This document shows, piece by piece, positions 1 to 64,000 of a DNA stretch of 64,000 bases (positions within the stretch are counted from its first letter, which is position 1; each line of letters begins with the position of its first letter). Both the position numbers and the translations under genes were made by a program. The stretch lies in assembly GCF_002119765.1 (NCBI RefSeq), contig NZ_CP021112.1:3590501-3654500 (forward strand). The letters are read 5' to 3'. A model generated the notes under the pieces. The model ran no database searches and had not been told where the DNA came from. It saw only the letters and a program-made list of their open reading frames with translations. Source of the stretch: Pseudorhodoplanes sinuspersici. Its GTDB lineage: Bacteria; Pseudomonadota; Alphaproteobacteria; Rhizobiales; Xanthobacteraceae.

Positions 1-1
1 G

Positions 2-196
2 ATGATCCTGGTCGAGGCGATGAAGCGCGCGGGCGGCCCCGACAAGGCCAAGGTGCGCGACGAGATCGAGAAGACCAAGAACTTCATGGGCACCGGCGGC
101 GTCGTCAACATGTCGCCGTCCGATCACCTCGGTCTCGATCTGTCGGCCTTCCGTATGCTGGAGATCAAGAACGGCGACTGGACGGTTGTGAATTAG
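2..196 (+). CDS. C-terminal end of a liv-type ABC transporter substrate-binding protein (cut by window edge)
   Basis: The frame is open from the left edge to TAG at 194-196 and gives 64 residues. The text (AMKRAGGPDKAKVRDEIEKT, then GTGGVVNMSPSDHLGLDLSA, ending in DWTVVN) is the usual C-terminal lobe of periplasmic leucine/aromatic-acid binding proteins: a last helix, a GxGGxxxxSPxDHxGL segment and a final beta strand. The livHMGF genes that follow fit a binding protein encoded first in the operon. The N-terminus and signal peptide lie outside the window, so the ligand cannot be judged. Confidence 0.72.
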   Translation: MILVEAMKRAGGPDKAKVRDEIEKTKNFMGTGGVVNMSPSDHLGLDLSAFRMLEIKNGDWTVVN

Positions 197-217
197 GGCA
201 CAAGAAGCCTAGAGACG

Positions 218-302
218 CGTCATGGCCGGGCTTGTCCCGGCCATCCATCTTGCTTGAGACGAAGGGAAGACGTGGATGCCCGCAACAAGTGCGGGCATGA
301 CA
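218..302. repeat. Intergenic palindromic repeat (REP-like)
   Basis: The element is built of two inverted hairpins. CATGGCCGGG...CCCGGCCAT forms the left one, and TGCCCGCA...TGCGGGCA with a trailing ATGACA forms the right one; the outer ends (CGTCATG and CATGACA) are also inverted. I know this layout as a common dispersed intergenic element in Bradyrhizobium-type genomes. It lies between the binding-protein gene and livH, where it could stabilise the upstream mRNA or reduce permease expression. Confidence 0.7.
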
Positions 303-324
303 GAGTCAGCACAGCGGCAAGGCA

Positions 325-1197
325 ATGCCCGAATTTCTCCAATTCCTCTTTTCCGGCCTGACCATCGGCGCGATCTATGCCCTGGTCGCGCTGGGATTCA
401 CGCTGATCTACAACGCCTCCGACGTGATCAATTTTGCGCAGGGCGAATTCGTCATGATCGGCGGCATGGTGACCTTCTTCGCCGTCGCAGCCGGCATCCC
501 GCTGCCGATCGCGGCATTGATCGCGCTCGTGACGGCCATCGTCATCGGCATGCTGCTGCATCTCCTGGCGATCGAACCGGCCAAGGGCGCGTCGCCGGTG
601 ACGCTGATCATCATCACCATCGGCGCTTCGATCCTGCTGCGCGGTGTCGCGGCGGTGGTGTTCGACAAGAATTATCATTCCTATCCGCCATTCGCAGGCA
701 GTGATCCGATCCAGATCGGCGGTGCGACGGTGTTGCCGCAGAGCCTGATCGTGCTGCTCGGCACGTTGCTGATCGTCGTCGCGCTGTGGGTGCTGACGAC
801 CAGGACCATGATCGGCAAAGCGATGACCGCAACCGCGACCAATAGGCTCGCAGCGCGGCTCGTCGGCATCAACACGGCGCTGATCGTCGGCCTGTCTTTT
901 GGCGTCTCGGCGGCGATCGGCGCGATCGGCGGCATTCTGGTGACGCCGATCACGCTGACGAATTACGATGTCGGTACGCTGCTGGCATTGAAGGGCTTTG
1001 CCGCGGCGATGCTCGGCGGCATGGGCCATCCCGTCGGCGCCGTTGTCGGCGGTCTGATTGTCGGACTGCTGGAGACCTTTGGCGCCGGCTATATTTCTTC
1101 CGCCTACAAGGATGCGATCGCCTTCCTTGTCATTCTCGCTGTGCTGTTCGTCATGCCGCAAGGTTTGTTCGGCCGCGCCGGCGTCGAGCGTGTGTGA
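325..1197 (+). CDS. livH: Branched-chain amino acid-type ABC transporter permease, LivH family
   Basis: A 290-residue hydrophobic protein with about eight membrane segments. It opens with FLQFLFSGLTIGAIYALVAL and carries the LivH signature NFAQGEFVMIGGM near residues 32-44, a C-terminal loop GYISSAYKDAIAFLVI and the typical ending MPQGLFG. It is one of two inner-membrane subunits of a HAAT importer. Translation starts at ATG 325. The next gene begins two bases after the stop, so livHMGF is one operon. The substrate (amino acid, amide or aromatic acid) is not readable from the sequence. Confidence 0.93.
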   Translation: MPEFLQFLFSGLTIGAIYALVALGFTLIYNASDVINFAQGEFVMIGGMVTFFAVAAGIPLPIAALIALVTAIVIGMLLHLLAIEPAKGASPVTLIIITIGASILLRGVAAVVFDKNYHSYPPFAGSDPIQIGGATVLPQSLIVLLGTLLIVVALWVLTTRTMIGKAMTATATNRLAARLVGINTALIVGLSFGVSAAIGAIGGILVTPITLTNYDVGTLLALKGFAAAMLGGMGHPVGAVVGGLIVGLLETFGAGYISSAYKDAIAFLVILAVLFVMPQGLFGRAGVERV

Positions 1198-1198
1198 C

Positions 1199-2140
1199 AT
1201 GACAAGCCTCTGGCGAACATATGGTGCCGTGCTGATTGTGGCTGTCGTGGTCGCAGCGCTGCCGTACATCGTGCCGTCGACATTTTATCTCCGCATCGCC
1301 GCGCTGGTTTTCATTTTCAGCATCGCCGTTCTGGGGCTGAACCTGTTGATGGGATTTGCCGGGCAGGTGAGCCTTGGTCATGCTGGCTTCTTCGGCATCG
1401 GTGCTTACGCCGTTGCCGTTGCGCCGACGCATTTCGGTATGCCTGGCTGGCTTGCCTTGATTCTCGGCGTTGCTTTGGCCGGGTTGCTCGCGTTTATCAT
1501 CGGCCGGCCGATCCTGAAGCTAAAAGGTCATTATCTTGCGGTGGCGACGCTCGGCATGGGCATTCTCATTGCGATGGTGTTCACCAATGAAGCGCGCTTC
1601 ACGGGGGGCCCGGACGGCATGGCGGTGCCGCGACTGGTGCTGTTCGGTTGGGTCGCGCGCGGTTCCGTCACCTGGTACTGGATTTCCGGTTGCACGCTGG
1701 TGCTGGCGGTGCTGCTTGCGGTCAATCTGATCGATAGCCCGACTGGCCGCGCCTTGCGCGCCATCCATGACAGCGAGGTCGCCTCGCGCGTGCTTGGGAT
1801 CGACGTCGCGCGCTACAAGCTGATCGCGTTTGTGTTGTCAGCGATCTATGCCGCACTCGCCGGCGCCTATCTTGCGCTGTTCGATGGTCTGGTGACCCCG
1901 GCGACGGCCGGCTTCCTGCGCTCGATCGAATTCGTCACCATGGCGGTCCTCGGTGGTCTCGGCTCGATCCTCGGCAGTGTGGTCGGCGCGGCTTTGCTGA
2001 CAATCCTGCCGCAGATGCTGACGGTGTTTCACGATTACGAGCATATCGCGCTCGGTCTGATCATGATCGTGTTCATGATCTTCCTGCGGGCCGGTATTGT
2101 GCCGAGCGTCGCGAACCTGTTCCGGCGGAGGACGTCATGA
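1199..2140 (+). CDS. livM: Branched-chain amino acid-type ABC transporter permease, LivM family
   Basis: A 313-residue membrane protein. The LivM signature GFAGQVSLGHAGFFGIGAY lies near residue 55 and the conserved cytoplasmic coupling loop reads RALRAIHDSEVASRVLGIDV. The frame stays open upstream to 1058, but ATG 1199 directly after the livH stop gives the normal family start (MTSLWRTYGAVLIVAV). The last bases overlap the livG start by ATGA. It pairs with the LivH-like subunit to form the translocation channel. Confidence 0.93.
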   Translation: MTSLWRTYGAVLIVAVVVAALPYIVPSTFYLRIAALVFIFSIAVLGLNLLMGFAGQVSLGHAGFFGIGAYAVAVAPTHFGMPGWLALILGVALAGLLAFIIGRPILKLKGHYLAVATLGMGILIAMVFTNEARFTGGPDGMAVPRLVLFGWVARGSVTWYWISGCTLVLAVLLAVNLIDSPTGRALRAIHDSEVASRVLGIDVARYKLIAFVLSAIYAALAGAYLALFDGLVTPATAGFLRSIEFVTMAVLGGLGSILGSVVGAALLTILPQMLTVFHDYEHIALGLIMIVFMIFLRAGIVPSVANLFRRRTS

Positions 2141-2949
2141 GCGTTCTCGCCGCAGACGATCTCGGAGTCCAGTTCGGCGGCCTGAAAGCAGTCGATGGCG
2201 TGACCTTTTCCGTCAATCAGGGCGAGATCTTCGCCATCATCGGCCCAAATGGCGCCGGCAAGACCACCTTGTTCAATCTGATCTCCGGTCTCTACGTGCC
2301 GTCGCGTGGCAAGGTGATGCTGAACGGGCAGGATGTCACCAATCTGCCGGCGCATCTTCTGGCGCGGCGCGGCCTGTCGCGCACGTTCCAGAATTTGCAG
2401 ATTTTCTTTCGCATGACGGCCGCGGAAAATGTGATGGTCGGCTGCCATCTGCATGAGAATCGCAATGTGCTGGCGCATTTGTTGCGGCTGCCCTCGGTCA
2501 TCTCCCAGAACCGGAAGTCGCGACAGCGGGCGGACGAATTGCTGGCGCTGGTTGGCCTGAGCGGGCTTGCCGACCGTCCCGCCGGCGAATTGCCCTATGG
2601 CGCGCTGAAGCGTCTTGAGATCGCGCGCGCCCTCGCGGCCGAGCCGCAAGTGTTGCTGCTCGACGAACCCGCAGCAGGCTGCAATGCGGTCGAGACCGCC
2701 GAGGTCGATGCGGTGATCCAGAAGATCGCGGCACAGGGGATCACCGTGGTGCTGGTTGAGCATGACATGAAGCTGGTGATGAAAATCTCCAATCGCATCC
2801 ATGTGCTCGACCAGGGGCGCACCCTGGCGCAGGGAACGGCACAGGAGATCCGCGCCAATCCGGCCGTGATCGCCGCTTACCTTGGCGCGCAGGCGAGCGA
2901 GGAAGTTGGTCAGGAGATTGTGCAGGAGGTCAGCGATGCTGATCGTTGA
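2137..2949 (+). CDS. livG: ABC transporter ATP-binding protein, LivG family
   Basis: A 270-residue ATPase. It has Walker A GPNGAGKTTLFNLI at about residues 33-46, a Q-loop region followed by FQNLQIFFRMTAAENVMVG, the LivG-type signature LPYGALKRLEIARALA, Walker B VLLLDEPAAG and a switch histidine in VLVEHDMKLVM. The tail is a little longer than usual (ASEEVGQEIVQEVSDADR) and overlaps the next start by 14 bases. It energises the HAAT importer together with the LivF-like ATPase. Confidence 0.93.
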   Translation: MSVLAADDLGVQFGGLKAVDGVTFSVNQGEIFAIIGPNGAGKTTLFNLISGLYVPSRGKVMLNGQDVTNLPAHLLARRGLSRTFQNLQIFFRMTAAENVMVGCHLHENRNVLAHLLRLPSVISQNRKSRQRADELLALVGLSGLADRPAGELPYGALKRLEIARALAAEPQVLLLDEPAAGCNAVETAEVDAVIQKIAAQGITVVLVEHDMKLVMKISNRIHVLDQGRTLAQGTAQEIRANPAVIAAYLGAQASEEVGQEIVQEVSDADR

Positions 2950-3637
2950 CAATCTGTCGAGCCGCTATGGCCGGATCGAAGTGCTGCATGGCCTCTCGCT
3001 CGAGGTGAAGCAGGGCGAGATCGTCACGCTGGTCGGCAGCAACGGCGCCGGCAAGACGACGTTGCTGCGCGCGATTTCAGGCGTGCAGCCGATGTCCGGC
3101 GGCTCGGTGAAATTCCTTGGCCAGCCGATCGACCGTCTTGCGCCGCATGTTCGCGTGGCGCAGGGTATCGTACAGGTGCCGGAAGGGCGGCAGGTCTTCT
3201 CGCCCTTGTCGGTCGAGGACAATCTCAAGCTCGGTGCTTGGTCGCGCAAGGACGGTGAGGTCGCGACCGATATCGAGGGCGTCTACGCGACGTTCCCAGT
3301 GCTGGCTGAGAAGCGGCATTTGCCGGCCGGCGCGCTGTCTGGCGGCCAGCAGCAGATGCTGGCGATGGGGCGTGCCTTGATGGCGCGGCCGAAACTGATG
3401 CTGCTCGACGAGCCGTCGATGGGTCTCGCGCCCATTCTGGTCGATCAGATTTTCGCGATCATCGGCGGCCTCAAGCGGCAAGGCATTACGGTGCTGCTGG
3501 TCGAGCAGAATGCCTATGCGGCGCTGGCCATTGCCGATCGCGGTTATGTCATCGAAACCGGCCGCATCTCGCATACCGGCACCGGCCGCGAATTGCTGAA
3601 TGATGCGCGCGTGCGGACGGCGTATCTTGGGCTTTAG
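2936..3637 (+). CDS. livF: ABC transporter ATP-binding protein, LivF family
   Basis: A 233-residue ATPase with Walker A GSNGAGKTTLLRAI, the LivF hallmark VPEGRQVFSPLSVEDNL, signature LSGGQQQMLAMGRALM and Walker B LMLLDEPSMGLAP. ATG 2936 is preferred over the longer frame from 2882 because GGAGG sits at 2925-2929 at ideal spacing inside the end of livG, and because MLIVDNLSSRYG is the usual family N-terminus. It closes the first liv operon. Confidence 0.93.
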   Translation: MLIVDNLSSRYGRIEVLHGLSLEVKQGEIVTLVGSNGAGKTTLLRAISGVQPMSGGSVKFLGQPIDRLAPHVRVAQGIVQVPEGRQVFSPLSVEDNLKLGAWSRKDGEVATDIEGVYATFPVLAEKRHLPAGALSGGQQQMLAMGRALMARPKLMLLDEPSMGLAPILVDQIFAIIGGLKRQGITVLLVEQNAYAALAIADRGYVIETGRISHTGTGRELLNDARVRTAYLGL

Positions 3638-3656
3638 CCGTCCCGGAATGACGAAC

Positions 3657-4130
3657 TCACCCGATCGGCAATCGCGGGTCGTGCTTTAAGGTCTCGAGTA
3701 CGATGCTGGACTTCACGCGCTCGACCGACTCGTGCGGCAGCAGCACGTCATTGACCAAAGCCGACAATGCCGGAAGATCTTTCACGGCAACCTTCAGCAA
3801 ATAGTCGGAATCTCCCGTCAGCGCGTGTGTTTCCTGGATTGCGGGGAGTCTTGCGACGAGATCTCGGAAACGAGCCGCGTTGTTGCGTGAATGGGTGGCG
3901 AGCGCGACGAAGATAAAGACGGTGATGCCGAAGCCAAGCTTTACGGGATCGAGATCGGCACGATAGCGCCGGATCACTCCGGCTTGCTCAAGCCGCTGGC
4001 GGCGACGTGAACATTGCGACGGCGACAGATGCACCGCTTCTGCCAACTCCTGATTGGTCATGGCTCCATTGTCCTGAAGAGCCGAAAGGAGTTTGAGATC
4101 GGCCGAATCGAGAGTGACTGATTCTTGCAT
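3657..4130 (-). CDS. Lrp/AsnC family transcriptional regulator
   Basis: A 157-residue regulator. The N-terminal winged helix-turn-helix reads LDSADLKLLSALQDNGAMTN then ELAEAVHLSPSQCSRRRQRL. The C-terminal RAM ligand-binding domain contains ETHALTGDSDYLLKVAVKDL. The frame is open to 4190, but ATG 4130 (MQESVTLDSADL) gives the standard Lrp start. It is transcribed away from the 4-hydroxyphenylpyruvate dioxygenase gene. A local Lrp-type regulator of tyrosine/phenylalanine breakdown is a common arrangement in alphaproteobacteria, so it probably controls that gene and itself. Confidence 0.9.
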   Translation of the reverse strand: MQESVTLDSADLKLLSALQDNGAMTNQELAEAVHLSPSQCSRRRQRLEQAGVIRRYRADLDPVKLGFGITVFIFVALATHSRNNAARFRDLVARLPAIQETHALTGDSDYLLKVAVKDLPALSALVNDVLLPHESVERVKSSIVLETLKHDPRLPIG

Positions 4131-4156
4131 AAAAACCGTCATTTTCGCGGAAATCA

Positions 4157-4177
4157 TGTATACAATAAGCAATATTG
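4157..4177. promoter_or_regulatory. Candidate Lrp-type operator between lrp and hpd
   Basis: The 127-base divergent gap holds an A+T-rich core with two perfect 8-bp palindromes, TGTATACA at 4157-4164 and CAATATTG at 4170-4177. They lie where the two promoters should face each other. Lrp proteins bind short degenerate A+T-rich palindromes, so this is a plausible shared site. The assignment is inference. Confidence 0.35.
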
Positions 4178-4257
4178 GCGAATTTTGCACGGGAATTGTG
4201 CGGCCGCTGGCTTACGATTGCGGCAACGATAAAGTGTATTTCAGGTGAGGAGACACC

Positions 4258-5385
4258 ATGGGACCATTCCCCCACGATGCGCCGGCTGCCATCATTTCCG
4301 ACGAGAATCCGATGGGGACGGACGGGATCGAATTCGTCGAATTTGCCCATCCTGATCCTGAACAGCTCGAAGCCGTCTTCCGAAGCATGGGCTTCCTGCC
4401 GGTCGCCCGGCATCGCTCGAAGAATGTCACGCTATGGCGGCAGGGCGATGTGAATTTCGTCGTCAACGCCGAACCGGATTCCTTTGCGCAACGCTTCGCT
4501 TCTGAACACGGTCCTTGCGCTTGTGCCATGGCGTTTCGCGTGGTCGACGCGCGGTATGCTTATGAGCGCGCGTTGTCGCTGGGCGCTGAGGCCGGCGAAA
4601 CGCGCGTGCGCGCCATGGAGCTCAATATTCCCGCCATCAAGGGAATTGGCGGTTCGCTTCTGTATTTCGTCGACCGTTATGGCGACAAAGGCTCGATCTG
4701 GGATGTGGATTTTATCTGGACCGGCGAGCGCAATCCAAAGCCGGAACAGGCAGGTCTCTATTATCTCGATCACCTGACCCACAATGTGCGGCGCGGACGC
4801 ATGGATCACTGGGCCGGCTGGTATCAGAAACTGTTCAATTTCCGCGACATCCGCTTTTTCAATATCGAAGGAAAGCTCACCGGCCTCGTGTCCCGCGCGA
4901 TGACCTCGCCATGCGGCAAGATCCGTATCCCGATCAACGAGTCGCTGGATGACAAGTCGCAGATCGAGGAATATCTGCGCGAATATCGCGGCGAGGGCAT
5001 TCAGCACGTGGCGATGGGCTGTCGGGACATTTACGACAGCGTCGCGAAACTGACGGCGAATGGCCTGCCCTTCATGCCGTCACCGCCTGTGACCTATTAC
5101 GAAAAGATCGATCAACGCGTGCCTGGCCACGGCGAGGCAGTGCAGAAGCTGCGTGACAGCGGCGTTTTGATCGACGGCGAAGGCGTCGTCGACGGCGGTT
5201 CGACCAAGGTGCTGCTGCAGATCTTCTCCGGCACCGTGCTGGGGCCGATCTTTTTCGAATTCATCCAGCGCAAGGGCGATGACGGCTTCGGGGAAGGCAA
5301 TTTCCGCGCCTTATTTGAGTCCATTGAAGAGGATCAGATCCGGCGGGGCGTGCTGAAGCCCGAACAAAGTGCGGTTGAGGGATAG
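4258..5385 (+). CDS. hpd: 4-hydroxyphenylpyruvate dioxygenase
   Basis: A 375-residue Fe(II) enzyme that converts 4-hydroxyphenylpyruvate to homogentisate in tyrosine catabolism. Two tandem VOC domains are visible. The iron ligands fit His172 (LDHLTHNV), His250 (GIQHVAMGCRDI) and Glu334 (FFEFIQRKG), with nearly the same spacing as characterised bacterial HPPDs. The C-terminal FSGTVLGPIFFEFIQRKGDD and GFGEGNFRALFESIE blocks are diagnostic. ATG 4258 has a good ribosome site (GAGGAG about seven bases upstream). Homogentisate dioxygenase is not in the window; the FAA-family hydrolase at 16.8 kb is distant and need not be in this pathway. Confidence 0.96.
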   Translation: MGPFPHDAPAAIISDENPMGTDGIEFVEFAHPDPEQLEAVFRSMGFLPVARHRSKNVTLWRQGDVNFVVNAEPDSFAQRFASEHGPCACAMAFRVVDARYAYERALSLGAEAGETRVRAMELNIPAIKGIGGSLLYFVDRYGDKGSIWDVDFIWTGERNPKPEQAGLYYLDHLTHNVRRGRMDHWAGWYQKLFNFRDIRFFNIEGKLTGLVSRAMTSPCGKIRIPINESLDDKSQIEEYLREYRGEGIQHVAMGCRDIYDSVAKLTANGLPFMPSPPVTYYEKIDQRVPGHGEAVQKLRDSGVLIDGEGVVDGGSTKVLLQIFSGTVLGPIFFEFIQRKGDDGFGEGNFRALFESIEEDQIRRGVLKPEQSAVEG

Positions 5386-5418
5386 TCACTCCGGGACACT
5401 TGCCGAAGGCAAAGACGC

Positions 5419-5928
5419 TTACGTGTCTTCCCTCATTCCTCTCAGGAGCTGCAACATTTGCTCGCGCGCATCGGGCCCAAGTTTTTCGGCGAGCCGTGCC
5501 TCGTGCTTGGCGGCCAGCGCCTTGGCGCGCTTCAGCAGTTATTGCCCCTCGCGCGTCAATTGCAGGGCATGCGTGCGCCGGTCGGTCGGCGAGGGCAGGC
5601 GTTCGGTCAGGCCACGTTTTTGTAAATGATCCAGCATATGCACCAACCGCGCACGCTCGATGGCCAGCCGCTCCGCCAGCTCCGCCTGCGACAGGCCCGG
5701 ATTGGCGCCGATCACCACCATCACCGAATATTGCGCCGGCCGCAGGTCGATCGCCGACAGCGTCTTGATGAAATCCTGGAACACCCACACCTGCGCACGG
5801 CGCAGGAAATAGCCAAGATGCTGCGTCAGCACATCGAGATCGATCTCGCGCCGGTTGCGCCGCCCCGATTGCGATGCAGCAACGGACGAGCCCGGTAAGG
5901 TACCGCCTTTAATGGCGCCCTCGGTCAT
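5419..5928 (-). pseudogene. MarR family regulator interrupted by an in-frame TAA
   Basis: From ATG 5928 the frame reads a clear MarR winged helix: LGYFLRRAQVWVFQDF, then RPAQYSVMVVIGANPGLSQ, ELAERLAIERARLVHMLDHL and the wing LPSPTDRRTHALQLTREG. A TAA at 5541-5539 ends it after 129 residues. The same frame then continues for 39 normal MarR codons (LLKRAKALAAKHEARLAEKL, ending in MLQLLRGMREDT) to a second TAA at 5421-5419. The full reading is about 169 codons, the family norm. A single C-to-T change (CAA to TAA) would explain it. The lost C-terminal helices build the dimer interface, so the short form is probably inactive. Real mutation and sequencing error cannot be told apart here. Confidence 0.72.
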
Positions 5929-5986
5929 GATCTGCTTCCTCCCGCCGGGTCTTAAGTATTAAGGCTGAAAAACCCAGCCCGGCATT

Positions 5987-6023
5987 ATTGTTGTTGACGA
6001 CATTGATTGTAATAAACAACAAT
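5987..6023. promoter_or_regulatory. Inverted-repeat operator candidate in the MarR / second liv operon divergent region
   Basis: Perfect 9-bp arms ATTGTTGTT (5987-5995) and AACAACAAT (6015-6023) are separated by 19 bases, in the 240-bp gap between the MarR-type gene and the binding-protein gene. The spacing places the arms about 2.7 helical turns apart. A smaller palindrome CTTAA-GTA-TTAAG lies at 5951-5963 nearer the regulator start. MarR regulators usually bind such symmetric sites in their own divergent promoter; binding here is inferred. Confidence 0.45.
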
Positions 6024-6168
6024 TATAGGAAAGCGGAAAGGGGTTAGCTGGCCGGGCGTCGTCATGACGCCGCAGAGCCGGGTCAGCCCATTGCAAGTTG
6101 ACTGCAACAATAAGAAAAGGGGACCCAACATGGGTCTCTTGTAGGGACCGGAAAGGGAGGAGTTCGAA

Positions 6169-7407
6169 ATGAGCCGCAAATTCCATCAATCGGGCGTTTC
6201 ACGCCGCACGTTCGCCGCTGGCCTTGGCGCCGCGGGTCTCGTCGCCGGCACCGCGCCGTTCAACATCGTCCGCGGGCAGGGCGCGGCCCTGAAGGTCGGC
6301 GTGCTGCTGCCGCGTTCGGGCGTGCTGGCCGGCATCGGTCAGGACTGCCAGCGCGGCGTCGACGTTACGCCGGGTCTTCTGAAGGACATCGGCATGCCGG
6401 CCCTTCAGATCATCAACGGCGATACCGAATCGGACGTGCAGATCGCGCGCGCCCAGGCCGAAAAGATGATCAATGAAGGCGTTCAGCTCCTGGTCGGCGC
6501 GTTCGATTCCGGTCAGTCGACTGCGATCGCGCAGGTCGCCGAGCAGCGCGGCATTCCCTACATCATCAACATCGCTGCGGCCCCGCCGATCACCGAACAG
6601 GGCTACAAGTTCGTCTTCCGCAATTTCCCGGTCGCCAGCCGCATCCTCATCGATGCGTTCGAGAACCAGAAGGAAATCTTCGAGCAGACGGGCAAGACCC
6701 CAAAGACCGTCGCGCTGATGCATGTGAACGACACCTTCGGCGTATCGATGCAGAAGGGCATGGCCGCGGTGCTCGAAAAGATCCCCATGCCGTATAAGAT
6801 CTTGGATACGATCTCCTATGATCCGAAGGCGCGCGACCTGTCGGTCGAAGTCGCCAAGGCAAAGGGCACCGGTGCCGAAGCGCTTCTCGTCGTCAGCCGT
6901 CTCAATGACGCGATCCTGGTGACTCGCGAACTGATCAAACAGCGCTGGGACGGCATGGGTGTGCTCAGCATGGGCCCAGGCTGGTACGAGGACCAATATA
7001 TCAAGACGCTCGGCAAGATGTCGGATGGTCCGATCAGCTTCGTGCCGTGGTACGACCCGACCAAGAAGCTGACCAAGGCGCTGACGGCTGCGCTCGCCAA
7101 GGCACATCCGGATGTGAACCTGAATACCAATCAGGTCTACACCTTCGAGGCTCTGCTGACCGCCGCCGACGCTTACAAGCGCGCCGGTTCGACCGATCCG
7201 AAGGCTTTGGCCGATGCGATCCGCACCACCAACATCACGGATAACGTCTCTACCGGCCCCGGCATCATGTTCAACGAGAAGGGCCAGAACGACAAGCTGC
7301 GCAATTCGGCCATCCAGAACCGCGGCGGCAAACTGGTCACCGTTGCGCCGAAAGGGGCGACCGACGCCACCGTTGCGTGGCCGGCGCCGTCCTACACGAA
7401 GCGCTAA
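6169..7407 (+). CDS. Tat-exported ABC transporter substrate-binding protein, liv/HAAT type
   Basis: A 412-residue periplasmic binding protein (Peripla_BP_6 type). The N-terminus carries a twin-arginine signal, SRRTFAAGLGAAGLVAG at residues 11-27. The mature part begins ALKVGVLLPRSGVLAGIGQD and contains LVGAFDSGQSTAIAQVAEQR and SYDPKARDLSVEVAKAKG, typical of the family. A strong ribosome site (GGGAGGAG) precedes ATG 6169. It is the first gene of a second liv operon, probably under the divergent MarR-type regulator, which suggests an aromatic or similar organic acid rather than a plain amino acid; that ligand guess is inference. Confidence 0.93.
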   Translation: MSRKFHQSGVSRRTFAAGLGAAGLVAGTAPFNIVRGQGAALKVGVLLPRSGVLAGIGQDCQRGVDVTPGLLKDIGMPALQIINGDTESDVQIARAQAEKMINEGVQLLVGAFDSGQSTAIAQVAEQRGIPYIINIAAAPPITEQGYKFVFRNFPVASRILIDAFENQKEIFEQTGKTPKTVALMHVNDTFGVSMQKGMAAVLEKIPMPYKILDTISYDPKARDLSVEVAKAKGTGAEALLVVSRLNDAILVTRELIKQRWDGMGVLSMGPGWYEDQYIKTLGKMSDGPISFVPWYDPTKKLTKALTAALAKAHPDVNLNTNQVYTFEALLTAADAYKRAGSTDPKALADAIRTTNITDNVSTGPGIMFNEKGQNDKLRNSAIQNRGGKLVTVAPKGATDATVAWPAPSYTKR

Positions 7408-7423
7408 TCTCTCTTTGTCGATA

Positions 7424-7452
7424 GCGCCTCGGCCGCAACGCGGCCGGGGCGC
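7424..7452 (+). terminator. Strong hairpin between binding-protein and permease genes
   Basis: GCGCCTCGGCCGC and GCGGCCGGGGCGC form a 13-bp G+C-rich stem with one G-U pair and an AAC loop, followed by CTTCTTCG, which is only weakly T-rich. It lies 17 bases after the binding-protein stop. In ABC import operons such a structure commonly protects the upstream mRNA end and lets only part of transcription continue, giving excess binding protein. Confidence 0.6.
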
Positions 7453-7472
7453 CTTCTTCGCGGGACGCTATC

Positions 7473-8345
7473 TTGCCAACAGACATTTATTTCAACGTCG
7501 CCATCAGCGGTTTGCTGACCGGGCTGATCTATGGCCTCAGCGCGCTCGGGTTATCGGTCATTTTCGGCGTCATCCGCATCGTCAATTTCGCGCATGGCGA
7601 GCTAATGGTGCTCGGCATGTTCGTCACGCTGGTGCTGTTCCGGCAGCTCGGCATCGATCCGTTGCTGGCGATACCGGTTGTTGCGGTGGCGCTGTTCGGG
7701 TTCGGTTATCTCTTGCAGGACTGGGTGGTGCGTCGCGTCGCCCATCTTCATGACTATTTCCAGTTTCTGTTGATGGCGGCGATTGCGGTTATGCTGATCG
7801 CGGTGTGTCTGATGGTGTTCGGTCCCGACGCGCAGGGCGTGAATGTCTCTTACGCCTATGATTCATTCGCAGTCGGGCCGCTGATCATCGACAAAGTGAG
7901 GGTCTATGCCGGCATCGCTGCCCTGGTCGCGTCGGCGGCAATGTTCGCCTTCTTCAAATACACCGACACCGGCAAGGCGATCCGCGCCTGCGGCGACAAT
8001 TACACCGGCGCTCTGGTGGTCGGGCTGAACGTGCGGCATCTGTTCGCGCTGACCTTCGCGATCGGTTGCGCCTGCATCGGTGCGGCGGGCGCAATCATGC
8101 TTCTGATCGTCGACGTCCATCCCTATCTCGGGCCGCCCTATACGCTGCTGGCCTTCATTGTCGTCATTCTCGGCGGCATGGGCAGTCTGCCGGGCGCGCT
8201 CCTGGGTGGCATCCTGATCGGCATGTCGGAGGCGATGGCCGGCATCCTGCTGCAGCCGTCCCTGAAGACCGCCTTCAGCTTCGGGCTGCTTATTCTCGTC
8301 CTGTTGTTCCGTCCGCAGGGTCTGCTCGGGAAAGTGCAGCGATGA
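7473..8345 (+). CDS. livH: Branched-chain amino acid-type ABC transporter permease, LivH family (second operon)
   Basis: A 290-residue permease with about eight membrane spans, the signature NFAHGELMVLGMFVTL near residues 35-50, the cytoplasmic loop GKAIRACGDNYTGALVVGLN and the ending RPQGLLGKVQR. The start is TTG 7473 (PTDIYFNVAISGLLTGLIYG); no ATG occurs before the first helix, so a weak start may add to the expression step set by the preceding hairpin. The stop overlaps the next gene by ATGA. Confidence 0.92.
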   Translation: MPTDIYFNVAISGLLTGLIYGLSALGLSVIFGVIRIVNFAHGELMVLGMFVTLVLFRQLGIDPLLAIPVVAVALFGFGYLLQDWVVRRVAHLHDYFQFLLMAAIAVMLIAVCLMVFGPDAQGVNVSYAYDSFAVGPLIIDKVRVYAGIAALVASAAMFAFFKYTDTGKAIRACGDNYTGALVVGLNVRHLFALTFAIGCACIGAAGAIMLLIVDVHPYLGPPYTLLAFIVVILGGMGSLPGALLGGILIGMSEAMAGILLQPSLKTAFSFGLLILVLLFRPQGLLGKVQR

Positions 8346-9346
8346 ACCGTTTGTTCGAGGGCGTGCCCGCGCACGGACTTGTACTGCTTGCGGTGTTCGC
8401 GGCAGCGCTCATTGCAGCGCCGTTCCTGGTCAGCAATTACATCCTCAGCGTTCTCATCATCGTTCTCTACTTCGCCTATATCGGCCAGGCCTGGAATCTG
8501 ATGCTGGGCTTTGCGGGATTGCTGTCGCTCGGCCATGCGCTGTTCGTCGGCATCGGCGCTTATGCCAGCGCGGCGCTGTTCATCCATTTCGGCGTTCCGC
8601 CGGTGATCGGCGTATTCGCCGCGATTGCCTTGTCGGTGCTGATGGGGTGCCTGATCGGCTATCTCGGCTTTCGTTTTGCGATCCACGGCGTTTATTTCGC
8701 GTTGCTGACCATCGCCTTCGCCGAATTCACCGGCATCATGGTCGATCACACCCGCTGGCTCGGCAGCACCGAAGGATTGTTCCTCCCGGTGTCGAACCGT
8801 TCCGGCGTCGATCTGATCAATCTGCGCGGCACGCCGGTGATGTTCTATTACGTCATCCTGACGATGACCGGTGTTGCCCTGGCGCTGTGCCGCTGGTTGC
8901 TGAATTCCAAGCTTGGCTATTACTGGCAGGCGATCCGCGAGGATCAGCAGGCCGCAGAAGCGAGCGGCATTCATCTCTTCAAATACAAGATGATCGCAGT
9001 GGCGATTTCGTCGGGCCTCACGGGCATCGCCGGCGTCTGGTACGCGTTCTATTATAACAACCTGTTTCCCGAGGCGACGTTCGGCACCAACCGCTCGATC
9101 GAGATGATCCTGGCTCCCATCGTCGGCGGGGTCGGGACGTTGTTTGGCCCGATCATCGGCGCTTTCATCCTCACGCCGCTTGGCGAAACGCTGACCGGCC
9201 TGACCGAAGGCGTCAAGATCGATGGTATCAAGCAGTTCTTCTGGGGCCTGTGCGTTGCGTTGATCGTGCTCTATCGGCCGTCGGGCGTGTGGCCCTGGAT
9301 TTCCAGCTTGCTCAAGTTGGATCGCAAGCCGGGAGACAAGTCATGA
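8342..9346 (+). CDS. livM: Branched-chain amino acid-type ABC transporter permease, LivM family (second operon)
   Basis: A 334-residue permease with the LivM signature LGFAGLLSLGHALFVGIGAY near residue 52 and the coupling loop YWQAIREDQQAAEASGIHLF. ATG 8342 overlaps the livH stop (ATGA), which fixes the start although the frame is open to 8066. The C-terminus RPSGVWPWISSLLKLDRK is typical of the family. It forms the second channel subunit of the MarR-linked importer. Confidence 0.92.
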   Translation: MNRLFEGVPAHGLVLLAVFAAALIAAPFLVSNYILSVLIIVLYFAYIGQAWNLMLGFAGLLSLGHALFVGIGAYASAALFIHFGVPPVIGVFAAIALSVLMGCLIGYLGFRFAIHGVYFALLTIAFAEFTGIMVDHTRWLGSTEGLFLPVSNRSGVDLINLRGTPVMFYYVILTMTGVALALCRWLLNSKLGYYWQAIREDQQAAEASGIHLFKYKMIAVAISSGLTGIAGVWYAFYYNNLFPEATFGTNRSIEMILAPIVGGVGTLFGPIIGAFILTPLGETLTGLTEGVKIDGIKQFFWGLCVALIVLYRPSGVWPWISSLLKLDRKPGDKS

Positions 9347-10077
9347 GTTCCGCGGCATCGCTTTCCGTCCGGGGCATTTCAAAAAGCTTCAGCGGCCTGA
9401 AGGCCGTTGAAAATGTCACCTTCGACGTCGTGCCCGGTTCGATCCAGGCGCTGATCGGCCCGAACGGAGCCGGCAAGACCACGATCTTCAACATGATTGC
9501 CGGCGTATTCCGGCCGGATACCGGCGATGTGTTTCTCGACGGCCAGTCACTGCTTGGCAAGCGGCCGGATCAGATCTGCCGGGCCGGCGTCGGGCGCACC
9601 TTCCAGATCGTGCGTCCCTTCAACGACCTGACGGTCGAGGAAAACGCCGCCATTGGTGCGCTGACCTGGACCGACGACGTCAAGGAAGCGCGCGATTACG
9701 CGAACGCGATGCTGGATCTTCTCGGCCTCGGCGACAAGCGCCATGCACGCCCGACCGGGATCACGCTGCCCGATCGCAAATGCCTCGAGGTCGCCCGCGC
9801 GCTTGCGACCAAGCCGAAGATCCTGCTGCTCGATGAGGTGATGGCGGGGCTTCGCCCGACCGAAACCGACCGCATGGTCAATGTGTTCCGCAAGCTCAAC
9901 AGCGACACCGGCCTCACCATTCTCTTGATCGAGCATGTGATGCGCGCGGTGATGGCGTTGTCGGCGCATATCGTGGTGGTGAATTACGGCAAGGTCATCG
10001 CGGAAGGTGCGCCGGAAGTCGTGACGCGCAATCCGGACGTTCTGGCGTGCTATCTCGGCGCGGAGGCCGTCCACTGA
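9343..10077 (+). CDS. livG: ABC transporter ATP-binding protein, LivG family (second operon)
   Basis: A 244-residue ATPase with Walker A GPNGAGKTTIFNMI, RTFQIVRPFNDLTVEENA after the Q-loop, the divergent signature LPDRKCLEVARALA in place of the usual L-[SP]-x-G core, Walker B ILLLDEVMAGLRPTE and switch histidine in LLIEHVMRAVM. Asp-Arg-Lys replaces the usual signature glycine segment; I have seen such forms in a subset of liv ATPases, so activity is likely but worth noting. Start by ATGA overlap at 9343; stop overlaps livF by one base. Confidence 0.91.
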   Translation: MSSAASLSVRGISKSFSGLKAVENVTFDVVPGSIQALIGPNGAGKTTIFNMIAGVFRPDTGDVFLDGQSLLGKRPDQICRAGVGRTFQIVRPFNDLTVEENAAIGALTWTDDVKEARDYANAMLDLLGLGDKRHARPTGITLPDRKCLEVARALATKPKILLLDEVMAGLRPTETDRMVNVFRKLNSDTGLTILLIEHVMRAVMALSAHIVVVNYGKVIAEGAPEVVTRNPDVLACYLGAEAVH

Positions 10078-10781
10078 TGCTGAAGGTCGACGAGCTCGAT
10101 GTATTCTATGGCGACGCGCAGGCGCTCGACGATGTGTCGATCGAGATTCCGAAGGGCGCCATCGTCGCGATTGTCGGCGCCAATGGTGCAGGCAAAACTT
10201 CGCTGATCCGCACCATCGGCGGCATGGTTAAGCCGGCACGCGGCCGCATCAGTTTCCACGGCAATGATATTGCCGGCATGCCGAGTTACAAGGTCTGCGA
10301 TCTCGGCATCGGCCAGGTGGCGGAAGGCCGGCAGATTTTCCCGAATTTGTCGGTGTCGGAAAATCTCGACATGGGCGCGATGCTGCCGCGGGCGCGTGCG
10401 ACGCGCGCGAAAAACCGCGACCGCGTGCTGGAGATGTTTCCGCGTCTCAATGAGCGCTTGCAACAGGCGGCCGGGACATTGTCCGGCGGCGAGCAGCAGA
10501 TGCTGGCGATCGGCCGCTGTCTGATGGGCGAGCCTGAACTCGTGATGTTCGATGAGCCCTCGCTCGGCCTGTCGCCGGCCTTGGTACAGGACGTGCTGGC
10601 GAGCATTCGCGATCTCAATCGCGATGGGCTGACTTGCGTGCTGGTGGAGCAGAACGTGGCGGTGTCGCTGAAACTGGCGAGCCGGGCTTACGTTCTCGAA
10701 AATGGCCGCGTCACCTTGAGCGGCACCGGCGATGAATTGCTGGCTGACGATCGCGTGCGTCAGGCTTATTTGGGGATGTAA
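10077..10781 (+). CDS. livF: ABC transporter ATP-binding protein, LivF family (second operon)
   Basis: A 234-residue ATPase with Walker A GANGAGKTSLIRTI, the LivF block VAEGRQIFPNLSVSENLDMG, signature LSGGEQQMLAIGRCLMG and Walker B LVMFDEPSLGLSP. ATG 10077 overlaps the livG stop TGA by one base; the longer frame from 10047 is not needed. It is the last gene of the second liv operon. It differs clearly in sequence from the first LivF, so the two operons are not a recent duplication. Confidence 0.92.
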   Translation: MLKVDELDVFYGDAQALDDVSIEIPKGAIVAIVGANGAGKTSLIRTIGGMVKPARGRISFHGNDIAGMPSYKVCDLGIGQVAEGRQIFPNLSVSENLDMGAMLPRARATRAKNRDRVLEMFPRLNERLQQAAGTLSGGEQQMLAIGRCLMGEPELVMFDEPSLGLSPALVQDVLASIRDLNRDGLTCVLVEQNVAVSLKLASRAYVLENGRVTLSGTGDELLADDRVRQAYLGM

Positions 10782-10799
10782 TAGAGAGCGACCGGCTCG

Positions 10800-11045
10800 C
10801 TAGCGCCGCATCAGCGAATTGAGCGCCGCAACGCGAACCGTCAATGGCGCTTCCGGAAACAGCGAGCGCAGATGGCTCAGCGCCTGCGAGGCCGTGGTCG
10901 GCGTCGTATCTCCGAGCGCGCGGGCCATGGCCCGGGCGAGTTGGATCTCTGATTGGCCAGTCATCGCGGCAGGGGCGATGGTCACGTCTCCGAACGGATC
11001 GGGCTCGGCAACACGGGCGATCTTGCGGGCGGCGAGGGGCGTCAT
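10800..11045 (-). CDS. Small conserved-looking hypothetical protein
   Basis: From ATG 11045 an 81-residue protein MTPLAARKIARVAEPDPFGD... ends in PEAPLTVRVAALNSLMRR. It is rich in Ala and Arg, has no signal peptide or membrane span, and looks mostly helical; the middle QSEIQLARAMARALGDTTPT then ALSHLRSLFPEAPLTVRV could pack as a small helical bundle. The frame is open to ATG 11174, but those 43 codons read less like protein. It is convergent with livF. I do not recognise the family. Confidence 0.55.
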   Translation of the reverse strand: MTPLAARKIARVAEPDPFGDVTIAPAAMTGQSEIQLARAMARALGDTTPTTASQALSHLRSLFPEAPLTVRVAALNSLMRR

Positions 11046-11278
11046 GGCTTTCCCAAACGAAACGTGAACCGGCACGTTCAACCCGCCATATCTGATTTGG
11101 TTCCCCCTTGTGAATCCCCCCAACGCCGGTTTCTCGGCATGGCTGATCACCGGGGACGGAGGCTGCACCGTCAAAATAGTGTCATGCGCTGGCGCCGGCT
11201 TGCCAACGCCACAGGCGGGCCGCTAAGCCACTGCCCGGACGTGAAATCCTCATTGCGTTACCGCCAGGAAGGAAAGCC

Positions 11279-11896
11279 ATGAAGCTTTATTATTCGCCGG
11301 GTGCCTGTTCGCTGTCTCCCCACATCGTCTTCCGCGAGGCCGGTCTGCCGGTCGAGATCGAACGGGTCGACAACAGGGCCAAGAAGACAGCCAGTGGCGA
11401 CGACTTCCTGTCGGTCAATCCGCTCGGCATGGTGCCGGTGCTCAAACTCGACAATGGCGAGACGCTGACGGAGGGCCCGGCAATCGTGCAGTATCTTGCC
11501 GACATGAAGCCCGAGTCAGGCTTGATGCCGAAGCCAGGTTCGATGGAGCGCTATCGCGTGCTCGAGTGGTTGAATTACATCACGTCCGAACTGCACAAGC
11601 AGTTCACGCCGCTGTTCAAGCCGGACACGCCGGACGGATACAAGACGATTGCCAAGGAGAATGTGATCAAGGCGTTCGATCGCATCAATGCGCACCTCGC
11701 TGGCAAGCCATATCTGATGGGGGACACTTTTACGGTTGCCGACGCTTATCTGTTCGTCGTCAGCAACTGGGCGCGCTTCCACAATATCGATGTCGCGCAA
11801 TGGCCAAACCTGAAGGCGTTCCAGGACCGCGTGAAGGCGCGTCCGGCCGTGCATGAGGCAATGAAGGCCGAGGGGTTGATCAAGGCCGCGGCTTGA
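11279..11896 (+). CDS. gst: Glutathione S-transferase (GstA / beta-class-like)
   Basis: A 205-residue cytosolic enzyme. The N-terminal thioredoxin-fold domain starts MKLYYSPGACSLSPHIV, with Cys10 where beta-class GSTs carry their active cysteine; NPLGMVPVL supplies the cis-proline and TEGPAIVQYLAD the glutathione-binding Glu-Gly-Pro/Ala region. The all-helical C-terminal domain contains LMGDTFTVADAYLFVVSNWA, the N-capping box. AGGAAGGAAAG precedes ATG 11279. It stands alone between convergent and unrelated genes, so its substrate is open. Confidence 0.93.
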   Translation: MKLYYSPGACSLSPHIVFREAGLPVEIERVDNRAKKTASGDDFLSVNPLGMVPVLKLDNGETLTEGPAIVQYLADMKPESGLMPKPGSMERYRVLEWLNYITSELHKQFTPLFKPDTPDGYKTIAKENVIKAFDRINAHLAGKPYLMGDTFTVADAYLFVVSNWARFHNIDVAQWPNLKAFQDRVKARPAVHEAMKAEGLIKAAA

Positions 11897-11921
11897 TTGC
11901 TCGAGAGGGACAATCTGGCCC

Positions 11922-11961
11922 CATCCTTCGAGATGGCGGCTTCGCCGCGTCCTCCAGGATG
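11922..11961. repeat. Intergenic palindromic repeat (REP-like)
   Basis: Outer arms CATCCT (11922-11927) and AGGATG (11956-11961) enclose an inner hairpin GCGGC-TTC-GCCGC. The sequence closely resembles a dispersed element I know from Bradyrhizobium-type genomes (CATCCTTCGAGA...CAGGATGAGG). It lies just downstream of gst and could act as an mRNA end or as the target of a REP-associated transposase; no such transposase is in the window. Confidence 0.65.
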
Positions 11962-12094
11962 AGGCCGATTGGATTGGCACGTCGCTGGGTCTCGAAGAAT
12001 TGAGAAGGCACGGAACCGGTCGAGGGGACTATTTTCGCGGAACATGGGTTAACCCCGTACAACATGCGACAATTCCCCTTGAAGGATGCGCAAG

Positions 12095-12418
12095 ATGGTT
12101 TCGTTCCGCACAATCCTGGTGGCCTCGACCGTCGTGGTCACCGCAACTCTCCCGCTGACCGCCACTTCGCTGCCGACGTGGAAGCCCAATACCGGAACCG
12201 TCCGTTCTGACGAAATTTCAGGCCAGCGCTACAATGAGCGCCGCCCTGTGCGCAGTTACAACGCGCCGGCCTATAGCGATGCGCCGCGCTATTATCGTGG
12301 CTCAGCGGACCCATCGATCGGACCGGATGGCAGACCTTATCGCGTCCCGGAATATCTTCGAAACCAGTGCTATGTCGATGACGGCTATGGCCGTTTCTCG
12401 GCTTGTTCGAACCGCTGA
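12095..12418 (+). CDS. Small secreted hypothetical protein
   Basis: A 107-residue protein with a signal peptide (MVSFRTILVASTVVVTATLP, cleavage probably after the LTATS region). The mature part is rich in Tyr, Arg and Pro (RPVRSYNAPAYSDAPRYYRG) and carries two cysteines near the end (NQCYVDDGYGRFSACSNR) that could form a disulfide. ATG 12095 is preferred over 12086 because GAAGG at 12081-12085 then has normal spacing. Short Tyr/Arg-rich exported proteins of this type are common in Hyphomicrobiales and mostly uncharacterised. Confidence 0.7.
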   Translation: MVSFRTILVASTVVVTATLPLTATSLPTWKPNTGTVRSDEISGQRYNERRPVRSYNAPAYSDAPRYYRGSADPSIGPDGRPYRVPEYLRNQCYVDDGYGRFSACSNR

Positions 12419-12457
12419 GCTGGCTCCACGGTGAAATGAACGGCGACGCAGCGGCGG

Positions 12458-12763
12458 TTATGTCGTGAATTCGCCTGCGTCGAGCATGACAATTTCAGCT
12501 TCGCTGACACCCGATGCCCGGCGATGGGCGGCGGCGTTCTTGTAGATCTCGGACTCAAAGCAATGGACCCCGTCCTCGAAGGTCGGGAATTCCAGCACCA
12601 CAAAGCGCTGCCACTTTTGCGGTCCCTCCATCACCTGAGCGCGGCCGCCACGGCCGAGAACCCTGCCGCCGAACTGACTGATGATGTTCGGCACCTGATC
12701 CGTGTAGCGCTTGTAGGCAACTGGATCGTGAATGACGGATCGTGCTAACCAGTAAGCAGGCAT
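12458..12763 (-). CDS. DUF1330 family protein
   Basis: A 101-residue dimeric alpha-beta barrel-type protein. MPAYWLARSVIHDPVAYKRY at the start, FGGRVLGRGGRAQVMEG and RFVVLEFPTFEDGVHCF in the middle, and EIYKNAAAHRRASGVSEAEI near the end are characteristic of DUF1330 (NIPSNAP/EthD-like superfamily). ATG 12763 gives the family start, 13 bases after the preceding stop. As the last gene of the cupin / TctC / TRAP-like operon it probably serves the same catabolic route; its reaction is unknown. Confidence 0.85.
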   Translation of the reverse strand: MPAYWLARSVIHDPVAYKRYTDQVPNIISQFGGRVLGRGGRAQVMEGPQKWQRFVVLEFPTFEDGVHCFESEIYKNAAAHRRASGVSEAEIVMLDAGEFTT

Positions 12764-12776
12764 GTAACAGTCCCAA

Positions 12777-13919
12777 TCAGTCGTTGATCTTGGCAACGGG
12801 GTTGACGATGGCATCCATCATCAGATCGTTCGCTGTCTTGTTGCGGTGAGCCGCATTGCGCGCTTCGATGTCCTTCAGCATCGTGCGCGCCGGCCGTCCG
12901 GCGGCTTCTTCGTCGGCGATGAACTGCTCAACGAGCGGCTGAACCGCTTCGGCGATGCGTCCATATTCCGCATCCGGCAGGTAGATGAACTCCATGCCGC
13001 GTTCCTGGAAACGGTCACGGGCTTTGGCACCGGCGACGCCGTAGAAGATCTGCGTTTCGGCCTGGGCTTCGGCGCGAAGCCAGTTATGCACAACCCGTTT
13101 CAAGTCTTGCGGCAACTGGCTCCAGAAATGATGCGACAGGCCGAATTCAAGGCATTGCCGCACACAGCCAAGAGCCGTCCGGTAGCGTGCAATTTTGCCG
13201 ATGCCGAACACTTCGGATGACCCATCCGCCAGATGCATCGCATCGATCTTGCCGCCGGCGAGCGCCGGATTCATCTCCAGCGACGATAGCGGGACGGGCT
13301 CCGCGCCGAGCGCGTGCATGACAGCGGCCTCGATGCCTTCCGTCGTGCCGATCCGCAGCCCCTTGAGGTCGTCGCGTGAGCGGATCGGATGCATGCTGAA
13401 CAGATGATAGGGGCCGGACATCTTGAGCCGGCCCATCTTGATGCCCTGCCGTTCGACATCCGTGCGCAGATAGTCGGCGTAAATCTCCTCCGATACGAGC
13501 GTTCCGATATCGGAGTTGGAAAACAGTCCCGGCAATTGCAGGCCCTGCGCCAGCGGATAGGATTTTGCATCCCAGCCGGAATAGATCGGCGCCAGATCTG
13601 ACCGGCCATCATTCAATGCGGCGACGCCATCACGGTCTTTGTGGCGCGAGGCGCCCCAATAATCCTCAACCCGGATCTTGTCCCTGCTCATGCGCTCGAG
13701 AACACGAATCGCCGGCTTGATGACATCGACGACAGCGGCCGCTGTCTCGGGCGGGTGGCCCGTCACCGTGAAGGTGATGGTGTCTCCCGTATAACGGACG
13801 TCTTCGGCGGCTTGATCGGCGTAACGGCCGGCAAGCCAGTCCTGAGCGACCGAAGTCTGGTGCATCGCCTGGGCGACCGTCATGTCGGCCGCCCGCAAGC
13901 TGCTCTCGCTGATGTTCAT
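12777..13919 (-). CDS. TRAP-transporter DctP-family solute-binding protein without a visible signal peptide
   Basis: A 380-residue protein with the DctP fold text: the ligand-domain block GLRIGTTEGIEAAVMHALGA, then VPLSSLEMNPALAGGKIDAM and a C-terminal helix-rich tail. Family members are normally exported, but the N-terminus MNISESSLRAADMTVAQAMH is polar and the first 40 residues hold no hydrophobic core. No DctQ or DctM membrane subunit is nearby. The stop of the TctC-type gene lies only three bases upstream, so the two are co-transcribed. It may be a cytoplasmic sensor or binding protein, or the true start may be misplaced; no upstream extension is open past the neighbouring gene. Confidence 0.8.
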   Translation of the reverse strand: MNISESSLRAADMTVAQAMHQTSVAQDWLAGRYADQAAEDVRYTGDTITFTVTGHPPETAAAVVDVIKPAIRVLERMSRDKIRVEDYWGASRHKDRDGVAALNDGRSDLAPIYSGWDAKSYPLAQGLQLPGLFSNSDIGTLVSEEIYADYLRTDVERQGIKMGRLKMSGPYHLFSMHPIRSRDDLKGLRIGTTEGIEAAVMHALGAEPVPLSSLEMNPALAGGKIDAMHLADGSSEVFGIGKIARYRTALGCVRQCLEFGLSHHFWSQLPQDLKRVVHNWLRAEAQAETQIFYGVAGAKARDRFQERGMEFIYLPDAEYGRIAEAVQPLVEQFIADEEAAGRPARTMLKDIEARNAAHRNKTANDLMMDAIVNPVAKIND

Positions 13920-13922
13920 GGT

Positions 13923-14897
13923 TTAGTTCTTTTGCAGCCCGACCCGCTCGACCAGAGTCTGGACACGCGCCATTTCAGTCTTGAGCCAGGACTGCAGTTC
14001 CTCGGGAGTCGAACTGCGTCCCTCGAGCCCGGCCTTTTGCAGTTTGGCGATGGTGTCGGGATCGTTCACCGCGGCCGTAAATTCGCGGCGAAGCAGATCA
14101 AGAACATCTTTCGGCGTACCGGCGGGTGCGAACAAGGCCAGCGAAGCCATGTATTCGTAGCCGGGAATGGCGGCTTCATCGACCGTCGGAACATTCGGCA
14201 GAGTCTTCGTTCGGGCCTTGTCGCCTACAGCCAGCACTCGCACCGTTCCGGCTTCGATGAAGGGAAGGGCGACAGATGTTGCGATCCAGAAGGCGTTCAC
14301 TTCACCGGCCGCGATGGCCTGTGTCGCCTGCGCGCCGCCGCGATAGGGCACATGTGTCATGTCAATGCCCGCATCGGCTTTAAGCTGTTCCATCGCCAGG
14401 TGCTGCGGGCTGCCCGGCCCGACGGACGCGTAGTTCAGTTTGCCCGGATCTTTCTTGGCCAGCGCGATGAAGTCCTTCAGCGTCTGGACCGGCAATTCCT
14501 TGTTGACGATCAGCACGCTGGGAAATCGCGCAAGCTGCGTGATCGGCTCGAAGTCCTTGAAAGGTTCGAATGGCAGTTTGGCAACGATATGCGGAAGAAC
14601 GGTATGGACGCCGTTATTCAATGCCCCGATCGTATAGCCATCGGGCGCGGCACGCGCCACGCGCATCGAACCGGTGGCGCCACCTGCACCGGGAGCATTT
14701 TCGACAACAATGGATTGACCGAGCTTGGCGCCGACCTTTTCCGACAGAATTCTTGCAACGAGGTCGGAAGCCGTTCCCGCCTGAAGCGGTACGACCAGCG
14801 TGATCGGCCGTACCGGGAAATTCGTTTGCGCCGAGGAGGGCGCTATCGTCACAACACTCAACAAGGCAAGCAGAAGCATTCGACCGAAAGGCCGCAT
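13923..14897 (-). CDS. Tripartite tricarboxylate transporter (Bug/TctC family) substrate-binding protein
   Basis: A 324-residue periplasmic protein with a Sec signal peptide (MRPFGRMLLLALLSVVTIAP, cleavage about residue 24). The family start RPITLVVPLQAGTASDLVAR, the block VENAPGAGGATGSMRVARAA and LNYASVGPGSPQHLAMEQLK are diagnostic of Bug proteins. The genome usually holds many of these orphan receptors; no tctA or tctB is near. It lies 34 bases downstream of the cupin gene, in an operon that also codes for a TRAP-type receptor, so both probably respond to the same organic acid. Confidence 0.92.
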   Translation of the reverse strand: MRPFGRMLLLALLSVVTIAPSSAQTNFPVRPITLVVPLQAGTASDLVARILSEKVGAKLGQSIVVENAPGAGGATGSMRVARAAPDGYTIGALNNGVHTVLPHIVAKLPFEPFKDFEPITQLARFPSVLIVNKELPVQTLKDFIALAKKDPGKLNYASVGPGSPQHLAMEQLKADAGIDMTHVPYRGGAQATQAIAAGEVNAFWIATSVALPFIEAGTVRVLAVGDKARTKTLPNVPTVDEAAIPGYEYMASLALFAPAGTPKDVLDLLRREFTAAVNDPDTIAKLQKAGLEGRSSTPEELQSWLKTEMARVQTLVERVGLQKN

Positions 14898-14931
14898 GAT
14901 AGATCCTCCCTTGAACCAAGTTTATGAAAGG

Positions 14932-15279
14932 CTACTTCTGCGGCAGCCTTTGTTTGTACCAGCTAAAATCCTGTCGTCCGGGCGCGAAGATATCGAGATA
15001 TTCGGCGTCTTCGAGCACCTCGCCACCATGCGCGACGCCGGCGGGCATGAGCAGCACATCGCCCGGCGTGACAATGCGCGGCTCTTCGCCGTCAATGACC
15101 CAGCGCATCTTGCCAGCCAGCATGTGGGTGATCTGATCGAAATCGTGACGATGCATGTTGATCGGGCCTTTGGGCGCCTTGATGCGCGCCAGCATGGCGT
15201 TCGGCACCTCGACGACCCGGCCGTGGATCAGTGGATTGAGCTCAACCTCTTCCAGATCGTCCCACCGATACATCGGCAT
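14932..15279 (-). CDS. Cupin-domain protein
   Basis: A 115-residue single-cupin protein. Motif 1 reads MHRHDFDQITHMLAGKMRW (metal ligands His, His and Gln/His type) and motif 2 PGDVLLMPAGVAHGGEVL with the last His. It is first in the minus-strand operon and starts 126 bases from the divergent GntR regulator, overlapping the control region. Small cupins in such clusters are often isomerases or dioxygenase-like enzymes for keto or hydroxy acids; the reaction cannot be named. Confidence 0.85.
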   Translation of the reverse strand: MPMYRWDDLEEVELNPLIHGRVVEVPNAMLARIKAPKGPINMHRHDFDQITHMLAGKMRWVIDGEEPRIVTPGDVLLMPAGVAHGGEVLEDAEYLDIFAPGRQDFSWYKQRLPQK

Positions 15280-15304
15280 GTTATTCCTCCCAATATTTTT
15301 ATTT

Positions 15305-15328
15305 GATATTCTAGATGACTAGAATATC
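15305..15328. promoter_or_regulatory. Perfect palindromic operator, GntR candidate site 1
   Basis: Arms GATATTCTAG (15305-15314) and CTAGAATATC (15319-15328) are perfect 10-bp inverted repeats around ATGA. The site lies between the cupin start and the GntR-family start and sits where a cupin-operon promoter should be. Its size suits a FadR-subfamily dimer. Confidence 0.65.
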
Positions 15329-15384
15329 TGTCAACAGCCTTATATTGATTGAGGAAATAGGTATTTTGTGTTTCAGTAGATGAA

Positions 15385-15400
15385 ATCTAGTATCTTAGAT
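15385..15400. promoter_or_regulatory. Second, weaker GntR candidate site next to the regulator start
   Basis: ATCTA (15385-15389) and TAGAT (15396-15400) repeat the CTAGA core of the upstream palindrome with a shorter overlap. The site ends five bases before ATG 15406, where bound regulator would block its own transcription or translation. No good ribosome site is visible before the ATG, so the mRNA may be nearly leaderless. Confidence 0.45.
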
Positions 15401-15405
15401 GGTCG

Positions 15406-16047
15406 ATGACTGATATCTCCGTCTATGCCCAGCTCCGCCGTGAAATCCTGTCCTGCGCCCTGGCGCCAGGATCGAAGGTCTTTGAGCAGGAATTGGCGGA
15501 GCGGTTCGGCGTGTCGAAGTCGCCGGTTCGGGAGGCGCTCCTTCGGCTGCAGGAGCAAAACCTCGTCGATGTGCAGCCGCGCAGCGGATATCGCGTCCGA
15601 CCCATTTCGCTGACGGAAGCCGGCGAGATGTACGAGATGCGATATCTTTACGAGCGCGCCTGCGTGATGCGCGCGATCACGCATGCGAGCGATGCAGCAC
15701 TCGCCTCGTTACACGATCATCTGCTGACAAAAGCAAGGGTGCCAATCCCGGAATGGATCGAGGCCAATCGGCAGTTTCATTCTTCTCTTGCGCGCGTCTG
15801 CGGCAACCAGCGCCTTGCTGATGCCGCGACCAAGCTCAACGATCAGTTCGACCGCTTTACCTTTGTCAGCGTGACGCGGCTCGATCAGCCTCCGGATTTC
15901 ACACGCTTCAACAACGATCATCTCGCGCTCGTCCAGGCGATGCAAAGGCGGGACAAGCGCCGTGCCGCCGCAATCGTCAAAAACCATATCGATGCGTCAC
16001 GCGAGCGGACGTTTCAGGCTCTTGCGAGCCCAGCCATCGTTCCATGA
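15406..16047 (+). CDS. GntR family transcriptional regulator, FadR subfamily (FCD domain)
   Basis: A 213-residue regulator. The N-terminal winged helix reads YAQLRREILSCALAPGSKVF, then ELAERFGVSKSPVREALLRL and the wing QPRSGYRVRPISL. The C-terminal all-helical FCD domain has the metal/effector residues in EMYEMRYLYERACVM, NRQFHSSLARVCGN and RFNNDHLALVQAMQRRDKRR. It diverges from the cupin operon and is followed after 21 bases by the VOC enzyme gene. It most likely represses both transcripts until a small organic acid binds. Confidence 0.93.
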   Translation: MTDISVYAQLRREILSCALAPGSKVFEQELAERFGVSKSPVREALLRLQEQNLVDVQPRSGYRVRPISLTEAGEMYEMRYLYERACVMRAITHASDAALASLHDHLLTKARVPIPEWIEANRQFHSSLARVCGNQRLADAATKLNDQFDRFTFVSVTRLDQPPDFTRFNNDHLALVQAMQRRDKRRAAAIVKNHIDASRERTFQALASPAIVP

Positions 16048-16068
16048 TAATAACAACGGGAGAAAAGC

Positions 16069-16557
16069 ATGCCGCTCAATCATATGCAGCATTTCCTGGT
16101 TCAGTCGGATGATGTCGAGAAGACCAAGAACTGGTATGTCGACGTGCTGGGCCTCAAGGAAGGTTATACGCCGGATTTCAAGTTTCCCGTCTATTGGCTC
16201 TATATCGGCGATCAGGATGTTCTGCATCTGACGCAGGGCGGCAAGGACGTGTCCAAGAATCGCATCGCCTATGTGGGGCAGCAATCACAGGAGACTCAAG
16301 GCACCGGCGTGATCGATCATATCGCATTTCATGCGTCGGACCTTCACGGCATGATCCGGCATTTCGAACAGCGCAACATTCAGTTCACGGAACGTCAGGT
16401 CGATTCACAAGGGCTTTATCAGTTGTTTCTGTTCGATCCGAACGGGATCAAGATCGAGTTGAACTTTGCTAATGCGGAAGCCAAGGGGCGCAAGCCACAG
16501 GTGATGGCCAGTGATCTCAAGGATGAAGGGCAGGGGGCTTCGTCACGAAGTCATTAG
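16069..16557 (+). CDS. VOC superfamily (glyoxalase / extradiol dioxygenase-like) enzyme
   Basis: A 162-residue single-unit VOC protein with two beta-alpha-beta-beta-beta modules. Likely metal ligands are His8 (NHMQHFLVQ), His84 (GVIDHIAFHA) and Glu130 (GIKIELNF), the usual His/His/Glu arrangement. A good AG-rich ribosome site (GGGAGAAAAG) precedes ATG 16069. It follows the GntR gene in the same transcript and should act in the same pathway as the cupin protein. The last 20 residues (KDEGQGASSRSH) are polar and unlike the fold. Confidence 0.85.
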   Translation: MPLNHMQHFLVQSDDVEKTKNWYVDVLGLKEGYTPDFKFPVYWLYIGDQDVLHLTQGGKDVSKNRIAYVGQQSQETQGTGVIDHIAFHASDLHGMIRHFEQRNIQFTERQVDSQGLYQLFLFDPNGIKIELNFANAEAKGRKPQVMASDLKDEGQGASSRSH

Positions 16558-16602
16558 ATCACGATGATTTGGATCGAATCGATCCAAATCATAAACGTGA
16601 TC
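16557..16602. repeat. Intergenic inverted repeat (GATCACG...CGTGATC)
   Basis: GATCACG and CGTGATC bracket an inner inverted pair ATGATTTGGATCG / CGATCCAAATCAT. It starts on the last base of the VOC gene. I recognise the style as a dispersed intergenic element of Hyphomicrobiales; here it could also serve as the 3' hairpin of the GntR-VOC mRNA. Confidence 0.6.
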
Positions 16603-16616
16603 GATGCTAATACGTC

Positions 16617-16667
16617 AGAGCATGATGTCGTCCGAAAACCGCTTCGCACCTTTCGGCATCATGCTCT
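16617..16667. repeat. Rhizobiales-type dispersed repeat (AGAGCATGAT...ATCATGCTCT)
   Basis: Perfect outer arms AGAGCATGAT (16617-16626) and ATCATGCTCT (16658-16667) enclose GTCCGAAAACCGCTTCGCAC. Near-identical elements (GAGCATGATcttGTCCGAAAAC...) are very frequent between genes in Hyphomicrobiales, which is one of the best taxonomic hints in this window. Confidence 0.75.
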
Positions 16668-16757
16668 AGCGCTCCCGGGTGGGAAACGTTTGCCCGGTCC
16701 GCTACCGCAAAAGCGCGGTGATGATCCGAACAATGATGATACCGACTCACAAAAGAA

Positions 16758-16786
16758 AAGCCCTCGCAGCAACGCTGCGAGGGCTT
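16758..16786 (-). terminator. Rho-independent terminator of the FAA-hydrolase gene
   Basis: AAGCCCTCGCAGC (16758-16770) pairs perfectly with GCTGCGAGGGCTT (16774-16786) around an AAC loop. On the minus strand it is followed by TTTCTTTTGTG, a proper T-tract. It lies 18 bases after the stop of the gene at 16805. A weaker TTCTTGTTG on the plus side may let it act in both directions. Confidence 0.88.
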
Positions 16787-16804
16787 CTTGTTGCTTGAAA
16801 GCGA

Positions 16805-17506
16805 TCAGGCCTTCGGCTTGCCGATGGTGACGCTCAGGCTGCTGAGGCCGTCTACGGCGCATTCGATCTTGTCGCCGATATTGACCTGGCCGACGCCGGC
16901 CGGGGTGCCGGTCATGATGATGTCGCCGGCGGCGAGCTCCACCATTTCCGACAACTTCCAGATCGTCTCCGGCACGTTCCAGATCATCTGGTCGAGGTCG
17001 CCGTCCTGCTTCACGACGCCGTTGACCTTCAGGCTGATGCGGCCCTTGGCCGGATGGCCGATCTCGGAGGCCGGCGTCAGCGGACCACAGGGGGCCGATG
17101 CGTCGAACGCCTTACCGATTTCCCACGGGCGCTTCACGTCGCGCGAGGCGATCTGCAGGTCGCGGCGGGTCAGGTCGATGCCGACGCCGTAGCCCCAGAT
17201 GCAGTCATTGGCCTTGTCCGGGCTGATGTTGATACCGCCGGATTTCAGCGCGACCACGAGTTCAACCTCGTGATGCATGTCCTTCGTCAGCGGCGGGTAA
17301 GGGACCACCGACCCGTCCGGAACGATCGCGTCGGCCGGCTTGGCGAAGAAGAACGGGGGCGCGCGTTCGTCCTGCCCCATTTCGCGGATGTGCTCGATGT
17401 AGTTGCGCCCGACACACCAGATCCGGCGGACCGGAAACTTCTTGTCGGAGCCTTTGACCGCAAGGACAGCCTGCGGTGGCTGCGGAATGACGTAGGAATC
17501 GCTCAT
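16805..17506 (-). CDS. Fumarylacetoacetate hydrolase (FAA/FAH) family protein
   Basis: A 233-residue single-domain FAA hydrolase. IWCVGRNYIEHIREMGQDER leads into the fold. The metal ligands are Glu80 and Glu82 (MHHEVELVVAL) and Asp111 (GYGVGIDLTRRDLQ). GDIIMTGTPAGVGQVNIGDK is the conserved C-terminal loop. The size and the FFFAKPADAIVPDG block match fumarylpyruvate / acylpyruvate hydrolases (gentisate-type ring cleavage) better than true 400-residue fumarylacetoacetases. It is transcribed alone and ends at a strong terminator. Confidence 0.92.
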   Translation of the reverse strand: MSDSYVIPQPPQAVLAVKGSDKKFPVRRIWCVGRNYIEHIREMGQDERAPPFFFAKPADAIVPDGSVVPYPPLTKDMHHEVELVVALKSGGINISPDKANDCIWGYGVGIDLTRRDLQIASRDVKRPWEIGKAFDASAPCGPLTPASEIGHPAKGRISLKVNGVVKQDGDLDQMIWNVPETIWKLSEMVELAAGDIIMTGTPAGVGQVNIGDKIECAVDGLSSLSVTIGKPKA

Positions 17507-17716
17507 CTGTGTTGATGCTTTTTTGTCACATGGAGCCGGAGAACGGCGGGAGATGCGGCCAAAGGTGTCATTTGCCGTTGGCCGCAGACGCGGCTCGCAA
17601 TAGCATAGCCCTCATCAGCGTCAAAGCGCGCCGGTGATTTGCGGGGGCAGATTACCATTGTGCCGCGCGGGGCGCGGACGGTTTCGCCTATACGTGTTTG
17701 GCGGGGGTTGGGCGGT

Positions 17717-17748
17717 CGAATGCCGGGATCGGGGGATCCCGGCATTCG
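17717..17748. repeat. Perfect 14-bp inverted repeat
   Basis: CGAATGCCGGGATC (17717-17730) and GATCCCGGCATTCG (17735-17748) flank GGGG. It lies in the 298-bp gap between the FAA-family gene and hipA, about 56 bases past the hipA stop. No T-tract follows on either strand, so it is more likely a REP-like element than a terminator, though it may still stop RNA decay. The rest of the gap (17507-17716) holds the upstream region of the FAA gene and no ORF I would defend. Confidence 0.65.
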
Positions 17749-17804
17749 TGTTTCTGGGGTCTGGACGCGTCCCAATCCGGCGCGTGTCCTCTGGAATGGC
17801 GGCA

Positions 17805-19118
17805 TCACTGATTTTGCAAGGCGCTTAAACGCGCGGTGACGGCAGCCTTGACAGAGGTGTGGATCGCTTCCGGGAAATCGCTTGGCAATTGATCTTCTAC
17901 TTCAGCCAGCGCCGTGTCCGCGGCCGTAGCCATGCTTTCAATTGCGTTGCTGACGAGAGATTTTGCCAGGCCCGCGGTTTTTCCAGTCTGCACAAAATGC
18001 CGCCCTACGATGTCGGCAATCCGGTAATGCTTGTTTGTGCCAACCGACATTGCAAGCTTCATTTGTTTGGGTTGGATCTGGCCGTTGTCGAGGCTTGGCT
18101 GTGCTGTCAGCACGTCATACAGTGGCGTTAAATGGAAACGTCCGCCTGGATTGAGGAAGATACTGAAGTTTTTCGCATGCCCGTCAGTTGCACCAACCAA
18201 CCAGAATAGAATCTGTGCTTTGAAAAGAGTCGTTTGATCGACGGCGGGGTTGTCACTGCCCTTGAGCAGATCAAGAAGCCGGACGAGGCCAGGGCCGCCC
18301 TCACTTTGGTATTTGCGGGTTGGCGGCACGGACAGGGCTTGGCAGCAGTCTTCTTGGGGAAGCCGTAAAAGTCGTCTATCTTTGGTCCAAAGGCGATCGA
18401 AGCGTTCGATCACAAGGGCGCGCGTTTTGCCGAACGTGATAATTTCCGCCTTGTTAACTGGCAGACCGAAAGCCGCTGCAAGTTTCAGGCAGTAATATTC
18501 ATTCTCGACGCTGTTTGAAAGATCGACGCCGTTTGGCAGTTCGCCGATCTGCGTTTTGAAAAGATGGGTTGTTGGTGTTGTGCCGTGAGGTTTTATCCAT
18601 TTTCCATTCAGCCTGAGTAGTGCTGTTTTCTCCTGTGCACCCGCAATAGAGATGCGGAAGTCATCATCGCGCGTGAGGCCCAGCGGCGTCTGGGGCAAGT
18701 TTTTGAGCAGTTTTTCAATTTGTTCGTCGTCGACGGCATCGCCGGAAAGACCATGATCGCTGGCCTTATGATTGTCTTTGTCGTCCGCCATGAATTGCAT
18801 GGCGCCAACGCAGTCGTGACCGATGGCGGCGAGAAGACTGTAGGCGTCGGTGCCAGCCGCGCCGACCTTCTCAGCGATCCGGCGTCGCAGCATGTCGGAG
18901 TCGGGAAGCAAGTTGTCGAAGACAGCCGTGACCGGTTCTCCGCGATAAGCATCCTCGCGTAAAGGCAGAGACATCGACACGGGGAGTGCATGCTCCCACT
19001 CAAGCCAATCGGGGTCATAGCGGAAGTCGATGGCACCGCTTGCGGCCTTGTGCAGATGGCCGACCAGACGGTTATTTAGAAAGACGCGCAACGGCGGATG
19101 GCGGGGACGTCGAGGCAT
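17805..19118 (-). CDS. hipA: HipA-type serine/threonine kinase toxin
   Basis: A 437-residue kinase of the HipBA toxin-antitoxin type. The N-terminal HipA_N module (PLRVFLNNRLVGHLHKAASG, then FDNLLPDSDMLRRRIAEKVG) covers about residues 8-105. The kinase core has the serine loop ISIAGAQEKTALLRLNGKW, the catalytic segment VGATDGHAKNFSIFL with Asp, His and Asn, and the metal-binding LTPLYDVLTAQ. Known HipA proteins phosphorylate glutamyl-tRNA synthetase and cause growth arrest. All key residues seem present, so it should be active. It follows hipB with a one-base overlap. Confidence 0.95.
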   Translation of the reverse strand: MPRRPRHPPLRVFLNNRLVGHLHKAASGAIDFRYDPDWLEWEHALPVSMSLPLREDAYRGEPVTAVFDNLLPDSDMLRRRIAEKVGAAGTDAYSLLAAIGHDCVGAMQFMADDKDNHKASDHGLSGDAVDDEQIEKLLKNLPQTPLGLTRDDDFRISIAGAQEKTALLRLNGKWIKPHGTTPTTHLFKTQIGELPNGVDLSNSVENEYYCLKLAAAFGLPVNKAEIITFGKTRALVIERFDRLWTKDRRLLRLPQEDCCQALSVPPTRKYQSEGGPGLVRLLDLLKGSDNPAVDQTTLFKAQILFWLVGATDGHAKNFSIFLNPGGRFHLTPLYDVLTAQPSLDNGQIQPKQMKLAMSVGTNKHYRIADIVGRHFVQTGKTAGLAKSLVSNAIESMATAADTALAEVEDQLPSDFPEAIHTSVKAAVTARLSALQNQ

Positions 19119-19366
19119 TAGAAGATGTCCTCGATGGAGGTGTTCTCCCTAGATCGAGGTGCGATCTGGAACTCAAGATCAAGGGCGGCTAGGACCGCCA
19201 AGATCGTTCCTAGCTTTGTTGCTGGATTGCCGGTCTCGATCAGAGAAATCGTCTCCTGGCGTAAACCGCTCACAGCGGCGAGTTGGGCTTGGTTCAGGCC
19301 GCGTTTTTTGCGGGTGCGGCGGATCGAGTTGCCGATTTGTTTGGGAGTGCGGGCGAGTTCGGTCAT
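19118..19366 (-). CDS. hipB: HipB-type antitoxin, XRE helix-turn-helix
   Basis: An 82-residue DNA-binding antitoxin. The XRE domain reads IGNSIRRTRKKRGLNQAQLA, then VSGLRQETISLIETGNPATK, with a strand-forming tail LAALDLEFQIAPRSR, as in HipB. It precedes hipA with stop and start overlapping. The operator-like repeats upstream at 19386-19484 indicate autorepression by HipB or by the HipBA complex. Confidence 0.93.
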   Translation of the reverse strand: MTELARTPKQIGNSIRRTRKKRGLNQAQLAAVSGLRQETISLIETGNPATKLGTILAVLAALDLEFQIAPRSRENTSIEDIF

Positions 19367-19385
19367 TGGGGACTCACACTCGTGT

Positions 19386-19484
19386 TATGCGCTAAAGCCG
19401 ATAAATTCGATATATCGGATTTAGCGCATAAATGTTTTTTATGCGTTAATCAACATAAAACACACTTATCGGATTTGGCGCATA
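19386..19484. promoter_or_regulatory. hipBA operator with palindrome and distal direct repeat
   Basis: TATGCGCTAAA (19386-19396) and TTTAGCGCATA (19420-19430) form a perfect 11-bp inverted pair, extended inwards by CCGATA / TATCGG. An 18-base word (TATCGGATTTAGCGCATA, 19413-19430) recurs with one change at 19467-19484, exactly 54 bases away, about five helical turns. Another half-site, ATGCGTTAA, lies at 19441-19449. Several phased sites of one word fit cooperative HipB binding with DNA bending. Confidence 0.75.
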
Positions 19485-19513
19485 GGATACGCCTATTTAC
19501 GGCCCAAGCAGCC

Positions 19514-21307
19514 TCAGGCCGTCGCGGCCACCAGCTCCGGCTCGTCCTGGTTCTGCAATTGCAGCCGGTAGAAGGACGCATAGCGTCCGCCCTTGCGCAG
19601 CAGTTCCTCGTGGCGGCCGTCCTCGGCCACGACGCCTTCCTCGATCACAAAGATCCGGTCGGCATGCGCCACCGTATGCAGACGGTGGGCGATCACGATG
19701 GTGGTGCGGTCCTGCGTCAGATGGGCGATGGCATCCTGCACTAGCCGTTCGGATTCCGAATCCAGTGCCGCGGTCGCCTCATCCAAGAGGATCAGCTTGG
19801 CATCCTTGATCAGCGCGCGCGCGACGGCAATGCGCTGGCGCTGGCCGCCCGACAATTGCAGGCCCTGTTCGCCCGTATGCGTGTCATAGCCATGCGGGAA
19901 GGACATGATGAAGTCATGGGCGTTGGCGGCCTTGGCCGCTGCGATGATCTCGTCCTCGGTCGCGCCTTCCTTGCCGAAGCCGATATTGTCGCGGATCGTG
20001 CCGTGAAACAGAAATACGTCCTGGCCGACATAAGCGATCTGCTGCCGCAGCGAATGCCGGGAAACAGCCGTGATGGTCTGCCCGTCGATGGTGATCGATC
20101 CGGATTGCGGCTCGTAAAGCCGCAGGATGAGGTTGAGGATCGTCGATTTGCCGCCGCCAGAGGGGCCGACCAGAGCCGTCATCTGCCCGGCTTGCGCGAC
20201 GAGCGAGAGCCCGCGCAACACCGGCTCGTTCTCGCGATAGCCGAACCGCACGTCCTTGAACTCGACGCGGCCCTTGTCCATGACGAGCTTCGGCTTGTCG
20301 ACATCGGCCGCTTCCGTCGAGGGCGCATCGATAATGTCGAACAATTGCCGCACGCCGACGAGACCGGCATTCAGTTCGATCTGCAGCCGCGCCAGCCGTT
20401 TCGCCGGCTCATAGGCCAGAAGGAATGCGGTGATGAAGGAGAAGAACTCGCCCGGCGTCGCATTCATCTCGATGGTGCGATAACCGCCATAGATCACGCC
20501 GGCCGCAATGGCGACGCCCGCGAGCGCTTCCATCGTCGGGCTCGAGCGGTTGGACACGCGGGCCATCTTGTTGGCCTCGTATTCCACCGCCGCGACATTC
20601 TCGTAATAGCGATGGCGCAGGCGATCTTCGAGCGTGAAGGCCTTGACGGTGCGGATACCCTGGATCGTTTCCTGCAAGGTCTGGAACAGTCGCGTGCCGC
20701 CGGTGAATTGCGCCTTGGCGACGGCGCGGATGCGTTTGACCAGCTTGCGGATCATCCACATCGCCGGCGGCGCGATGATCAGCGCCGAAAGCGACATCAC
20801 CGGATCCTGGATCACCATCACCGTGGCAAGGCCGATCAGCGACAGCGCATCGCGTCCGACCGACGTCACCAGCAGCCTCAGCACCTGCGTCGCCGAATTG
20901 GCGCCGGTCGAGAGCCGATGCAGGAATTCCGATGAATGCCGCTCGGCGAAGAAGCCAAGGTTCTGGTTCATCAGACGGTCGAACAATCTGCGCTGGTTCT
21001 CGGCGATGATCGCATTGCCGATGCGTGACATGATCACGGCCTGGAAATAGGTCGCAAGGCCTCGCGCGCAGAAGATGACGATGGTAATGAGGCCAATGAT
21101 GACGATCGCCTGGAAGCTGCGATCGACATAGGCCTTGTTGACGATCGTCCCCATCAGATAGGCGATCAGCGCCGTGGTCCCCGCCGACAGCGCCATCAGC
21201 GCGAACGCGACGGCATAGCGCTTCCAGTGCTTGGCGCCGTATTCGGTCACGAGGCGCCGGATCAGTTGATACGAGCTCTCGCTGTCTGCTGGGGCCTTCG
21301 GCGCCAT
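19514..21307 (-). CDS. ABC exporter, MsbA-like (ATP-binding and permease domains fused)
   Basis: A 597-residue half-transporter. Six membrane helices occupy about residues 30-320 (first helix AVAFALMALSAGTTALIAYL). The ATPase has Walker A GPSGGGKSTILNLI, Q-loop IAYVGQDVFLFHGTIRDNIG, signature LSGGQRQRIAVARALI and Walker B LILLDEATAALDSES. Position at the start of an LPS gene region and overall length favour lipid A-core flipping (MsbA role), though multidrug exporters look alike. A palindromic leader lies upstream at 21350-21390. Confidence 0.9.
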   Translation of the reverse strand: MAPKAPADSESSYQLIRRLVTEYGAKHWKRYAVAFALMALSAGTTALIAYLMGTIVNKAYVDRSFQAIVIIGLITIVIFCARGLATYFQAVIMSRIGNAIIAENQRRLFDRLMNQNLGFFAERHSSEFLHRLSTGANSATQVLRLLVTSVGRDALSLIGLATVMVIQDPVMSLSALIIAPPAMWMIRKLVKRIRAVAKAQFTGGTRLFQTLQETIQGIRTVKAFTLEDRLRHRYYENVAAVEYEANKMARVSNRSSPTMEALAGVAIAAGVIYGGYRTIEMNATPGEFFSFITAFLLAYEPAKRLARLQIELNAGLVGVRQLFDIIDAPSTEAADVDKPKLVMDKGRVEFKDVRFGYRENEPVLRGLSLVAQAGQMTALVGPSGGGKSTILNLILRLYEPQSGSITIDGQTITAVSRHSLRQQIAYVGQDVFLFHGTIRDNIGFGKEGATEDEIIAAAKAANAHDFIMSFPHGYDTHTGEQGLQLSGGQRQRIAVARALIKDAKLILLDEATAALDSESERLVQDAIAHLTQDRTTIVIAHRLHTVAHADRIFVIEEGVVAEDGRHEELLRKGGRYASFYRLQLQNQDEPELVAATA

Positions 21308-21349
21308 ATCCCGTCCCTTATGCCCTCAATCGGAAGGCCATACGCATGT

Positions 21350-21390
21350 TGGAGCATGGCCCGTCCCGAAATGGAACGGACCATGCTCCA
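21350..21390. repeat. Hairpin in the upstream region of the MsbA-like gene
   Basis: TGGAGCATGG (21350-21359) and CCATGCTCCA (21381-21390) are perfect 10-bp inverted arms; the 21-base interior pairs further (CCGT / ACGG). It lies 43 bases before the exporter start. It may be a dispersed element or an mRNA leader structure. Confidence 0.5.
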
Positions 21391-21466
21391 GCGAGCCTAC
21401 CTGCCCGCTCGGGGGGATATTTCAAGTGTTGCGGGACAACGCGGCGTTGCAATTTGAACCCGCCGC

Positions 21467-21554
21467 CGCTCATTCCCGCGCAAGCGGGAATCCAGAAAGC
21501 TTCCGCGAGATCAGTGCTGATGGCTCTGGATCCCCGCTTGCGCGGGGATGAGCG
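21467..21554. repeat. REP-like composite palindrome, copy downstream of galE
   Basis: CGCTCAT (21467-21473) and ATGAGCG (21548-21554) are inverted termini. Inside are two hairpins, ATTCCCGCGCAAGCGGGAAT and ATCCCCGCTTGCGCGGGGAT, the common 'fprkRES' class of proteobacterial repeats. It ends 12 bases from the galE stop. A related copy lies just upstream of galE. Confidence 0.8.
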
Positions 21555-21565
21555 GAAAACAGAAG

Positions 21566-22552
21566 TCAGGCGTTGCGTTTCCGCAGCTTTTGTTCCCATT
21601 CCAGGGCGTTTGCCACAATCGTGTCGAGGTCGTCGTAGCGGGGCTGCCAGTGCAGCGTATCGCGGGCCTTGTCCGAGGCGGCCACGATCTGTGCCGGGTC
21701 GCCAGGGCGCCGGGCCGACATCTCGACCCGGAAATCGACGCCCGAGATGCGCTTCACCGTTTCGATCACCTCTAAAACAGAGAAGCCGCGGCCATAGCCG
21801 CAATTGAACGTGGCCGAATTTCCGCCATTGCGGAGGTAACGCAGCGCGTCGGAATGCGCCCGCACGAGATCGCTGACATGGATGTAATCGCGGATACACG
21901 TGCCGTCGGGTGTCGGATAGTCGGTGCCGAACACGTCCATCTTCTTGCGCATGCCAAGCGCGGTCTGCACTGCGACCTTGATCAGATGCGTCGCCGCCGG
22001 CGTCGATTGTCCGGTGCGCATTTGCGGGTCGGCGCCCGCGACATTGAAATAGCGCAGCACGGCATATTTCAGCGGATGCGCGAAGGCGGTGTCGCGCAGG
22101 ATGATCTCGGTCATCAGCTTCGATGAGCCATAAGGCGACATCGGATCGGGCGTCGCGTTCTCGCTCACCGGCACTGATTTGGGATTGCCGTAAACAGCGG
22201 CGGTGGACGAGAAGATGAAATGCTTCACGCCGGAACTGACGGCGGCCTCGATCAGCGTGCGCGAATTGGCGGTGTTGTTGCGATAATAGCCGAGCGGATC
22301 GGCGACCGAATCCGGCACCACGATCGAGGCCGCGAAATGGATGATGGCATCGACCTCATGCCGCGCGATGATCGAGCGCGCCAGTTCGAGGTCGCCGGTA
22401 TCGCCTTCATAGAGCGGCACGCGTTCAGGGATGGCCCAGCGAAAACCGGTCGACAGATTGTCGAGGATCACGACGTCCTCGGCCGCATCCAGCAATTCAT
22501 AAACCATGTGGCTGCCGATATAGCCGGCGCCGCCGGTGACCAGAACGGTCAT
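21566..22552 (-). CDS. galE: UDP-glucose 4-epimerase
   Basis: A 328-residue short-chain dehydrogenase/reductase. It starts MTVLVTGGAGYIGSHMVYEL (NAD-binding GxxGxxG), with FSSTAAVYGNPKSVPVSE and the YxxxK pair in SPYGSSKLMTEIILRD. YFNVAGADPQMRTGQS is typical of GalE. It supplies UDP-galactose for LPS or polysaccharide. ATG 22552 is the real start: the frame runs on to 22708, but that extension is translated repeat DNA (SFPRKRES). The gene is bracketed by two REP-like elements. Confidence 0.95.
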   Translation of the reverse strand: MTVLVTGGAGYIGSHMVYELLDAAEDVVILDNLSTGFRWAIPERVPLYEGDTGDLELARSIIARHEVDAIIHFAASIVVPDSVADPLGYYRNNTANSRTLIEAAVSSGVKHFIFSSTAAVYGNPKSVPVSENATPDPMSPYGSSKLMTEIILRDTAFAHPLKYAVLRYFNVAGADPQMRTGQSTPAATHLIKVAVQTALGMRKKMDVFGTDYPTPDGTCIRDYIHVSDLVRAHSDALRYLRNGGNSATFNCGYGRGFSVLEVIETVKRISGVDFRVEMSARRPGDPAQIVAASDKARDTLHWQPRYDDLDTIVANALEWEQKLRKRNA

Positions 22553-22576
22553 GATGGAAAATCTCCTGTATCTCCC

Positions 22577-22645
22577 CGCTCGTCCCCGCGAAGGCGGGGA
22601 CCCAGAGCCAAATCTCCTGGATTCCCGCTTTCGCGGGAATGAGCG
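22577..22645. repeat. REP-like composite palindrome, copy upstream of galE
   Basis: CGCTCGT (22577-22583) and ATGAGCG (22639-22645) are near-inverted ends around GTCCCCGCGAAGGCGGGGAC and ATTCCCGCTTTCGCGGGAAT hairpins. It is the same class as 21467-21554. It lies in the 119-bp divergent gap between galE and a glycosyltransferase gene and so overlaps the promoters of both. Confidence 0.8.
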
Positions 22646-22671
22646 GAGAATGTAGCGACCGGCGTGAAAAA

Positions 22672-23745
22672 ATGGGTAATAAGGGCGCCAAATCTCAACC
22701 GGCCACAACGATCTTGACCGACCTCAACGTCATCATCCCGAATCTGCACTGGAATTACACTGGCGTCACCGCGACCAACCGCATGATCGCGCCGCGTGTG
22801 GCGCGTCTGATGACGGCGCGCTGGCTCGGCCCCGATGCACCGGCCGGTGTCGAGACCATGACCTTCGGCGATCTGCTGACACTTCGGTCTTCTGCCCGTC
22901 GTCCCATCGTCTGGCATGCGCGCCGCAATAACGAGATGATGGCTGGGCTCGCCTTGAAATGGCTCGGCTGGCCGCTGCGCCTTGTCTTCACCTCGGCGGC
23001 GCAGCGCCACCACACCGGAATCACGCGCTGGCTGATCAAACGCATGGATGCGGTGATTGCGACAAGCCCGGCATCGGCCTCCTACCTGAAAGTGCCATGC
23101 GAGGTGATCCTGCATGGCGTCGACATCGAACGATACCGGCCGCCGGACAATCGCGAGGCTGAACTGCGGGAAGGCGACATCCGCAGCAAATATGCGATCG
23201 GATGCTTCGGCCGCGTGCGGCATCAGAAGGGGACTGACGTCTTCATCGAGGCGATGTGCCGTCTGCTGCCGCGTTATCCCGATTTCAGCGCGGTGGTGAT
23301 CGGGGCGATCGACGATGCATCCTTTGAAGCGCGTTTGAAGGAACGCGTCGCGCAATCAGGTCTTCAGGACCGCGTGCATATCCTTGGTGAGCTGCCGATC
23401 GACGATGTGCCGCCATGGTATCGCCGCGTTCTCATTTACGCATTTACCTCGCGCAATGAAGGCTTTGGACTGACGATCCTTGAAGCGATGGCCTCGGGCG
23501 ATGCGTTGGTTGCCGCGCGTGCGGGCGCGGCGGAAGCCGTTGTCACCGACGGACAGAACGGCGTGCTGGTGCCGACGGGAGATGCCGATGCATTGGCGGC
23601 AGCGCTGGAGTCGCTGATGCGCGATCCCGATGCGGCCGCCGCGATGGGCGAACGCGCTCGCGCGCATGTTGTCGCGCAATTCAGTGTCGAGGCTGAGGCA
23701 GAAAAATACGCGGCGGTTTACCGGCGTGTGTTGGCTGGAGTGTGA
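22672..23745 (+). CDS. Glycosyltransferase, GT4 family (GT-B fold)
   Basis: A 357-residue protein, probably cytosolic or peripheral. The C-terminal nucleotide-sugar domain is clear: IGCFGRVRHQKGTDVFIEAM near the hinge and RNEGFGLTILEAMASGDALV with the E-x7-E retaining motif. The N-terminal half contains WHARRNNEMMAGLALKWLGW and CEVILHGVDIERYRPPDN. It lies in the LPS region, divergent from galE, so a core or O-chain sugar transfer is likely; donor and acceptor are unknown. ATG 22672 is chosen because the frame upstream runs into repeat DNA. Confidence 0.88.
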   Translation: MGNKGAKSQPATTILTDLNVIIPNLHWNYTGVTATNRMIAPRVARLMTARWLGPDAPAGVETMTFGDLLTLRSSARRPIVWHARRNNEMMAGLALKWLGWPLRLVFTSAAQRHHTGITRWLIKRMDAVIATSPASASYLKVPCEVILHGVDIERYRPPDNREAELREGDIRSKYAIGCFGRVRHQKGTDVFIEAMCRLLPRYPDFSAVVIGAIDDASFEARLKERVAQSGLQDRVHILGELPIDDVPPWYRRVLIYAFTSRNEGFGLTILEAMASGDALVAARAGAAEAVVTDGQNGVLVPTGDADALAAALESLMRDPDAAAAMGERARAHVVAQFSVEAEAEKYAAVYRRVLAGV

Positions 23746-24114
23746 GGCCGAAAAGCGCGAAGCACTTTTTCGGACGATAATCGATGACGTTTGCGACCGT
23801 AGATCGTTTGATCCAAAACCATCGTGGTCTCGTACGCTTTTGTACAATGCGGCTTTTGGCCGGTGTTGGTGCGTTAACGAGGTCCGCTGAGCGCCGCAAT
23901 TCTTAAGCGCCAGAAGTTCCATTTGGCAATCATCTTTGCGCTGCAAAATCGATATTGCGCTGCTTCAATCATAAATCTGACAATCAAGGGTGGTAACCTT
24001 TCGCCATAGGTGCTTTTTAAACGTCTTGCGTTTTGGAAATCGCATTTCCAGAATGCGGGCGCTGCCACTAACAACGCTGCCACAAACAATCAAGAAACCA
24101 AGGGAGGAAATACA
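23746..24114. other. 369-bp region without a gene
   Basis: No coding frame here looks like protein. The stretch is more A+T-rich than its flanks. It holds a small perfect hairpin, TGGAAAT-CGC-ATTTCCA, at 24034-24050 and then GGGAGGAAATACA, the ribosome site of the next gene. It marks the left edge of an island of small unknown genes. Confidence 0.5.
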
Positions 24115-24333
24115 GTGACCGCGACACTGTCTGCGAATCTCTCCACCTTCGGCAAATTGCCGTGTGCTCAATGCGGAGCCCGTTTGATTGCCCCGGTTTG
24201 GTCTGAATACGTGGACGAGCGTCGCGTTCGCCATCTCTGGAGTTGCGACGATTGCCAATACCAGTTCGAGACAGTCGTATTTTTCTGCTCGACTGAAACT
24301 CCCGGAATTGTTCCCTCATCACTGGTGGCGTGA
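24115..24333 (+). CDS. Small zinc-ribbon-like protein (two CxxC pairs)
   Basis: A GTG start at 24115 preceded by an ideal GGGAGG (24103-24108) gives 72 residues. CAQCGARLIAPVWSEYVDER and WSCDDCQYQFETVVFF supply two CxxC pairs about 35 residues apart, consistent with one zinc-ribbon. Tryptophans and aromatic residues around the cysteines suggest a compact beta fold. There is no signal peptide. Similar 60-75-residue CxxC proteins are frequent in Bradyrhizobium-type genomes and lack an assigned function. Confidence 0.75.
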   Translation: MTATLSANLSTFGKLPCAQCGARLIAPVWSEYVDERRVRHLWSCDDCQYQFETVVFFCSTETPGIVPSSLVA

Positions 24334-24579
24334 GAGGACCTGGCCGACTAAGGTGACCGGGCTGCCGCCTTCGAACGGATGCCTCTGCGGCCAGCATTTT
24401 TGGAATTCGACACTGTCTTGGTTGTGCCTTCGGCGCAGCAATCACTTTTTTCGGTAGTTGAAGAAAAGCTGGCCACGGACTTCGGTGCGTCGTCAACGCA
24501 TGTGCGGCAAAAGAAAGAGTGTTAGGGGCGGCGCAGTGACCCGGGATTTTAGTGAATATGGGTGAGACGCCAGAAGCCC

Positions 24580-25059
24580 TCATTGCGCCTTGATTTGATC
24601 CCTGCTGCTTTTGTAAGCCGTGCGGCCTGCCCGTCCGACAGGGTGCGCGACGTGCCGCGTTTGCCCTCTGCGATTTGACATGCGTTGCTGACGCCGATCA
24701 TCGTCCAGCAATGATCTCGCTCGCGCATTTCGTTGCATTTGATGGCGCCGTTGATCCTCCAACAGCTGGGCATAGGAGTCCCGCCAGCTTCGCTCAGCCG
24801 CCGTTAGTCGCGTGTTGCGGTCTCTGCATATGAGGATTCGTTTTAATCTGGATTGGGCTTCGGCCAGGGATCCGAACTCTCCAAGGACAGTCTGCTCGGC
24901 GGTCGTGGTGGCCCTCTGCGCGACAATGCTGCACCTGTTCGTCGTCACGTCCTGGACAATCGAGAATGCCGCTCCACGTTGGGCGCCTGCATGCTGGGAT
25001 AGGAAGAGCAACACACATAGCAGTAAACATAATGTCCACATTGCTCGCCCGGCTGACAT
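24580..25059 (-). CDS. Hypothetical exported protein
   Basis: A 159-residue protein with a strong signal sequence, MWTLCLLLCVLLFLSQHAGA, cleaved probably before QRGAAF. The mature part begins with a short globular-looking section that has two cysteines (TNRCSIVAQRATTTAEQTVL and LKRILICRDRNTRL). A long Arg/Gln-rich tail (EDQRRHQMQRNARARSLLDD) follows and is likely helical and positively charged. ATG 25041 is an alternative start that would place the signal directly at the N-terminus. I do not recognise the family. Confidence 0.6.
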   Translation of the reverse strand: MSAGRAMWTLCLLLCVLLFLSQHAGAQRGAAFSIVQDVTTNRCSIVAQRATTTAEQTVLGEFGSLAEAQSRLKRILICRDRNTRLTAAERSWRDSYAQLLEDQRRHQMQRNARARSLLDDDRRQQRMSNRRGQTRHVAHPVGRAGRTAYKSSRDQIKAQ

Positions 25060-25636
25060 AGGGAACCGCCCGATTCAAAAGCATTTGGACATCGAACGAT
25101 CTTCCCGTGATTGCGTTCCGGCGCGATGCAGGGAAACGTCCCTGCGAGAGCACGCGATCTTGAGTTTCTTTCCAAGCGCGCCGTGAAAACGCCGAAGACA
25201 ATCAAAATAAATCCGCGCAAATGCGGCTCTTCACGTTTTGATTTAGTTTTGCAGGCTAAGCCGCCGTTCAAACCTTGGCGTTGCATTTCGGGCAGGCGAT
25301 GATCAGAGCGTCGCCGTCGCGTCGTGAGATTGCGCGACAATTCCAACGGCTTGGATTGCCGAGGTTCTATCAAAGTATCTGAATAATACAACAACGCTCC
25401 AGCGATGGCTCTTATGAGTGAAAAGAGTAAAAAGACAGGCGGGCAAAACAATCCGATTTGAATGTTGCTCGTGTTAATGCAGTATACGAATCTGCCGCCT
25501 AAAACCCCAATTGCAATAATGGCGCATCAAATCAACTGCTCATCAATTCTCCCCTGCACTTCATGTGATGACCTGCCGATGTGGAAGCGTCTTCCCGCAT
25601 CGACAAAGAGAAGCGTTTTCCAACACCGGAGCAATA
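25060..25636. other. 577-bp region without a convincing gene
   Basis: Long frames on the minus strand read poorly. One short minus-strand stretch, about 25270-25365, reads NPSRWNCRAISRRDGDALII then ACPKCNAKV and a stop, like the C-terminal end of a small CPxC protein; an upstream TAG and the absence of a start suggest a remnant. The right part is A+T-rich and leads to the start at 25637. Confidence 0.4.
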
Positions 25637-26254
25637 ATGTTTTCTCCAGAATGGCCTCGTTACCTGGCTCTGACAGTTCTTTTGCTTCTGGTAGCGTTTG
25701 GCTATTGGGCGGGGCGTAACCGCGCGCCTGCTTGGACGAATATTCCCCTCATCGCACTGGCAGTGCTTTCAATTGGTCCGAGCGCGTGCGCGGTGATCCT
25801 TTATTTCTCGTACAAGTTTGGTCTGATTCAGCCTGGTGCGCCTGGATATCGATTTAGGTCGTTCGTCTATTCTCTGCCGGCCGATTTTGCCTTGCTGAAC
25901 TGGGCGTTCGTGCCGCTGTATGTGGTTGGACGAATTTGGCCGCATGCTGGCTCAGCCCGGCATGCCATGTGGTTTGCCGTCGTGGCGATGTCTTTACCAA
26001 ATTTCGTTCTGTTCGGCTTGGCGACGGAAATGGTTTCGAACGCTCGCGATGCTGGCCAGGGCATCGGAATCATAGAGGCTGTGTTGCTTTGGTCACCGGT
26101 CCAGACCATCTTTCCTGGGTTTGTTGCGATCGTCGACGCTGTTGGCTTTGAGTATTTTTTCATTCTCAGCGCGCTGACCGGGTTCCTCCCGATCCTCGGT
26201 TTGGTCGCCTGGTTATTGGGCCAACTTGTCGGACGGCAGGCTCGAACCACCTAG
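25637..26254 (+). CDS. Hypothetical integral membrane protein
   Basis: A 205-residue protein with five or six predicted membrane spans (LALTVLLLLVAFGYWAG, NIPLIALAVLSIGPSACAVI, FALLNWAFVPLYVVGRIW, AMWFAVVAMSLPNFVLFGLA and a C-terminal ILSALTGFLPILGLVAWLLG). ATG 25637 has GGAG eight bases upstream; the frame is open to 25565 but those codons look non-coding. Family not recognised. It sits alone on the plus strand in the island. Confidence 0.65.
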   Translation: MFSPEWPRYLALTVLLLLVAFGYWAGRNRAPAWTNIPLIALAVLSIGPSACAVILYFSYKFGLIQPGAPGYRFRSFVYSLPADFALLNWAFVPLYVVGRIWPHAGSARHAMWFAVVAMSLPNFVLFGLATEMVSNARDAGQGIGIIEAVLLWSPVQTIFPGFVAIVDAVGFEYFFILSALTGFLPILGLVAWLLGQLVGRQARTT

Positions 26255-26298
26255 TTGCGGCCGACGCTACGGTGTAATCGGTGGCCTTCGGATCGTAT

Positions 26299-26532
26299 CT
26301 AGGTGTTAGCCCGTGTGACAAAAACGAGGTCCTCATCAAACGACTTGTAGTGAATCAGCCCCATATCCGCGAAATCAACGAGCGTTCCGTATTCTAAATA
26401 TGCCCAATCAGCTTCTTTATAAGCAGCGCTGAACTGCCCGGTGTGGATGACGCAAACGACATGACCTTCAGTGCCATCGACCAATTTGACGGTGTCGCCC
26501 AACTCGACGGATTCCCCGGTTGAATAGTTCAT
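26299..26532 (-). CDS. Small acidic protein of unknown function
   Basis: A 77-residue beta-rich protein. The pattern SVELGDTVKLVDGTEGHVVC, then VIHTGQFSAAYKEADWAYLE and YGTLVDFADMGLIHY, is one I have seen in small stand-alone proteins that resemble immunity proteins of polymorphic toxin systems, with a KOW-like first half. No toxin gene is adjacent, so that role is only a possibility. No signal or membrane segment. Confidence 0.65.
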   Translation of the reverse strand: MNYSTGESVELGDTVKLVDGTEGHVVCVIHTGQFSAAYKEADWAYLEYGTLVDFADMGLIHYKSFDEDLVFVTRANT

Positions 26533-26592
26533 CGTATCGATCCAAAGCTTATCTCGCGTCAGCGGACTTTTCTGCTGCAGGAATTTTCGCGA

Positions 26593-26907
26593 TCACGTTC
26601 CCCATAGCCAGGCCGCAGCCGCTCCGCAGGCGGCGATGACGGCTGAAAGATAGGCAATCATCGGTCCCAAGCCGGCCATTCCTTGTTTCCAAATCGCTGC
26701 GCCGAAGCCAACAAAAATCAGAAGCATGGGGAAGGACGCCACCAGAGCCTGCATCGATGACATGGTGCTGCCCTGTCGCATGTAGGCAAAGCTTCCGATG
26801 AAGAATACGGCGCCGAGCGCAATTATGGTTTTGCCGATACGCGCATAGTCTGCTGGCGTGCGCTTCGGGGCTTTTGGCGGTGGAACATAGTTGCGAAAGT
26901 TATACAT
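26593..26907 (-). CDS. Small hypothetical membrane protein
   Basis: A 104-residue protein with a Pro/Lys-rich cytosolic start (NYVPPPKAPKRTPADYARIG) and three membrane spans (TIIALGAVFFIGSFAYM, MQALVASFPMLLIFVGFGAA, MIAYLSAVIAACGAAAAWLW). It is 60 bases upstream of the 77-residue gene on the same strand and may be co-transcribed with it. Not recognised. Confidence 0.6.
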   Translation of the reverse strand: MYNFRNYVPPPKAPKRTPADYARIGKTIIALGAVFFIGSFAYMRQGSTMSSMQALVASFPMLLIFVGFGAAIWKQGMAGLGPMIAYLSAVIAACGAAAAWLWGT

Positions 26908-27000
26908 GATGCAGTCTTTTCGCCCATTATCAGGTGTTAATGCTGCTCATCGTCTCTTTGCTTGATTGCCATCGGGGAGCCCGTTCGGATCACTCTCTCG

Positions 27001-27315
27001 CTTTTGCAAGCACCCCATCGACAAACGTCGCGAGATTGCCGCCTTCGAACAGATAGCCATCGATACCGACGGCCTTCGCCGCCCGCAGGCGCTGTCCTTG
27101 TCGCCGATCAGGAAGCTGCCGGATAATTCGACCGGCCAGTGTTCGATCAGGTCGACAGCATGCCGGGCTAATGCGAGATGTTCAATTGTAAGCTGAAGGT
27201 CCGGGATCCGCCGAGCAGCGATAACATCATTTGCTCGTTCGTTTATCGTCTTCTCAGCGCCCGCGCAGCCCAACTGCCCAGCGCAAAGCGCAACGAGTGC
27301 AGGAGCCTAAATCAT
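27001..27315 (-). pseudogene. Chimeric remnant: lipoprotein 5' end joined to a copy of the gmhB 3' end
   Basis: From ATG 27315 the frame reads M-I-stop(TAG)-A-P-A-L-V-A-L-C-A-G-Q-L-G-C, a lipobox closely like that of the lipoprotein gene at 27996-28433, followed by AEKTINERANDVIAARRIPD (intact paralogue: VEKAINDRAKEIIDSQKIPD). Near 27170 it switches to a copy of gmhB (28695-28865) that is about nine-tenths identical by eye and carries two single-base deletions, at the GGCGCTG and GTCGACAGC positions. The nonsense codon and frameshifts make it dead. The gmhB part is far less diverged than the lipoprotein part, so the joining is the recent event. Confidence 0.82.
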
Positions 27316-27476
27316 ATGATTTCTCCCCACGGATTGCCTTTTTACCGTCGGGATCGTGAGGTTGGCAATGCTCAGTTGAGCTTCGCGGTTCAGGCAACGG
27401 AACCAACCTCGACCAGCAGTCGCGTGGTCCAGATCACTGACGTTGGCGCCCGATGACTGGGTGTTATCGCGCGCGC

Positions 27477-27911
27477 TCAAGAGGGAAATTTCCAGCTGAA
27501 GATAACATTGGGAGCCGGATCAGCAGAGGATCTTGGTCTCCCAACAATATCAACTGACACGAAATACCGACGGATATTGTCTTCGATTGTTTTTAGCTCC
27601 AACGGTGGAAATTGGAGACCAGCTCCAGCAAGGCGTTCTGCTGTTGCACAATTCACAACCATCGTTAGTTGTTTGAAGTTCGTTTTTACATCGACATAGA
27701 ACCAAAAGAGTCTTTGTTGATCCTCGTAACGATAGAAATCCCCCGCTTCCGGGTGGTACCCACCATGACGGATTTTATATTCTCCCTCAGCGCCAGTTGC
27801 CTTGTATCCTTCGTTCATTTGAATCCGCTCGCTATGAGAAGGTTCTAGGACTCGCGCTGCAATAATCTCGTGTGAGCGGACCAGATAGATAGAATCAGCG
27901 GCAGACTTCAC
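27477..27911 (-). CDS. Hypothetical protein
   Basis: From GTG 27911 a 144-residue protein KSAADSIYLVRSHEIIAARV ... RYEDQQRLFWFYVDVKTNFK ... KTIEDNIRRYFVSVDIVGRP. It looks globular with mixed alpha/beta content and no signal or membrane span in the chosen form; the frame is open further upstream without a better start. It is downstream of the lipoprotein gene in the same direction and may be co-transcribed. Family unknown. Confidence 0.5.
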   Translation of the reverse strand: MKSAADSIYLVRSHEIIAARVLEPSHSERIQMNEGYKATGAEGEYKIRHGGYHPEAGDFYRYEDQQRLFWFYVDVKTNFKQLTMVVNCATAERLAGAGLQFPPLELKTIEDNIRRYFVSVDIVGRPRSSADPAPNVIFSWKFPS

Positions 27912-27995
27912 GAGGGCCGTCTCGTTTCTCGCTCGTCCTCGAGTGCGCCGTACGAAATCCTGCTTACATCGGCAACGGGCCGTGCTTTCTCTTCG

Positions 27996-28433
27996 TCAAT
28001 TCGTGCTAAAATCAAAGCGGTCTCGCAACACCTTTCTGACGGGAGGCTCGATGCCTCTTGCGTGGCACTCAATCAAACCAGAGTCTCTCAGCAGCACAGT
28101 GGAGAGCTCTTTGAACGTATCGCCCCGCTCAAAGACTCCGGCGTGGACATAGATCAGGTCTCTCAGCCGTTTGCCCCAAATATTTATTTGAGGCGTTTTC
28201 GTTACGTAGCAAACGAAGACTTTCCCGTCCGCTTGCGTACCCGCTTTCACCCAAACCACCTGTGAATCGTCAGAGAGTTTTTCCAGTCGCGCAACCTGTT
28301 CAGGTGCGAGTGACGCATCCGGAATTTTCTGAGAGTCGATAATCTCTTTCGCTCTGTCGTTTATTGCTTTTTCCACCCCTGCGCAGCCCAAAAGGCCGGC
28401 GCAAACAGCAGCGAGCATTCCAATCCGAAACAT
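27996..28433 (-). CDS. Small lipoprotein
   Basis: A 145-residue protein with a lipoprotein signal peptide, MFRIGMLAAVCAGLLGCAG; the lipobox cysteine is residue 17. The mature part begins VEKAINDRAKEIIDSQKIPD and later has VWVKAGTQADGKVFVCYVTK and LIYVHAGVFERGDTFKELST. ATG 28433 is chosen over 28475 because it puts the signal peptide at the N-terminus. A decayed relative of its 5' end is at 27180-27315. Function unknown. Confidence 0.7.
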   Translation of the reverse strand: MFRIGMLAAVCAGLLGCAGVEKAINDRAKEIIDSQKIPDASLAPEQVARLEKLSDDSQVVWVKAGTQADGKVFVCYVTKTPQINIWGKRLRDLIYVHAGVFERGDTFKELSTVLLRDSGLIECHARGIEPPVRKVLRDRFDFSTN

Positions 28434-28683
28434 TTCTTCCCCCACTCGCCCGCCGGTATATGCGAACCTCGTCAAACTCGCAATTTTCTGAAATCACGCG
28501 TGGGCTATGTGGATCGGGTTCCGATAGGCGATTGCCCATCAGCGCGAATGTCTGCGATTCTACTTTTCCGGGCTGTCATTGTGCCGGCTCCAAATCCGCG
28601 TCTATGTCTCGTTGCAAGCCAGCACAACTGATTTCAAGAATTAAACTGTGTTGCAAAATCGGTTCGTTACTTGCGTGGATTGA

Positions 28684-29205
28684 TCATCCTCGCGTCTTTG
28701 CAATCACCCCATCGACAAACCTCGCGAGATTGCCGCCCTCGAACAGATAACCATCGATGCCGACGGCCTTTGCCGCCCGCAGGTCGCTGTCCTTGTCGCC
28801 GATCAGAAAGCTGCCGGATAATTCGACCGGCCAGTGTTCGATCAGGTCGAGCAGCATGCCGGGCTTGGGCTTTCGCCAGTCGCTGTCGAGGCGATAGGCC
28901 GTCAGCGGCGCATCCGGATGAAACGGGCAAAAGCGGATGTCGTCGATCCGCGCACCCTGCTGCGACAGCTCCGCGCGCATCCAGTCATGCAGCGATTCGA
29001 CATCGTCCTCGGTGAACATGCCGCGCGCGACACCGGACTGGTTGGATATGATGAAGACGTGATAGCCGGCGTCGTTCAGCCGCCGCACGGCATCCGCGGC
29101 GCCGTCGGTCCAGTGAAAGCGGTCGATGGTGCCGATGTAACCGTCGTCGCGATTGAGCACGCCGTCGCGATCGAGGAACGCTGCCGGCTTGCGTGTCGCG
29201 GTCAT
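28684..29205 (-). CDS. gmhB: D-glycero-beta-D-manno-heptose-1,7-bisphosphate 7-phosphatase
   Basis: A 173-residue HAD phosphatase. [18 protein letters not shown] carries the DxD nucleophile/acid pair, [18 protein letters not shown] is motif 2, and [16 protein letters not shown] with [20 protein letters not shown] are motifs 3 and 4. It removes the C7 phosphate in ADP-L-glycero-D-manno-heptose synthesis for the LPS core. ATG 29205 is preferred to GTG 29214 because AAAGG then lies at proper spacing. It follows gmhA by 33 bases. Part of its 3' end is duplicated at 27001-27169. Confidence 0.95.
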
Positions 29206-29238
29206 GGCGTACACCTTTTGGCTTGCGCCCTTTTTGGC

Positions 29239-29829
29239 TTACAGCTTTTTCGGAAACAACTCGTGCTCGACAAGGCCGCAGATCGCATGCGCCGCGGTGA
29301 TGTGAATCTGCTGAATGATCGCAGTTTCGTCGGACGGCGCGACAAGAAGGAGATCGCAGAGCGGTTGCATTGCCCGTCCGCGCGTGCCGGTGAAGCCGAC
29401 GGTGACAAGCCCGCTCTCGCGGGCGGCTTCCAGCGCCATCACGACGTTGGGAGAACTCCCTGACGTGGTGATGCCGATGAACACATCGCCAGGACGGCCG
29501 AGCCCGCGCACCTGGCGTTCGAACACGTGCTCATAGCCATAGTCGTTGCCGATGGCGGTCAGCACCGACGTGTCGGTGGTCAGCGCGATCGCGGGCAGGG
29601 GATTACGGTCGAGTTTAAAGCGCGAGAGGAGTTCGGCGGCGATGTGCTGTGCGTCCGCGGCGCTGCCGCCATTGCCGGCCAGCATCAGCTTGCCGCCGCC
29701 CTGAAGGGACGCGGCAATGCGCTGTGCAATCGAGGCGATCGCGTGAACGAGAGCAGTGTCGTCCTCCGCGCGCTGAACAGCTTCTCTCGAGCGTCTAAAA
29801 TAGCCGAGGATCTCATCTTCTACGATCAT
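29239..29829 (-). CDS. gmhA: Phosphoheptose isomerase (sedoheptulose-7-phosphate isomerase)
   Basis: A 196-residue SIS-domain enzyme: [20 protein letters not shown], then [20 protein letters not shown] and the C-terminal [28 protein letters not shown] is the GmhA signature. It makes D-glycero-D-manno-heptose 7-phosphate, the first step of heptose synthesis. ATG 29829 overlaps the stop of the heptosyltransferase gene by ATGA, although the frame stays open far upstream inside that gene. Confidence 0.95.
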
Positions 29830-30869
29830 GACACGTTGGTACCGGTGGTAAGCTTCTGGGGCAAGGCGGCGCGGACTGCATCGTGGACCCGTCCGACATC
29901 GACGCCAGATGTGCTGCGATCCTTGATGTTGGCAAACTGGCCCGGCGGCTCGATGATCGCCGCCAGGGGATTGAGCGGAGCCCAGAGCCGCGGCGAGGTC
30001 GGTCCGAAGATCGCGACCGTCGGCGTCCCGATCGCTGCCGCGATGTGCATCAGGCCGGAATCGTTGGTCACCGCGACGTCGGCGGAACGAAGCGCGAGAA
30101 TCGCATTTCGCAGGTCGTTTCCGGTCAGATTCCGCACCGATTCGCCGCCGATTCCGCAGAGTTTCTCGGCAATCTGTCGCTCTTGCGGGCCTCCCAGGAC
30201 CCAGATCTCGCATCCATCGGCGGCGAGCCGGCGGGCGAGTTCTGCATAATGTTCCGGCGGCCAGGCCTTGCCAGGCCCGACCGCGCCGGGCGCGAAAGCC
30301 ACCACCGGCCGGCCTCCGGAAAGGCCATTGCGGGCCCGCCAAGCCTCGATTTCGGCGGCGGGCACGTCGATGTCGGGAAGAGGCCAATCCTTTGGCAGCA
30401 CTGCATTTTTCGGCAGCGCCAGGGCGCCGAAACAATCGATCATCCGTTCCAGTTTGCGCTCACCCCAGCGCATATCATTGATCAGGAGGAAACGGCCTTC
30501 GCCGGCGAAGCCGATCCGCTCTGGGATGCCGGCAAGGAACGGGGCAAGGGCGGATTTCCAGGTGCGCGGCATGACCAGCGCCGTGCCGTATCGTTCTGCT
30601 TTAAGCCTTTGTGCCAGCTCAAGATATTGTCCGAACGGCAGGCGCCTTCGGGGCAGGTCGGCGACAATTCCTGTCCGCACGCCGGGCAGATAATCGAGGA
30701 TCGGGGCGCAAAGCGAACTGGTGATCAGGTCGATCGGCCGGTCCGGCCAGCGAGCCTTCAACAGCCTTACGACCGAATGCACGCGCACGAAATCGCCGAT
30801 CCACATGTACGGGACAATGAGGATCGGGCTGTCGGCTCCGGCCGCCTTATGATCTGAATTCTGGCTCAT
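29826..30869 (-). CDS. waaF: ADP-heptose:LPS heptosyltransferase (WaaF-like, GT9)
   Basis: A 347-residue GT-B inverting transferase. It starts [20 protein letters not shown], with [20 protein letters not shown] at the donor site and [20 protein letters not shown] plus [20 protein letters not shown] in the C-terminal domain, the GT9 hallmark. PGA(x)GPGKAWP and the length fit heptosyltransferase II. First gene of the waaF-gmhA-gmhB operon. It diverges from hldD across a 179-bp gap that holds both promoters. Confidence 0.93.
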
Positions 30870-31048
30870 TTCTTGTGGAAATGATGATTCACTGTGAGTT
30901 CGCGCTGTCGTGGCAAGGGGTTAGCGCGCTTGAGGCTTGATTGTCGACTATGAATTGAGACGGTGGGATTCGCCGCTCTTGGTCATGAAAGTTGCACGTC
31001 TGTCCCCGGTCAGGCAAAGGAGCGACGTGCGGGGCAGCGGGGTAGGCG

Positions 31049-32029
31049 ATGCTATTAGTGACCGGCGGGGCCGGTTTTATCGGGTCGAATATCGTCGCCA
31101 GCCTCAACGAGGCCGGACGCACCGATATCGCGGTCAATGACACATTGGGCAAGGACGGCCGCTGGCGCAATCTGGCCAAGCGGCAGATCGCCGATTTCGT
31201 CCAGCCACATGAGCTAAGTCGTTGGCTGGACGGGAGAAAACTTGACGCCGTCATCCATATGGGGGCGATTTCCGACACCACGGCCGATGACGGTGACCTT
31301 GTCATGGACACCAATTTCCGGCTGTCGCTGACGCTTCTGGACTGGTGCACCGTGACCCGCACGCCGTTCATTTATGCCTCGTCGGCGGCCACTTATGGCG
31401 GCGGAGAACACGGATTTTCTGACGATGATCGGCCAGAGCATCTGCGTTCATTGGCGCCGATGAACCTATACGGCTGGAGCAAACATCTGTTCGACCAGGC
31501 TCTGATCGCCCGCAAGCTGCGCGGGGAAGATTTGCCGCCGCAATGGGCGGGACTGAAGTTTTTCAACGTGTTCGGCCCGAACGAGTATCACAAGGGCAAG
31601 ATGATGAGTGTTCTTGCCAAGGTGTTCGACGAGGGCAGGGCCGGCGGCACTATCCGCCTGTTCAAGTCGCATAAGCCCGGCATCGCCGACGGCGACCAGC
31701 GGCGCGATTTCATCTATGTCGATGATGTTGTTGCGGTTATTCGCTGGCTGCTCGACACGCCGCGGGTGTCCGGCCTGTTCAATGTCGGGACCGGGGAGGC
31801 GCGCAGTTTTCGCGAGATGATCGAGGCGATGTTCGCGGCGCTCGGCCGCCCGCCGAAGATCGAATATGTCGATATGCCGGAAAATATCAGGGATCAGTAC
31901 CAGTACTTCACGCAGAGCGATGTCGGACGGCTGCGCGCGGCGGGTTATAATGCCGGGTTCATGCTCCTAGAAGATGCCGTACGGCGCTATGTACAGCAGT
32001 ATTTGGACCGCGAGGATCGTTATCGCTGA
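31049..32029 (+). CDS. hldD: ADP-L-glycero-D-manno-heptose 6-epimerase
   Basis: A 326-residue SDR enzyme. [20 protein letters not shown] binds [24 protein letters not shown] and [20 protein letters not shown] (YxxxK) form the active site; [20 protein letters not shown] is the HldD signature. It inverts C6 of ADP-D-glycero-D-manno-heptose, the last step of donor synthesis. Its stop TGA overlaps the start of hldE by one base (TGATG). Confidence 0.96.
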
Positions 32030-33504
32030 TGTTCGATTTCGATCATAGTCTGTCGCAACTCTCAGGCGTCACCGTGCTCTGCATCGGCGACCTGATGCTG
32101 GATGACTTCGTCTATGGCGACGTCGCCCGCATCTCGCCGGAAGCGCCGGCACCGGTCATTGCGGTCAAGCGCAGTGAGATGGTGATCGGCGGCGCTGGCA
32201 ATGTTGCACGTAATATCGCCAGCCTCGGCGCACAATGTATCTTCATTGGCCTCGTTGGCGAGGACGATGCCGGCCGCACGCTCAAAGCCGCGCTCGCGGC
32301 TGAGCCCCGGATCGAGGCATCGCTCGTCGTCGACGGTTCGCGTCCAACCACCCGCAAGGTCCGCTTCGTGTCGGAACATTACGCAACGCACATGTTGCGC
32401 GCGGATTGGGAAGAGGCGCGTCCGGCCGATGCGAAGGCGGAGAAGGCGTTGCTGGAGCATGTGCTCGCCGCCTTGCCGCGCGTCGATGCTGTAGTATTGT
32501 CGGACTACGCCAAAGGCGTGCTGACCAAAGACCTGATCCGTCAGGTGATCGAGGCAACGAGCGCGGCCGGCAAGCCGGTGATCGTCGATCCGAAGGGAAA
32601 AGATTACAGCATCTATCGCGGCGCGACGCTGGTCACACCCAATCGCAAGGAATTGTCCGAGGCGGTCCATCGTGACGTGTGGAGCGATGCCGATGTCGCG
32701 GCAGCCGCGATCGACCTGCGCTCGTCGTTGCAATGCGAAGCCGTCCTTGTCACCCGCAGCGACGAGGGCATGACGCTTGTCGAGCGCGATGCCGATCCGG
32801 TTCACGTGCCATCCTATGCGGTGAAGATCAGCGACGTGTCCGGCGCTGGCGATACCGTGGTCGCCGTGCTGTCGGCGATGCTGGCCCTGCGGGCCGATTT
32901 CGAATCGGCGATGCGTGCGGCCAATGCGGCTGCGGCGGTTGTGGTCGGCAAGCGCGGCACGGCCACCGTTTCTATCAATGAACTGCGGCATCGCATCCTG
33001 CCGGCTGCGACGCTCGCCGCAGAAGAGAAAATCCTGTTCGATTGGTCGGAGCTTGACGCTCGGCTTGCTGCCTGGCGCAAACAGGGACTACGGATCGGTT
33101 TCACCAATGGGTGTTTCGATATCCTGCATCCGGGGCATGTGCGGATGCTGGCGCAGGCGCGTGCAGCCTGCGATCGGCTTGTACTGGGGCTCAATAGCGA
33201 CGAGTCGGTGTCGCGTCTGAAAGGGCCGGAGCGCCCGGTACAGAACGTGCAGTCGCGCGCCGAAGTGCTGGCGGCACTGGAAGCGATCGATCTCGTTGTC
33301 GTGTTCGAGGAAGATACCCCGCGCGATCTGATCGCGAAGATCCGGCCTCGCGTGTTGATCAAGGGCGCCGATTACACACGCGAGCAGGTGGTCGGGCACG
33401 AGATCGTCGAAGCCGATGGCGGTGAGGTGGTCCTGGTTGGGCTGGTGCCCGGCCATTCCACGACCGACATTGTCAAGCGTTCGCGCAGCACGGCGAAAAA
33501 CTGA
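32029..33504 (+). CDS. hldE: Bifunctional heptose-7-phosphate kinase / heptose-1-phosphate adenylyltransferase
   Basis: A 491-residue two-domain enzyme. The N-terminal ribokinase-like kinase (residues 1 to about 320) has [20 protein letters not shown] and the anion-hole motif [14 protein letters not shown]. The C-terminal adenylyltransferase (from about 355) has [18 protein letters not shown] with the HxGH site and [19 protein letters not shown]. It performs two steps of ADP-heptose synthesis. With gmhA, gmhB and hldD the pathway is complete in this window. Confidence 0.97.
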
Positions 33505-33511
33505 ACGCCGG

Positions 33512-34258
33512 ATGGATCATTCCGTGGCCGCAATTTTCAAACCCGATCGCGAAGTGGCGCTGGTTCGTGATTTCTTTGCCAACAAGACTGACGGCTTTTT
33601 TGTCGAAGTCGGGGCCAACGATCCCAAGAAGGATTCGCAATCCTGGCATCTCGAAGAGAGCGGCTGGAGCGGCATTCTGGTCGAGCCCTTGCCCGATCTT
33701 GCCTCGGAGCTCCGCCGCGTCCGCAAGGCGCAGGTGTTCGAAGTGGCCTGTTCGTCTCCTGACCGGGCGGGCGAGGTGCTGAAGCTACATGTCGCGGGAC
33801 CATTCTCGTCGTTTGATCCGCATCTCGCCGTGACGGGTATGCGTGCCGACAAGGTGATCGACGTCAACGTCCGCACGCTCGACGAGGTATTGATCGAGGG
33901 CCGGGCGGCCAGGCCCATCGATCTCCTCTCAGTCGATGTTGAAGGACATGAAATCGATGTGCTGCGTGGCTTCGATTTTGATCGCTGGAAGCCGCGTCTG
34001 ATCCTGCTGGAGGATCATGTCAGCAGCCTCGACAAGCATCGCTTCATGATCAAGGTTGGCTACACGCTGATGCGCCGCACCGGTCTCAATGGATGGTATG
34101 TGCCGCGCGCCGATGCGCCGCCTATGAGCCTTCTTGGGCGCTGGCAGATTGCGCGGAAATATTATCTGGCCCTTCCGTTCCGTATGTTTCGCGATGCCAG
34201 GCGGCGGCTACGCGACCGCATCCGGTTTCGTCAGCAGGACCAGGGCGGCGCGGGATAG
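33512..34258 (+). CDS. FkbM family SAM-dependent methyltransferase
   Basis: A 248-residue protein. FFANKTDGFFVEVGANDPKK is the SAM-binding glycine-rich start of FkbM proteins, GWSGILVEPLPDLASELRRV carries the acidic loop and IDLLSVDVEGHEIDVLRGFD the motif after the fourth strand. FkbM enzymes O-methylate sugars and other hydroxyls. Between hldE and core glycosyltransferase genes, it probably methylates an LPS sugar. ATG 33512 (MDHSVAAIFKPDREVAL) lies eight bases after the hldE stop. Confidence 0.9.
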   Translation: MDHSVAAIFKPDREVALVRDFFANKTDGFFVEVGANDPKKDSQSWHLEESGWSGILVEPLPDLASELRRVRKAQVFEVACSSPDRAGEVLKLHVAGPFSSFDPHLAVTGMRADKVIDVNVRTLDEVLIEGRAARPIDLLSVDVEGHEIDVLRGFDFDRWKPRLILLEDHVSSLDKHRFMIKVGYTLMRRTGLNGWYVPRADAPPMSLLGRWQIARKYYLALPFRMFRDARRRLRDRIRFRQQDQGGAG

Positions 34259-34260
34259 TG

Positions 34261-35019
34261 ATGGCCATGCCGCGCCTTTCCGCCATCGTGATTACGAAGA
34301 ACGAAGCGCGCAACATCGAAGCGTGTCTCGAGAGCGTTGCTTTTTGTGACGAGCGCATTGTGGTGGACGGCGGTAGTAATGACAACACCGCTGCATTGGC
34401 CGATGCCAAAGGCGCGCGAGTGACGGTCGCGGAGGAGTGGCGCGGTTTCGGTCCGCAGAAGAATCTGGCTTTATCGCTCGCGACCGGCGACTGGGTATTG
34501 TCGCTCGATGCTGACGAGCGTGTCAGCGAACGGCTTGCCGACGAAATCAAACGCGCGGTGGCGGCAGGCGGCGCCGATGGATACGAGATGCCGCGCCTTT
34601 CGACTTTTTGCGGAAAGCCGATGAGGCACTCTGGCTGGTATCCCGATTATGTGCTTCGCCTGTTCCGTCGCGGACACGCACGCTTCTCCGACGATCTCGT
34701 GCATGAGCGGGTGATCTGCGATGGCGCGGTGCGACGTCTTTCGGAACCGCTGACACATCATCCCGTGGAGCGGCTCGAAGATTCGCTCTCGCGCATGGAC
34801 CGCTACTCGACTGCCCGTGCCGAGATGATCGTAAGTTCCGGTCGCCGCGTGTCGTTTTTCACCGGTATCCTTCGCGGCTGGTGGACATTCATACAGACCT
34901 ATTTTATCCGCCTTGGCTTTCTGGATGGCCGGGAGGGATTTTTGCTGGCTGTCGCGAATGCTGAAGGCACGTATTATCGCTACATGAAAGCGTGGCTGAA
35001 GGAACGCGGGCGTGGCTGA
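34261..35019 (+). CDS. Glycosyltransferase family 2, LPS core type (WaaE/KdtX-like)
   Basis: A 252-residue GT-A enzyme. LSAIVITKNEARNIEACLES is the WaaE-like start, DERIVVDGGSNDNTAALADA and GDWVLSLDADERVSERLADE carry the DxD, and YPDYVLRLFRRGHARFSDDL with VHERVICDGAVRRLSEPLTH is the family's characteristic middle. Related proteins add glucose or galactose to inner-core heptose. ATG 34261 is close behind the FkbM stop; ATG 34267 is equally possible. Confidence 0.92.
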   Translation: MAMPRLSAIVITKNEARNIEACLESVAFCDERIVVDGGSNDNTAALADAKGARVTVAEEWRGFGPQKNLALSLATGDWVLSLDADERVSERLADEIKRAVAAGGADGYEMPRLSTFCGKPMRHSGWYPDYVLRLFRRGHARFSDDLVHERVICDGAVRRLSEPLTHHPVERLEDSLSRMDRYSTARAEMIVSSGRRVSFFTGILRGWWTFIQTYFIRLGFLDGREGFLLAVANAEGTYYRYMKAWLKERGRG

Positions 35020-35860
35020 CCTGATATCGGTGATCGTCACGACATGGAATCGTGAGGACGCGCTCGATGCCGTTCTGCGGTCCTTGGCCGTACAGACCGA
35101 TCGCGATTTCGAAGTGATCGTCGCCGACGATGGGTCGGGCGAGGCGACAGCGCGGCTGATCGAGGAGTGGAAGCCGAAACTCCGCCGCCCGCTGAAACAT
35201 GTGTGGCAAGAGCATCGCGGGTTCCGTGCAGCAGAGATTCGCAATCGCGGCATCCTCGCAAGTGAAGGCGCTTACTGCATCTTTCTTGACGGCGATTGCA
35301 TCGCCCGGCCGGGCTTTGTCGGGACACATCGTGCGCTCGCCGAAGACGGATGGTTCGTCACGGGCAATCGGATCCTGATGTCTGAGCAACTCACCGCAAC
35401 GATCTTGCGCGAAAAGCTCGATCCGGAAACCTGGAGCTATCGCGAATGGGTGAAAGAACGTGGCCGCGGCGGCATCAACCGTACTGTGCCGCTGGTGCGC
35501 CTGCCGCTTGGACCCTTGCGGAAGTTGCGCTGGCGTGCCTGGCGCGGCGCACGATCCTGCAATCTCGGGATATGGCGGAGTGACCTCGACCGCGTCGATG
35601 GATTCGATTGCGCCTACGAGGGTTGGGGGCGTGAGGATTCCGATCTGCTGGTGCGGTTGCTTCATGCCGGCGTGCGGCGGAAGGACGGCGTCTTTGCAAC
35701 CGGCGTTCTGCATCTGTGGCATCCGACGGCGGACCGGTCATGGTTGTCGGATAACGATCAGAAACTTGAGGATGCGAGACTCGGAGGAAGCATTACCGCT
35801 CGCCGGGGATTGTCCGCGATACGCGAAACATCGCAGCCGTTGCGCGGGGCGACCGCATGA
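35012..35860 (+). CDS. Glycosyltransferase family 2 with a galactosyltransferase-type C-terminal motif
   Basis: A 282-residue GT-A enzyme from GTG 35012, overlapping the previous stop by eight bases. LISVIVTTWNREDALDAVLR starts the fold, VIVADDGSGEATARLIEEWK and YCIFLDGDCIARPGFVGTHR give the DxD, and GFDCAYEGWGREDSDLLVRL is the Glyco_transf_7C-type motif that binds donor in galactosyl/N-acetylgalactosaminyl transferases. Likely an outer-core sugar transfer. Confidence 0.9.
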   Translation: MADLISVIVTTWNREDALDAVLRSLAVQTDRDFEVIVADDGSGEATARLIEEWKPKLRRPLKHVWQEHRGFRAAEIRNRGILASEGAYCIFLDGDCIARPGFVGTHRALAEDGWFVTGNRILMSEQLTATILREKLDPETWSYREWVKERGRGGINRTVPLVRLPLGPLRKLRWRAWRGARSCNLGIWRSDLDRVDGFDCAYEGWGREDSDLLVRLLHAGVRRKDGVFATGVLHLWHPTADRSWLSDNDQKLEDARLGGSITARRGLSAIRETSQPLRGATA

Positions 35861-37098
35861 CGATCGGCATTGATCGCGATCAGGCGCGCAAACTTGCCGA
35901 TGGTCTTGCCGTGGCGGCTGTTGTGGCTATCCCATGGTCGACGTCAGGTATTTATATTTTCGTCGCGGCGTGGCTGATCGTTTTTCTGCCGACGATCCGC
36001 GCTGACGAAGTGCGCGATGTCACGCGGCACCCTGCTGCCTGGCTTCCGGTTCTGCTGGTGGCGTTGGCTGCAGTCGGAATGCTGTGGGCGGAGGTGCCCT
36101 GGTCAGAACGCCTTGGAGGCTTCGCTGCTTTTGTCAAACTTCTGACCATTCCGGTGCTGTTCGTCCAGTTCCGGCATTCAGACCGCGTGCATTGGATGCT
36201 GCTTGGATTTCTTGCCTCGTGTACGCTCCTGCTGCTTGTATCGTTTGTCGGCATTGGGCTCGGCTATCGCTTCAAATCCTTCGGTGTTCCGGTGCGCGAC
36301 TATATCGCGCAGAGTGGCGAGTTCATCCTTTGCGCGGCCGGCCTTTTTTATGTGGCGATGACGTATTGGGCGCAGCGCCGGACTGCGCTGATGCTGGGCG
36401 TGCTGGCGCTCGCCGGTTTGTTTCTTGTCAGCGTGTTTTACGTATCGGCGAGCCGCACGGCGCTTGTGACAGTACCGCTGCTGTTCATCCTTTACGCGAT
36501 AACGCAAAGCCGTCCGGTGCAGATGGTTGCATTCCTCACGGCCATCGCGGTGGCTGGCGGGATCGTCTGGGTCTCATCGGCCAATGTGCAACAGCGGATT
36601 CTCGGCATCTTCTCCGAGGTGGAAAATCATGGGGTGAATAACAAGGCAACCTCGGCAGGACAGCGCGTGGAATTCTGGCGTCAGTCGCTGAAGATCATGC
36701 AGGAGGCACCGGTCGTCGGTCACGGGACGGGATCGGTGAAGGAAAGGTTTGCGGATGTGGCGGCGTCGGAAAAAAGCCGCGAGAAGCCAACGGTGAATCC
36801 GCACAATCAGACTTTCATGGTTGCGATACAGCTTGGCTTCGTCGGCGTTTTGGTACTCTACGCAATGTGGATTTCGCATTTCGCGTTGTTTCTGCGCGGC
36901 GCGGGGCTGGTTTCCTGGATAGGGCTTGCCGTCGTGGCGCAAAATATCATTGGCGGTCTGTTCAACACGCATCTGTTCGATGTTGTGCAGGGCTGGATCT
37001 ATTTCTTCGGCGTGGGTGTGGCTGGGGGCTGGATGCTGAAGCACTCGAAAGACATGGCGGAGCCGGCCACTGCAGCCGATAAAATTCCGGCGGCCTGA
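35857..37098 (+). CDS. waaL: O-antigen ligase (WaaL-type, Wzy_C domain)
   Basis: A 413-residue inner-membrane protein with 10 to 12 spans. The large periplasmic loop contains KIMQEAPVVGHGTGSVKERF and PTVNPHNQTFMVAIQLGFVG, whose NPHNQ histidine is the conserved active-site motif of ligases and Wzy polymerases. It joins polyprenyl-linked O-chain to lipid A-core in the periplasm. Position among core genes favours ligase over polymerase. The start overlaps the previous stop by four bases. Confidence 0.85.
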   Translation: MTIGIDRDQARKLADGLAVAAVVAIPWSTSGIYIFVAAWLIVFLPTIRADEVRDVTRHPAAWLPVLLVALAAVGMLWAEVPWSERLGGFAAFVKLLTIPVLFVQFRHSDRVHWMLLGFLASCTLLLLVSFVGIGLGYRFKSFGVPVRDYIAQSGEFILCAAGLFYVAMTYWAQRRTALMLGVLALAGLFLVSVFYVSASRTALVTVPLLFILYAITQSRPVQMVAFLTAIAVAGGIVWVSSANVQQRILGIFSEVENHGVNNKATSAGQRVEFWRQSLKIMQEAPVVGHGTGSVKERFADVAASEKSREKPTVNPHNQTFMVAIQLGFVGVLVLYAMWISHFALFLRGAGLVSWIGLAVVAQNIIGGLFNTHLFDVVQGWIYFFGVGVAGGWMLKHSKDMAEPATAADKIPAA

Positions 37099-37102
37099 GA
37101 CA

Positions 37103-38236
37103 GTGCTTCAGCCGCTTGCACTACCATCTCGTCCACGCATTCTGGTGATTGCGCTGCGACGATTGGGCGATGTTCTTCTGACGACGCCATTGATCCGGAG
37201 CATGCGGAGGGCATGGCCGGACGCACACCTTGAAGCGATGGTGTTCGAGGACACCGCTTCTATTCTCGAGGGCAATCCGGATCTCGATGCCGTCGTGAAA
37301 GCGCCATCGCGAGCGAAGCCTTCGCAAGGGCTGCGTCTCGCGGGTGAGCTATGGCGGCGCTACGATCTTGCGATCAGCACGCAGCCGGGCGACCGCCCGA
37401 CATCCTTCGCGATCCTTTCGGGCCGCAAAAGCGTCGGCATGATCGATGACAATTTCAATGGCCGGGTGAAGGCGATGCTGCTCGGCCGGTATGCGCGGTC
37501 GCGGAGCGATCTGCATCGGGTGGACGAGACTCTCCAACTTGCGGATGTGATCGGAATTCCGCGTGTGCCAGAGATCGTGGCGCCGCGCGCTGCTGCGCCG
37601 TCGCCCCTGCAGCCGGACGTGCCCTATGCCGTCGTGCATGCGGCGCCGTTCTTTCGCTACAAGCAATGGCACCGCGATGGGTGGCGGCGGCTGGCGGGGC
37701 ATTTGCTGGGCAAAGGATTGCGGGTCATCGCAACAGGGGGGCCGGGGGCGGCCGAGCGGGCTTATCTTGATGGTATCTGGGAAGGGCTCGACGTGGTGCG
37801 CGCCGACGGAGCGCTGACCTGGCCGGAACTGTCTTCGCTCATGGCCGATGCTCGGGTTTTTGCGGGCCCGGATACCTCCGTGACGCATCTGGCGGCCGCC
37901 GTCGGTTGTCCGACCGTGGCGCTGTTCGGTCCGACTGATCCGCGGCGCTGGGGGCCATGGCCTGCCAGCGGGCTTGCGGAGCCCTGGGAAGCGGCTGGGA
38001 CTATCCAGCGGCGGGGAAACGTCTGGCTGGTCCAGAATCCGCTGCCATGCATGCCCTGCCAGCTGGAGGGGTGCCTGCGCCATGTGCAAAGCCACAGCCT
38101 TTGTCTGGATGAAATGCCGGCCGAGCCGGTGCTCCGTGCGGTCGACGAGGTTCTGTCCTCGTCCAAGGGTGGCGCCAGGGGTGGCGTCATGGCAAAAACG
38201 CCGCTATTCAAACCGTCTCCATCCATTGCCCCCTGA
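37103..38236 (+). CDS. Glycosyltransferase family 9 (heptosyltransferase-like)
   Basis: A 377-residue GT-B enzyme from GTG 37103. RILVIALRRLGDVLLTTPLI is the classical GT9 opening, YAVVHAAPFFRYKQWHRDGW the donor-binding segment, and ARVFAGPDTSVTHLAAAVGC with PTVALFGPTDPRRWGPWPAS the C-terminal signature. WLVQNPLPCMPCQLEGCLRH has a Cys cluster seen in WaaQ/heptosyltransferase III-like proteins. It would add a further heptose or related sugar to the core. It closes the plus-strand run from hldD before the dehydratase. Confidence 0.9.
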   Translation: MLQPLALPSRPRILVIALRRLGDVLLTTPLIRSMRRAWPDAHLEAMVFEDTASILEGNPDLDAVVKAPSRAKPSQGLRLAGELWRRYDLAISTQPGDRPTSFAILSGRKSVGMIDDNFNGRVKAMLLGRYARSRSDLHRVDETLQLADVIGIPRVPEIVAPRAAAPSPLQPDVPYAVVHAAPFFRYKQWHRDGWRRLAGHLLGKGLRVIATGGPGAAERAYLDGIWEGLDVVRADGALTWPELSSLMADARVFAGPDTSVTHLAAAVGCPTVALFGPTDPRRWGPWPASGLAEPWEAAGTIQRRGNVWLVQNPLPCMPCQLEGCLRHVQSHSLCLDEMPAEPVLRAVDEVLSSSKGGARGGVMAKTPLFKPSPSIAP

Positions 38237-38239
38237 CCG

Positions 38240-40153
38240 ATGTTGCATTTGCGCACCATGACCACCCGCAAGGCCTTGATCGTCTTGCACGATCTCCTGG
38301 CCACGGCCGCGGCCCTGCTGGTCGCCTTCTACATCCGCTTCGAGGAGCAGCGGCTGTCGGTGCGCGTCGATCTGCTCTGGATGATGCTGCCGGGGATCAT
38401 GATCTACGCCGGCATCGTCTATCACTTCTTTCATCTCGACGATGCCAAATGGCGCTTCGCCTCGCTGCCCGACCTCTGGAACATCTTTCGGTCGGCAACG
38501 GTGCTCGCGATCACCTTGCTCATCCTCGACTACATCATGGTTGCGCCCAACGTTTACGGCGACTTCTTTTTCGGGAAGGCGACGATCCTGATCTATTGGG
38601 TGCTGCAGATGTTCTTTCTGGGCGGCCCGCGGGTCGCCTACCGGTATTTCCGTTATTCCCGCGCACGCATCAAAGCGACCAAGAACGAATCCGCGTTCAT
38701 TCTTATTCTCGGTCGGGCGGCGGATGCCGAAGTGCTGCTGCGCGCTGTCGAAAGCGGCGCGGTGAAGAAGGTCTGGCCGGTCGGGGTGCTGTCGCAGTCG
38801 CCGTCGGATCGCGGACAATCGATCCGTGGCATCCAGGTGCTTGGTAATTTCGACGACCTCGAACGGGCGATCTCGGATCTTGCCGCGCGGGGCACCAACG
38901 TCCACCGCGTCGTCCTGACGCCATCGGCTTTCGAGCCGGGGGTTCCGACCGATACACTGCTGATGCGTGCACGCAGGCTTGGATTGTCCACGAGCCGCTT
39001 GCCCTCGCTCGATGACAGCGTCGAGGCGTTGCGGCTGGCGCCGGTCAATGTCGAAGACCTGCTGCTGCGGCCCAGCGTAAAGATCGATTACCGGCGGCTG
39101 GAGAATTTCATCAAGGGCCGCTCCATCGTCGTCACCGGCGGCGGCGGTTCGATCGGCGCGGAGATCTGCGACCGTGTCGTCACCTTTGGTGCGTCGCGCA
39201 TTCTGGTGATCGAGAATTCCGAACCCGCATTGCATGCGGTGCTGGAAGCACTGAAGAGCAAGCAGGCGGATGCAGAAATCACCGGCCGCCTTGCCGATAT
39301 CCGCGATCGTGATCGTATCATGCGCCTCATGTCGGACTTCAAGCCCGACATCGTGTTCCATGCGGCCGCATTGAAGCATGTGCCGCTGCTCGAACGGGAT
39401 TGGGGTGAGGGCGTCAAGACCAATGTCTTCGGCTCGGTCAATGTCGCCGATGCGGCTGCGGCATCGGGTGCGACGGCGATGGTGATGATTTCCACCGACA
39501 AGGCCATCGAGCCTGTTTCGGTGCTCGGTGCGACCAAGCGGTTTGCCGAAATGTATTGTCAGGCACTGGACGGACAATTCGCGCGCAAGGCTGGACCAGG
39601 TATGACGCCGATGCGGTTGATCGCAGTTCGCTTCGGTAATGTGCTGGCATCGAACGGGTCGGTGGTGCCGAAGTTCAAGGCACAGATCGAAGCCGGCGGG
39701 CCGGTGACGGTCACGCATCCGGACATGGTCCGCTACTTCATGACCATTCGCGAGGCCTGCGATCTCGTCGTCACGTCCGCCACTCATGCGCTCGGACCGG
39801 AACGCTCGGATGTTGCCGTCTATGTGCTCAATATGGGTCAGCCGGTGAAGATCGTGGAACTTGCCGAGCGGATCATCCGGCTTTCCGGCCTTGAGCCTGG
39901 TCGCGATATCGACGTGACCTTCACTGGCATTCGTCCGGGCGAGCGATTGCACGAAATCCTGTTCGCGCGTGAAGAGCCGACCGCCGAAATTGGCGTCGCC
40001 GGCGTTGTTGCGGCACGGCCATTGTCGCCGTCTCTCGAGACGATGCGGGCGTGGCTTGCGACGCTGGAGCAGGGATTGGTGCGCGACGACAAGACCGCGA
40101 TCTATCGCGTGCTGCGCGATGCTGTTCCCGACTTCAAGGGCGAGGCGGCCTGA
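38240..40153 (+). CDS. UDP-sugar 4,6-dehydratase, WbpM/CapD/WreV type (membrane-bound)
   Basis: A 637-residue protein. Four N-terminal membrane spans (ALIVLHDLLATAAALLVAFY onward) precede a nucleotide-binding domain (SAFILILGRAADAEVLLRAV) and a SDR catalytic domain from about 290 (IVVTGGGGSIGAEICDRVVT, MISTDKAIEPVSVLGATKRF). In place of the SDR tyrosine these enzymes carry Met in STDKA-type sites, as seen here. Family members convert UDP-GlcNAc to its 4-keto-6-deoxy form, the precursor of QuiNAc or FucNAc. The neighbouring reductase and polyprenyl transferase fit the Rhizobium etli WreV/WreQ/WreU trio. The 3' end overlaps the opposing gene by 20 bases. Confidence 0.9.
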   Translation: MLHLRTMTTRKALIVLHDLLATAAALLVAFYIRFEEQRLSVRVDLLWMMLPGIMIYAGIVYHFFHLDDAKWRFASLPDLWNIFRSATVLAITLLILDYIMVAPNVYGDFFFGKATILIYWVLQMFFLGGPRVAYRYFRYSRARIKATKNESAFILILGRAADAEVLLRAVESGAVKKVWPVGVLSQSPSDRGQSIRGIQVLGNFDDLERAISDLAARGTNVHRVVLTPSAFEPGVPTDTLLMRARRLGLSTSRLPSLDDSVEALRLAPVNVEDLLLRPSVKIDYRRLENFIKGRSIVVTGGGGSIGAEICDRVVTFGASRILVIENSEPALHAVLEALKSKQADAEITGRLADIRDRDRIMRLMSDFKPDIVFHAAALKHVPLLERDWGEGVKTNVFGSVNVADAAAASGATAMVMISTDKAIEPVSVLGATKRFAEMYCQALDGQFARKAGPGMTPMRLIAVRFGNVLASNGSVVPKFKAQIEAGGPVTVTHPDMVRYFMTIREACDLVVTSATHALGPERSDVAVYVLNMGQPVKIVELAERIIRLSGLEPGRDIDVTFTGIRPGERLHEILFAREEPTAEIGVAGVVAARPLSPSLETMRAWLATLEQGLVRDDKTAIYRVLRDAVPDFKGEAA

Positions 40154-41063
40154 TCATCGCTGCGAGGGCCTCTGGTGTGTCTACAGGCGTTTTCCAGCCA
40201 GCGTCCCGGAGCTTGGCGGCATCGGCGACGAGGCTGCCACCAATCCTGTCCCAGATATCGGCCTTGCCAGCGGCGCGGAGTGCTCTGCCGATCCAATCTG
40301 GCGGGATGGAAATCATTCCTGGCGATCGGCCATTCGCCTTGCGCATGATGGAGATCATGTCGGCCACCGATACCGGTGTCTGATCGGCGACCACGTAGGT
40401 TTCGCCCGCAGTAGCGGGCTGTTCCAGCACAAACTGGATTGCCGATATCATGTTACCGAGCGCCAGCAGCGAGCGCTTGTTGCTGAACGCGCCAAACGGC
40501 AGCGGAAACGGCAGGGACGCGATCTTCATGAGCTGTGCCACGTTGGCGCGCGCTTGCGACCCAAAGATCACGACCGGACGCAAGATGGTCGCCGGCACAC
40601 CATAACCGCCGACAAAGCTTTCAGCGGCGAGCTTGGAGCGGCCATAGGCATCTGTCGGTGCCGGTGTATCGCTCTCGGTTAGGACATGATCGGCCGAGGG
40701 GCCGGTCTGTGCGCGGATGGACGAAATAAACACGAGACGCCGGATGTTCGGCGTCATCGATGCCGCCAGGGCCAGCGATTTGGTCGCGAGCCGGTTGACC
40801 TTGTCGTATCGCTCCTCAGTGATCGCGTTCGAAACATGCGCAATGCCGGCGAGATGCACCACGGCATCGACGTCCCGAAGCAGGGGACGCCAGTCGACCG
40901 GCTGTGAAAGATCAGGAAGCGGAACCGTTTCGATATTCACGTCGAGCTTGATGGAGGACAGGTTGCGCGCAGCCGCGCGCACGGCATAGCCTGCCTTTGA
41001 CAGCGCCTGTATCAGTTCGCATCCGACAAAGCCGCTCGCGCCTGTGACAAGGACACGCATCAT
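40134..41063 (-). CDS. NAD-dependent epimerase/reductase (UDP-4-keto-6-deoxysugar reductase, WreQ/WbpV-like)
   Basis: A 309-residue SDR enzyme: MRVLVTGASGFVGCELIQAL, then VFISSIRAQTGPSADHVLTE and DAYGRSKLAAESFVGGYGVP with the YxxxK pair. Its relatives in O-antigen clusters reduce the 4-keto group of the WbpM-type product to give UDP-QuiNAc. ATG 41063 overlaps the stop of the preceding gene (ATGA), which settles the start; the frame is open to 41096. It ends inside the 3' end of the convergent dehydratase gene. Confidence 0.85.
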   Translation of the reverse strand: MMRVLVTGASGFVGCELIQALSKAGYAVRAAARNLSSIKLDVNIETVPLPDLSQPVDWRPLLRDVDAVVHLAGIAHVSNAITEERYDKVNRLATKSLALAASMTPNIRRLVFISSIRAQTGPSADHVLTESDTPAPTDAYGRSKLAAESFVGGYGVPATILRPVVIFGSQARANVAQLMKIASLPFPLPFGAFSNKRSLLALGNMISAIQFVLEQPATAGETYVVADQTPVSVADMISIMRKANGRSPGMISIPPDWIGRALRAAGKADIWDRIGGSLVADAAKLRDAGWKTPVDTPEALAAMIRPPRP

Positions 41064-42100
41064 GTGCGCCTTCGTGAGAAGCGAGCCAGTAGCCATCCCA
41101 CAATCACAACGCCTGCTGCGAGGGCGGCGATTTCGGCAGTCGGGGTGTTGAACTGCACACAGAGCAGGGCGAGAGCCACCAGCAGAACATTCACGCCAAA
41201 CACATGTGCGACGACCTGCTTCACGGTGAAACCGTTGTCAGTCGCGCGCTGGTAGAAATGGCTGCGATGCGCCTGCCAGACGCGCTCACCTTTTGCCAGG
41301 CGCCGCAGCAACGTGACGGTGGCGTCCATCAGATAGTAGAGCGGCAGCAGCAACGCCGCGGCAAGATGTCCTTTGTTGGCCAGCAGGGCCAGCAGCCACC
41401 CGACAATCAGGCCGAGCGGCAGGCTGCCGACGTCGCCGAGAAACAGCCGCGCGACCGGCCGGTTGAACGGAGCAAATCCAAGCAGCGCGCCAAGCAGGGC
41501 CAGTGCACAGACGACGGCATAAGGAGGCAGAACATCCAGCGCACCCAACAAAACAAGTCCGCCTGCCACCGGCACCATCTCCGCGACTGTCATCCAGTCG
41601 AGGCCATCCATGAAATTGACGAGGTTGACGAACCATATGCCCGCCAGGACCAGCAGAGCGCGCTCCAGCCACCAGGGCAGAAAAGGCGTCATCTGAAAAT
41701 TGGCTGGCAGGACCGCAATGACGCTTGCTACCGCGATGAATTGAAAGAGCAGGCGAGGAACGACGCCCATCGGCTTGATGTCGTCGACAGCGCCAAGCAC
41801 CGCGATCAGGATCGTCGCCGCAAAAACTGTGACAATGCTGAACGCGATTTGGTTCGACCATGTACCGGTCGCGGTCATGGCCGCACCTGAAACGACAATC
41901 CAGGCGGTGACGATGGCGATGCCGCCGCCCTGCGGAGTCGGTGTCGTGTGCGAAGACCGCGCATTCGGCCGCGCCATCGCATAGCGGATCAGCCACGGTC
42001 GCAGCCATACGATCAGGATGGACGTGAATGCGGCCGCGCAAATGACGATCGTCAGCGCAGCCAAAGTCCAATGCCGGAATGGCTCGAGCGCCGCACTCAT
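41060..42100 (-). CDS. Polyprenyl-phosphate sugar-1-phosphate transferase (WecA/WbpL/WreU-like, GT4 superfamily)
   Basis: A 346-residue membrane protein with about ten spans. RPNARSSHTTPTPQGGGIAI is the MraY/WecA motif, VLGAVDDIKPMGVVPRLLFQ the DD motif, NFMDGLDWMTVAEM the NxxNxxDGxD-type loop, and FLGDVGSLPLGLIVGWLLAL with RAHRSHFYQRA-like AHRSHFYQRATDNG the later loops. It starts O-antigen synthesis by moving sugar-1-P (probably QuiNAc-1-P here) to undecaprenyl phosphate. Same operon as the reductase and the isomerase gene upstream. Confidence 0.92.
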   Translation of the reverse strand: MSAALEPFRHWTLAALTIVICAAAFTSILIVWLRPWLIRYAMARPNARSSHTTPTPQGGGIAIVTAWIVVSGAAMTATGTWSNQIAFSIVTVFAATILIAVLGAVDDIKPMGVVPRLLFQFIAVASVIAVLPANFQMTPFLPWWLERALLVLAGIWFVNLVNFMDGLDWMTVAEMVPVAGGLVLLGALDVLPPYAVVCALALLGALLGFAPFNRPVARLFLGDVGSLPLGLIVGWLLALLANKGHLAAALLLPLYYLMDATVTLLRRLAKGERVWQAHRSHFYQRATDNGFTVKQVVAHVFGVNVLLVALALLCVQFNTPTAEIAALAAGVVIVGWLLARFSRRRT

Positions 42101-42111
42101 CGTCTGTACGT

Positions 42112-43137
42112 TCAGGCGGCGCCGATACGCAGCAAATCGTGCAGATGCACGACACCGACCGGACGATTGCCTTCCACCACAAACATTGCTGTGATTTTCG
42201 ACGCGTTCAGCACTTCGATGATTTCACTGACGAGTTGGTCCGGCCGGCAGCATTTCGGGCTTGGTGTCATGATTTTGTCGACCGTGGATTCGGTAAGGCC
42301 AGGACCCATGTGGCGACGGAGATCGCCGTCGGTGATGATTCCGCTGAGCTGGCCATGCGCATCGACGACGCCGATACAGCCGACGCCTTTCGCCGTCATC
42401 TCGATCACGGCCTCCGACATGGGCGAGCCTGAGGTCGCGATCGGTAATGCTTCGCCGGTCCGCATCACATCGCGGGCAAATTTCAACAGCGCGCCGAGTT
42501 TGCCACCCGGATGCAGCACATGGAATTGCTGCGCGGAGAAGCCGCGCGCTTCGAGCAGGGCGATGGCGAGAGCATCGCCCAGCGCGAGCTGCATCAGCGA
42601 GGAGGTCGTCGGAGCCAGATTATGCGGACAGGCTTCGCGGGCCTGCGGCAGCGCCAGCACCACATCGGCCGCGCGGCCAAGAGTCGAGGCTGCTTCCGAC
42701 GTCATGCCGATCAGGGAGATCCGGTGCCGCCGCGAATAATCGATGAGGTTTTTTAATTCCGCGGTTTCGCCGGACCACGAGAGGGCCATGATCACATCGT
42801 CCTTGGTGATCATGCCCAGATCGCCATGGCTCGCCTCGCTCGGATGCACGAAGAAAGCCGGCGTGCCGGTGGACGCGAAGGTTGCGGCTAGCTTGCGGGC
42901 GACGTGGCCCGATTTTCCCATGCCGGTAACAATCAGGCGCCCCTGCGAGGCGCCGATGGTCTCCACCGCTGCGACCAGCGTCCGGCCAAGGCCGTCCCGC
43001 AGCGCCGCCGACAAGGCCCCGACACCGCCCGCTGCGGCATCCAGGGTCCGCAGGGCGGAATCGATCAGAAGCGCCTCGCGAGCAGGCTCACTGGCTTCCA
43101 TTTTCTTTTGAGCTCCACCCACGGCGGCCTCCTTCAT
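42112..43137 (-). CDS. kdsD: D-arabinose-5-phosphate isomerase (KpsF/GutQ family)
   Basis: A 341-residue enzyme. The SIS domain covers about residues 40-190 (RLIVTGMGKSGHVARKLAAT; HGDLGMITKDDVIMALSWSG) and two CBS domains follow (MRTGEALPIATSGSPMSEAV and VDKIMTPSPKCCRPDQLVSE). It makes arabinose-5-P for Kdo. ATG 43137 has GGGG upstream at good spacing; ATG 43101 is an alternative. First gene of the minus-strand kdsD / transferase / reductase operon. Confidence 0.94.
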   Translation of the reverse strand: MKEAAVGGAQKKMEASEPAREALLIDSALRTLDAAAGGVGALSAALRDGLGRTLVAAVETIGASQGRLIVTGMGKSGHVARKLAATFASTGTPAFFVHPSEASHGDLGMITKDDVIMALSWSGETAELKNLIDYSRRHRISLIGMTSEAASTLGRAADVVLALPQAREACPHNLAPTTSSLMQLALGDALAIALLEARGFSAQQFHVLHPGGKLGALLKFARDVMRTGEALPIATSGSPMSEAVIEMTAKGVGCIGVVDAHGQLSGIITDGDLRRHMGPGLTESTVDKIMTPSPKCCRPDQLVSEIIEVLNASKITAMFVVEGNRPVGVVHLHDLLRIGAA

Positions 43138-43514
43138 CAAATCCCCGAAGTGATGCGGGATTTGCGGCAGTTGTGCATGCACGAAAGGCCAGAAACATGC
43201 TAGCCTAGTTAGCACAATTCCACCGCTGAGCAGCGGGATTCAAGAAAATATTCTTATTTTACAAGGGGTTGCCCCGTCCCTCCCCAGAGGAATCCACACG
43301 GCTCCCCTTGCTAGGATAGGCTCGAAAGGGCTATGCCGACCCCCGGCAAATCCCCAGCTGTGCGGATCGTCGATGCCATGTCCTTACCGGATTTCAGAAG
43401 CGATTTTCCTCACCATTCCAGGTTTCTGCTGTGGTGACCGAAGAATGACGACGGCCGCCACCGAATGCCTCTTGCCGCGAAGCTGCGTGACGAATCGTCG
43501 ATGATTGACCGCAC
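43138..43514. other. 377-bp divergent region between kdsD and a capsule-type gene
   Basis: No credible coding frame. It should hold two divergent promoters. A perfect 6-bp palindrome CCGCTG-AG-CAGCGG lies at 43223-43236, beside an A+T-rich run (AAAATATTCTTATTTTACA) suitable for a -10/UP region. It is also the border between the LPS region and the surface-polysaccharide locus. Confidence 0.45.
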
Positions 43515-44882
43515 ATGACTGAGCGACATTGGCTCATCATCCCGATCGAAACCAAGGCTCGGGAGCTAGATGCAAAAACCTATCTTGCTTGCGCCGCTGC
43601 GGAAGCGGGGTTCCGGGTTCTCCTTGGTGATCAGAATTCTTTGTTGAGGCGGCTGGCCTTGCTTCCGCAGGGCTTCTATCTCGACAAGAGCGTGGCGCGG
43701 CTGAAGGTAAAAAGCTTCCAGCGCCTCGAGGATTTGGGTTTCAACATCCTCGCATGGTGCGAGGAAGGGCTCGTTTATCGCGACCGCGACGCCTATCTGC
43801 ATGAGCGGGTTGCGCCGGCTGCCTTTGAGAAGGTCGATGCGTTCTTTGCATGGGGCAGGGTCCAGCATGACGACATGCGCCTGGCCGTGAATGATGGCGT
43901 CCGGAAGATATATGAGACGGGCAATCCCCGGTTCGACTTGCTGCGGCCGGAATTGCAGGGATTGTATCGGGCTCCGGCGGAGGCACTGAAGGCACAGCAC
44001 GGCAATTTCATTCTGATCAACACGAATTTCGGCCGCTACAATCACTTTTACGGAGCGACCGGAGTGATGGACACTCTTCGCAAGCGCGGATCCATCCGTC
44101 ATGCGGCTGATCAAGCGTTCTTCGCACAGTGGATCGAATATCTCGGCAAGATCTATCATGCCTTCCAGGACATGGTTCCTGAGCTTGCACAGGCATTCCC
44201 GGATCGGACGATTGTGGTGCGCCCGCATCCGTCCGAGGACCATGACAATTGGCGCCACCTGGCTGAAGGGCTGCCGAATGTGAAAGTCATCTATGAGGGC
44301 GGTGCCATTCCCTGGCTGCTCGCCGCGGCTGTTTCGATCCATAATAGTTGTACGACCGGCCTTGAAGCGGCGTTGCTCAACCGTCCCGTTATTGCCTACC
44401 AGCCGCTGAAATCTGAGACATATGACAGCTTCCTGCCGAATCGAGTCAGTGTCGAGGCGACGACTGCGAACGACCTGATTGATCAGGTCAGGCGTGCGTT
44501 TGATGGAAGGTTCGATGCCCCGCTCGCAGTCGACGAAGCGGTGCAGGAAGATGTAAAGCGCTATGTCGCTTCAATAGACGGGCCGCAGGCGACTCATCGC
44601 GTTGTTCAGCAGCTGCTGGCATTGAAAGCGAGCGGCACTGCCGTGCGTCGCCGTAAGCTGGTTGCAGTCGTCCGCGATCAGAGTGAGCAGTGGGCTCGGT
44701 CTGTTGCGCGCACCGCGCTTACGCCATTGCGACCGACGCAAGCTTATAGCCGGCAGAAGTTTCCAGGGCTCGACCGCGAAGAGCTGGAACGATTGGTGGA
44801 AAACTTCCGCGCGCTGACCGGGCGATTTGAGAAGGTGCGCATTCTTCCCAGCGCGAAACATTCCTTTATCGTGACGACCTGA
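43515..44882 (+). CDS. Surface carbohydrate biosynthesis protein (GT-B, Kdo/CDP-glycerol transferase-like)
   Basis: A 455-residue cytosolic protein. It begins HWLIIPIETKARELDAKTYL, typical of proteins annotated as surface carbohydrate biosynthesis. The C-terminal half has TIVVRPHPSEDHDNWRHLAE and AVSIHNSCTTGLEAALLNRP, the RPHP and H-N-S-x-T-x-x-E motifs shared by CDP-glycerol glycerophosphotransferases and the Kdo transferases of capsule export systems. The donor is therefore probably a CMP- or CDP-linked sugar, which agrees with the CMP-sugar operon that follows on the other strand. Confidence 0.75.
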   Translation: MTERHWLIIPIETKARELDAKTYLACAAAEAGFRVLLGDQNSLLRRLALLPQGFYLDKSVARLKVKSFQRLEDLGFNILAWCEEGLVYRDRDAYLHERVAPAAFEKVDAFFAWGRVQHDDMRLAVNDGVRKIYETGNPRFDLLRPELQGLYRAPAEALKAQHGNFILINTNFGRYNHFYGATGVMDTLRKRGSIRHAADQAFFAQWIEYLGKIYHAFQDMVPELAQAFPDRTIVVRPHPSEDHDNWRHLAEGLPNVKVIYEGGAIPWLLAAAVSIHNSCTTGLEAALLNRPVIAYQPLKSETYDSFLPNRVSVEATTANDLIDQVRRAFDGRFDAPLAVDEAVQEDVKRYVASIDGPQATHRVVQQLLALKASGTAVRRRKLVAVVRDQSEQWARSVARTALTPLRPTQAYSRQKFPGLDREELERLVENFRALTGRFEKVRILPSAKHSFIVTT

Positions 44883-44916
44883 ACTGTATCGAAGCCTTGT
44901 CGGACGAGCGGGTGAT

Positions 44917-46281
44917 TTACACACCTCTGCCGATGGCTGCGAGGATCGCACGACGTGTCCGCTCGCCGGCGCATCCGTCCACGTTCCCAGTCCAATGTTC
45001 GAGCGTGGCCGTCTCGTTGGCTCCCAATTGCGCCGGCACCGGGCGTGGCGATCGCGCATATTTGATCAAGAGATCATGCAGTTCGACCGGACTGTGCACC
45101 ACGTCGCCAAGTGGCCGCAGGTCGATCACGTATGGATTTACGTCCGCGCGTTCAGCTTCCGCGAACCACGGCAAGACAACCGGCTTTCCGGCGGCAACGG
45201 CTTCGAGCAATGCCGTGGAATTGAAGCCGCAGACCACAGATGCCTCTGCTATCAGCGGCAGCACGTCGCCGCTGTGAATGACACGAAGGTTGGAGAGAAC
45301 GGGCTGCTCGTCATTCAGCCCGAACGGACGAATGCTTTCGACGATATCGCGCTGCCGGCCTTTGGTTTTTACTACGACCTCGATATCCGGGTTCTCGCGC
45401 GCGAGTTTCAAAATCGTAAGGCACGTCTCCGTGCAAAGCGTGTCCAGCGAGATCGAGTTTTCGCCTTCTTCGATACCGTCATCTTCGAGATAAACCTCGC
45501 CCGTCGTTGCACCCTTTCGCACAATGCGCGGCATGCCTGTCAAAGGGGAGAACAAGAAGAAAAGGATTTTTCGCGGTGCCGTGGTCCCGGTATTGCTGCG
45601 GCGCCAGCTATGGATTCTATCGAGGCGCGGCATTCCGATGATTTGAATTTGCGTCGTAGCCGCGACGCCTGCGCGGAGCTGCAGGTCTTTCTCGATCTGA
45701 TTATAGACGAGAATGCTGTGGCCCGTGAAAGCGCCGCGCCTTTCTTTGTAAATATGTTCAAAAAAGGTTACGCGGCCCGGTGTCTTCAAGTTTTCTTTGT
45801 GCAAGGCGATGAAAGGAATGCGCAGCTCGGACATTGCGGTCGCAAGCTCGCGTTCGGCGCGATAACCGAAATTGCCAGTTACGACGGCATCGATCTGCCT
45901 AAAATGCGAAAGCGCCTTGAACAGTCTTCGAAGGAAATCCCTATAGCGTAACTTGGCGTGATCAAACGTGCTGCCTGCGGACGCATAATTATTGTCATCA
46001 ATGGAGTTGGGAAGGAAGGTACGAAAGATCTCCCGCAGGATCAGTCGCGGCATGGCGAGCACTTCGACATCGTCTGCACTGTCGAGGGCGCTCATGACGT
46101 CTTGGGTGAAGCCATCTTTCGGCAATATCCAAACAGTGTATCGCTTTTTTGATTCAGCGCGCTTCAGCCGTTTGATGAATGGTAAAACCAGGGCTGCGGA
46201 AATCCACGCCAAGCCGAGCCTCGCAGTTCCTCGTAGGGCTGCTAAATAGACGGATTTGACCTTAACGGCGATGGAACTCAT
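44917..46281 (-). CDS. Putative polysaccharide transferase, paralogue A of an unnamed 455-residue family
   Basis: A 454-residue protein with a hydrophobic N-terminal helix (YLAALRGTARLGLAWISAAL then VLPFIKRL). Conserved blocks shared with the gene at 58578-59945 are FLPNSIDDNNYASAG, IPFIALHKENLKTPGRVTFF, IIGMPRLDRIHSWRRS and VVCGFNSTALLEAVAAGKPV. The last matches the NST-x-x-E donor-site motif of Kdo/CDP-glycerol-type GT-B transferases. It is last in the neuB-neuC operon, overlapping the deacetylase gene by 20 bases. A role in transferring the operon's sugar is likely; the reaction is unproven. Confidence 0.7.
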   Translation of the reverse strand: MSSIAVKVKSVYLAALRGTARLGLAWISAALVLPFIKRLKRAESKKRYTVWILPKDGFTQDVMSALDSADDVEVLAMPRLILREIFRTFLPNSIDDNNYASAGSTFDHAKLRYRDFLRRLFKALSHFRQIDAVVTGNFGYRAERELATAMSELRIPFIALHKENLKTPGRVTFFEHIYKERRGAFTGHSILVYNQIEKDLQLRAGVAATTQIQIIGMPRLDRIHSWRRSNTGTTAPRKILFFLFSPLTGMPRIVRKGATTGEVYLEDDGIEEGENSISLDTLCTETCLTILKLARENPDIEVVVKTKGRQRDIVESIRPFGLNDEQPVLSNLRVIHSGDVLPLIAEASVVCGFNSTALLEAVAAGKPVVLPWFAEAERADVNPYVIDLRPLGDVVHSPVELHDLLIKYARSPRPVPAQLGANETATLEHWTGNVDGCAGERTRRAILAAIGRGV

Positions 46282-47215
46282 GGTCACTCAGCACCCGGTC
46301 GACCTCATTGGTATTGATGCGGTCGAGAGCAAACGGCGTATGCTCCGGCTGCACCCATTGTCCGGTTAAAGTCACGCCCACCGAGAAGCCGTGGCGCTTG
46401 CAGAACTCGGCCGGATCAGCTGGAAGAGCCCAATCACGGCCATAAGGATATGACACCCAGTTCGGCGGCCGGCCAGTTGCTTCCGCGAGTGTAGCGATAT
46501 TGAGAGCCATATGCCGGTCTTCGTCATCGCCGAGACGGGTGACCGCGCGATGATCATGCGTGTGTGCACCAATGCAATGTCCACGATCCTCAAGGCTGCG
46601 AAGGGTGCGTCCATCCATATAAGTTTCAGCGCAGAAGGCGCGCTCATCGATGCCGCGGTTTTCGAGCATTGTGCTGGTCACCTGATCAAGCACGTCTTCC
46701 GGCAGAAGGGAGTTGAGCAGATACTTGATCTCGCCATGCTCCGGCCGGTCGTAGATATAAGTCCGCGCCGCTGACGCGCGCTCTTCCGCCGTCAGTTGCC
46801 GGATTCGCCATTCCGGCGGCAGCGCGGCCAATAGTTCGTTGCGAAAGCGGCTAGGCTCGGTCATCGCCCGCAGATAGTGAACCTTGTGGACGGCCAACGC
46901 ACGGTGTTCCGTCAACGGACGGGAGCAGACGAAAAACACCGCCTTGATACCCATCGGGTCGAGGATATCCATTGCGGTCCTCTCGTGATCGACAAGGCCG
47001 TCGTCGAATGTGATCAGCGCGCTCGAACGGGGCAACTCTTTTCCGTGAAGCACATAGGCTTCGGCTTCGTCCGGCGTTGCCATGTGAAGGCAGGAAGCCA
47101 ATTGCTCCATCTGACGACGGAAGGCGTCAGGCGAAATCGGGTGAATACCGGGATGCGCATACAATCCCGGATCGCGCACATAGTGGAAATTGACGAGCAG
47201 CAACCCTTGCGTCAT
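46262..47215 (-). CDS. Polysaccharide deacetylase (CE4/NodB-like)
   Basis: A 317-residue protein. SSALITFDDGLVDHERTAMD holds the DD motif, GHCIGAHTHDHRAVTRL the HxxxH-type metal site, and NWVSYPYGRDW a late CE4 motif. No signal peptide is visible (MTQGLLLVNFHYVRDPGLYA), so it probably acts in the cytosol on a nucleotide- or lipid-linked sugar. ATG 47215 lies eight bases after the sulfotransferase stop; the longer frame overlaps that gene and reads poorly. De-N-acetylation of an amino sugar is the expected reaction. Confidence 0.85.
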   Translation of the reverse strand: MTQGLLLVNFHYVRDPGLYAHPGIHPISPDAFRRQMEQLASCLHMATPDEAEAYVLHGKELPRSSALITFDDGLVDHERTAMDILDPMGIKAVFFVCSRPLTEHRALAVHKVHYLRAMTEPSRFRNELLAALPPEWRIRQLTAEERASAARTYIYDRPEHGEIKYLLNSLLPEDVLDQVTSTMLENRGIDERAFCAETYMDGRTLRSLEDRGHCIGAHTHDHRAVTRLGDDEDRHMALNIATLAEATGRPPNWVSYPYGRDWALPADPAEFCKRHGFSVGVTLTGQWVQPEHTPFALDRINTNEVDRVLSDHEFHRR

Positions 47216-47222
47216 GGCGCGA

Positions 47223-48056
47223 TCAAGCGTCACGCGTATCCGCGACCGCCCGAAGATAAACATCGCCGAAGCCGCGGCTCGCGATGGCTTCCTTGATGTC
47301 CGAGAGGTCCTTGTCGGCGAGGATGTTGCGCCAGATGCCGACACGCTGATTTGTCAGCGGCTCCTTCAGCCGCTCGAGCGTCGTCGAGGCTTTGCCGGTC
47401 GCATCGCGAACTTTGTCAAAGTCGGCCTCACGGCCGCTGAAGGTGCCGACTTGCGGCTCCCATTCCTCATTCAGGAAGCCGATCACCCGCCGCATCGCTG
47501 CGTCAGGCCCGCCGATCAGATCTTCATAGCGGATGACGAGATAAGCCTTGTCGTCCGGTTTGATCTTCGCAATCAGCTCGGATCCCGTTCCGATCGTCGA
47601 GCACCAACGGTCGGCGAATTCGTCTGCGGTACTCCACTTTCCGGCCTCGCGCAGCGATGCGAAGACGTCACGCGGATCGCGCATGATATGGATCACTTGT
47701 GCGTCCGGCCACGCAGACCAGATGCGGTCGACATGAGCGATATTGCCTGGCGTCTTCTCCGCCCAGCGCCGCTTGCCCATGTCGGCGGCGACCTCATTCA
47801 TCAACGACCGGAGGAAGGCTTCCGCGCTTTGCGCCGATTGAGCCAGAGTGTTTACGCGCTCAGATGGAAGATCGAAATAGTCCGCCAGCCGCTGCAGATT
47901 GCCTTGCATCTTTGCACTGTTGCGCTGCGACCAGTCCCAGTCGAACCAGTAAGTCTCGAGGCCTGATGCGATCGCGCTATGCTGGCCCAGCATGGCCCGG
48001 AGAAGGGTCGTGCCCGACTTGAACATTCCGCCGATGAAGATGGGAGCGCTTGTCAT
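47223..48056 (-). CDS. Sulfotransferase family protein
   Basis: A 277-residue PAPS-dependent enzyme. PIFIGGMFKSGTTLLRAMLG is the 5'-phosphosulfate loop and AQVIHIMRDPRDVFASLREA the 3'-phosphate-binding segment with its Arg and Ser. RRWAEKTPGNIAHVDRIW is another family block. ATG 48056 overlaps the cytidylyltransferase stop (ATGA). In this operon it most likely sulfates a surface sugar. Confidence 0.9.
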   Translation of the reverse strand: MTSAPIFIGGMFKSGTTLLRAMLGQHSAIASGLETYWFDWDWSQRNSAKMQGNLQRLADYFDLPSERVNTLAQSAQSAEAFLRSLMNEVAADMGKRRWAEKTPGNIAHVDRIWSAWPDAQVIHIMRDPRDVFASLREAGKWSTADEFADRWCSTIGTGSELIAKIKPDDKAYLVIRYEDLIGGPDAAMRRVIGFLNEEWEPQVGTFSGREADFDKVRDATGKASTTLERLKEPLTNQRVGIWRNILADKDLSDIKEAIASRGFGDVYLRAVADTRDA

Positions 48057-48766
48057 GCTTTGCGTTCTCGGTTCAGCAGCCACTCGGTCAATTCGAGTTC
48101 GAAAGGATCGTCGATATTCACGACATGGCGGTCTATCACGACGGCCTGTGCATCGCGGTCGATGATGCGGCCATGCCCGACGAGATGAGCGCGGGTGACG
48201 GCATAGCACAACCCGTTGCGGTGATAGTAGGCCGGAATGCCCTGACGGAGACTGTGCCGAGCACCGTCGGACAGATAGAAGCCGATGGTACCTTGTTCGT
48301 CCACCGTGAGCGTCTTGTGCGGCGTGTAATGCGCCGGTGTGCGTGAGACTGTCGCCGCCGCCGGTGCATTGGTCTGCAACAACGTTTTTACCGTCAGTTC
48401 CACGTCCTCCGGCCGGCGCATCGGGCTTGTCGGTTCCAGCAACACCGAAATGTCGAACCGGCGGCCATAGTGTTGTTCGGCGGCGAGCCAGGCGTGCCGC
48501 CACATGTCGATCGAGCCGGCAGTGTCTCCGGATAATTCGTCGGGCCGCATGAACGGCGCATCGAGGCCATGCCGGACCGCCTCGTCCCTGATGTCGTGAT
48601 CGTCCGTCGAAATCAGCGCGGCATCGATCCAGGGCAGAGCGCGGGCTACGCCGGCCGCGCGCCCGACAAGCGAAATGCCGCCGATTTCCTTCAGGTTCTT
48701 GCGCGGGATCGATTTCGATCCGCCTCGGGCGGGGACGACCGCAAGAACCGAGCGACCCTCAAGCAT
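48053..48766 (-). CDS. Acylneuraminate cytidylyltransferase family (CMP-nonulosonate synthetase)
   Basis: A 237-residue GT-A-like nucleotidyltransferase. VLAVVPARGGSKSIPRKNLK is the signature, WIDAALISTDDHDIRDEAVR and SVLLEPTSPMRRPEDVELTV bind CTP and sugar acid, and VVNIDDPFELELTEWLLNRE closes the domain. It activates a nonulosonic-type acid as CMP-sugar. Within this locus its substrate should be the NeuB product after modification. It overlaps the oxidoreductase stop by eight bases. Confidence 0.92.
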   Translation of the reverse strand: MLEGRSVLAVVPARGGSKSIPRKNLKEIGGISLVGRAAGVARALPWIDAALISTDDHDIRDEAVRHGLDAPFMRPDELSGDTAGSIDMWRHAWLAAEQHYGRRFDISVLLEPTSPMRRPEDVELTVKTLLQTNAPAAATVSRTPAHYTPHKTLTVDEQGTIGFYLSDGARHSLRQGIPAYYHRNGLCYAVTRAHLVGHGRIIDRDAQAVVIDRHVVNIDDPFELELTEWLLNRERKA

Positions 48767-49769
48767 CCGCTTTTCCCGTCTGTACGGTGCACCCTTCGGC
48801 GCTGCTGGTACGGATCGCCTCTATCAGGTCCATGACCTTGATGCCATCGGCGAGCGTACAGGAGGGCTTGCTGCGTCCGGCAACGACGTCGAGAAATTCG
48901 CGTGCAACAGCCACGAACATATCGTTGCGCTCGCACGTGAACGTTTCTTCCTCCCAGACCTGACCGCTCTGCTTGCCGATTGTGATGCGATTGGGATCGG
49001 CGGACCAAAAGAGGCTGCCACCTTCGCCGATGAAGCGGATGTACTTCTCGTGCGGCCGCCCGTAGAGATCGAGATGCAACGAGACGCGAAGGCCGTCTGG
49101 ATACATAGCCAGCGCATCAACGTTGTCGTCAGTCTCGATATCGAGATCGGAGATCTTCTCGACGCGTCCCGACAGTTCTGCCGGCGTGCCGAAGAACCAA
49201 GTCATTAGATCGATCCAGTGGCTTTCGTCCAGCAATGCGCCGCCGCCCTGTGCGGCGCTGGCCATGAAGAACTCCTGATAGGGTTCCCATGGATGCCAGT
49301 CCGCCAGATGCGCCGACATGTGGAACTGAACGTGACGAAGTTTGCCGATCGTGCCTTCGTTCAAGCGTGAGCGAACCTGCAGCAGAGGCGGCCACCAGCG
49401 CCATGTGTAGCCGAGAAGCACCGGCACGCCGGTCCGCTTTTGGGCGTCGTATATCGTGCGCGCTTCAGCCGCCGTTTTGGCGACCGGCTTTTCCAGCAGT
49501 ACGGGCAGGCCAGCATCCAGGGCCGCGATCGTCTGTGCAGGATGAAATGCGGTTGGCGAGCCGATCACAACCCCATCAAGTCCGCCAGCGGCCAAGGCGG
49601 CTTCGATGGTAGGGTGAGAGCCGACAACCGGCGTCTCGGCAGCAAGCTCTTCGCGACGTTCCGCACGCGGATCGACGCAGGAGATGCGACAGCCCAGCGA
49701 CGCGAGGTTGCGCGCGTGGCGTTTGCCGACGCTACCTGATCCGACAATGAGCATATGAGGAGCGGTCAC
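48759..49769 (-). CDS. Gfo/Idh/MocA family NAD(P)-dependent oxidoreductase
   Basis: A 336-residue enzyme. MLIVGSGSVGKRHARNLASL binds the dinucleotide, GLPVLLEKPVAKTAAEARTI holds the catalytic EKP motif, and GGALLDESHWIDLMTWFFGT is the conserved substrate-side block. GTG 49769 is chosen because TGAGG lies nine bases upstream; GTG 49784 and ATG 49754 are alternatives. The family oxidises or reduces sugars, sugar acids and inositols, and relatives in polysaccharide loci act on UDP-sugars or nonulosonate precursors. It is coupled to the TPP-enzyme gene. Confidence 0.9.
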   Translation of the reverse strand: MTAPHMLIVGSGSVGKRHARNLASLGCRISCVDPRAERREELAAETPVVGSHPTIEAALAAGGLDGVVIGSPTAFHPAQTIAALDAGLPVLLEKPVAKTAAEARTIYDAQKRTGVPVLLGYTWRWWPPLLQVRSRLNEGTIGKLRHVQFHMSAHLADWHPWEPYQEFFMASAAQGGGALLDESHWIDLMTWFFGTPAELSGRVEKISDLDIETDDNVDALAMYPDGLRVSLHLDLYGRPHEKYIRFIGEGGSLFWSADPNRITIGKQSGQVWEEETFTCERNDMFVAVAREFLDVVAGRSKPSCTLADGIKVMDLIEAIRTSSAEGCTVQTGKADA

Positions 49770-49780
49770 GGTTCGATGCC

Positions 49781-51325
49781 TCACCGGATGCCGGCGACCA
49801 TCGCCTCATAGGGCTCAGGCGCAAAGGGAATTTCGAGAAATGCGGGACCGCTCTGCGGCTGCCATGCGGCCAGAGCGGATTCGACCGCCGTGAGATTTTC
49901 GGCACGATGGCTCGGCAGACCCAGCGCCTCGAAGGCGGCGGTCCAGCCCTTGCCGTCCATCGTCAGCGGTTTCTGCGTCAGGCCGTCCTTCAAAGCGCGG
50001 GTTCGGATCGAACTGAAGCTGTTGTCGGTCATCAGGACGATCAGAAGTGGAAGGCGATGCTGTGCGGCTAGTCTTGCTTCCGCGAGATGCATGGCGACAC
50101 CGCCATCACCAAAGACCGCGATGGTCGGTGTCATTGGATCATGCAAGGCAGCGCCGAGTGCCATCGGCAATCCAGTGCCCATGTAGCGGCCTTGACCCGA
50201 CATCAGGCAAAGGTCGGCCTCGCGTGGGCGAAGCGCATGTTCGCCGATCGTGCAGAAGTACCCCGTGTCAAGCACGAGCCGCGCATGACGGTCGAACCTT
50301 CGCTCGATCGCATGGAAAACGGCTCCCGGCAAAAAGCCCTCCTGCATGCGCGCTTGTAAGGCGGCAACGATATGGGCGAGGTCTTCCAAGCCCCAGATGC
50401 GTTGCTGAAGCGGCGTCAGGATCTCTGCCACATGCTCGATGTGGACGCGTGCCGTCGGTGCGAAAGCCGCCGTTCCCGGTGTTTCCACCGCCTCGATGGC
50501 GAGAAACGGTACAGAGAAAGGTTGGGTTGCGAGCGCCTCGCGCGCCGTCAATCCAATGCCGACGATGAGATCGGCCTGACTGAGCAACTGATATTCAGGC
50601 GTCAACTTGAGACCGACGCCGGTGAAGACGCCTGCTGCATTCGCGGCGGTTTCGTCGATGATGCCCTTGGATGCTGCGGTCGAGAAAACCGGGAAGGGAA
50701 AGGAGGCCAGAACGTCGCGTAAGCCTGCGCGATGGGCGAGGGTGCCGGCAATGACGATAGGGCGTTCGGCGCTGTTGACCAGCTTCAAGGCCGCTTGCAG
50801 GTCGCTTTTGACGGTGGGGGCCTGAACGAAGGCGGGAGGATCCGTATCCACCTTGCCGGCCAGCGTCACGACGCTCGGGCCCGGCTCCTCGGCACGAGCG
50901 AAAGCTGCGATCTCAGAAAAGCCCGGACCGGCCTGCGTGAGATAACGCACGTCCTTTACGATCGGGCCGACGAGCGCGGCCTGATCGATGCGCTTGTGCG
51001 CCTTGGACAGAGACGCCTTGGGCGGGAAGCCTTCCGTGAAATGCACCAGCGGAAAGCCTTCGAACCAGGCCGCAGCAATGCCGGGAATGGCGTTGGTCAG
51101 TCCGGGGCCCTTAATGGACAGCGATACGCCGGCTGCATTGGAAAGGCGCCCGACAGTCGCTGCCATCAGCGCGCCCGCGCCTTCGGAATGCGTCAGGTGA
51201 AACGGCACGCCGCGTTTCTCGAGCGCATCGATTAGCGACAGTGTTTCGCCGCTGCCCGGGATGCCGAAGACATGTTTGACACCGTGCTCAGCGATGTCCT
51301 CCGACAGTCGGTTGAAGTCCGTCAT
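49781..51325 (-). CDS. Thiamine-diphosphate-dependent enzyme (acetolactate synthase-like fold)
   Basis: A 514-residue three-domain ThDP enzyme. Glu48 (HLTHSEGAGALMAATVG) is the cofactor-activating glutamate. KGPGLTNAIPGIAAAWFEG is the PYR-domain loop. The PP domain has GDGGVAMHLAEARLAAQHRL at 406 and Asn435 (TDNSFSS), an exact GDG-x26-N motif. It is shorter than acetolactate synthase (about 550-600) and stands alone without a regulatory subunit. In a sugar operon it could make or break a carbon-carbon bond next to a keto group; the substrate is unknown. Confidence 0.88.
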   Translation of the reverse strand: MTDFNRLSEDIAEHGVKHVFGIPGSGETLSLIDALEKRGVPFHLTHSEGAGALMAATVGRLSNAAGVSLSIKGPGLTNAIPGIAAAWFEGFPLVHFTEGFPPKASLSKAHKRIDQAALVGPIVKDVRYLTQAGPGFSEIAAFARAEEPGPSVVTLAGKVDTDPPAFVQAPTVKSDLQAALKLVNSAERPIVIAGTLAHRAGLRDVLASFPFPVFSTAASKGIIDETAANAAGVFTGVGLKLTPEYQLLSQADLIVGIGLTAREALATQPFSVPFLAIEAVETPGTAAFAPTARVHIEHVAEILTPLQQRIWGLEDLAHIVAALQARMQEGFLPGAVFHAIERRFDRHARLVLDTGYFCTIGEHALRPREADLCLMSGQGRYMGTGLPMALGAALHDPMTPTIAVFGDGGVAMHLAEARLAAQHRLPLLIVLMTDNSFSSIRTRALKDGLTQKPLTMDGKGWTAAFEALGLPSHRAENLTAVESALAAWQPQSGPAFLEIPFAPEPYEAMVAGIR

Positions 51326-52269
51326 GGCTCCGCGCCCTGAAGCGTCTTGCGGATCTTGCCGGCCGCGTGCGTGCAAACAAGTCTGACCGCATCCGGGCTG
51401 AAGCCGCCGCAATGCGGAGTGATGAGAAGATTGGGATGGGTTCGGGAGAGAATGACCAACGGATGATCCGTTGTGTCCGGTTCGCCCTTGAGCACATCGA
51501 GGCCGGCGCCGCCGAGATGGCCTGACTCGATCGCATCGTAGAGTGCGGCTTCGTCGACGATGCCGCCACGCGATGTGTTGATCAGGATCGCGCTGGGCTT
51601 CATCTTCTCAACCAGTTCGCGCGAAACGAGGCCTTCGGTTTCCGGCGAGAGATGAACGTGGATCGAGACGAAGTCGCTCGTCGTCACCACCTCTTCGAGG
51701 GAGCGTGGGCTGATGGTGTCGGGAAAATTCGCAAGGTGTGGGTCGAAGCCGATCACCTCCATGCCGAAGGCATTCGCATAGCGCGACATCCAGCCGCCGA
51801 TCCGGCCGCAACCAACGAGACCGAGCCGCTTCCCCTTGAGCATCACGCCCGGAAAGTCCTCGCGCGTCCAACCGCCCCCGGTCACGTGGCTCACGGCAGC
51901 CGGCAGCTTGCGCGCGCAGGCCATGAGCAGCGCCCATGAATGCTCGGCGGCCGGCGTGATGTTGCGCAGGACGTTCGGGTCTTCCTTGAGCGTGCGCACC
52001 GGAATGCCGCGTGCGTCCAGCGCCGCGCGGGCGATGTGGTCCGAGCCGGTGGTCGCACAGGAGATGATTTTGAGATTGGGTGCGGCAGACACCATGTCGT
52101 CGGTGATGCGTGTCTTCATCGACGCGTCGAGCAGTCCGTCGGCAGTGCGAAGCGCGGCGGCGACGTCGGGCTGCTCAGCCGCCACGTGCTGGACCTTCGC
52201 CACGCCTTCGAGTGCGGCCTTTGTCGCTTCGTAGCCTTCCGTCGCACCAAGATAGATCACCTGTTTCAT
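51322..52269 (-). CDS. D-2-hydroxyacid dehydrogenase family protein
   Basis: A 315-residue NAD-dependent enzyme. KRLGLVGCGRIGGWMSRYAN is the Rossmann motif, AILINTSRGGIVDEAALYDA holds the catalytic Arg region and LLITPHCGGFSPDAVRLVCT the catalytic His. A Glu before it (KGEPDTTDHPLV) completes the relay. ATG 52269 gives the normal family N-terminus (MKQVIYLGATEGYEA). Stop and next start overlap by ATGA. It would oxidise or reduce the alpha-hydroxy/keto group of an acid in the pathway. Confidence 0.92.
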   Translation of the reverse strand: MKQVIYLGATEGYEATKAALEGVAKVQHVAAEQPDVAAALRTADGLLDASMKTRITDDMVSAAPNLKIISCATTGSDHIARAALDARGIPVRTLKEDPNVLRNITPAAEHSWALLMACARKLPAAVSHVTGGGWTREDFPGVMLKGKRLGLVGCGRIGGWMSRYANAFGMEVIGFDPHLANFPDTISPRSLEEVVTTSDFVSIHVHLSPETEGLVSRELVEKMKPSAILINTSRGGIVDEAALYDAIESGHLGGAGLDVLKGEPDTTDHPLVILSRTHPNLLITPHCGGFSPDAVRLVCTHAAGKIRKTLQGAEP

Positions 52270-52282
52270 ACGGGTGATCCCC

Positions 52283-53185
52283 TTAGTCCTTACGAACCAG
52301 CACGGCGTATAGATAGTCGCCGCTACCTTCGAGCTCCAATGCGCGGGCCCAGACCGCATCCAGCAACGGAGCATTGATATTCGGCAGCGGCTTATGGCCG
52401 CCAGGCTTCTTGTCCCGCAGCCAGATCAGCGCATTCGAGATGCCAAACCGATGCACGCAGCGCATCTGCTCGACCTCCAGGCCAGCGGATTGCGCGCAAC
52501 GGGTCAGCGATGCCACATCGAAATACCAGCGGTGGACAGCGCGGTAGAAAAAAGCGGGGTAGGTGTCCGGAAGAAGGCTCATCAGCACATCTGCCCGGTT
52601 GGGCGTTGAGATGAGAACGCGGCCACCCGGCTTTACGATCGATCGGATGTCGGCGAGGAAGCTTTTTGGATCGCTGACATGCTCGATCACGCTGAACGAG
52701 AACGCCCAGTCGACAGTGCCGGCTTCGCCCATATCGGACGGCGACGCATAGACCTCGAACCCCCGATCCGAAAGCGACTGATGATATGGAATGCACGGCT
52801 CGACCGCGATCGCGCGGGCCGGCAGGCCTTTCACATGGTCCAGAAAGCTGCCGGCGGCACAGCCGATATCGGCAATGGTCTTGCCACGCAGCGTTTCGGG
52901 CCAGAGCTGCTGCAGGTTCTGCAATTGCAGTCTGTCGTGCTCAGCGAAGAAACCGGCAGCGTCAGTAGCTTCATTGAGCGCGGCCCGGTAGTCGGTGCCC
53001 TTGTAGAAATTCTCGTCCTTGGTGGTGTCCTCAGCCAAGCGCTCAACGCCGCAGCTTCCGCAACGCGCGACAACCGTTGGCTTGGTGAGCCGCCCGAACG
53101 CGCCGTCGCGAACAGGCCCGCGATAGGTCGCGTGCCAGTCCGACGAGCCGCAGATTTCGCATGCCTGAAATTGGTCAACCGACAT
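52283..53185 (-). CDS. Class I SAM-dependent methyltransferase with an N-terminal zinc-knuckle
   Basis: A 300-residue protein. Two CxxC pairs at the start (FQACEICGSSDWHATYRG and VVARCGSCGVERLAED) form a likely zinc site, as in sugar C-methyltransferases. The SAM domain has GKTIADIGCAAGSFLDHVKG, FSFSVIEHVSDPKSFLADIR and PGGRVLISTPNRADVLMSLL. A C- or O-methylation of the locus sugar is likely. ATG 53185 lies inside the end of neuC (11-base overlap). Confidence 0.88.
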   Translation of the reverse strand: MSVDQFQACEICGSSDWHATYRGPVRDGAFGRLTKPTVVARCGSCGVERLAEDTTKDENFYKGTDYRAALNEATDAAGFFAEHDRLQLQNLQQLWPETLRGKTIADIGCAAGSFLDHVKGLPARAIAVEPCIPYHQSLSDRGFEVYASPSDMGEAGTVDWAFSFSVIEHVSDPKSFLADIRSIVKPGGRVLISTPNRADVLMSLLPDTYPAFFYRAVHRWYFDVASLTRCAQSAGLEVEQMRCVHRFGISNALIWLRDKKPGGHKPLPNINAPLLDAVWARALELEGSGDYLYAVLVRKD

Positions 53186-54335
53186 AGGAGAGTTTTTTCT
53201 GAATGCGGAAATCGGCAACGGCGAGGATGTCGGCGATCTGGTTACCGGCGGTTCCGTTGCCAAACAATGTCGACGGTTCATATGCGCCATGCGCAAGCTG
53301 ACGACCAATGGCGGCTTCAATCTTTCCAGCTTCGTAGGGCACATCGATGACGTTGGCGCCTCGCTCGCGACCTTGCTGCCGTGTGCCAATGTTGACGCAC
53401 GGAATGCCCATGAACGCGCCTTCGCGAAGGCCGGACGATGAATTGCCGACCAGGCAGGCGCAGTGCTTGATGAGCCGCAAATAATCTTCGGGTGAGAAGT
53501 TTCTGTAGAAATGCAGATAGTCCGGATTGTGATGCTCGCGGAACACCCGCAGTCCTTTCGAAACATCGTCCGAGCCAGCATCCACATTGGGCCACAGCCA
53601 GGCAACCTGCATTCCGATCTTCGAAATGGCGTTCAAGGTTTCGCTGATCTGAGTGAAGCCTTGCCCGTATTCCGTAGTGACAGGGTGCTGCAACACTACG
53701 AGATATGGACGATCTGGATTGATGTCGGCGCCCACACCGGCGTAGCGCTTGAACAGATCGGGCGGCAAAGTCAGATCGGCGTCGGCAACCAGATCCATGG
53801 CCGGACATCCTGTCAGATGCACGGTGTCTTCTTCCTCGCCCATGCGCAGCAGAAATTCATGCGCCCGCTCCGTCGCCGGAAAGTGGATATGCGAAAGCTT
53901 GGTGACGGCGTGGCGGACGCTTTCGTCTATCGACCCAGTCACTTCACCGCCCTGCGTATGAGCGACCGGAATATTCATATAACTCGCCGCAATTGCCGTT
54001 GCGATCGTTTCGAAACGATCAGCGACTGTCAGCACAACGTCCGGTCGAATGTTCTCAAATTGTGAGGCAAGTTCGAGTACGCCGAGGCCGGTGGACTTGG
54101 CCATTGTCGTTGGCGTTTCTCCCTCGACGATCGAATGCACAACCGCGGTGGGTTCAAACCCGTCGTTTCGAATAATATCGATCACGCTGCCAAAGCGGTG
54201 CAACAGAGCTGAGGCGCCGACGAGAAGCTGCAGCTCCAGCCGTGGATGCTGCTGAATGGCCCGCATGGCGCTTTTGATGCGTCCGTAATTTGCGCGGCTA
54301 TTGACAACAACACAGATTTTGCGGCGCTCAGGCAT
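53175..54335 (-). CDS. neuC: UDP-N-acetylglucosamine 2-epimerase (hydrolysing), NeuC type
   Basis: A 386-residue GT-B-like enzyme. KICVVVNSRANYGRIKSAMR opens it, VLTVADRFETIATAIAASYM and IPVAHTQGGEVTGSIDESVR are the epimerase signature, and CACLVGNSSSGLREGAFMGI with VNIGTRQQGRERGANVIDVP the UDP site. The hydrolysing class releases free ManNAc (or its 2,4-diamino analogue) for NeuB. Start is ATG 54335, eight bases inside the neuB end. Which UDP-sugar it takes cannot be read directly. Confidence 0.94.
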   Translation of the reverse strand: MPERRKICVVVNSRANYGRIKSAMRAIQQHPRLELQLLVGASALLHRFGSVIDIIRNDGFEPTAVVHSIVEGETPTTMAKSTGLGVLELASQFENIRPDVVLTVADRFETIATAIAASYMNIPVAHTQGGEVTGSIDESVRHAVTKLSHIHFPATERAHEFLLRMGEEEDTVHLTGCPAMDLVADADLTLPPDLFKRYAGVGADINPDRPYLVVLQHPVTTEYGQGFTQISETLNAISKIGMQVAWLWPNVDAGSDDVSKGLRVFREHHNPDYLHFYRNFSPEDYLRLIKHCACLVGNSSSGLREGAFMGIPCVNIGTRQQGRERGANVIDVPYEAGKIEAAIGRQLAHGAYEPSTLFGNGTAGNQIADILAVADFRIQKKLSYVG

Positions 54336-55377
54336 CAACGTCTTCCCAGGAAAGCAGATTTCTTGCGTCTACGGCACGTTTGAGCCGCTTTCCCACCAAT
54401 TGGTCAATGGCGGCCGCTGGAATGCCGCTGCCGGGCTTTTTTAGTGTCAGCATATCGCGGGTCAACGTTGTTCCTACCGATGCATTACCAACCAGCGCGA
54501 CGCTCTTGCCGAAAATCTGCCGAGTCGGTCGCAGCGAATTCGCCAGCATGTCCTTGTCGACCGGATGGCTCAGCATCTGGTGGAAGGCATCGCGTGCATC
54601 GGCAAGAAGAAGGAACTCATCGGGGGTGAGAGAGGCCGCTGTATCCGGGCCGAACATTCGCCGATCGAAAACGATATGTGCTTCGATCATATTGGCGCCA
54701 TGAGCCATCGCGGCGAGGGCGGGAAACACGGATCCTGAATGGTCGGAGAGGCCCACGGGACAATTGAAACGCCGTCTGAATTCATCAAGGACGTTTAGGC
54801 CGACGTCCTTCAATGCAACGGGATACTGCGATGTGCATTGGAAAAGTGCTACGCTGGTGCCACGTTCGCGCAAGGACGCGACGACTTGTTCGACTTCCGC
54901 ATAACTGCTCATGCCAGTGCTCAGCAGAACTGGACCACCGGCTTTAGCCATCGCGCCAAGGAGGTCGTTTGATCCAATTTCGCCGGATCCAACTTTCCAG
55001 GCGACCATGTTGATGCGAGCCAGCATCTCGACCGCTCGAACCGAAAAAGCAGAACTTAAAAATATCAGCCCCCGCGCGGTCGCGTGTTCGGCGAGCCCGG
55101 CCCACTGATCAGGCGTGAACTCCATCCGCTTCCAGTAGGCGTAGCGCGTCTCATCCTGCTTGGAAAATTTGATCCGGAATGGTTCGTCGAGGGTGGATTC
55201 GGCGTCGGCAATATGCGTCTGGAATTTGATCGCGTCGGCCTTAGCCTCGGCCGCGGCGTCAATATAGGCGTGCGCAGCACCGAGCGAGCCATCGTGGGCC
55301 TGGGCAACTTCGGCGATCAAAAAGGCAGGGTGGCCCGGTCCGATCGGACGGCTTCCTATGCTAATAACCTGGTTCAC
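54328..55377 (-). CDS. neuB: N-acetylneuraminate synthase family protein (NeuB type)
   Basis: A 349-residue enzyme from GTG 55377. The TIM barrel has AFLIAEVAQAHDGSLGAAHA, ADAIKFQTHIADAESTLDEP and WKVGSGEIGSNDLLGAMAKA, all part of the PEP and Mn site; CPVGLSDHSGSVFPALAAMA is also characteristic. A C-terminal antifreeze-like SAF domain ends in DMLTLKKPGSGIPAAAIDQL. It condenses PEP with a six-carbon N-acyl sugar to a nine-carbon acid. It is first in the long minus-strand operon; a 200-bp gap upstream separates it from a glycosyltransferase gene. Confidence 0.94.
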   Translation of the reverse strand: MNQVISIGSRPIGPGHPAFLIAEVAQAHDGSLGAAHAYIDAAAEAKADAIKFQTHIADAESTLDEPFRIKFSKQDETRYAYWKRMEFTPDQWAGLAEHATARGLIFLSSAFSVRAVEMLARINMVAWKVGSGEIGSNDLLGAMAKAGGPVLLSTGMSSYAEVEQVVASLRERGTSVALFQCTSQYPVALKDVGLNVLDEFRRRFNCPVGLSDHSGSVFPALAAMAHGANMIEAHIVFDRRMFGPDTAASLTPDEFLLLADARDAFHQMLSHPVDKDMLANSLRPTRQIFGKSVALVGNASVGTTLTRDMLTLKKPGSGIPAAAIDQLVGKRLKRAVDARNLLSWEDVDA

Positions 55378-55577
55378 TGGAGATTGGATCTCTTGTCAAG
55401 GCAGATGCCGAACTTTATCTGCGTCCCTTTGCTATTTTCCAGCCGGAAGATTATCTGAGGCGATGGCGATAACGTCTGTCGGCCGACTAAGCCAGTTTTA
55501 GGGCTGGCTCATCATTAGTTCCCATCGACCATTTTCACAAGTCTGGGATGCCGGGCGGGGATGCCTATCTTCGAAAA

Positions 55578-56726
55578 TCAAGGAAATTCACCGCGGATCA
55601 CGCCGGCGAAGGTCTTGGCATATTCCTGGCTTATCGTTTCCAAGGCGTAATTGCGAGAAATCCGGTCGCGCGCAGCGGCGCCCAAGGCAGCGCGTTCTTC
55701 CTGAGGCAGCATTAAAATCTCAATTATGGCCTTTGCCAGTTCGTCCGGGGAATCCTTTCGGACGACTCGACCAGTATCGCCGACAATAATGGCGGAATCT
55801 CCCACGTCCGTAACAACGCAAGGGATCCCAACCGCCATCGCTTCAGCAACGGTATTTGAAAATCCCTCTGTTCGTGATGAGGAAACGCTCAAGTCAAGGG
55901 CTGACAATATGGCAGGCATATCGAGGCGCTCTCCGAGCAGGATGATCTTATCGGCTGGCACCCCCTTGGCCGCAATGGCATTACGGAACCCCGCGCTATC
56001 CGTCCCGCGCCCAGCCAACAGAAAGCGGGCCGACGGGACAGTGCTGGCTATCTTGGCGGCAGCGGCAAGAAATGTTTCGTGCCCCTTCATCGGGTCCACT
56101 CGCGCAATCAGCCCGACGAGAAGGGACTCTGGGGCGACTTTCAGCTCTTCACGCATATTCATTCTAGCGCGACTATCGGGGTGAAACTTCAGCAGATCAA
56201 ATCCGTTGGGAATGGTTTGCCAGTAACGGGCGCGGTAGCCATAAGCTTCATGTGCGCGGCGCCCGGCATTTGAGTTTGTGACGATGACAGTTGCGCAGCG
56301 AGACAGCTTCGCCAAAATGCGCGGCAAAGTTCTCGTCAGTGCGCTATATTTGGAAAGGTCCATGTCTGCGCAGCGAATGTTCCAGATCAGTGGAGCGCGC
56401 ACGGTAGACAAGTTTGCAAGGGTGCCGAGAAAGTCAGCATGGTAAAGCCATGTCACGATCAAATCGGGGCGTTTGGTCCTGAAAAGGCGTGCAAGTTGTA
56501 CAAAGGCATTCCCGAAATCTCGTGCTCCGTTCAAACCAATCGTTGTGACAGGGATACCGTTTGCCCGGATCTCGTCCTCAAGCTTGCCGCCGCTTTTCAA
56601 CGAAATGACTTGGTGTTGCATGGGAAGTGACGATGGGTTTGAAACAAGCCGCATGAGCGCCATTTCCGCTCCGCCGACATCGAGATCGGTAATGATATGA
56701 AATATTTTCAGTGCGCGATTGGTCAT
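55578..56726 (-). CDS. Glycosyltransferase, GT4 family
   Basis: A 382-residue GT-B enzyme. LKIFHIITDLDVGGAEMALM is the typical opening, LLVGLIARVDPMKGHETFLA the hinge, and SSSRTEGFSNTVAEAMAVGI the E-x7-E motif of retaining enzymes. ATG 56726 (MTNRALKIFHI) fits the family; ATG 56750 is possible. It follows the flippase gene on the same strand (34-base gap) and precedes neuB, and so probably builds the lipid-linked unit that carries the locus sugar. Confidence 0.92.
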   Translation of the reverse strand: MTNRALKIFHIITDLDVGGAEMALMRLVSNPSSLPMQHQVISLKSGGKLEDEIRANGIPVTTIGLNGARDFGNAFVQLARLFRTKRPDLIVTWLYHADFLGTLANLSTVRAPLIWNIRCADMDLSKYSALTRTLPRILAKLSRCATVIVTNSNAGRRAHEAYGYRARYWQTIPNGFDLLKFHPDSRARMNMREELKVAPESLLVGLIARVDPMKGHETFLAAAAKIASTVPSARFLLAGRGTDSAGFRNAIAAKGVPADKIILLGERLDMPAILSALDLSVSSSRTEGFSNTVAEAMAVGIPCVVTDVGDSAIIVGDTGRVVRKDSPDELAKAIIEILMLPQEERAALGAAARDRISRNYALETISQEYAKTFAGVIRGEFP

Positions 56727-56760
56727 AATATCGATGCGGTTTCGAGCCATGCTTGACGGA

Positions 56761-58581
56761 TTAGTGGGCCATTCCAGCGCGGCTGAAATCGGCTGGATCC
56801 AATTCCTCAGCTTTAGCGTTTTCGATTCGATAAATAGTCTTCGCTCCAAGAATGATGTCCTGTCTGTGCGAAATAACGACCACTGGATGTGTCAGTGAGA
56901 GCTGATTAATGAGGTCGTTGATTATCGTCTCGCTGTCTCGATCCAGCGCGCTAGTCGGTTCGTCAAAGATATAAAGGTCCGGATTGCGGAGTAATTCACG
57001 GGCAAGCGCAAGTCGTTGCCGTTGCCCACCGGAGAGCAAATGTCCAGCCCGCCCGAGTTCGGTCGAGTAGCCATTTTCCATAGTCGAGACGAAATCGTCG
57101 ACGTGGGCCAGACGCGCGACATCGAGCATTTCTGCTTCGGTCGCATCAGGTCGTCCCATCATCAAATTCTCCGCAACCGTCCCATCAAAAAGCTGCGGTT
57201 CCTGTGACAAGTAGCCGACGCGTGCGCGCAAAGACCGTACGTCAAACTCGTTGACATCCCGTCCACTAACCAGAACACGACCATGATCAGCTTTTCGCAG
57301 CCGGACGATAAGATCGACCAACGTCGTTTTACCGCTGCCGGAGGGGCCGATGATCGCGGTTAGTCCGACAGCCGGAATTCGCATGTTAAGATGATCGAAG
57401 ATGATGTGACGGCCTACCGGTTGAAGCGAGACGTTGTCGAACACAATCTCTCCGCTGAAGCCGGGGAATGGCACCGATCCAGGCAGTTGTTCAGTTGCAA
57501 TCCCCATCGCTTCATTTACGGCTTGCAGCGGTGCCAAGGAACTTGCGATTTGCAATCGCTTTGAAAACAGCTGTGTGGCGCTGGCTGCAAGGCGCAGGAA
57601 AACCAGGCCGAACAGGGCAGTGGTTGGCAGCACGTCTTCGATTTTCATCTTCAGGGCCGCTGTCATAAAGAGAATGACAGCCGCGCCAACTATTACGGCA
57701 ATGAGATCGATCATGTTGCCCGGCAAGCCGCTCGCGACTTCAAATTTGGTATCGACCGAGCGGTAATGCAGAAGCATCTGACGCAGCCCTTTCGCGCGTC
57801 GCGTGGCGAGATCGAGTAGCTTGATCGTACGCAGCCCCGTGATCGTCTCGCTGACAAGTTTGCTCGCGTCGCGCCGAAGTTCCCGTCTCGCCTGTCCTGC
57901 CTCAAGTGAAAAACGTTGCGCGCCTTTCCAGGATAGAGCGGACGCCAGCCCCCCCAAGATCAAGACAAAGACAGTTGTCTGCCAATTGGTGAGCAGCAAC
58001 AAGAGCAAGAGCACGCCGGCCTGAATACATCGGGCGGAAAAATCTACGAGCAAAAGTACCCCACGCGCCGCTAGCTCGGTTTCTCCGATGATTGTCTGTA
58101 TGACTTCTCCGTGAGGGCGAGACGCTGAGATTGAGTATGGACCCTTAAGGTAAGCCAGCAAACTTCGCGTAGTCCAATCCATCCGCAACGTATTGATAAA
58201 CCATCGCGTCATCCCGGACGACGCGATGAGGCTGATGCTTTTCACCAAAAAAACGAACGCAAGCATACCGAGTAGGCCCGGAACGCGCCATTCTTGCGGC
58301 ACTGATTGGCTGATTTGTGAGAATGTCAATTGAAGAAAATTGTCGCTGTTCGCAGGCGGGTTAGATGACAACAAGGTTTGCAGTAACGGGACCACGAGGG
58401 AGAAGCCGATACCCTCGACGATCGCTGTAAAGAGGAATGCAAAAAACAGCGCAACGATCTGATGCCAATGCCCTTTGAGCATTGGTGGCAACAGTTGCTT
58501 GATCGGGAGTTGCTCAGAGGCGCCGGTTGAAAATTGTTTCACCGAGTCCTCAGCAGAACGCGTATGCTTCTGTTTCTTCAT
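56761..58581 (-). CDS. ABC exporter, lipid-linked oligosaccharide flippase-like
   Basis: A 606-residue half-transporter. Six membrane spans lie in residues 35-320 (first: IVALFFAFLFTAIVEGIGFS). The ATPase has Walker A GPSGSGKTTLVDLIVRL, Q-loop VGYLSQEPQLFDGTVAENLM, signature LLSGGQRQRLALARELL and Walker B LYIFDEPTSALDRDS. It resembles PglK/WlaB-type flippases and lipid A exporters. It is bracketed by glycosyltransferase-like genes and so most likely flips the polysaccharide repeat or its lipid carrier. Start overlaps the upstream stop by ATGA. Confidence 0.88.
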   Translation of the reverse strand: MKKQKHTRSAEDSVKQFSTGASEQLPIKQLLPPMLKGHWHQIVALFFAFLFTAIVEGIGFSLVVPLLQTLLSSNPPANSDNFLQLTFSQISQSVPQEWRVPGLLGMLAFVFLVKSISLIASSGMTRWFINTLRMDWTTRSLLAYLKGPYSISASRPHGEVIQTIIGETELAARGVLLLVDFSARCIQAGVLLLLLLLTNWQTTVFVLILGGLASALSWKGAQRFSLEAGQARRELRRDASKLVSETITGLRTIKLLDLATRRAKGLRQMLLHYRSVDTKFEVASGLPGNMIDLIAVIVGAAVILFMTAALKMKIEDVLPTTALFGLVFLRLAASATQLFSKRLQIASSLAPLQAVNEAMGIATEQLPGSVPFPGFSGEIVFDNVSLQPVGRHIIFDHLNMRIPAVGLTAIIGPSGSGKTTLVDLIVRLRKADHGRVLVSGRDVNEFDVRSLRARVGYLSQEPQLFDGTVAENLMMGRPDATEAEMLDVARLAHVDDFVSTMENGYSTELGRAGHLLSGGQRQRLALARELLRNPDLYIFDEPTSALDRDSETIINDLINQLSLTHPVVVISHRQDIILGAKTIYRIENAKAEELDPADFSRAGMAH

Positions 58582-59945
58582 GCCACGGCTGCAGTGTTGC
58601 GCGCTTCTGACGCTGAGACCTCTTGTTGGATGATAGCCGAAACTCGTTCACTTGCTTTGCCATCAGCATTGCCAGCCCATCGATCGAGACAGTCGATGGA
58701 ATGCGGGTCAAGTTCCGGTAAAACGAATGGCGGCGGTCCGTTCGTAATGTCGGATAGCCGAGTCACAAGAGCATCCGGAGTTCTAGCCAGTTCGACAGCC
58801 CGTCCAAAGTCCGCTATCCACGGCGACATTGCTGGATCGGCTGCTTCGGCAAAACCGGGCGATAGGACAATCTTGCCCATCGCCAGTGCCTCAAGCAACG
58901 CCGTAGAGTTCATCCCAACCACGACCCAGGCTTCCTTGAGTAACTCGAGAGGATCGCCGCCTTCGACGAAACGTATGTTCGCTGGCACCTCACCCTCGGC
59001 AATTTGGTGGAAACTGGTCAGGTGTCCTGCGGCGCGCTTTGATTTCAGGATCACAGTCACATGCTGATTTTCTCTTGCGAAGCGCAGCATTGCTTCGATC
59101 GTCAACTGTGCGGTTTTTTGCCAGCTAAGCTTATCGAAAGCAGGCAATGCTTCGGTCATCTCTCCATTGCCGAATTTTCTTCGCAACACCGGCAAGCCCG
59201 TCTTGGCGCCGAAAGTAAAAAACAGCACCAAGGGTTTATGGGGGAGCGGCTTTCGAGCCTCGCTCCGCCGCCAGGCGTGTGCCCGATCAAGTCGTGGCAT
59301 GCCGCAGATACTGATCCTGTCCGCAGATGCGATGCCGGCGGCAATCTGCACTTCACGCTCGAAGGAATTGTACACGATTATGCGCCGTCCGCTGAATGGG
59401 CCGCGCCGCCGACGGTAGTGATCCTCGTAGTACGACAAGCGAGCGGCGCTTTTGAGGTTCTCTTTGTGCAAAATGATGAAAGGGACATCAATCTCCTCCG
59501 ACGCGCCATGTAATTCCCGCTCCGCAAAATAAGCGAAATTACCGCTGATGATCACATCAATCCTGGAAAGCATCAGCAAGTGGCGCAATGTCTTGCGTAA
59601 GAATTCGCGATAAATGCGTTTTGCTGCCTCTTCTTCGGTGGACAGGTTGGCGTAATTATTGTCGTCGATCGTGCTCGGTAGGAACCCGATCGAGATTGCC
59701 TTCATGATGCCGCTTGGAGCCGTCAGAAGATCGATGTCTCGCCCTGTGCTCAGTGCCGCCTGGGCGTCCTCTGTCAGGCCAGGACGCGGTAATATAAGCG
59801 CTCGGAGGCGTCGCGAAGGAGCGTTCGGGCGACGTCGCGAGATTTGCTGCAAGGACGCCCACAGGAGCAAGGCCACAACGCGGGGAGACCTGAGATATGA
59901 GCGACGGCAGACAAAAGCGAGAGCCGCCCGTATAACCGTTTCCAT
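58578..59945 (-). CDS. Putative polysaccharide transferase, paralogue B of an unnamed 455-residue family
   Basis: A 455-residue protein, the same size as the relative at 44917-46281 (454). Shared blocks: FLPSTIDDNNYANLS, VPFIILHKENLKSAARLSYY, ICGMPRLDRAHAWRRSE and WVVVGMNSTALLEALAMGKI. A hydrophobic helix lies near the N-terminus (VVALLLWASLQQIS). ATG 59945 is chosen since the frame upstream to 60134 reads as non-coding. It is coupled by ATGA to the flippase-type exporter gene. GT-B Kdo/CDP-glycerol-type transferase is the best guess. Confidence 0.7.
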   Translation of the reverse strand: METVIRAALAFVCRRSYLRSPRVVALLLWASLQQISRRRPNAPSRRLRALILPRPGLTEDAQAALSTGRDIDLLTAPSGIMKAISIGFLPSTIDDNNYANLSTEEEAAKRIYREFLRKTLRHLLMLSRIDVIISGNFAYFAERELHGASEEIDVPFIILHKENLKSAARLSYYEDHYRRRRGPFSGRRIIVYNSFEREVQIAAGIASADRISICGMPRLDRAHAWRRSEARKPLPHKPLVLFFTFGAKTGLPVLRRKFGNGEMTEALPAFDKLSWQKTAQLTIEAMLRFARENQHVTVILKSKRAAGHLTSFHQIAEGEVPANIRFVEGGDPLELLKEAWVVVGMNSTALLEALAMGKIVLSPGFAEAADPAMSPWIADFGRAVELARTPDALVTRLSDITNGPPPFVLPELDPHSIDCLDRWAGNADGKASERVSAIIQQEVSASEARNTAAVA

Positions 59946-60185
59946 TTTGTTCGCTCGCCTTCCTTGAGGTGATTTTGATGTCACCGCTAAGACGGGTCTA
60001 TAAGGAGGGGGGCTATGGCTGGCAATGGATCTTCTAGGGCAGCGTCCGACCATGGCAGGATGTTGACTTGTCGTCGCTGAGGCGGGCAAACGGTTTCGCC
60101 GGACCGCTGGCAAGGTCGAATTTGGCGATCTCAATCCGGCCCGAATATCGGGCTGCGTCGGGGCATAATTGTAAACGGAAATGAG

Positions 60186-61082
60186 ATGAAAAGGCTGCTG
60201 TTACACGTTGGCTATCCGAAATCCGCAAGCACAAGTTTGCAGAACGGCCTTTTTCTGGGTTTGCATAAGGCGGGCGCTATCAATTTTCTGGGGCGGGCTT
60301 TTGAGAGTGACTTCTACGGCGAAAAGCAAAGTAAGGGCCTGTACAAGATTTGGTTTGATCATGTCTTGGCAAGCGGTCCTTACCAGGCCAACCCGATTGG
60401 AGAATTATCGAAATGTCTCCCCAATGTGTTGTCGGAGGGCCTCTTCATGATGAACGAGCGACGCCACGAGCGTATTATCGGGCCCGCCGTTCTGCACAAA
60501 TACTTTACCCCGCACGCCGATAAGGTTGGTGTATTGATCGTTATAAGAAAACAGCAGGATTTGATCCCCTCCTATTATGTCCAGAATTACCGAAGGTTCG
60601 AAAATGTTTTCAGCGATTTTCTGACGCGTCACAAAAGCGAAGATTGGAAGGGCGAGACCAAAATTTTTAATTTTCACGAGGTCGCAAAGGCATATGCAGC
60701 GGTCTTTGGGAAAGATGACGTCCATATCGTCTTTTTCGAAGACTTCGTTCGGAACAGAAGCAGATTTAGCGAGCAGTTGGGATGTGCGATGGGTGTCGAT
60801 CCGGCTGTCGTTCAATCGCATCTTGGTGATGGCCATTTGAACGAGGCGCCAAAAAAGGCGAACGCTGTCATGGTTCGCAAGCCGTCCAAATTTTCAGGGC
60901 GTCTGACCAAGATTTCCGAGAAACTAGGTCTCGGTCTTGCGGATTTCTTCCAGGTTCCTTTGCCTCCCATTGCCGACAAGGAAAGGGCTTTCATCCAGGA
61001 GAGCTTCCGAGATAGCAATCTTCGTTTGGCAGAGGATTTTGCGCTGGATAAGCAGACAATGCAGAGCCACGGGTATTTTTGA
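60186..61082 (+). CDS. Sulfotransferase-like protein
   Basis: A 298-residue protein. RLLLHVGYPKSASTSLQNGL matches the 5'-phosphosulfate loop and KVGVLIVIRKQQDLIPSYYV the 3'-phosphate segment (Arg plus Ser). FNFHEVAKAYAAVFGKDDVH and VVFFEDFVRN-like HIVFFEDFVRNRSRFSEQLG follow the usual order. A+T content is higher than in the core LPS genes, and the gene stands alone between opposing transcription units, which suggests separate acquisition. Its acceptor is probably a surface glycan. Confidence 0.78.
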   Translation: MKRLLLHVGYPKSASTSLQNGLFLGLHKAGAINFLGRAFESDFYGEKQSKGLYKIWFDHVLASGPYQANPIGELSKCLPNVLSEGLFMMNERRHERIIGPAVLHKYFTPHADKVGVLIVIRKQQDLIPSYYVQNYRRFENVFSDFLTRHKSEDWKGETKIFNFHEVAKAYAAVFGKDDVHIVFFEDFVRNRSRFSEQLGCAMGVDPAVVQSHLGDGHLNEAPKKANAVMVRKPSKFSGRLTKISEKLGLGLADFFQVPLPPIADKERAFIQESFRDSNLRLAEDFALDKQTMQSHGYF

Positions 61083-61209
61083 TACGCTTTGAGACGTCTA
61101 AATACGAATAATTCAGCAGCTATTGTTTGGCCCAAAACCATTTCCGCGTGCTGCTTCAGACATGACGATGCTGACGAGCTAACTTGTCATCCTGGTGCCG
61201 CTTCTGTCT

Positions 61210-63132
61210 TCATTCTGCTCGCGATATGCTATCTTTAGACAACAACGGCTTAAGTCGTTCGCCCACGATCTTTTCCCCGCAAACACTAAAGTGATCCCCG
61301 TCTCTGTAAGTGAAACAGTTTCCGACTAACAGAAAGCTCGGGTCAATTTTAAGTGCATCAACGAGAGAAAAATATTGGAATCGTATTTTTTGATGTTTCA
61401 GGATTTTATGAATTTCCAGATCCAGCGTAACGAAAGTTCTTATGGCGTGCTCGCCAATTTTCAGACCATTAAAAACCAGATCGTCGATATTCCGGAAGTC
61501 CACTCTCGCCTCGGGCTGCGGACCGATCCATACGACGTCAATGAGCTGCGATAGGCCATTCAGATAATCTGTTGTTATGCGGATATTGTCTTCCCGAATT
61601 GAAAATGCGGTTGTGGGATTCATCAAAGGGCTGCCGGATTGATGAAATAGCACCTTCGAAATATTAAGCCGATTTTCTTTTACGAAAGCAGGCAAGTCAT
61701 CGTACTGGCAACGTGCGAGGTTGCGATGGGGCCTGCAGCCCGGCTGGACCAGTCCAATCAGAAATTTGGAATATTTAGCCCGATACAGAGCATTATACAG
61801 GTTCATTCCATGGGAATCACCAAGAACCAGGACGGCTTTGCCGTGTTGTTCTGCGCACGCTCTGAATCGAGAGTGAGATAGCGAATTGGGGTGTCCTGAC
61901 CAAAAATTGCATGCTCCGTCATCGCCCATTTCGGAACGGAGATCGCCTTTTGTGTGGGACTTAACCAGCGAATAAATAGCTTTTTGAGGCTCCGACAATC
62001 GATTTGCGTAGTAGTAGCTTTCGAAACCATCGGTGTTCCGGCCGGCTAAACCGAAAGCCAACAGAACGACTGCGGCGGAGCCAGAGGCGACAAACGTCGC
62101 CCGTGCCGAAAGTCGCGGTCTTCGGAACGGCGTTTCGATGAACCGCCAACTCAGTACAGAGAGGAAAAGAGTCGCTGCGATCACAGACGCCAAGATGTGG
62201 CTGGGCAATTCGCTGCCATATCGAATTCTCGTGAATGCGAGTAGTGGCTGATGCCAGAGGTAGAGGCTGTAGCTGATGAGGCCGACCCACACGAGGATGC
62301 GGGTGCTGAGAAACCTTCCGACAAGTGTGTCTTGGTTCGCGCACATGATGATGAGAGCGGCCCCGAGTGTTGGCACCAGCGCCCAAAGACCGGGAACTGA
62401 AGTCTCCTGATCGAAGCGAGAAACCGCGTACAAAATCATGGCTAGCCCGCAGATGGCGCCAAGATTCATTACAGTCGAGGGGAGGGGAAGACGCTTCTTC
62501 CGTGTCAGGAAAAATGCCAGCAGACTGCCCAAGATCAGTTCCCATCCGCGCGTCTGCAGATAGAAGAAAGTCGAAACGGGATGATCGGTGATCCTGACCT
62601 GTGCAGCGACGAGGCTGCCGATTCCTAACAACGCGATAGCGGCGATGATCGTGGTGTATCCGCGTTTCCACAACAGCAGAAGGAATGCGGGGAACAAGAG
62701 ATAAAACTGCTCTTCGACTCCCAGGCTCCAGGTATGCAGTAGTGGCCTCAACTCACCCGATGGGTCGAAGTACCCACTCGTCTTCCTGAAGTAGATGTTC
62801 GATACAGAAGCTGTTGCGCTCGCCAAGCTGCTGGAAAAGTCCCGCATCTCGGTTGGACGAAGCAGGACCCACGCGGCCAGCGCCGACGCGCCTAGCACAA
62901 AAAACAGAGCCGGCAGGATCCGCCTCATCCTCCGCTCGTAAAAACCGAGCAAAGAGAAGCGGCCGGCTTCCTGATCGGTGATTATGATTGTTGTGATTAG
63001 ATACCCGCTAATTACGAAAAAGATGTCGACGCCGACATATCCGCCAGAGAATACGCCCAGCCCCAAGTGAAAAAGGATGACGGAGCAAACTGCGATCGCA
63101 CGAAGTCCATCGATCTCAGGTCTATAAGTCAG
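61210..63132 (-). CDS. O-acyltransferase, OafA/YrhL family with C-terminal SGNH domain; CTG start
   Basis: A 640-residue membrane protein. The acyltransferase-3 domain has about ten spans: YRPEIDGLRAIAVCSVILFH, GGYVGVDIFFVISGYLIT, then FYERRMRRILPALF and HTWSLGVEEQFYLLFPAFL. A further span leads to a periplasmic SGNH domain with KAVLVLGDSHGMNLYNAL and a late DGDHFSVCG (Asp and His of the triad). The essential first-helix block YRPEIDGLRAIA lies upstream of any ATG, GTG or TTG in frame. CTG 63132 has a perfect AGGAGG six bases upstream, and a TAG at 63153-63151 closes the frame behind it. It O-acetylates or acylates a surface polysaccharide. Confidence 0.88.
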   Translation of the reverse strand: MTYRPEIDGLRAIAVCSVILFHLGLGVFSGGYVGVDIFFVISGYLITTIIITDQEAGRFSLLGFYERRMRRILPALFFVLGASALAAWVLLRPTEMRDFSSSLASATASVSNIYFRKTSGYFDPSGELRPLLHTWSLGVEEQFYLLFPAFLLLLWKRGYTTIIAAIALLGIGSLVAAQVRITDHPVSTFFYLQTRGWELILGSLLAFFLTRKKRLPLPSTVMNLGAICGLAMILYAVSRFDQETSVPGLWALVPTLGAALIIMCANQDTLVGRFLSTRILVWVGLISYSLYLWHQPLLAFTRIRYGSELPSHILASVIAATLFLSVLSWRFIETPFRRPRLSARATFVASGSAAVVLLAFGLAGRNTDGFESYYYANRLSEPQKAIYSLVKSHTKGDLRSEMGDDGACNFWSGHPNSLSHSRFRACAEQHGKAVLVLGDSHGMNLYNALYRAKYSKFLIGLVQPGCRPHRNLARCQYDDLPAFVKENRLNISKVLFHQSGSPLMNPTTAFSIREDNIRITTDYLNGLSQLIDVVWIGPQPEARVDFRNIDDLVFNGLKIGEHAIRTFVTLDLEIHKILKHQKIRFQYFSLVDALKIDPSFLLVGNCFTYRDGDHFSVCGEKIVGERLKPLLSKDSISRAE

Positions 63133-63420
63133 GGTGCTCCTCCTGACGTCCTAAGTGAATGTTCGGCAATGGTAATGAGAATGGCGTGCTCGGACTGCGT
63201 GTATTTGCAGTCTCTTAGAATTTCAAGGGTGAAAACATGATGCGATTTTCTGGCCGCGCATTTCAGCGCGATATTCGCTCTTTTGCCGTAATATATTCCT
63301 ACCACGCTAGTCCATTCTGGTGAAAGATGTGGGAGTTCCGAATGGCGAGCGGAGCGAAAACCATCGGCCGGCCACCTTTCTTTTTCTTTGTAGCAGAGAG
63401 TTTTCAGCAGGGTGTGTAAT
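63133..63420. other. A+T-rich region without a supported gene
   Basis: Between the acyltransferase start and the decayed methyltransferase. A minus-strand frame (63482-63129) of 117 codons ends on the acyltransferase start (CTGA), but its text has no family resemblance and poor codon use. The AGGAGG at 63144-63139 is the acyltransferase ribosome site. Confidence 0.45.
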
Positions 63421-64000
63421 TTAGCGAATGACGGCCGCTGCAACGATGCCCACGCCGAAGTTCGTTTTTGTTGGCATGTCATCGGATGAGTAGATCGGTT
63501 TGAGATGATATCTACTACATTGATGAATCAGACTACTGGCGTTCAGCGACGCGCTCGCGGCGTCGTGGATCTTGATTCCAGTTCGCCAAGTCCCTGAGGG
63601 GGAGCGGCGAGAACCGCACAAGCTCTGGAGGAAATTCAGGGTGCGCCTTCAGGGCGAGTGCGGCTTCGTATTGCTGTGTCAGTTCGATGCCCGTAAAGCG
63701 GGTTTCCGGAAACAGGGCGGCGAGCATCATGAGATTTTGTCCCATTCCCGAGCCTATTTCGAGAACGCGATTTGGCATGAGCGCTTCGATGATGCGCATC
63801 AAATAAAGTAGTTGAACGCGTTTTGTGCCCTTGCCATGTGCAAAAAACTGGCGGTTGCGCCACACGAGTGGGATTGATTTTCCTTGCGATGGGTCAAGCC
63901 GTGCAAGCGCGTCCTGGCTAGACCATCTTTCTCCATAAATATCCTCAACCGCGCTTTCGCTGCGTGGACTGAAGTAGTTTCTCAAGGCCTTAAGGGGTGA
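63421..64000 (-). pseudogene. Decayed class I SAM-dependent methyltransferase (also cut by window edge)
   Basis: The frame entering from the right edge gives a normal N-terminal half: YFSPRSESAVEDIYGERWSS, then LLYLMRIIEALMPNRVLEIG, SGMGQNLMMLAALFPETRFT and GIELTQQYEAALAL, which covers the SAM glycine loop and acidic loop. It stops at 63533 right after SPLPLRDLANWNQ. The neighbouring frame then reads SSLIHQCSRYHLKPIYSSDD and MPTKTNFGVGIVAAAVIR to a stop at 63421, which looks like the C-terminal strand pair of the same enzyme family. About 80 central residues seem to be missing, so an internal deletion with frameshift is the likely cause. The start may lie beyond 64000. Confidence 0.65.

Follow-up and report, generated by a model that had tools for sequence, protein, structure and literature searches.

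What sugar is made by an operon in which neuB, neuC and a CMP-sugar synthetase gene are combined with genes for a D-2-hydroxyacid dehydrogenase (2HADH), a ThDP-dependent enzyme and an oxidoreductase of the Gfo/Idh/MocA family (Gfo)? Such an operon is found in the window studied here, the whole 64,000-nucleotide stretch of Pseudorhodoplanes sinuspersici DNA that was analysed. To our knowledge, the NeuB condensation is the only step that determines the carbon skeleton in known routes to nonulosonic acids (NulOs). The answer that we prefer, which we consider quite possible while stopping short of calling it probable, is that the operon makes an unusual CMP-activated NulO for a surface glycan and that the 2HADH-ThDP-Gfo module builds a C-branched or extended acid.

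The original prediction of a minus-strand unit of nine to ten genes, joined by overlaps or by gaps of at most 13 bp, was confirmed for positions 44917-55377: nine minus-strand genes lie within 46262-55377 and a tenth (44917-46281) overlaps the deacetylase gene by 20 bp, the gene order running as in Table 1 from neuB to the putative glycosyltransferase gene. With the chosen starts, the junctions comprise overlaps of 8 bp (neuB/neuC), 11 bp (neuC/methyltransferase), 4 bp (2HADH/ThDP), 4 bp (ThDP/Gfo, or a gap of 26 bp with the alternative Gfo start at 49754), 8 bp (Gfo/neuA) and 4 bp (neuA/sulfotransferase), and gaps of 13 bp (methyltransferase/2HADH) and 7 bp (sulfotransferase/deacetylase). The gene upstream of neuB ends at 55578, 200 bp before neuB. 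This spacing suggests that the ten genes form one transcript; a promoter scan returned one site against a shuffle mean of 4.2, that is, fewer than in the shuffles. The earlier family assignments agree with Pfam, and a sulfotransferase is to be added to them.

Table 1. Genes of the operon and two context genes, with positions in the window
Feature	Position	Strand	Evidence
neuB, nonulosonic acid synthase	54328..55377	-	PF03102 215.6 bits, SAF 27.4
neuC, hydrolysing UDP-GlcNAc 2-epimerase	53175..54335	-	NeuC_NnaA 387.6 bits
SAM methyltransferase, optional	52283..53185	-	Methyltransf_23 80.4 bits
D-2-hydroxyacid dehydrogenase (2HADH), first core-module gene	51322..52269	-	2-Hacid_dh_C 180.7 bits
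ThDP-dependent enzyme, acetolactate-synthase-like, core module	49781..51325	-	TPP_enzyme_N/M/C
Gfo/Idh/MocA oxidoreductase, core module	48759..49784 (alt start 49754)	-	three GFO_IDH_MocA domains
CMP-nonulosonate synthetase, PseF/NeuA-like	48053..48766	-	CTP_transf_3 50.2 bits; PseF 106.7
sulfotransferase	47223..48056	-	Sulfotransfer_3 122.6 bits
polysaccharide-deacetylase-family enzyme	46262..47215	-	Polysacc_deac_1 61.9 bits
putative glycosyltransferase, GT-B-like fold	44917..46281	-	inferred; no Pfam family
ABC exporter, candidate glycan flippase (context)	56761..58581	-	ABC_tran + ABC_membrane
second member of the tenth gene's putative glycosyltransferase family (context)	58578..60134	-	no Pfam match

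The protein of the tenth gene has no Pfam match and scores 38.2 bits with TIGR04396, under the cut-off of 125; the best 50 PDB matches of its predicted model (pLDDT 82.7), mostly UDP-GlcNAc 2-epimerases together with two glycosyltransferases, have TMq values of 0.34-0.50 and point to no specific family. Over 58578-59963, the second putative member of its family is 37% identical to it. An ABC gene similar to the candidate flippase gene stands before neuB in locus L012 too. Between the home operon and that of its nearest relative, L008, third codon positions differ by 0.53-0.59, first positions by 0.15-0.35 and second positions by 0.07-0.27 (nine genes, methyltransferase excluded). The ThDP gene had no match at E<=1e-40 among 72,556 plasmid records, and a plasmid location for it was rejected.

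The base sugar is most likely of the Neu5Ac type, because the complete home genome holds neither LegB nor PseB above the curated cut-offs (best scores 123.9 against 475 bits for LegB and 159.7 against 407.75 bits for the inverting 4,6-dehydratase PseB). The absence of both, first noted for the operon, thus extends to the genome, and legionaminic and pseudaminic acids are rejected as products. Pfam likewise found no LegC aminotransferase or acetyltransferase among the ten operon proteins. LegB exceeds its cut-off in two and PseB in seven of the 24 genomes searched (G445 excluded from both). The operon shares neuB, neuC and a CMP-synthetase gene with the Neu5Ac pathway NeuC-NeuB-NeuA (NnaA/B/C), its NeuC passes the equivalog cut-off for the hydrolysing UDP-GlcNAc 2-epimerase (TIGR03568, 387.6 against 235.9 bits), and the profile of its NeuB clade matches meningococcal SiaC over almost the full length. 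The operon neuB is the sole NeuB match in the home genome; H213, H234 and E133, which we take to be metal and catalytic residues, are invariant in a 12-sequence alignment (A4), and over 49 rows the two histidines are found in all and E133 in 46. Unlike in the Neu5Ac pathway, NeuB falls under the Neu5Ac synthase equivalog cut-off (TIGR03569, NeuB_NnaB, 276.7 against 399.65 bits) and the synthetase under the NCBIfam cut-off for PseF (106.7 against 205.7 bits), which counts against our preferred reading; the SAF domain of NeuB has Lys in place of the Arg of 1xuu, and the operon adds the three-gene module, the sulfotransferase and the deacetylase.

The ordered set was predicted to recur elsewhere, and it does: the order 2HADH-ThDP-Gfo is kept in metagenome-assembled genomes (MAGs) of Alpha-, Beta- and Gammaproteobacteria and Nitrospira. 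Among 25 loci from 24 genomes, 2HADH adjoins ThDP in all 24 loci that show both, Gfo lies downstream of ThDP at a distance of up to 20 bp in 20 of 23 loci and of 130, 563 and 1786 bp in the remaining ones, and neuA lies at most 13 bp from Gfo in 21 of 21; a sugar-type Gfo gene is present in all 23 loci that reach far enough. Since other bacteria have the same genes in the same order, the gene set is not due to chance, and comparison of the loci indicates that 2HADH-ThDP-Gfo is a real module. NeuC and the close NeuB each accompany it in 25 of 26 genome handles, unlinked cases included (two handles are duplicates, hence 23 of 24 genomes for each), and NeuA does so in 22 of 24 genomes. The methyltransferase, previously counted in the core set, occurs in 6 of the 26 handles; we reject it as a core part and regard it as optional. 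In a sample of the home class without the home genome, all four genomes with the ThDP enzyme were among the 24 of 384 with a NeuB match at E<=1e-60 (p 1.2e-5), and the 20 module-free NeuB genomes had no ThDP match above 34% identity. Pairwise distances of six proteins correlate, with r of 0.63-0.92 that include shared host history (15 rows). Gene contents were counted by tblastn; open reading frame picking sometimes took antisense frames, e.g., for ThDP in L021 and L023. All 21 close loci are MAGs, so that host names rest on binning.

The three core enzymes carry invariant motifs in alignments of the loci of named genomes (A1 and A2 exclude L027; A3 excludes L009, L018 and L027): R234, E263 and H286 in 2HADH and E48 and G406-D407-G408 in the ThDP enzyme, over 21 sequences each, and E98-K99-P100 and D186/H189 in Gfo, over 19. 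We assume that these motifs are functional in all three, and take E48 to be the catalytic Glu and G406-D407-G408 the GDG motif. In the ThDP enzyme, Y356-H363, which may line the acceptor pocket, is invariant as well. The ThDP enzyme has the N, M and C TPP domains of Pfam, and the nearest solved relatives of its predicted model (pLDDT 88.9) are acetolactate synthases (top PDB match 1ozg, TMq 0.83); structure and motifs leave its acceptor unfixed. The acceptor of acetolactate synthase is a 2-keto acid and not a sugar ketone, which counts against the preferred reading. Gfo scores 58.9 bits, under the cut-off, with the model of UDP-GlcNAc 3-dehydrogenase, and its PDB matches include 3q2k and 3q2i, presumably WlbA-type UDP-sugar dehydrogenases. 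Against PHROGs, one ThDP family of unknown function was matched, and three other proteins had no match.

In the mechanism that we propose, NeuC and NeuB would turn UDP-GlcNAc into a Neu5Ac-type nine-carbon acid, and the module would alter the carbon skeleton of the finished acid or of a ManNAc-level precursor. Gfo would introduce a ketone by oxidising one hydroxyl group of the sugar, 2HADH would convert a 2-hydroxyacid to a 2-keto acid donor (or balance NADH), and the ThDP enzyme would decarboxylate that donor and couple the resulting carbon unit with the oxidised sugar. The outcome would be a nonulosonic acid that is C-branched or extended. Its activation would fall to the synthetase, and the transferase, sulfotransferase and deacetylase would complete the glycan. 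We infer all substrates, the order of the steps and the carbon-carbon bond to the sugar. The original prediction had placed the remodelling between NeuB and CMP activation, for which gene order alone is insufficient: the module stands apart from neuB-neuC in eight genomes, and L015 (the same genome as L006) and L028 have no adjacent neuA. Seven of the eight unlinked cases form one group in the NeuB tree and the eighth is absent from it; as they resemble one related group, few independent events are indicated.

The module may instead precede NeuB and convert a sugar at the UDP-GlcNAc/ManNAc level into a special substrate to which NeuB is adapted, a reading that overlaps with our preferred one, the question being one of order, and that we regard as a serious if lesser possibility. 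In the NeuB tree, which excludes rows that fall short of 85% length, contain a stop or duplicate another row (G445 and G464 are therefore absent), all 23 module rows fall into one 28-row group with SH-aLRT support of 97 from a quick search with no bootstrap; the other five rows of the group show that NulO genes also exist without the module, a point against the preferred reading. Gly occupies position 130 in 22 of the 23 rows with the module but in only 1 of the 18 rows without it, for Phe at position 179 the counts are 21 of 23 and 1 of 18, respectively, and position 182 tracks the module in part; positions 130 and 179 share short motifs with residues taken as catalytic. This tracking therefore leaves room for module action before NeuB, as do the Gfo relatives named above, and since it also holds inside the shared group, where each residue occurs in one of the five module-free rows (both in L064), it argues against a simple add-on after NeuB. 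Against action before NeuB, those five module-free rows are nested inside the same group, twelve NeuB positions (51, 53, 55, 128, 131, 133, 180, 185, 211, 213, 234 and 314) are identical in 41 of 41 rows with or without the module, NeuC passes the cut-off for the ordinary UDP-GlcNAc reaction, and neuA is a commoner neighbour of the module (21 of 25 loci) than the pair neuB-neuC (15 of 25).

The 2HADH and ThDP families act on small 2-keto and 2-hydroxy acids. This chemistry would suit a module whose product is a small acyl or hydroxyacyl group destined for an amine or hydroxyl of an ordinary Neu5Ac-type acid with a nine-carbon backbone; that the module can stand apart from neuB-neuC, and that the deacetylase-family gene could free an amine, also fit such a role. 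We consider it unlikely, however, as neither an acyltransferase nor a CoA ligase nor an ATP-grasp protein is found among the nine Pfam-matched operon proteins, and the ever-present Gfo is left unexplained. A parallel in its favour is the Shewanella flagellin glycan, in which, by the available part of its description, a moiety of 236 Da is attached to the NulO (PMC3765264).

That the three genes are ordinary neighbours outside the NulO route, encoding two dehydrogenases and an acetolactate-type enzyme of catabolism, the NulO being plain Neu5Ac, could be argued from the commonness of the three enzyme families and from the existence of NulO loci lacking the module, but order and adjacency kept across distant bacteria, the near-complete co-occurrence with one NeuB/NeuC clade and the correlated distances lead us to reject chance neighbours and make this account very improbable. 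The earlier speculation that the operon makes bradyrhizose, for which it can be said that the nearest named relative, L008, is a Bradyrhizobiaceae MAG, is rejected as hardly credible, given that the module is rare in the home family (the home genome and two more among 391 sampled), also turns up in other MAGs, one of them of Nitrospira, and is seen in no Bradyrhizobium-titled record among 35 loci (a pattern scan that may miss relatives), while a different candidate, an 11-gene cluster with a gdh-type dTDP-glucose 4,6-dehydratase gene, is described in the available part of PMC4743980, and Pfam finds no such dehydratase among the ten operon proteins. Of the original prediction, the observation itself, the conserved ordered set and the lack of LegB and PseB at the cut-offs were thus borne out, and an unusual NulO is the likeliest product, whereas the methyltransferase as a core component, remodelling deduced from gene order and bradyrhizose were not.

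Among known systems, the Campylobacter legionaminic pathway (ptm/leg) resembles the operon in its NeuB/NeuC/synthetase and oxidoreductase set; we know of no ThDP enzyme in that pathway, and, unlike there, LegB stays below its cut-off in the home genome. By description, the nearest precedent appears to be the Shewanella oneidensis operon sfmABCDE, which is needed for a flagellin-modifying glycan with a nonulosonic acid as a likely constituent and which likewise combines NeuB-domain, ilvB-type ThDP and methyltransferase proteins (PMC3765264, available part). It differs in its predicted PtmA-like reductase, its protein of the ATP-grasp family and the length of its ThDP protein (581 aa), and 2HADH, Gfo, NeuC and a synthetase are absent from its five genes as described in that part (PMC3765264); Pfam finds neither a PtmA-like reductase nor an ATP-grasp protein among our ten operon proteins, one of which has no Pfam match. 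YerE-like enzymes, which branch lipopolysaccharide sugars by the logic proposed here and so favour the preferred reading, are also alike by description in the available part of the source, belonging to the ThDP decarboxylase superfamily, in a surface-sugar locus and with a presumed sugar-oxidising partner (PMC12247030). They differ in that the closest solved relatives of the operon ThDP protein are acetolactate synthases and that the operon has no 4,6-dehydratase or CDP-hexose gene.

Titles and abstracts of the papers found in open-access full-text searches yielded no description of a 2HADH-ThDP-Gfo set with neuB; PMC9000132 and PMC4758666 refer, in their available parts, to thiamine in another sense. 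A broader claim is that the product, a chain-extended or C-branched sialic acid, represents a new NulO class whose backbone exceeds nine carbons, and that the module, dedicated to it, moved between distant bacteria as a cassette with NeuB, NeuC and the CMP-synthetase. We regard this as doubtful; if true, it would imply a second carbon-carbon bond-forming step before or after the NeuB condensation. If the acceptor to which the ThDP enzyme adds carbon units is a sugar ketone, the enzyme would be a candidate biocatalyst for making tertiary alcohols on complex sugars. The three extra enzymes probably rebuild a sialic-acid-like sugar by chemistry for which we found no open-access description. Many bacteria are coated with nonulosonic acids, whose chemistry sets what recognises the cell; the conserved trio, tied to one NeuB clade, suggests a member of the sialic-acid family that is absent from the catalogue, and names its genes.

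Ten genes on the minus strand of the window, which lies at G000:C1:3590501-3654500 in the complete 5.97 Mb home genome, run from neuB to a putative glycosyltransferase gene; with the start codons chosen, neighbouring genes overlap by 4-20 bp or stand no more than 13 bp apart. This confirms the operon of the original prediction, whose span contains nine genes and is overlapped by the tenth. The family of the tenth gene has two copies in the window and gave no match in the Pfam search; at L114:36-5650 four members (35-41% identical) stand in tandem, adjoining another operon with the module described below.

Genes of the operon and their family assignments
Gene	Strand	Position in the window	Family (Pfam/NCBIfam)
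neuB	minus	from 55377	NeuB with SAF domain
neuC	minus		hydrolysing UDP-GlcNAc 2-epimerase, above the NCBIfam cut-off
MT	minus		methyltransferase
2HADH	minus		D-2-hydroxyacid dehydrogenase
ThDP enzyme	minus		three-domain ThDP enzyme
Gfo	minus		Gfo/Idh/MocA oxidoreductase
Synthetase	minus		cytidylyltransferase
Sulfotransferase	minus		sulfotransferase
Deacetylase	minus		polysaccharide deacetylase
Putative glycosyltransferase	minus	to 44917	family without a Pfam match

The ThDP protein served as bait in a pattern scan over 84,980 named species genomes; this kind of scan may overlook relatives, and it yielded 35 loci. In 21 of these (L008-L028) the best ThDP segment is 44-63% identical, compared with at most 29% in the other 14. 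All 21 come from metagenome-assembled genomes (MAGs), with titles including Bradyrhizobiaceae, Desulfonatronovibrio, Nitrospira, Burkholderiales, Rhodospirillaceae, Rhizobium and Gammaproteobacteria; the 3.3 kb Desulfonatronovibrio contig displays only 2HADH, ThDP and a piece of neuC. The bait is rare, being found, home genome included, in 2/61 relatives, 3/391 family genomes and 5/385 class genomes. Across 25 compared loci from 24 genomes, 2HADH adjoins the ThDP gene wherever both are visible (24/24), Gfo follows within 20 bp in 20/23 (the distance is 130, 563 and 1786 bp in L010, L025 and L011, respectively), and in all 21 loci showing both, at most 13 bp separate Gfo from the synthetase gene. 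The neuB-neuC pair is directly upstream in 15 loci, six of them with MT in between, and MT was found in only 6 of the 26 genome handles carrying the module. Because of this order and the scarcity of MT, 2HADH-ThDP-Gfo makes up the conserved core, which the synthetase usually accompanies. Sulfotransferase matches occur near the module in loci other than L024, where some 1 kb separates the module and synthetase from a downstream sulfatase gene (Pfam; L024:13968-15194). In the window, positions 60001-64000 (G+C 0.512 versus 0.589 overall) hold an acyltransferase-SGNH gene and a second sulfotransferase-like gene.

In eight loci neuB-neuC is not beside the module: L015 (same genome as L006), L018 (viewed over 4.8 kb upstream only), L019-L021, L023, L024 and L028. 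Seven of these eight form a single NeuB-tree group and therefore represent few events; in G455 and G459 a single contig carries both gene groups, separated by roughly 100 kb. Whole-genome searches found close NeuB and close NeuC each in 25/26 handles, that is, 23/24 genomes, since two handles are duplicates; the sole exception is the Desulfonatronovibrio MAG G445 (1.8 Mb). NeuA is present in 22/24 module genomes, about 12 kb from ThDP in G341. Among 384 class genomes, home excluded, 24 have NeuB at E<=1e-60, and these include all four with the ThDP bait (p 1.2e-5); the genes are linked in three of the four, so that this is not an independent test. Pairwise distances of six proteins correlate (r 0.63-0.92, 15 rows), common descent of the hosts still being included.

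The three module enzymes keep the motifs expected of their families: Glu48 and the GDG motif in ThDP, Arg234-Glu263-His286 in 2HADH, and Glu-Lys-Pro with Asp186/His189 in Gfo. Asp434 of the ThDP protein is invariant, at the site usually taken by a metal-binding Asn in ThDP enzymes. The model of this protein (pLDDT 88.9) best matches acetolactate synthases (TMq 0.83, 22% identity). In the best, tentatively held reading, 2HADH would make a 2-keto acid, Gfo would make a keto-sugar, and the ThDP enzyme would join the unit derived from the former to the latter; yersiniose and erwiniose follow the same enzyme logic (PMC12247030). It is somewhat less probable that the module acts before NeuB, and since this question overlaps the best reading, the likelihoods of the readings do not sum to one. 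That the module is a pathway for a small substituent seems unlikely, and placement beside neuB by coincidence very improbable. Bradyrhizose, a speculation of the original prediction, is hardly credible as the product.

In a quick maximum-likelihood tree without bootstrap, all 23 module NeuBs fall into one 28-row group (SH-aLRT 97). The group also contains five module-free rows, so the history of the module includes either a gain followed by loss or repeated gain. The sister pairing of the Nitrospira and Burkholderiales NeuBs (support 99) speaks for transfer between phyla, provided that the binning is correct. Twenty class genomes carry a NeuB at E<=1e-60 and lack the module; 13/20 have a ThDP protein at E<=1e-15, none more than 34% identical. 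Positions 51, 53, 55, 128, 131, 133, 180, 185, 211, 213, 234 and 314 are identical in 41/41 module and module-free rows. Gly130 occurs in 22/23 module versus 1/18 module-free rows, Phe179 in 21/23 versus 1/18, and Thr182 in 23/23 versus 9/18. Four of the five module-free rows within the group have Ala130 and Leu179; the remaining one, L064, has Gly130 and Phe179 like the module rows, and in its locus (L089) a 2HADH of 40% identity is found near neuB-neuC. This mixed pattern suggests the same basic condensation, in a pocket perhaps adapted to an altered substrate or product. At L089:4085-9087 and L101:1699-5905, 2HADH genes (38-40% identical) are close to neuB and neuC, and the stretches fetched gave neither a ThDP nor a Gfo match; L089 also has an asparagine-synthase-like gene.

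The absence of LegB and PseB held in the home genome, where the best matches (123.9 and 159.7 bits; the latter a CapD-like protein at 38240-40153) are below the cut-offs of 475 and 407.75 bits. Among 24 genomes (home and 23 others, G445 left out), LegB exceeds its cut-off in two and PseB in seven, and 17 have neither; all seven PseB genomes carry further NeuB matches (29-36% identity), as do some PseB-free genomes. Because NeuC is above its cut-off, LegB and PseB are below theirs and the home genome has a single NeuB match, sequence evidence favours ManNAc and a Neu5Ac-type acid as the probable base sugar; against this, NeuB and the synthetase score below equivalog cut-offs. A second nonulosonate-type locus (L012:36-2510), which shares its contig with a module locus, again has 2HADH (44%) beside NeuB (33%), with a 31% identical synthetase. 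In several Alphaproteobacteria, apparently marine by their isolate names (L106-L111), the module lies elsewhere and neuB-neuC is flanked by peptidase-M20-family genes (called by Pfam for two L106 proteins and one L108 protein, the rest by similar start), with small NusG/RfaH-like genes, judged by eye, nearby.

The combination of NeuB with a ThDP enzyme is already known from sfmABCDE of Shewanella oneidensis, which encodes a NeuB-domain protein and a ThDP protein of the ilvB type. The partners differ from those here: sfmABCDE also encodes a predicted reductase, an ATP-grasp protein and a methyltransferase, and its loss shifts flagellin mass (PMC3765264). Distant ThDP loci of another kind with NeuB (L041:8632-14458, L036:7277-13719, L042:8237-9927) look by eye nearer to the sfm type; the ThDP proteins of L036 and L041 are about 600 aa and 22-29% identical where matched, and L041 and L042 have an HAD-like gene, L041 also a Gfo-like one (both by eye). 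Searches of the open-access literature listed no paper that, by its title and abstract, describes the 2HADH-ThDP-Gfo set, subscription papers being mostly outside this coverage. The interest of the module is that it is conserved, yet its product is unaccounted for.
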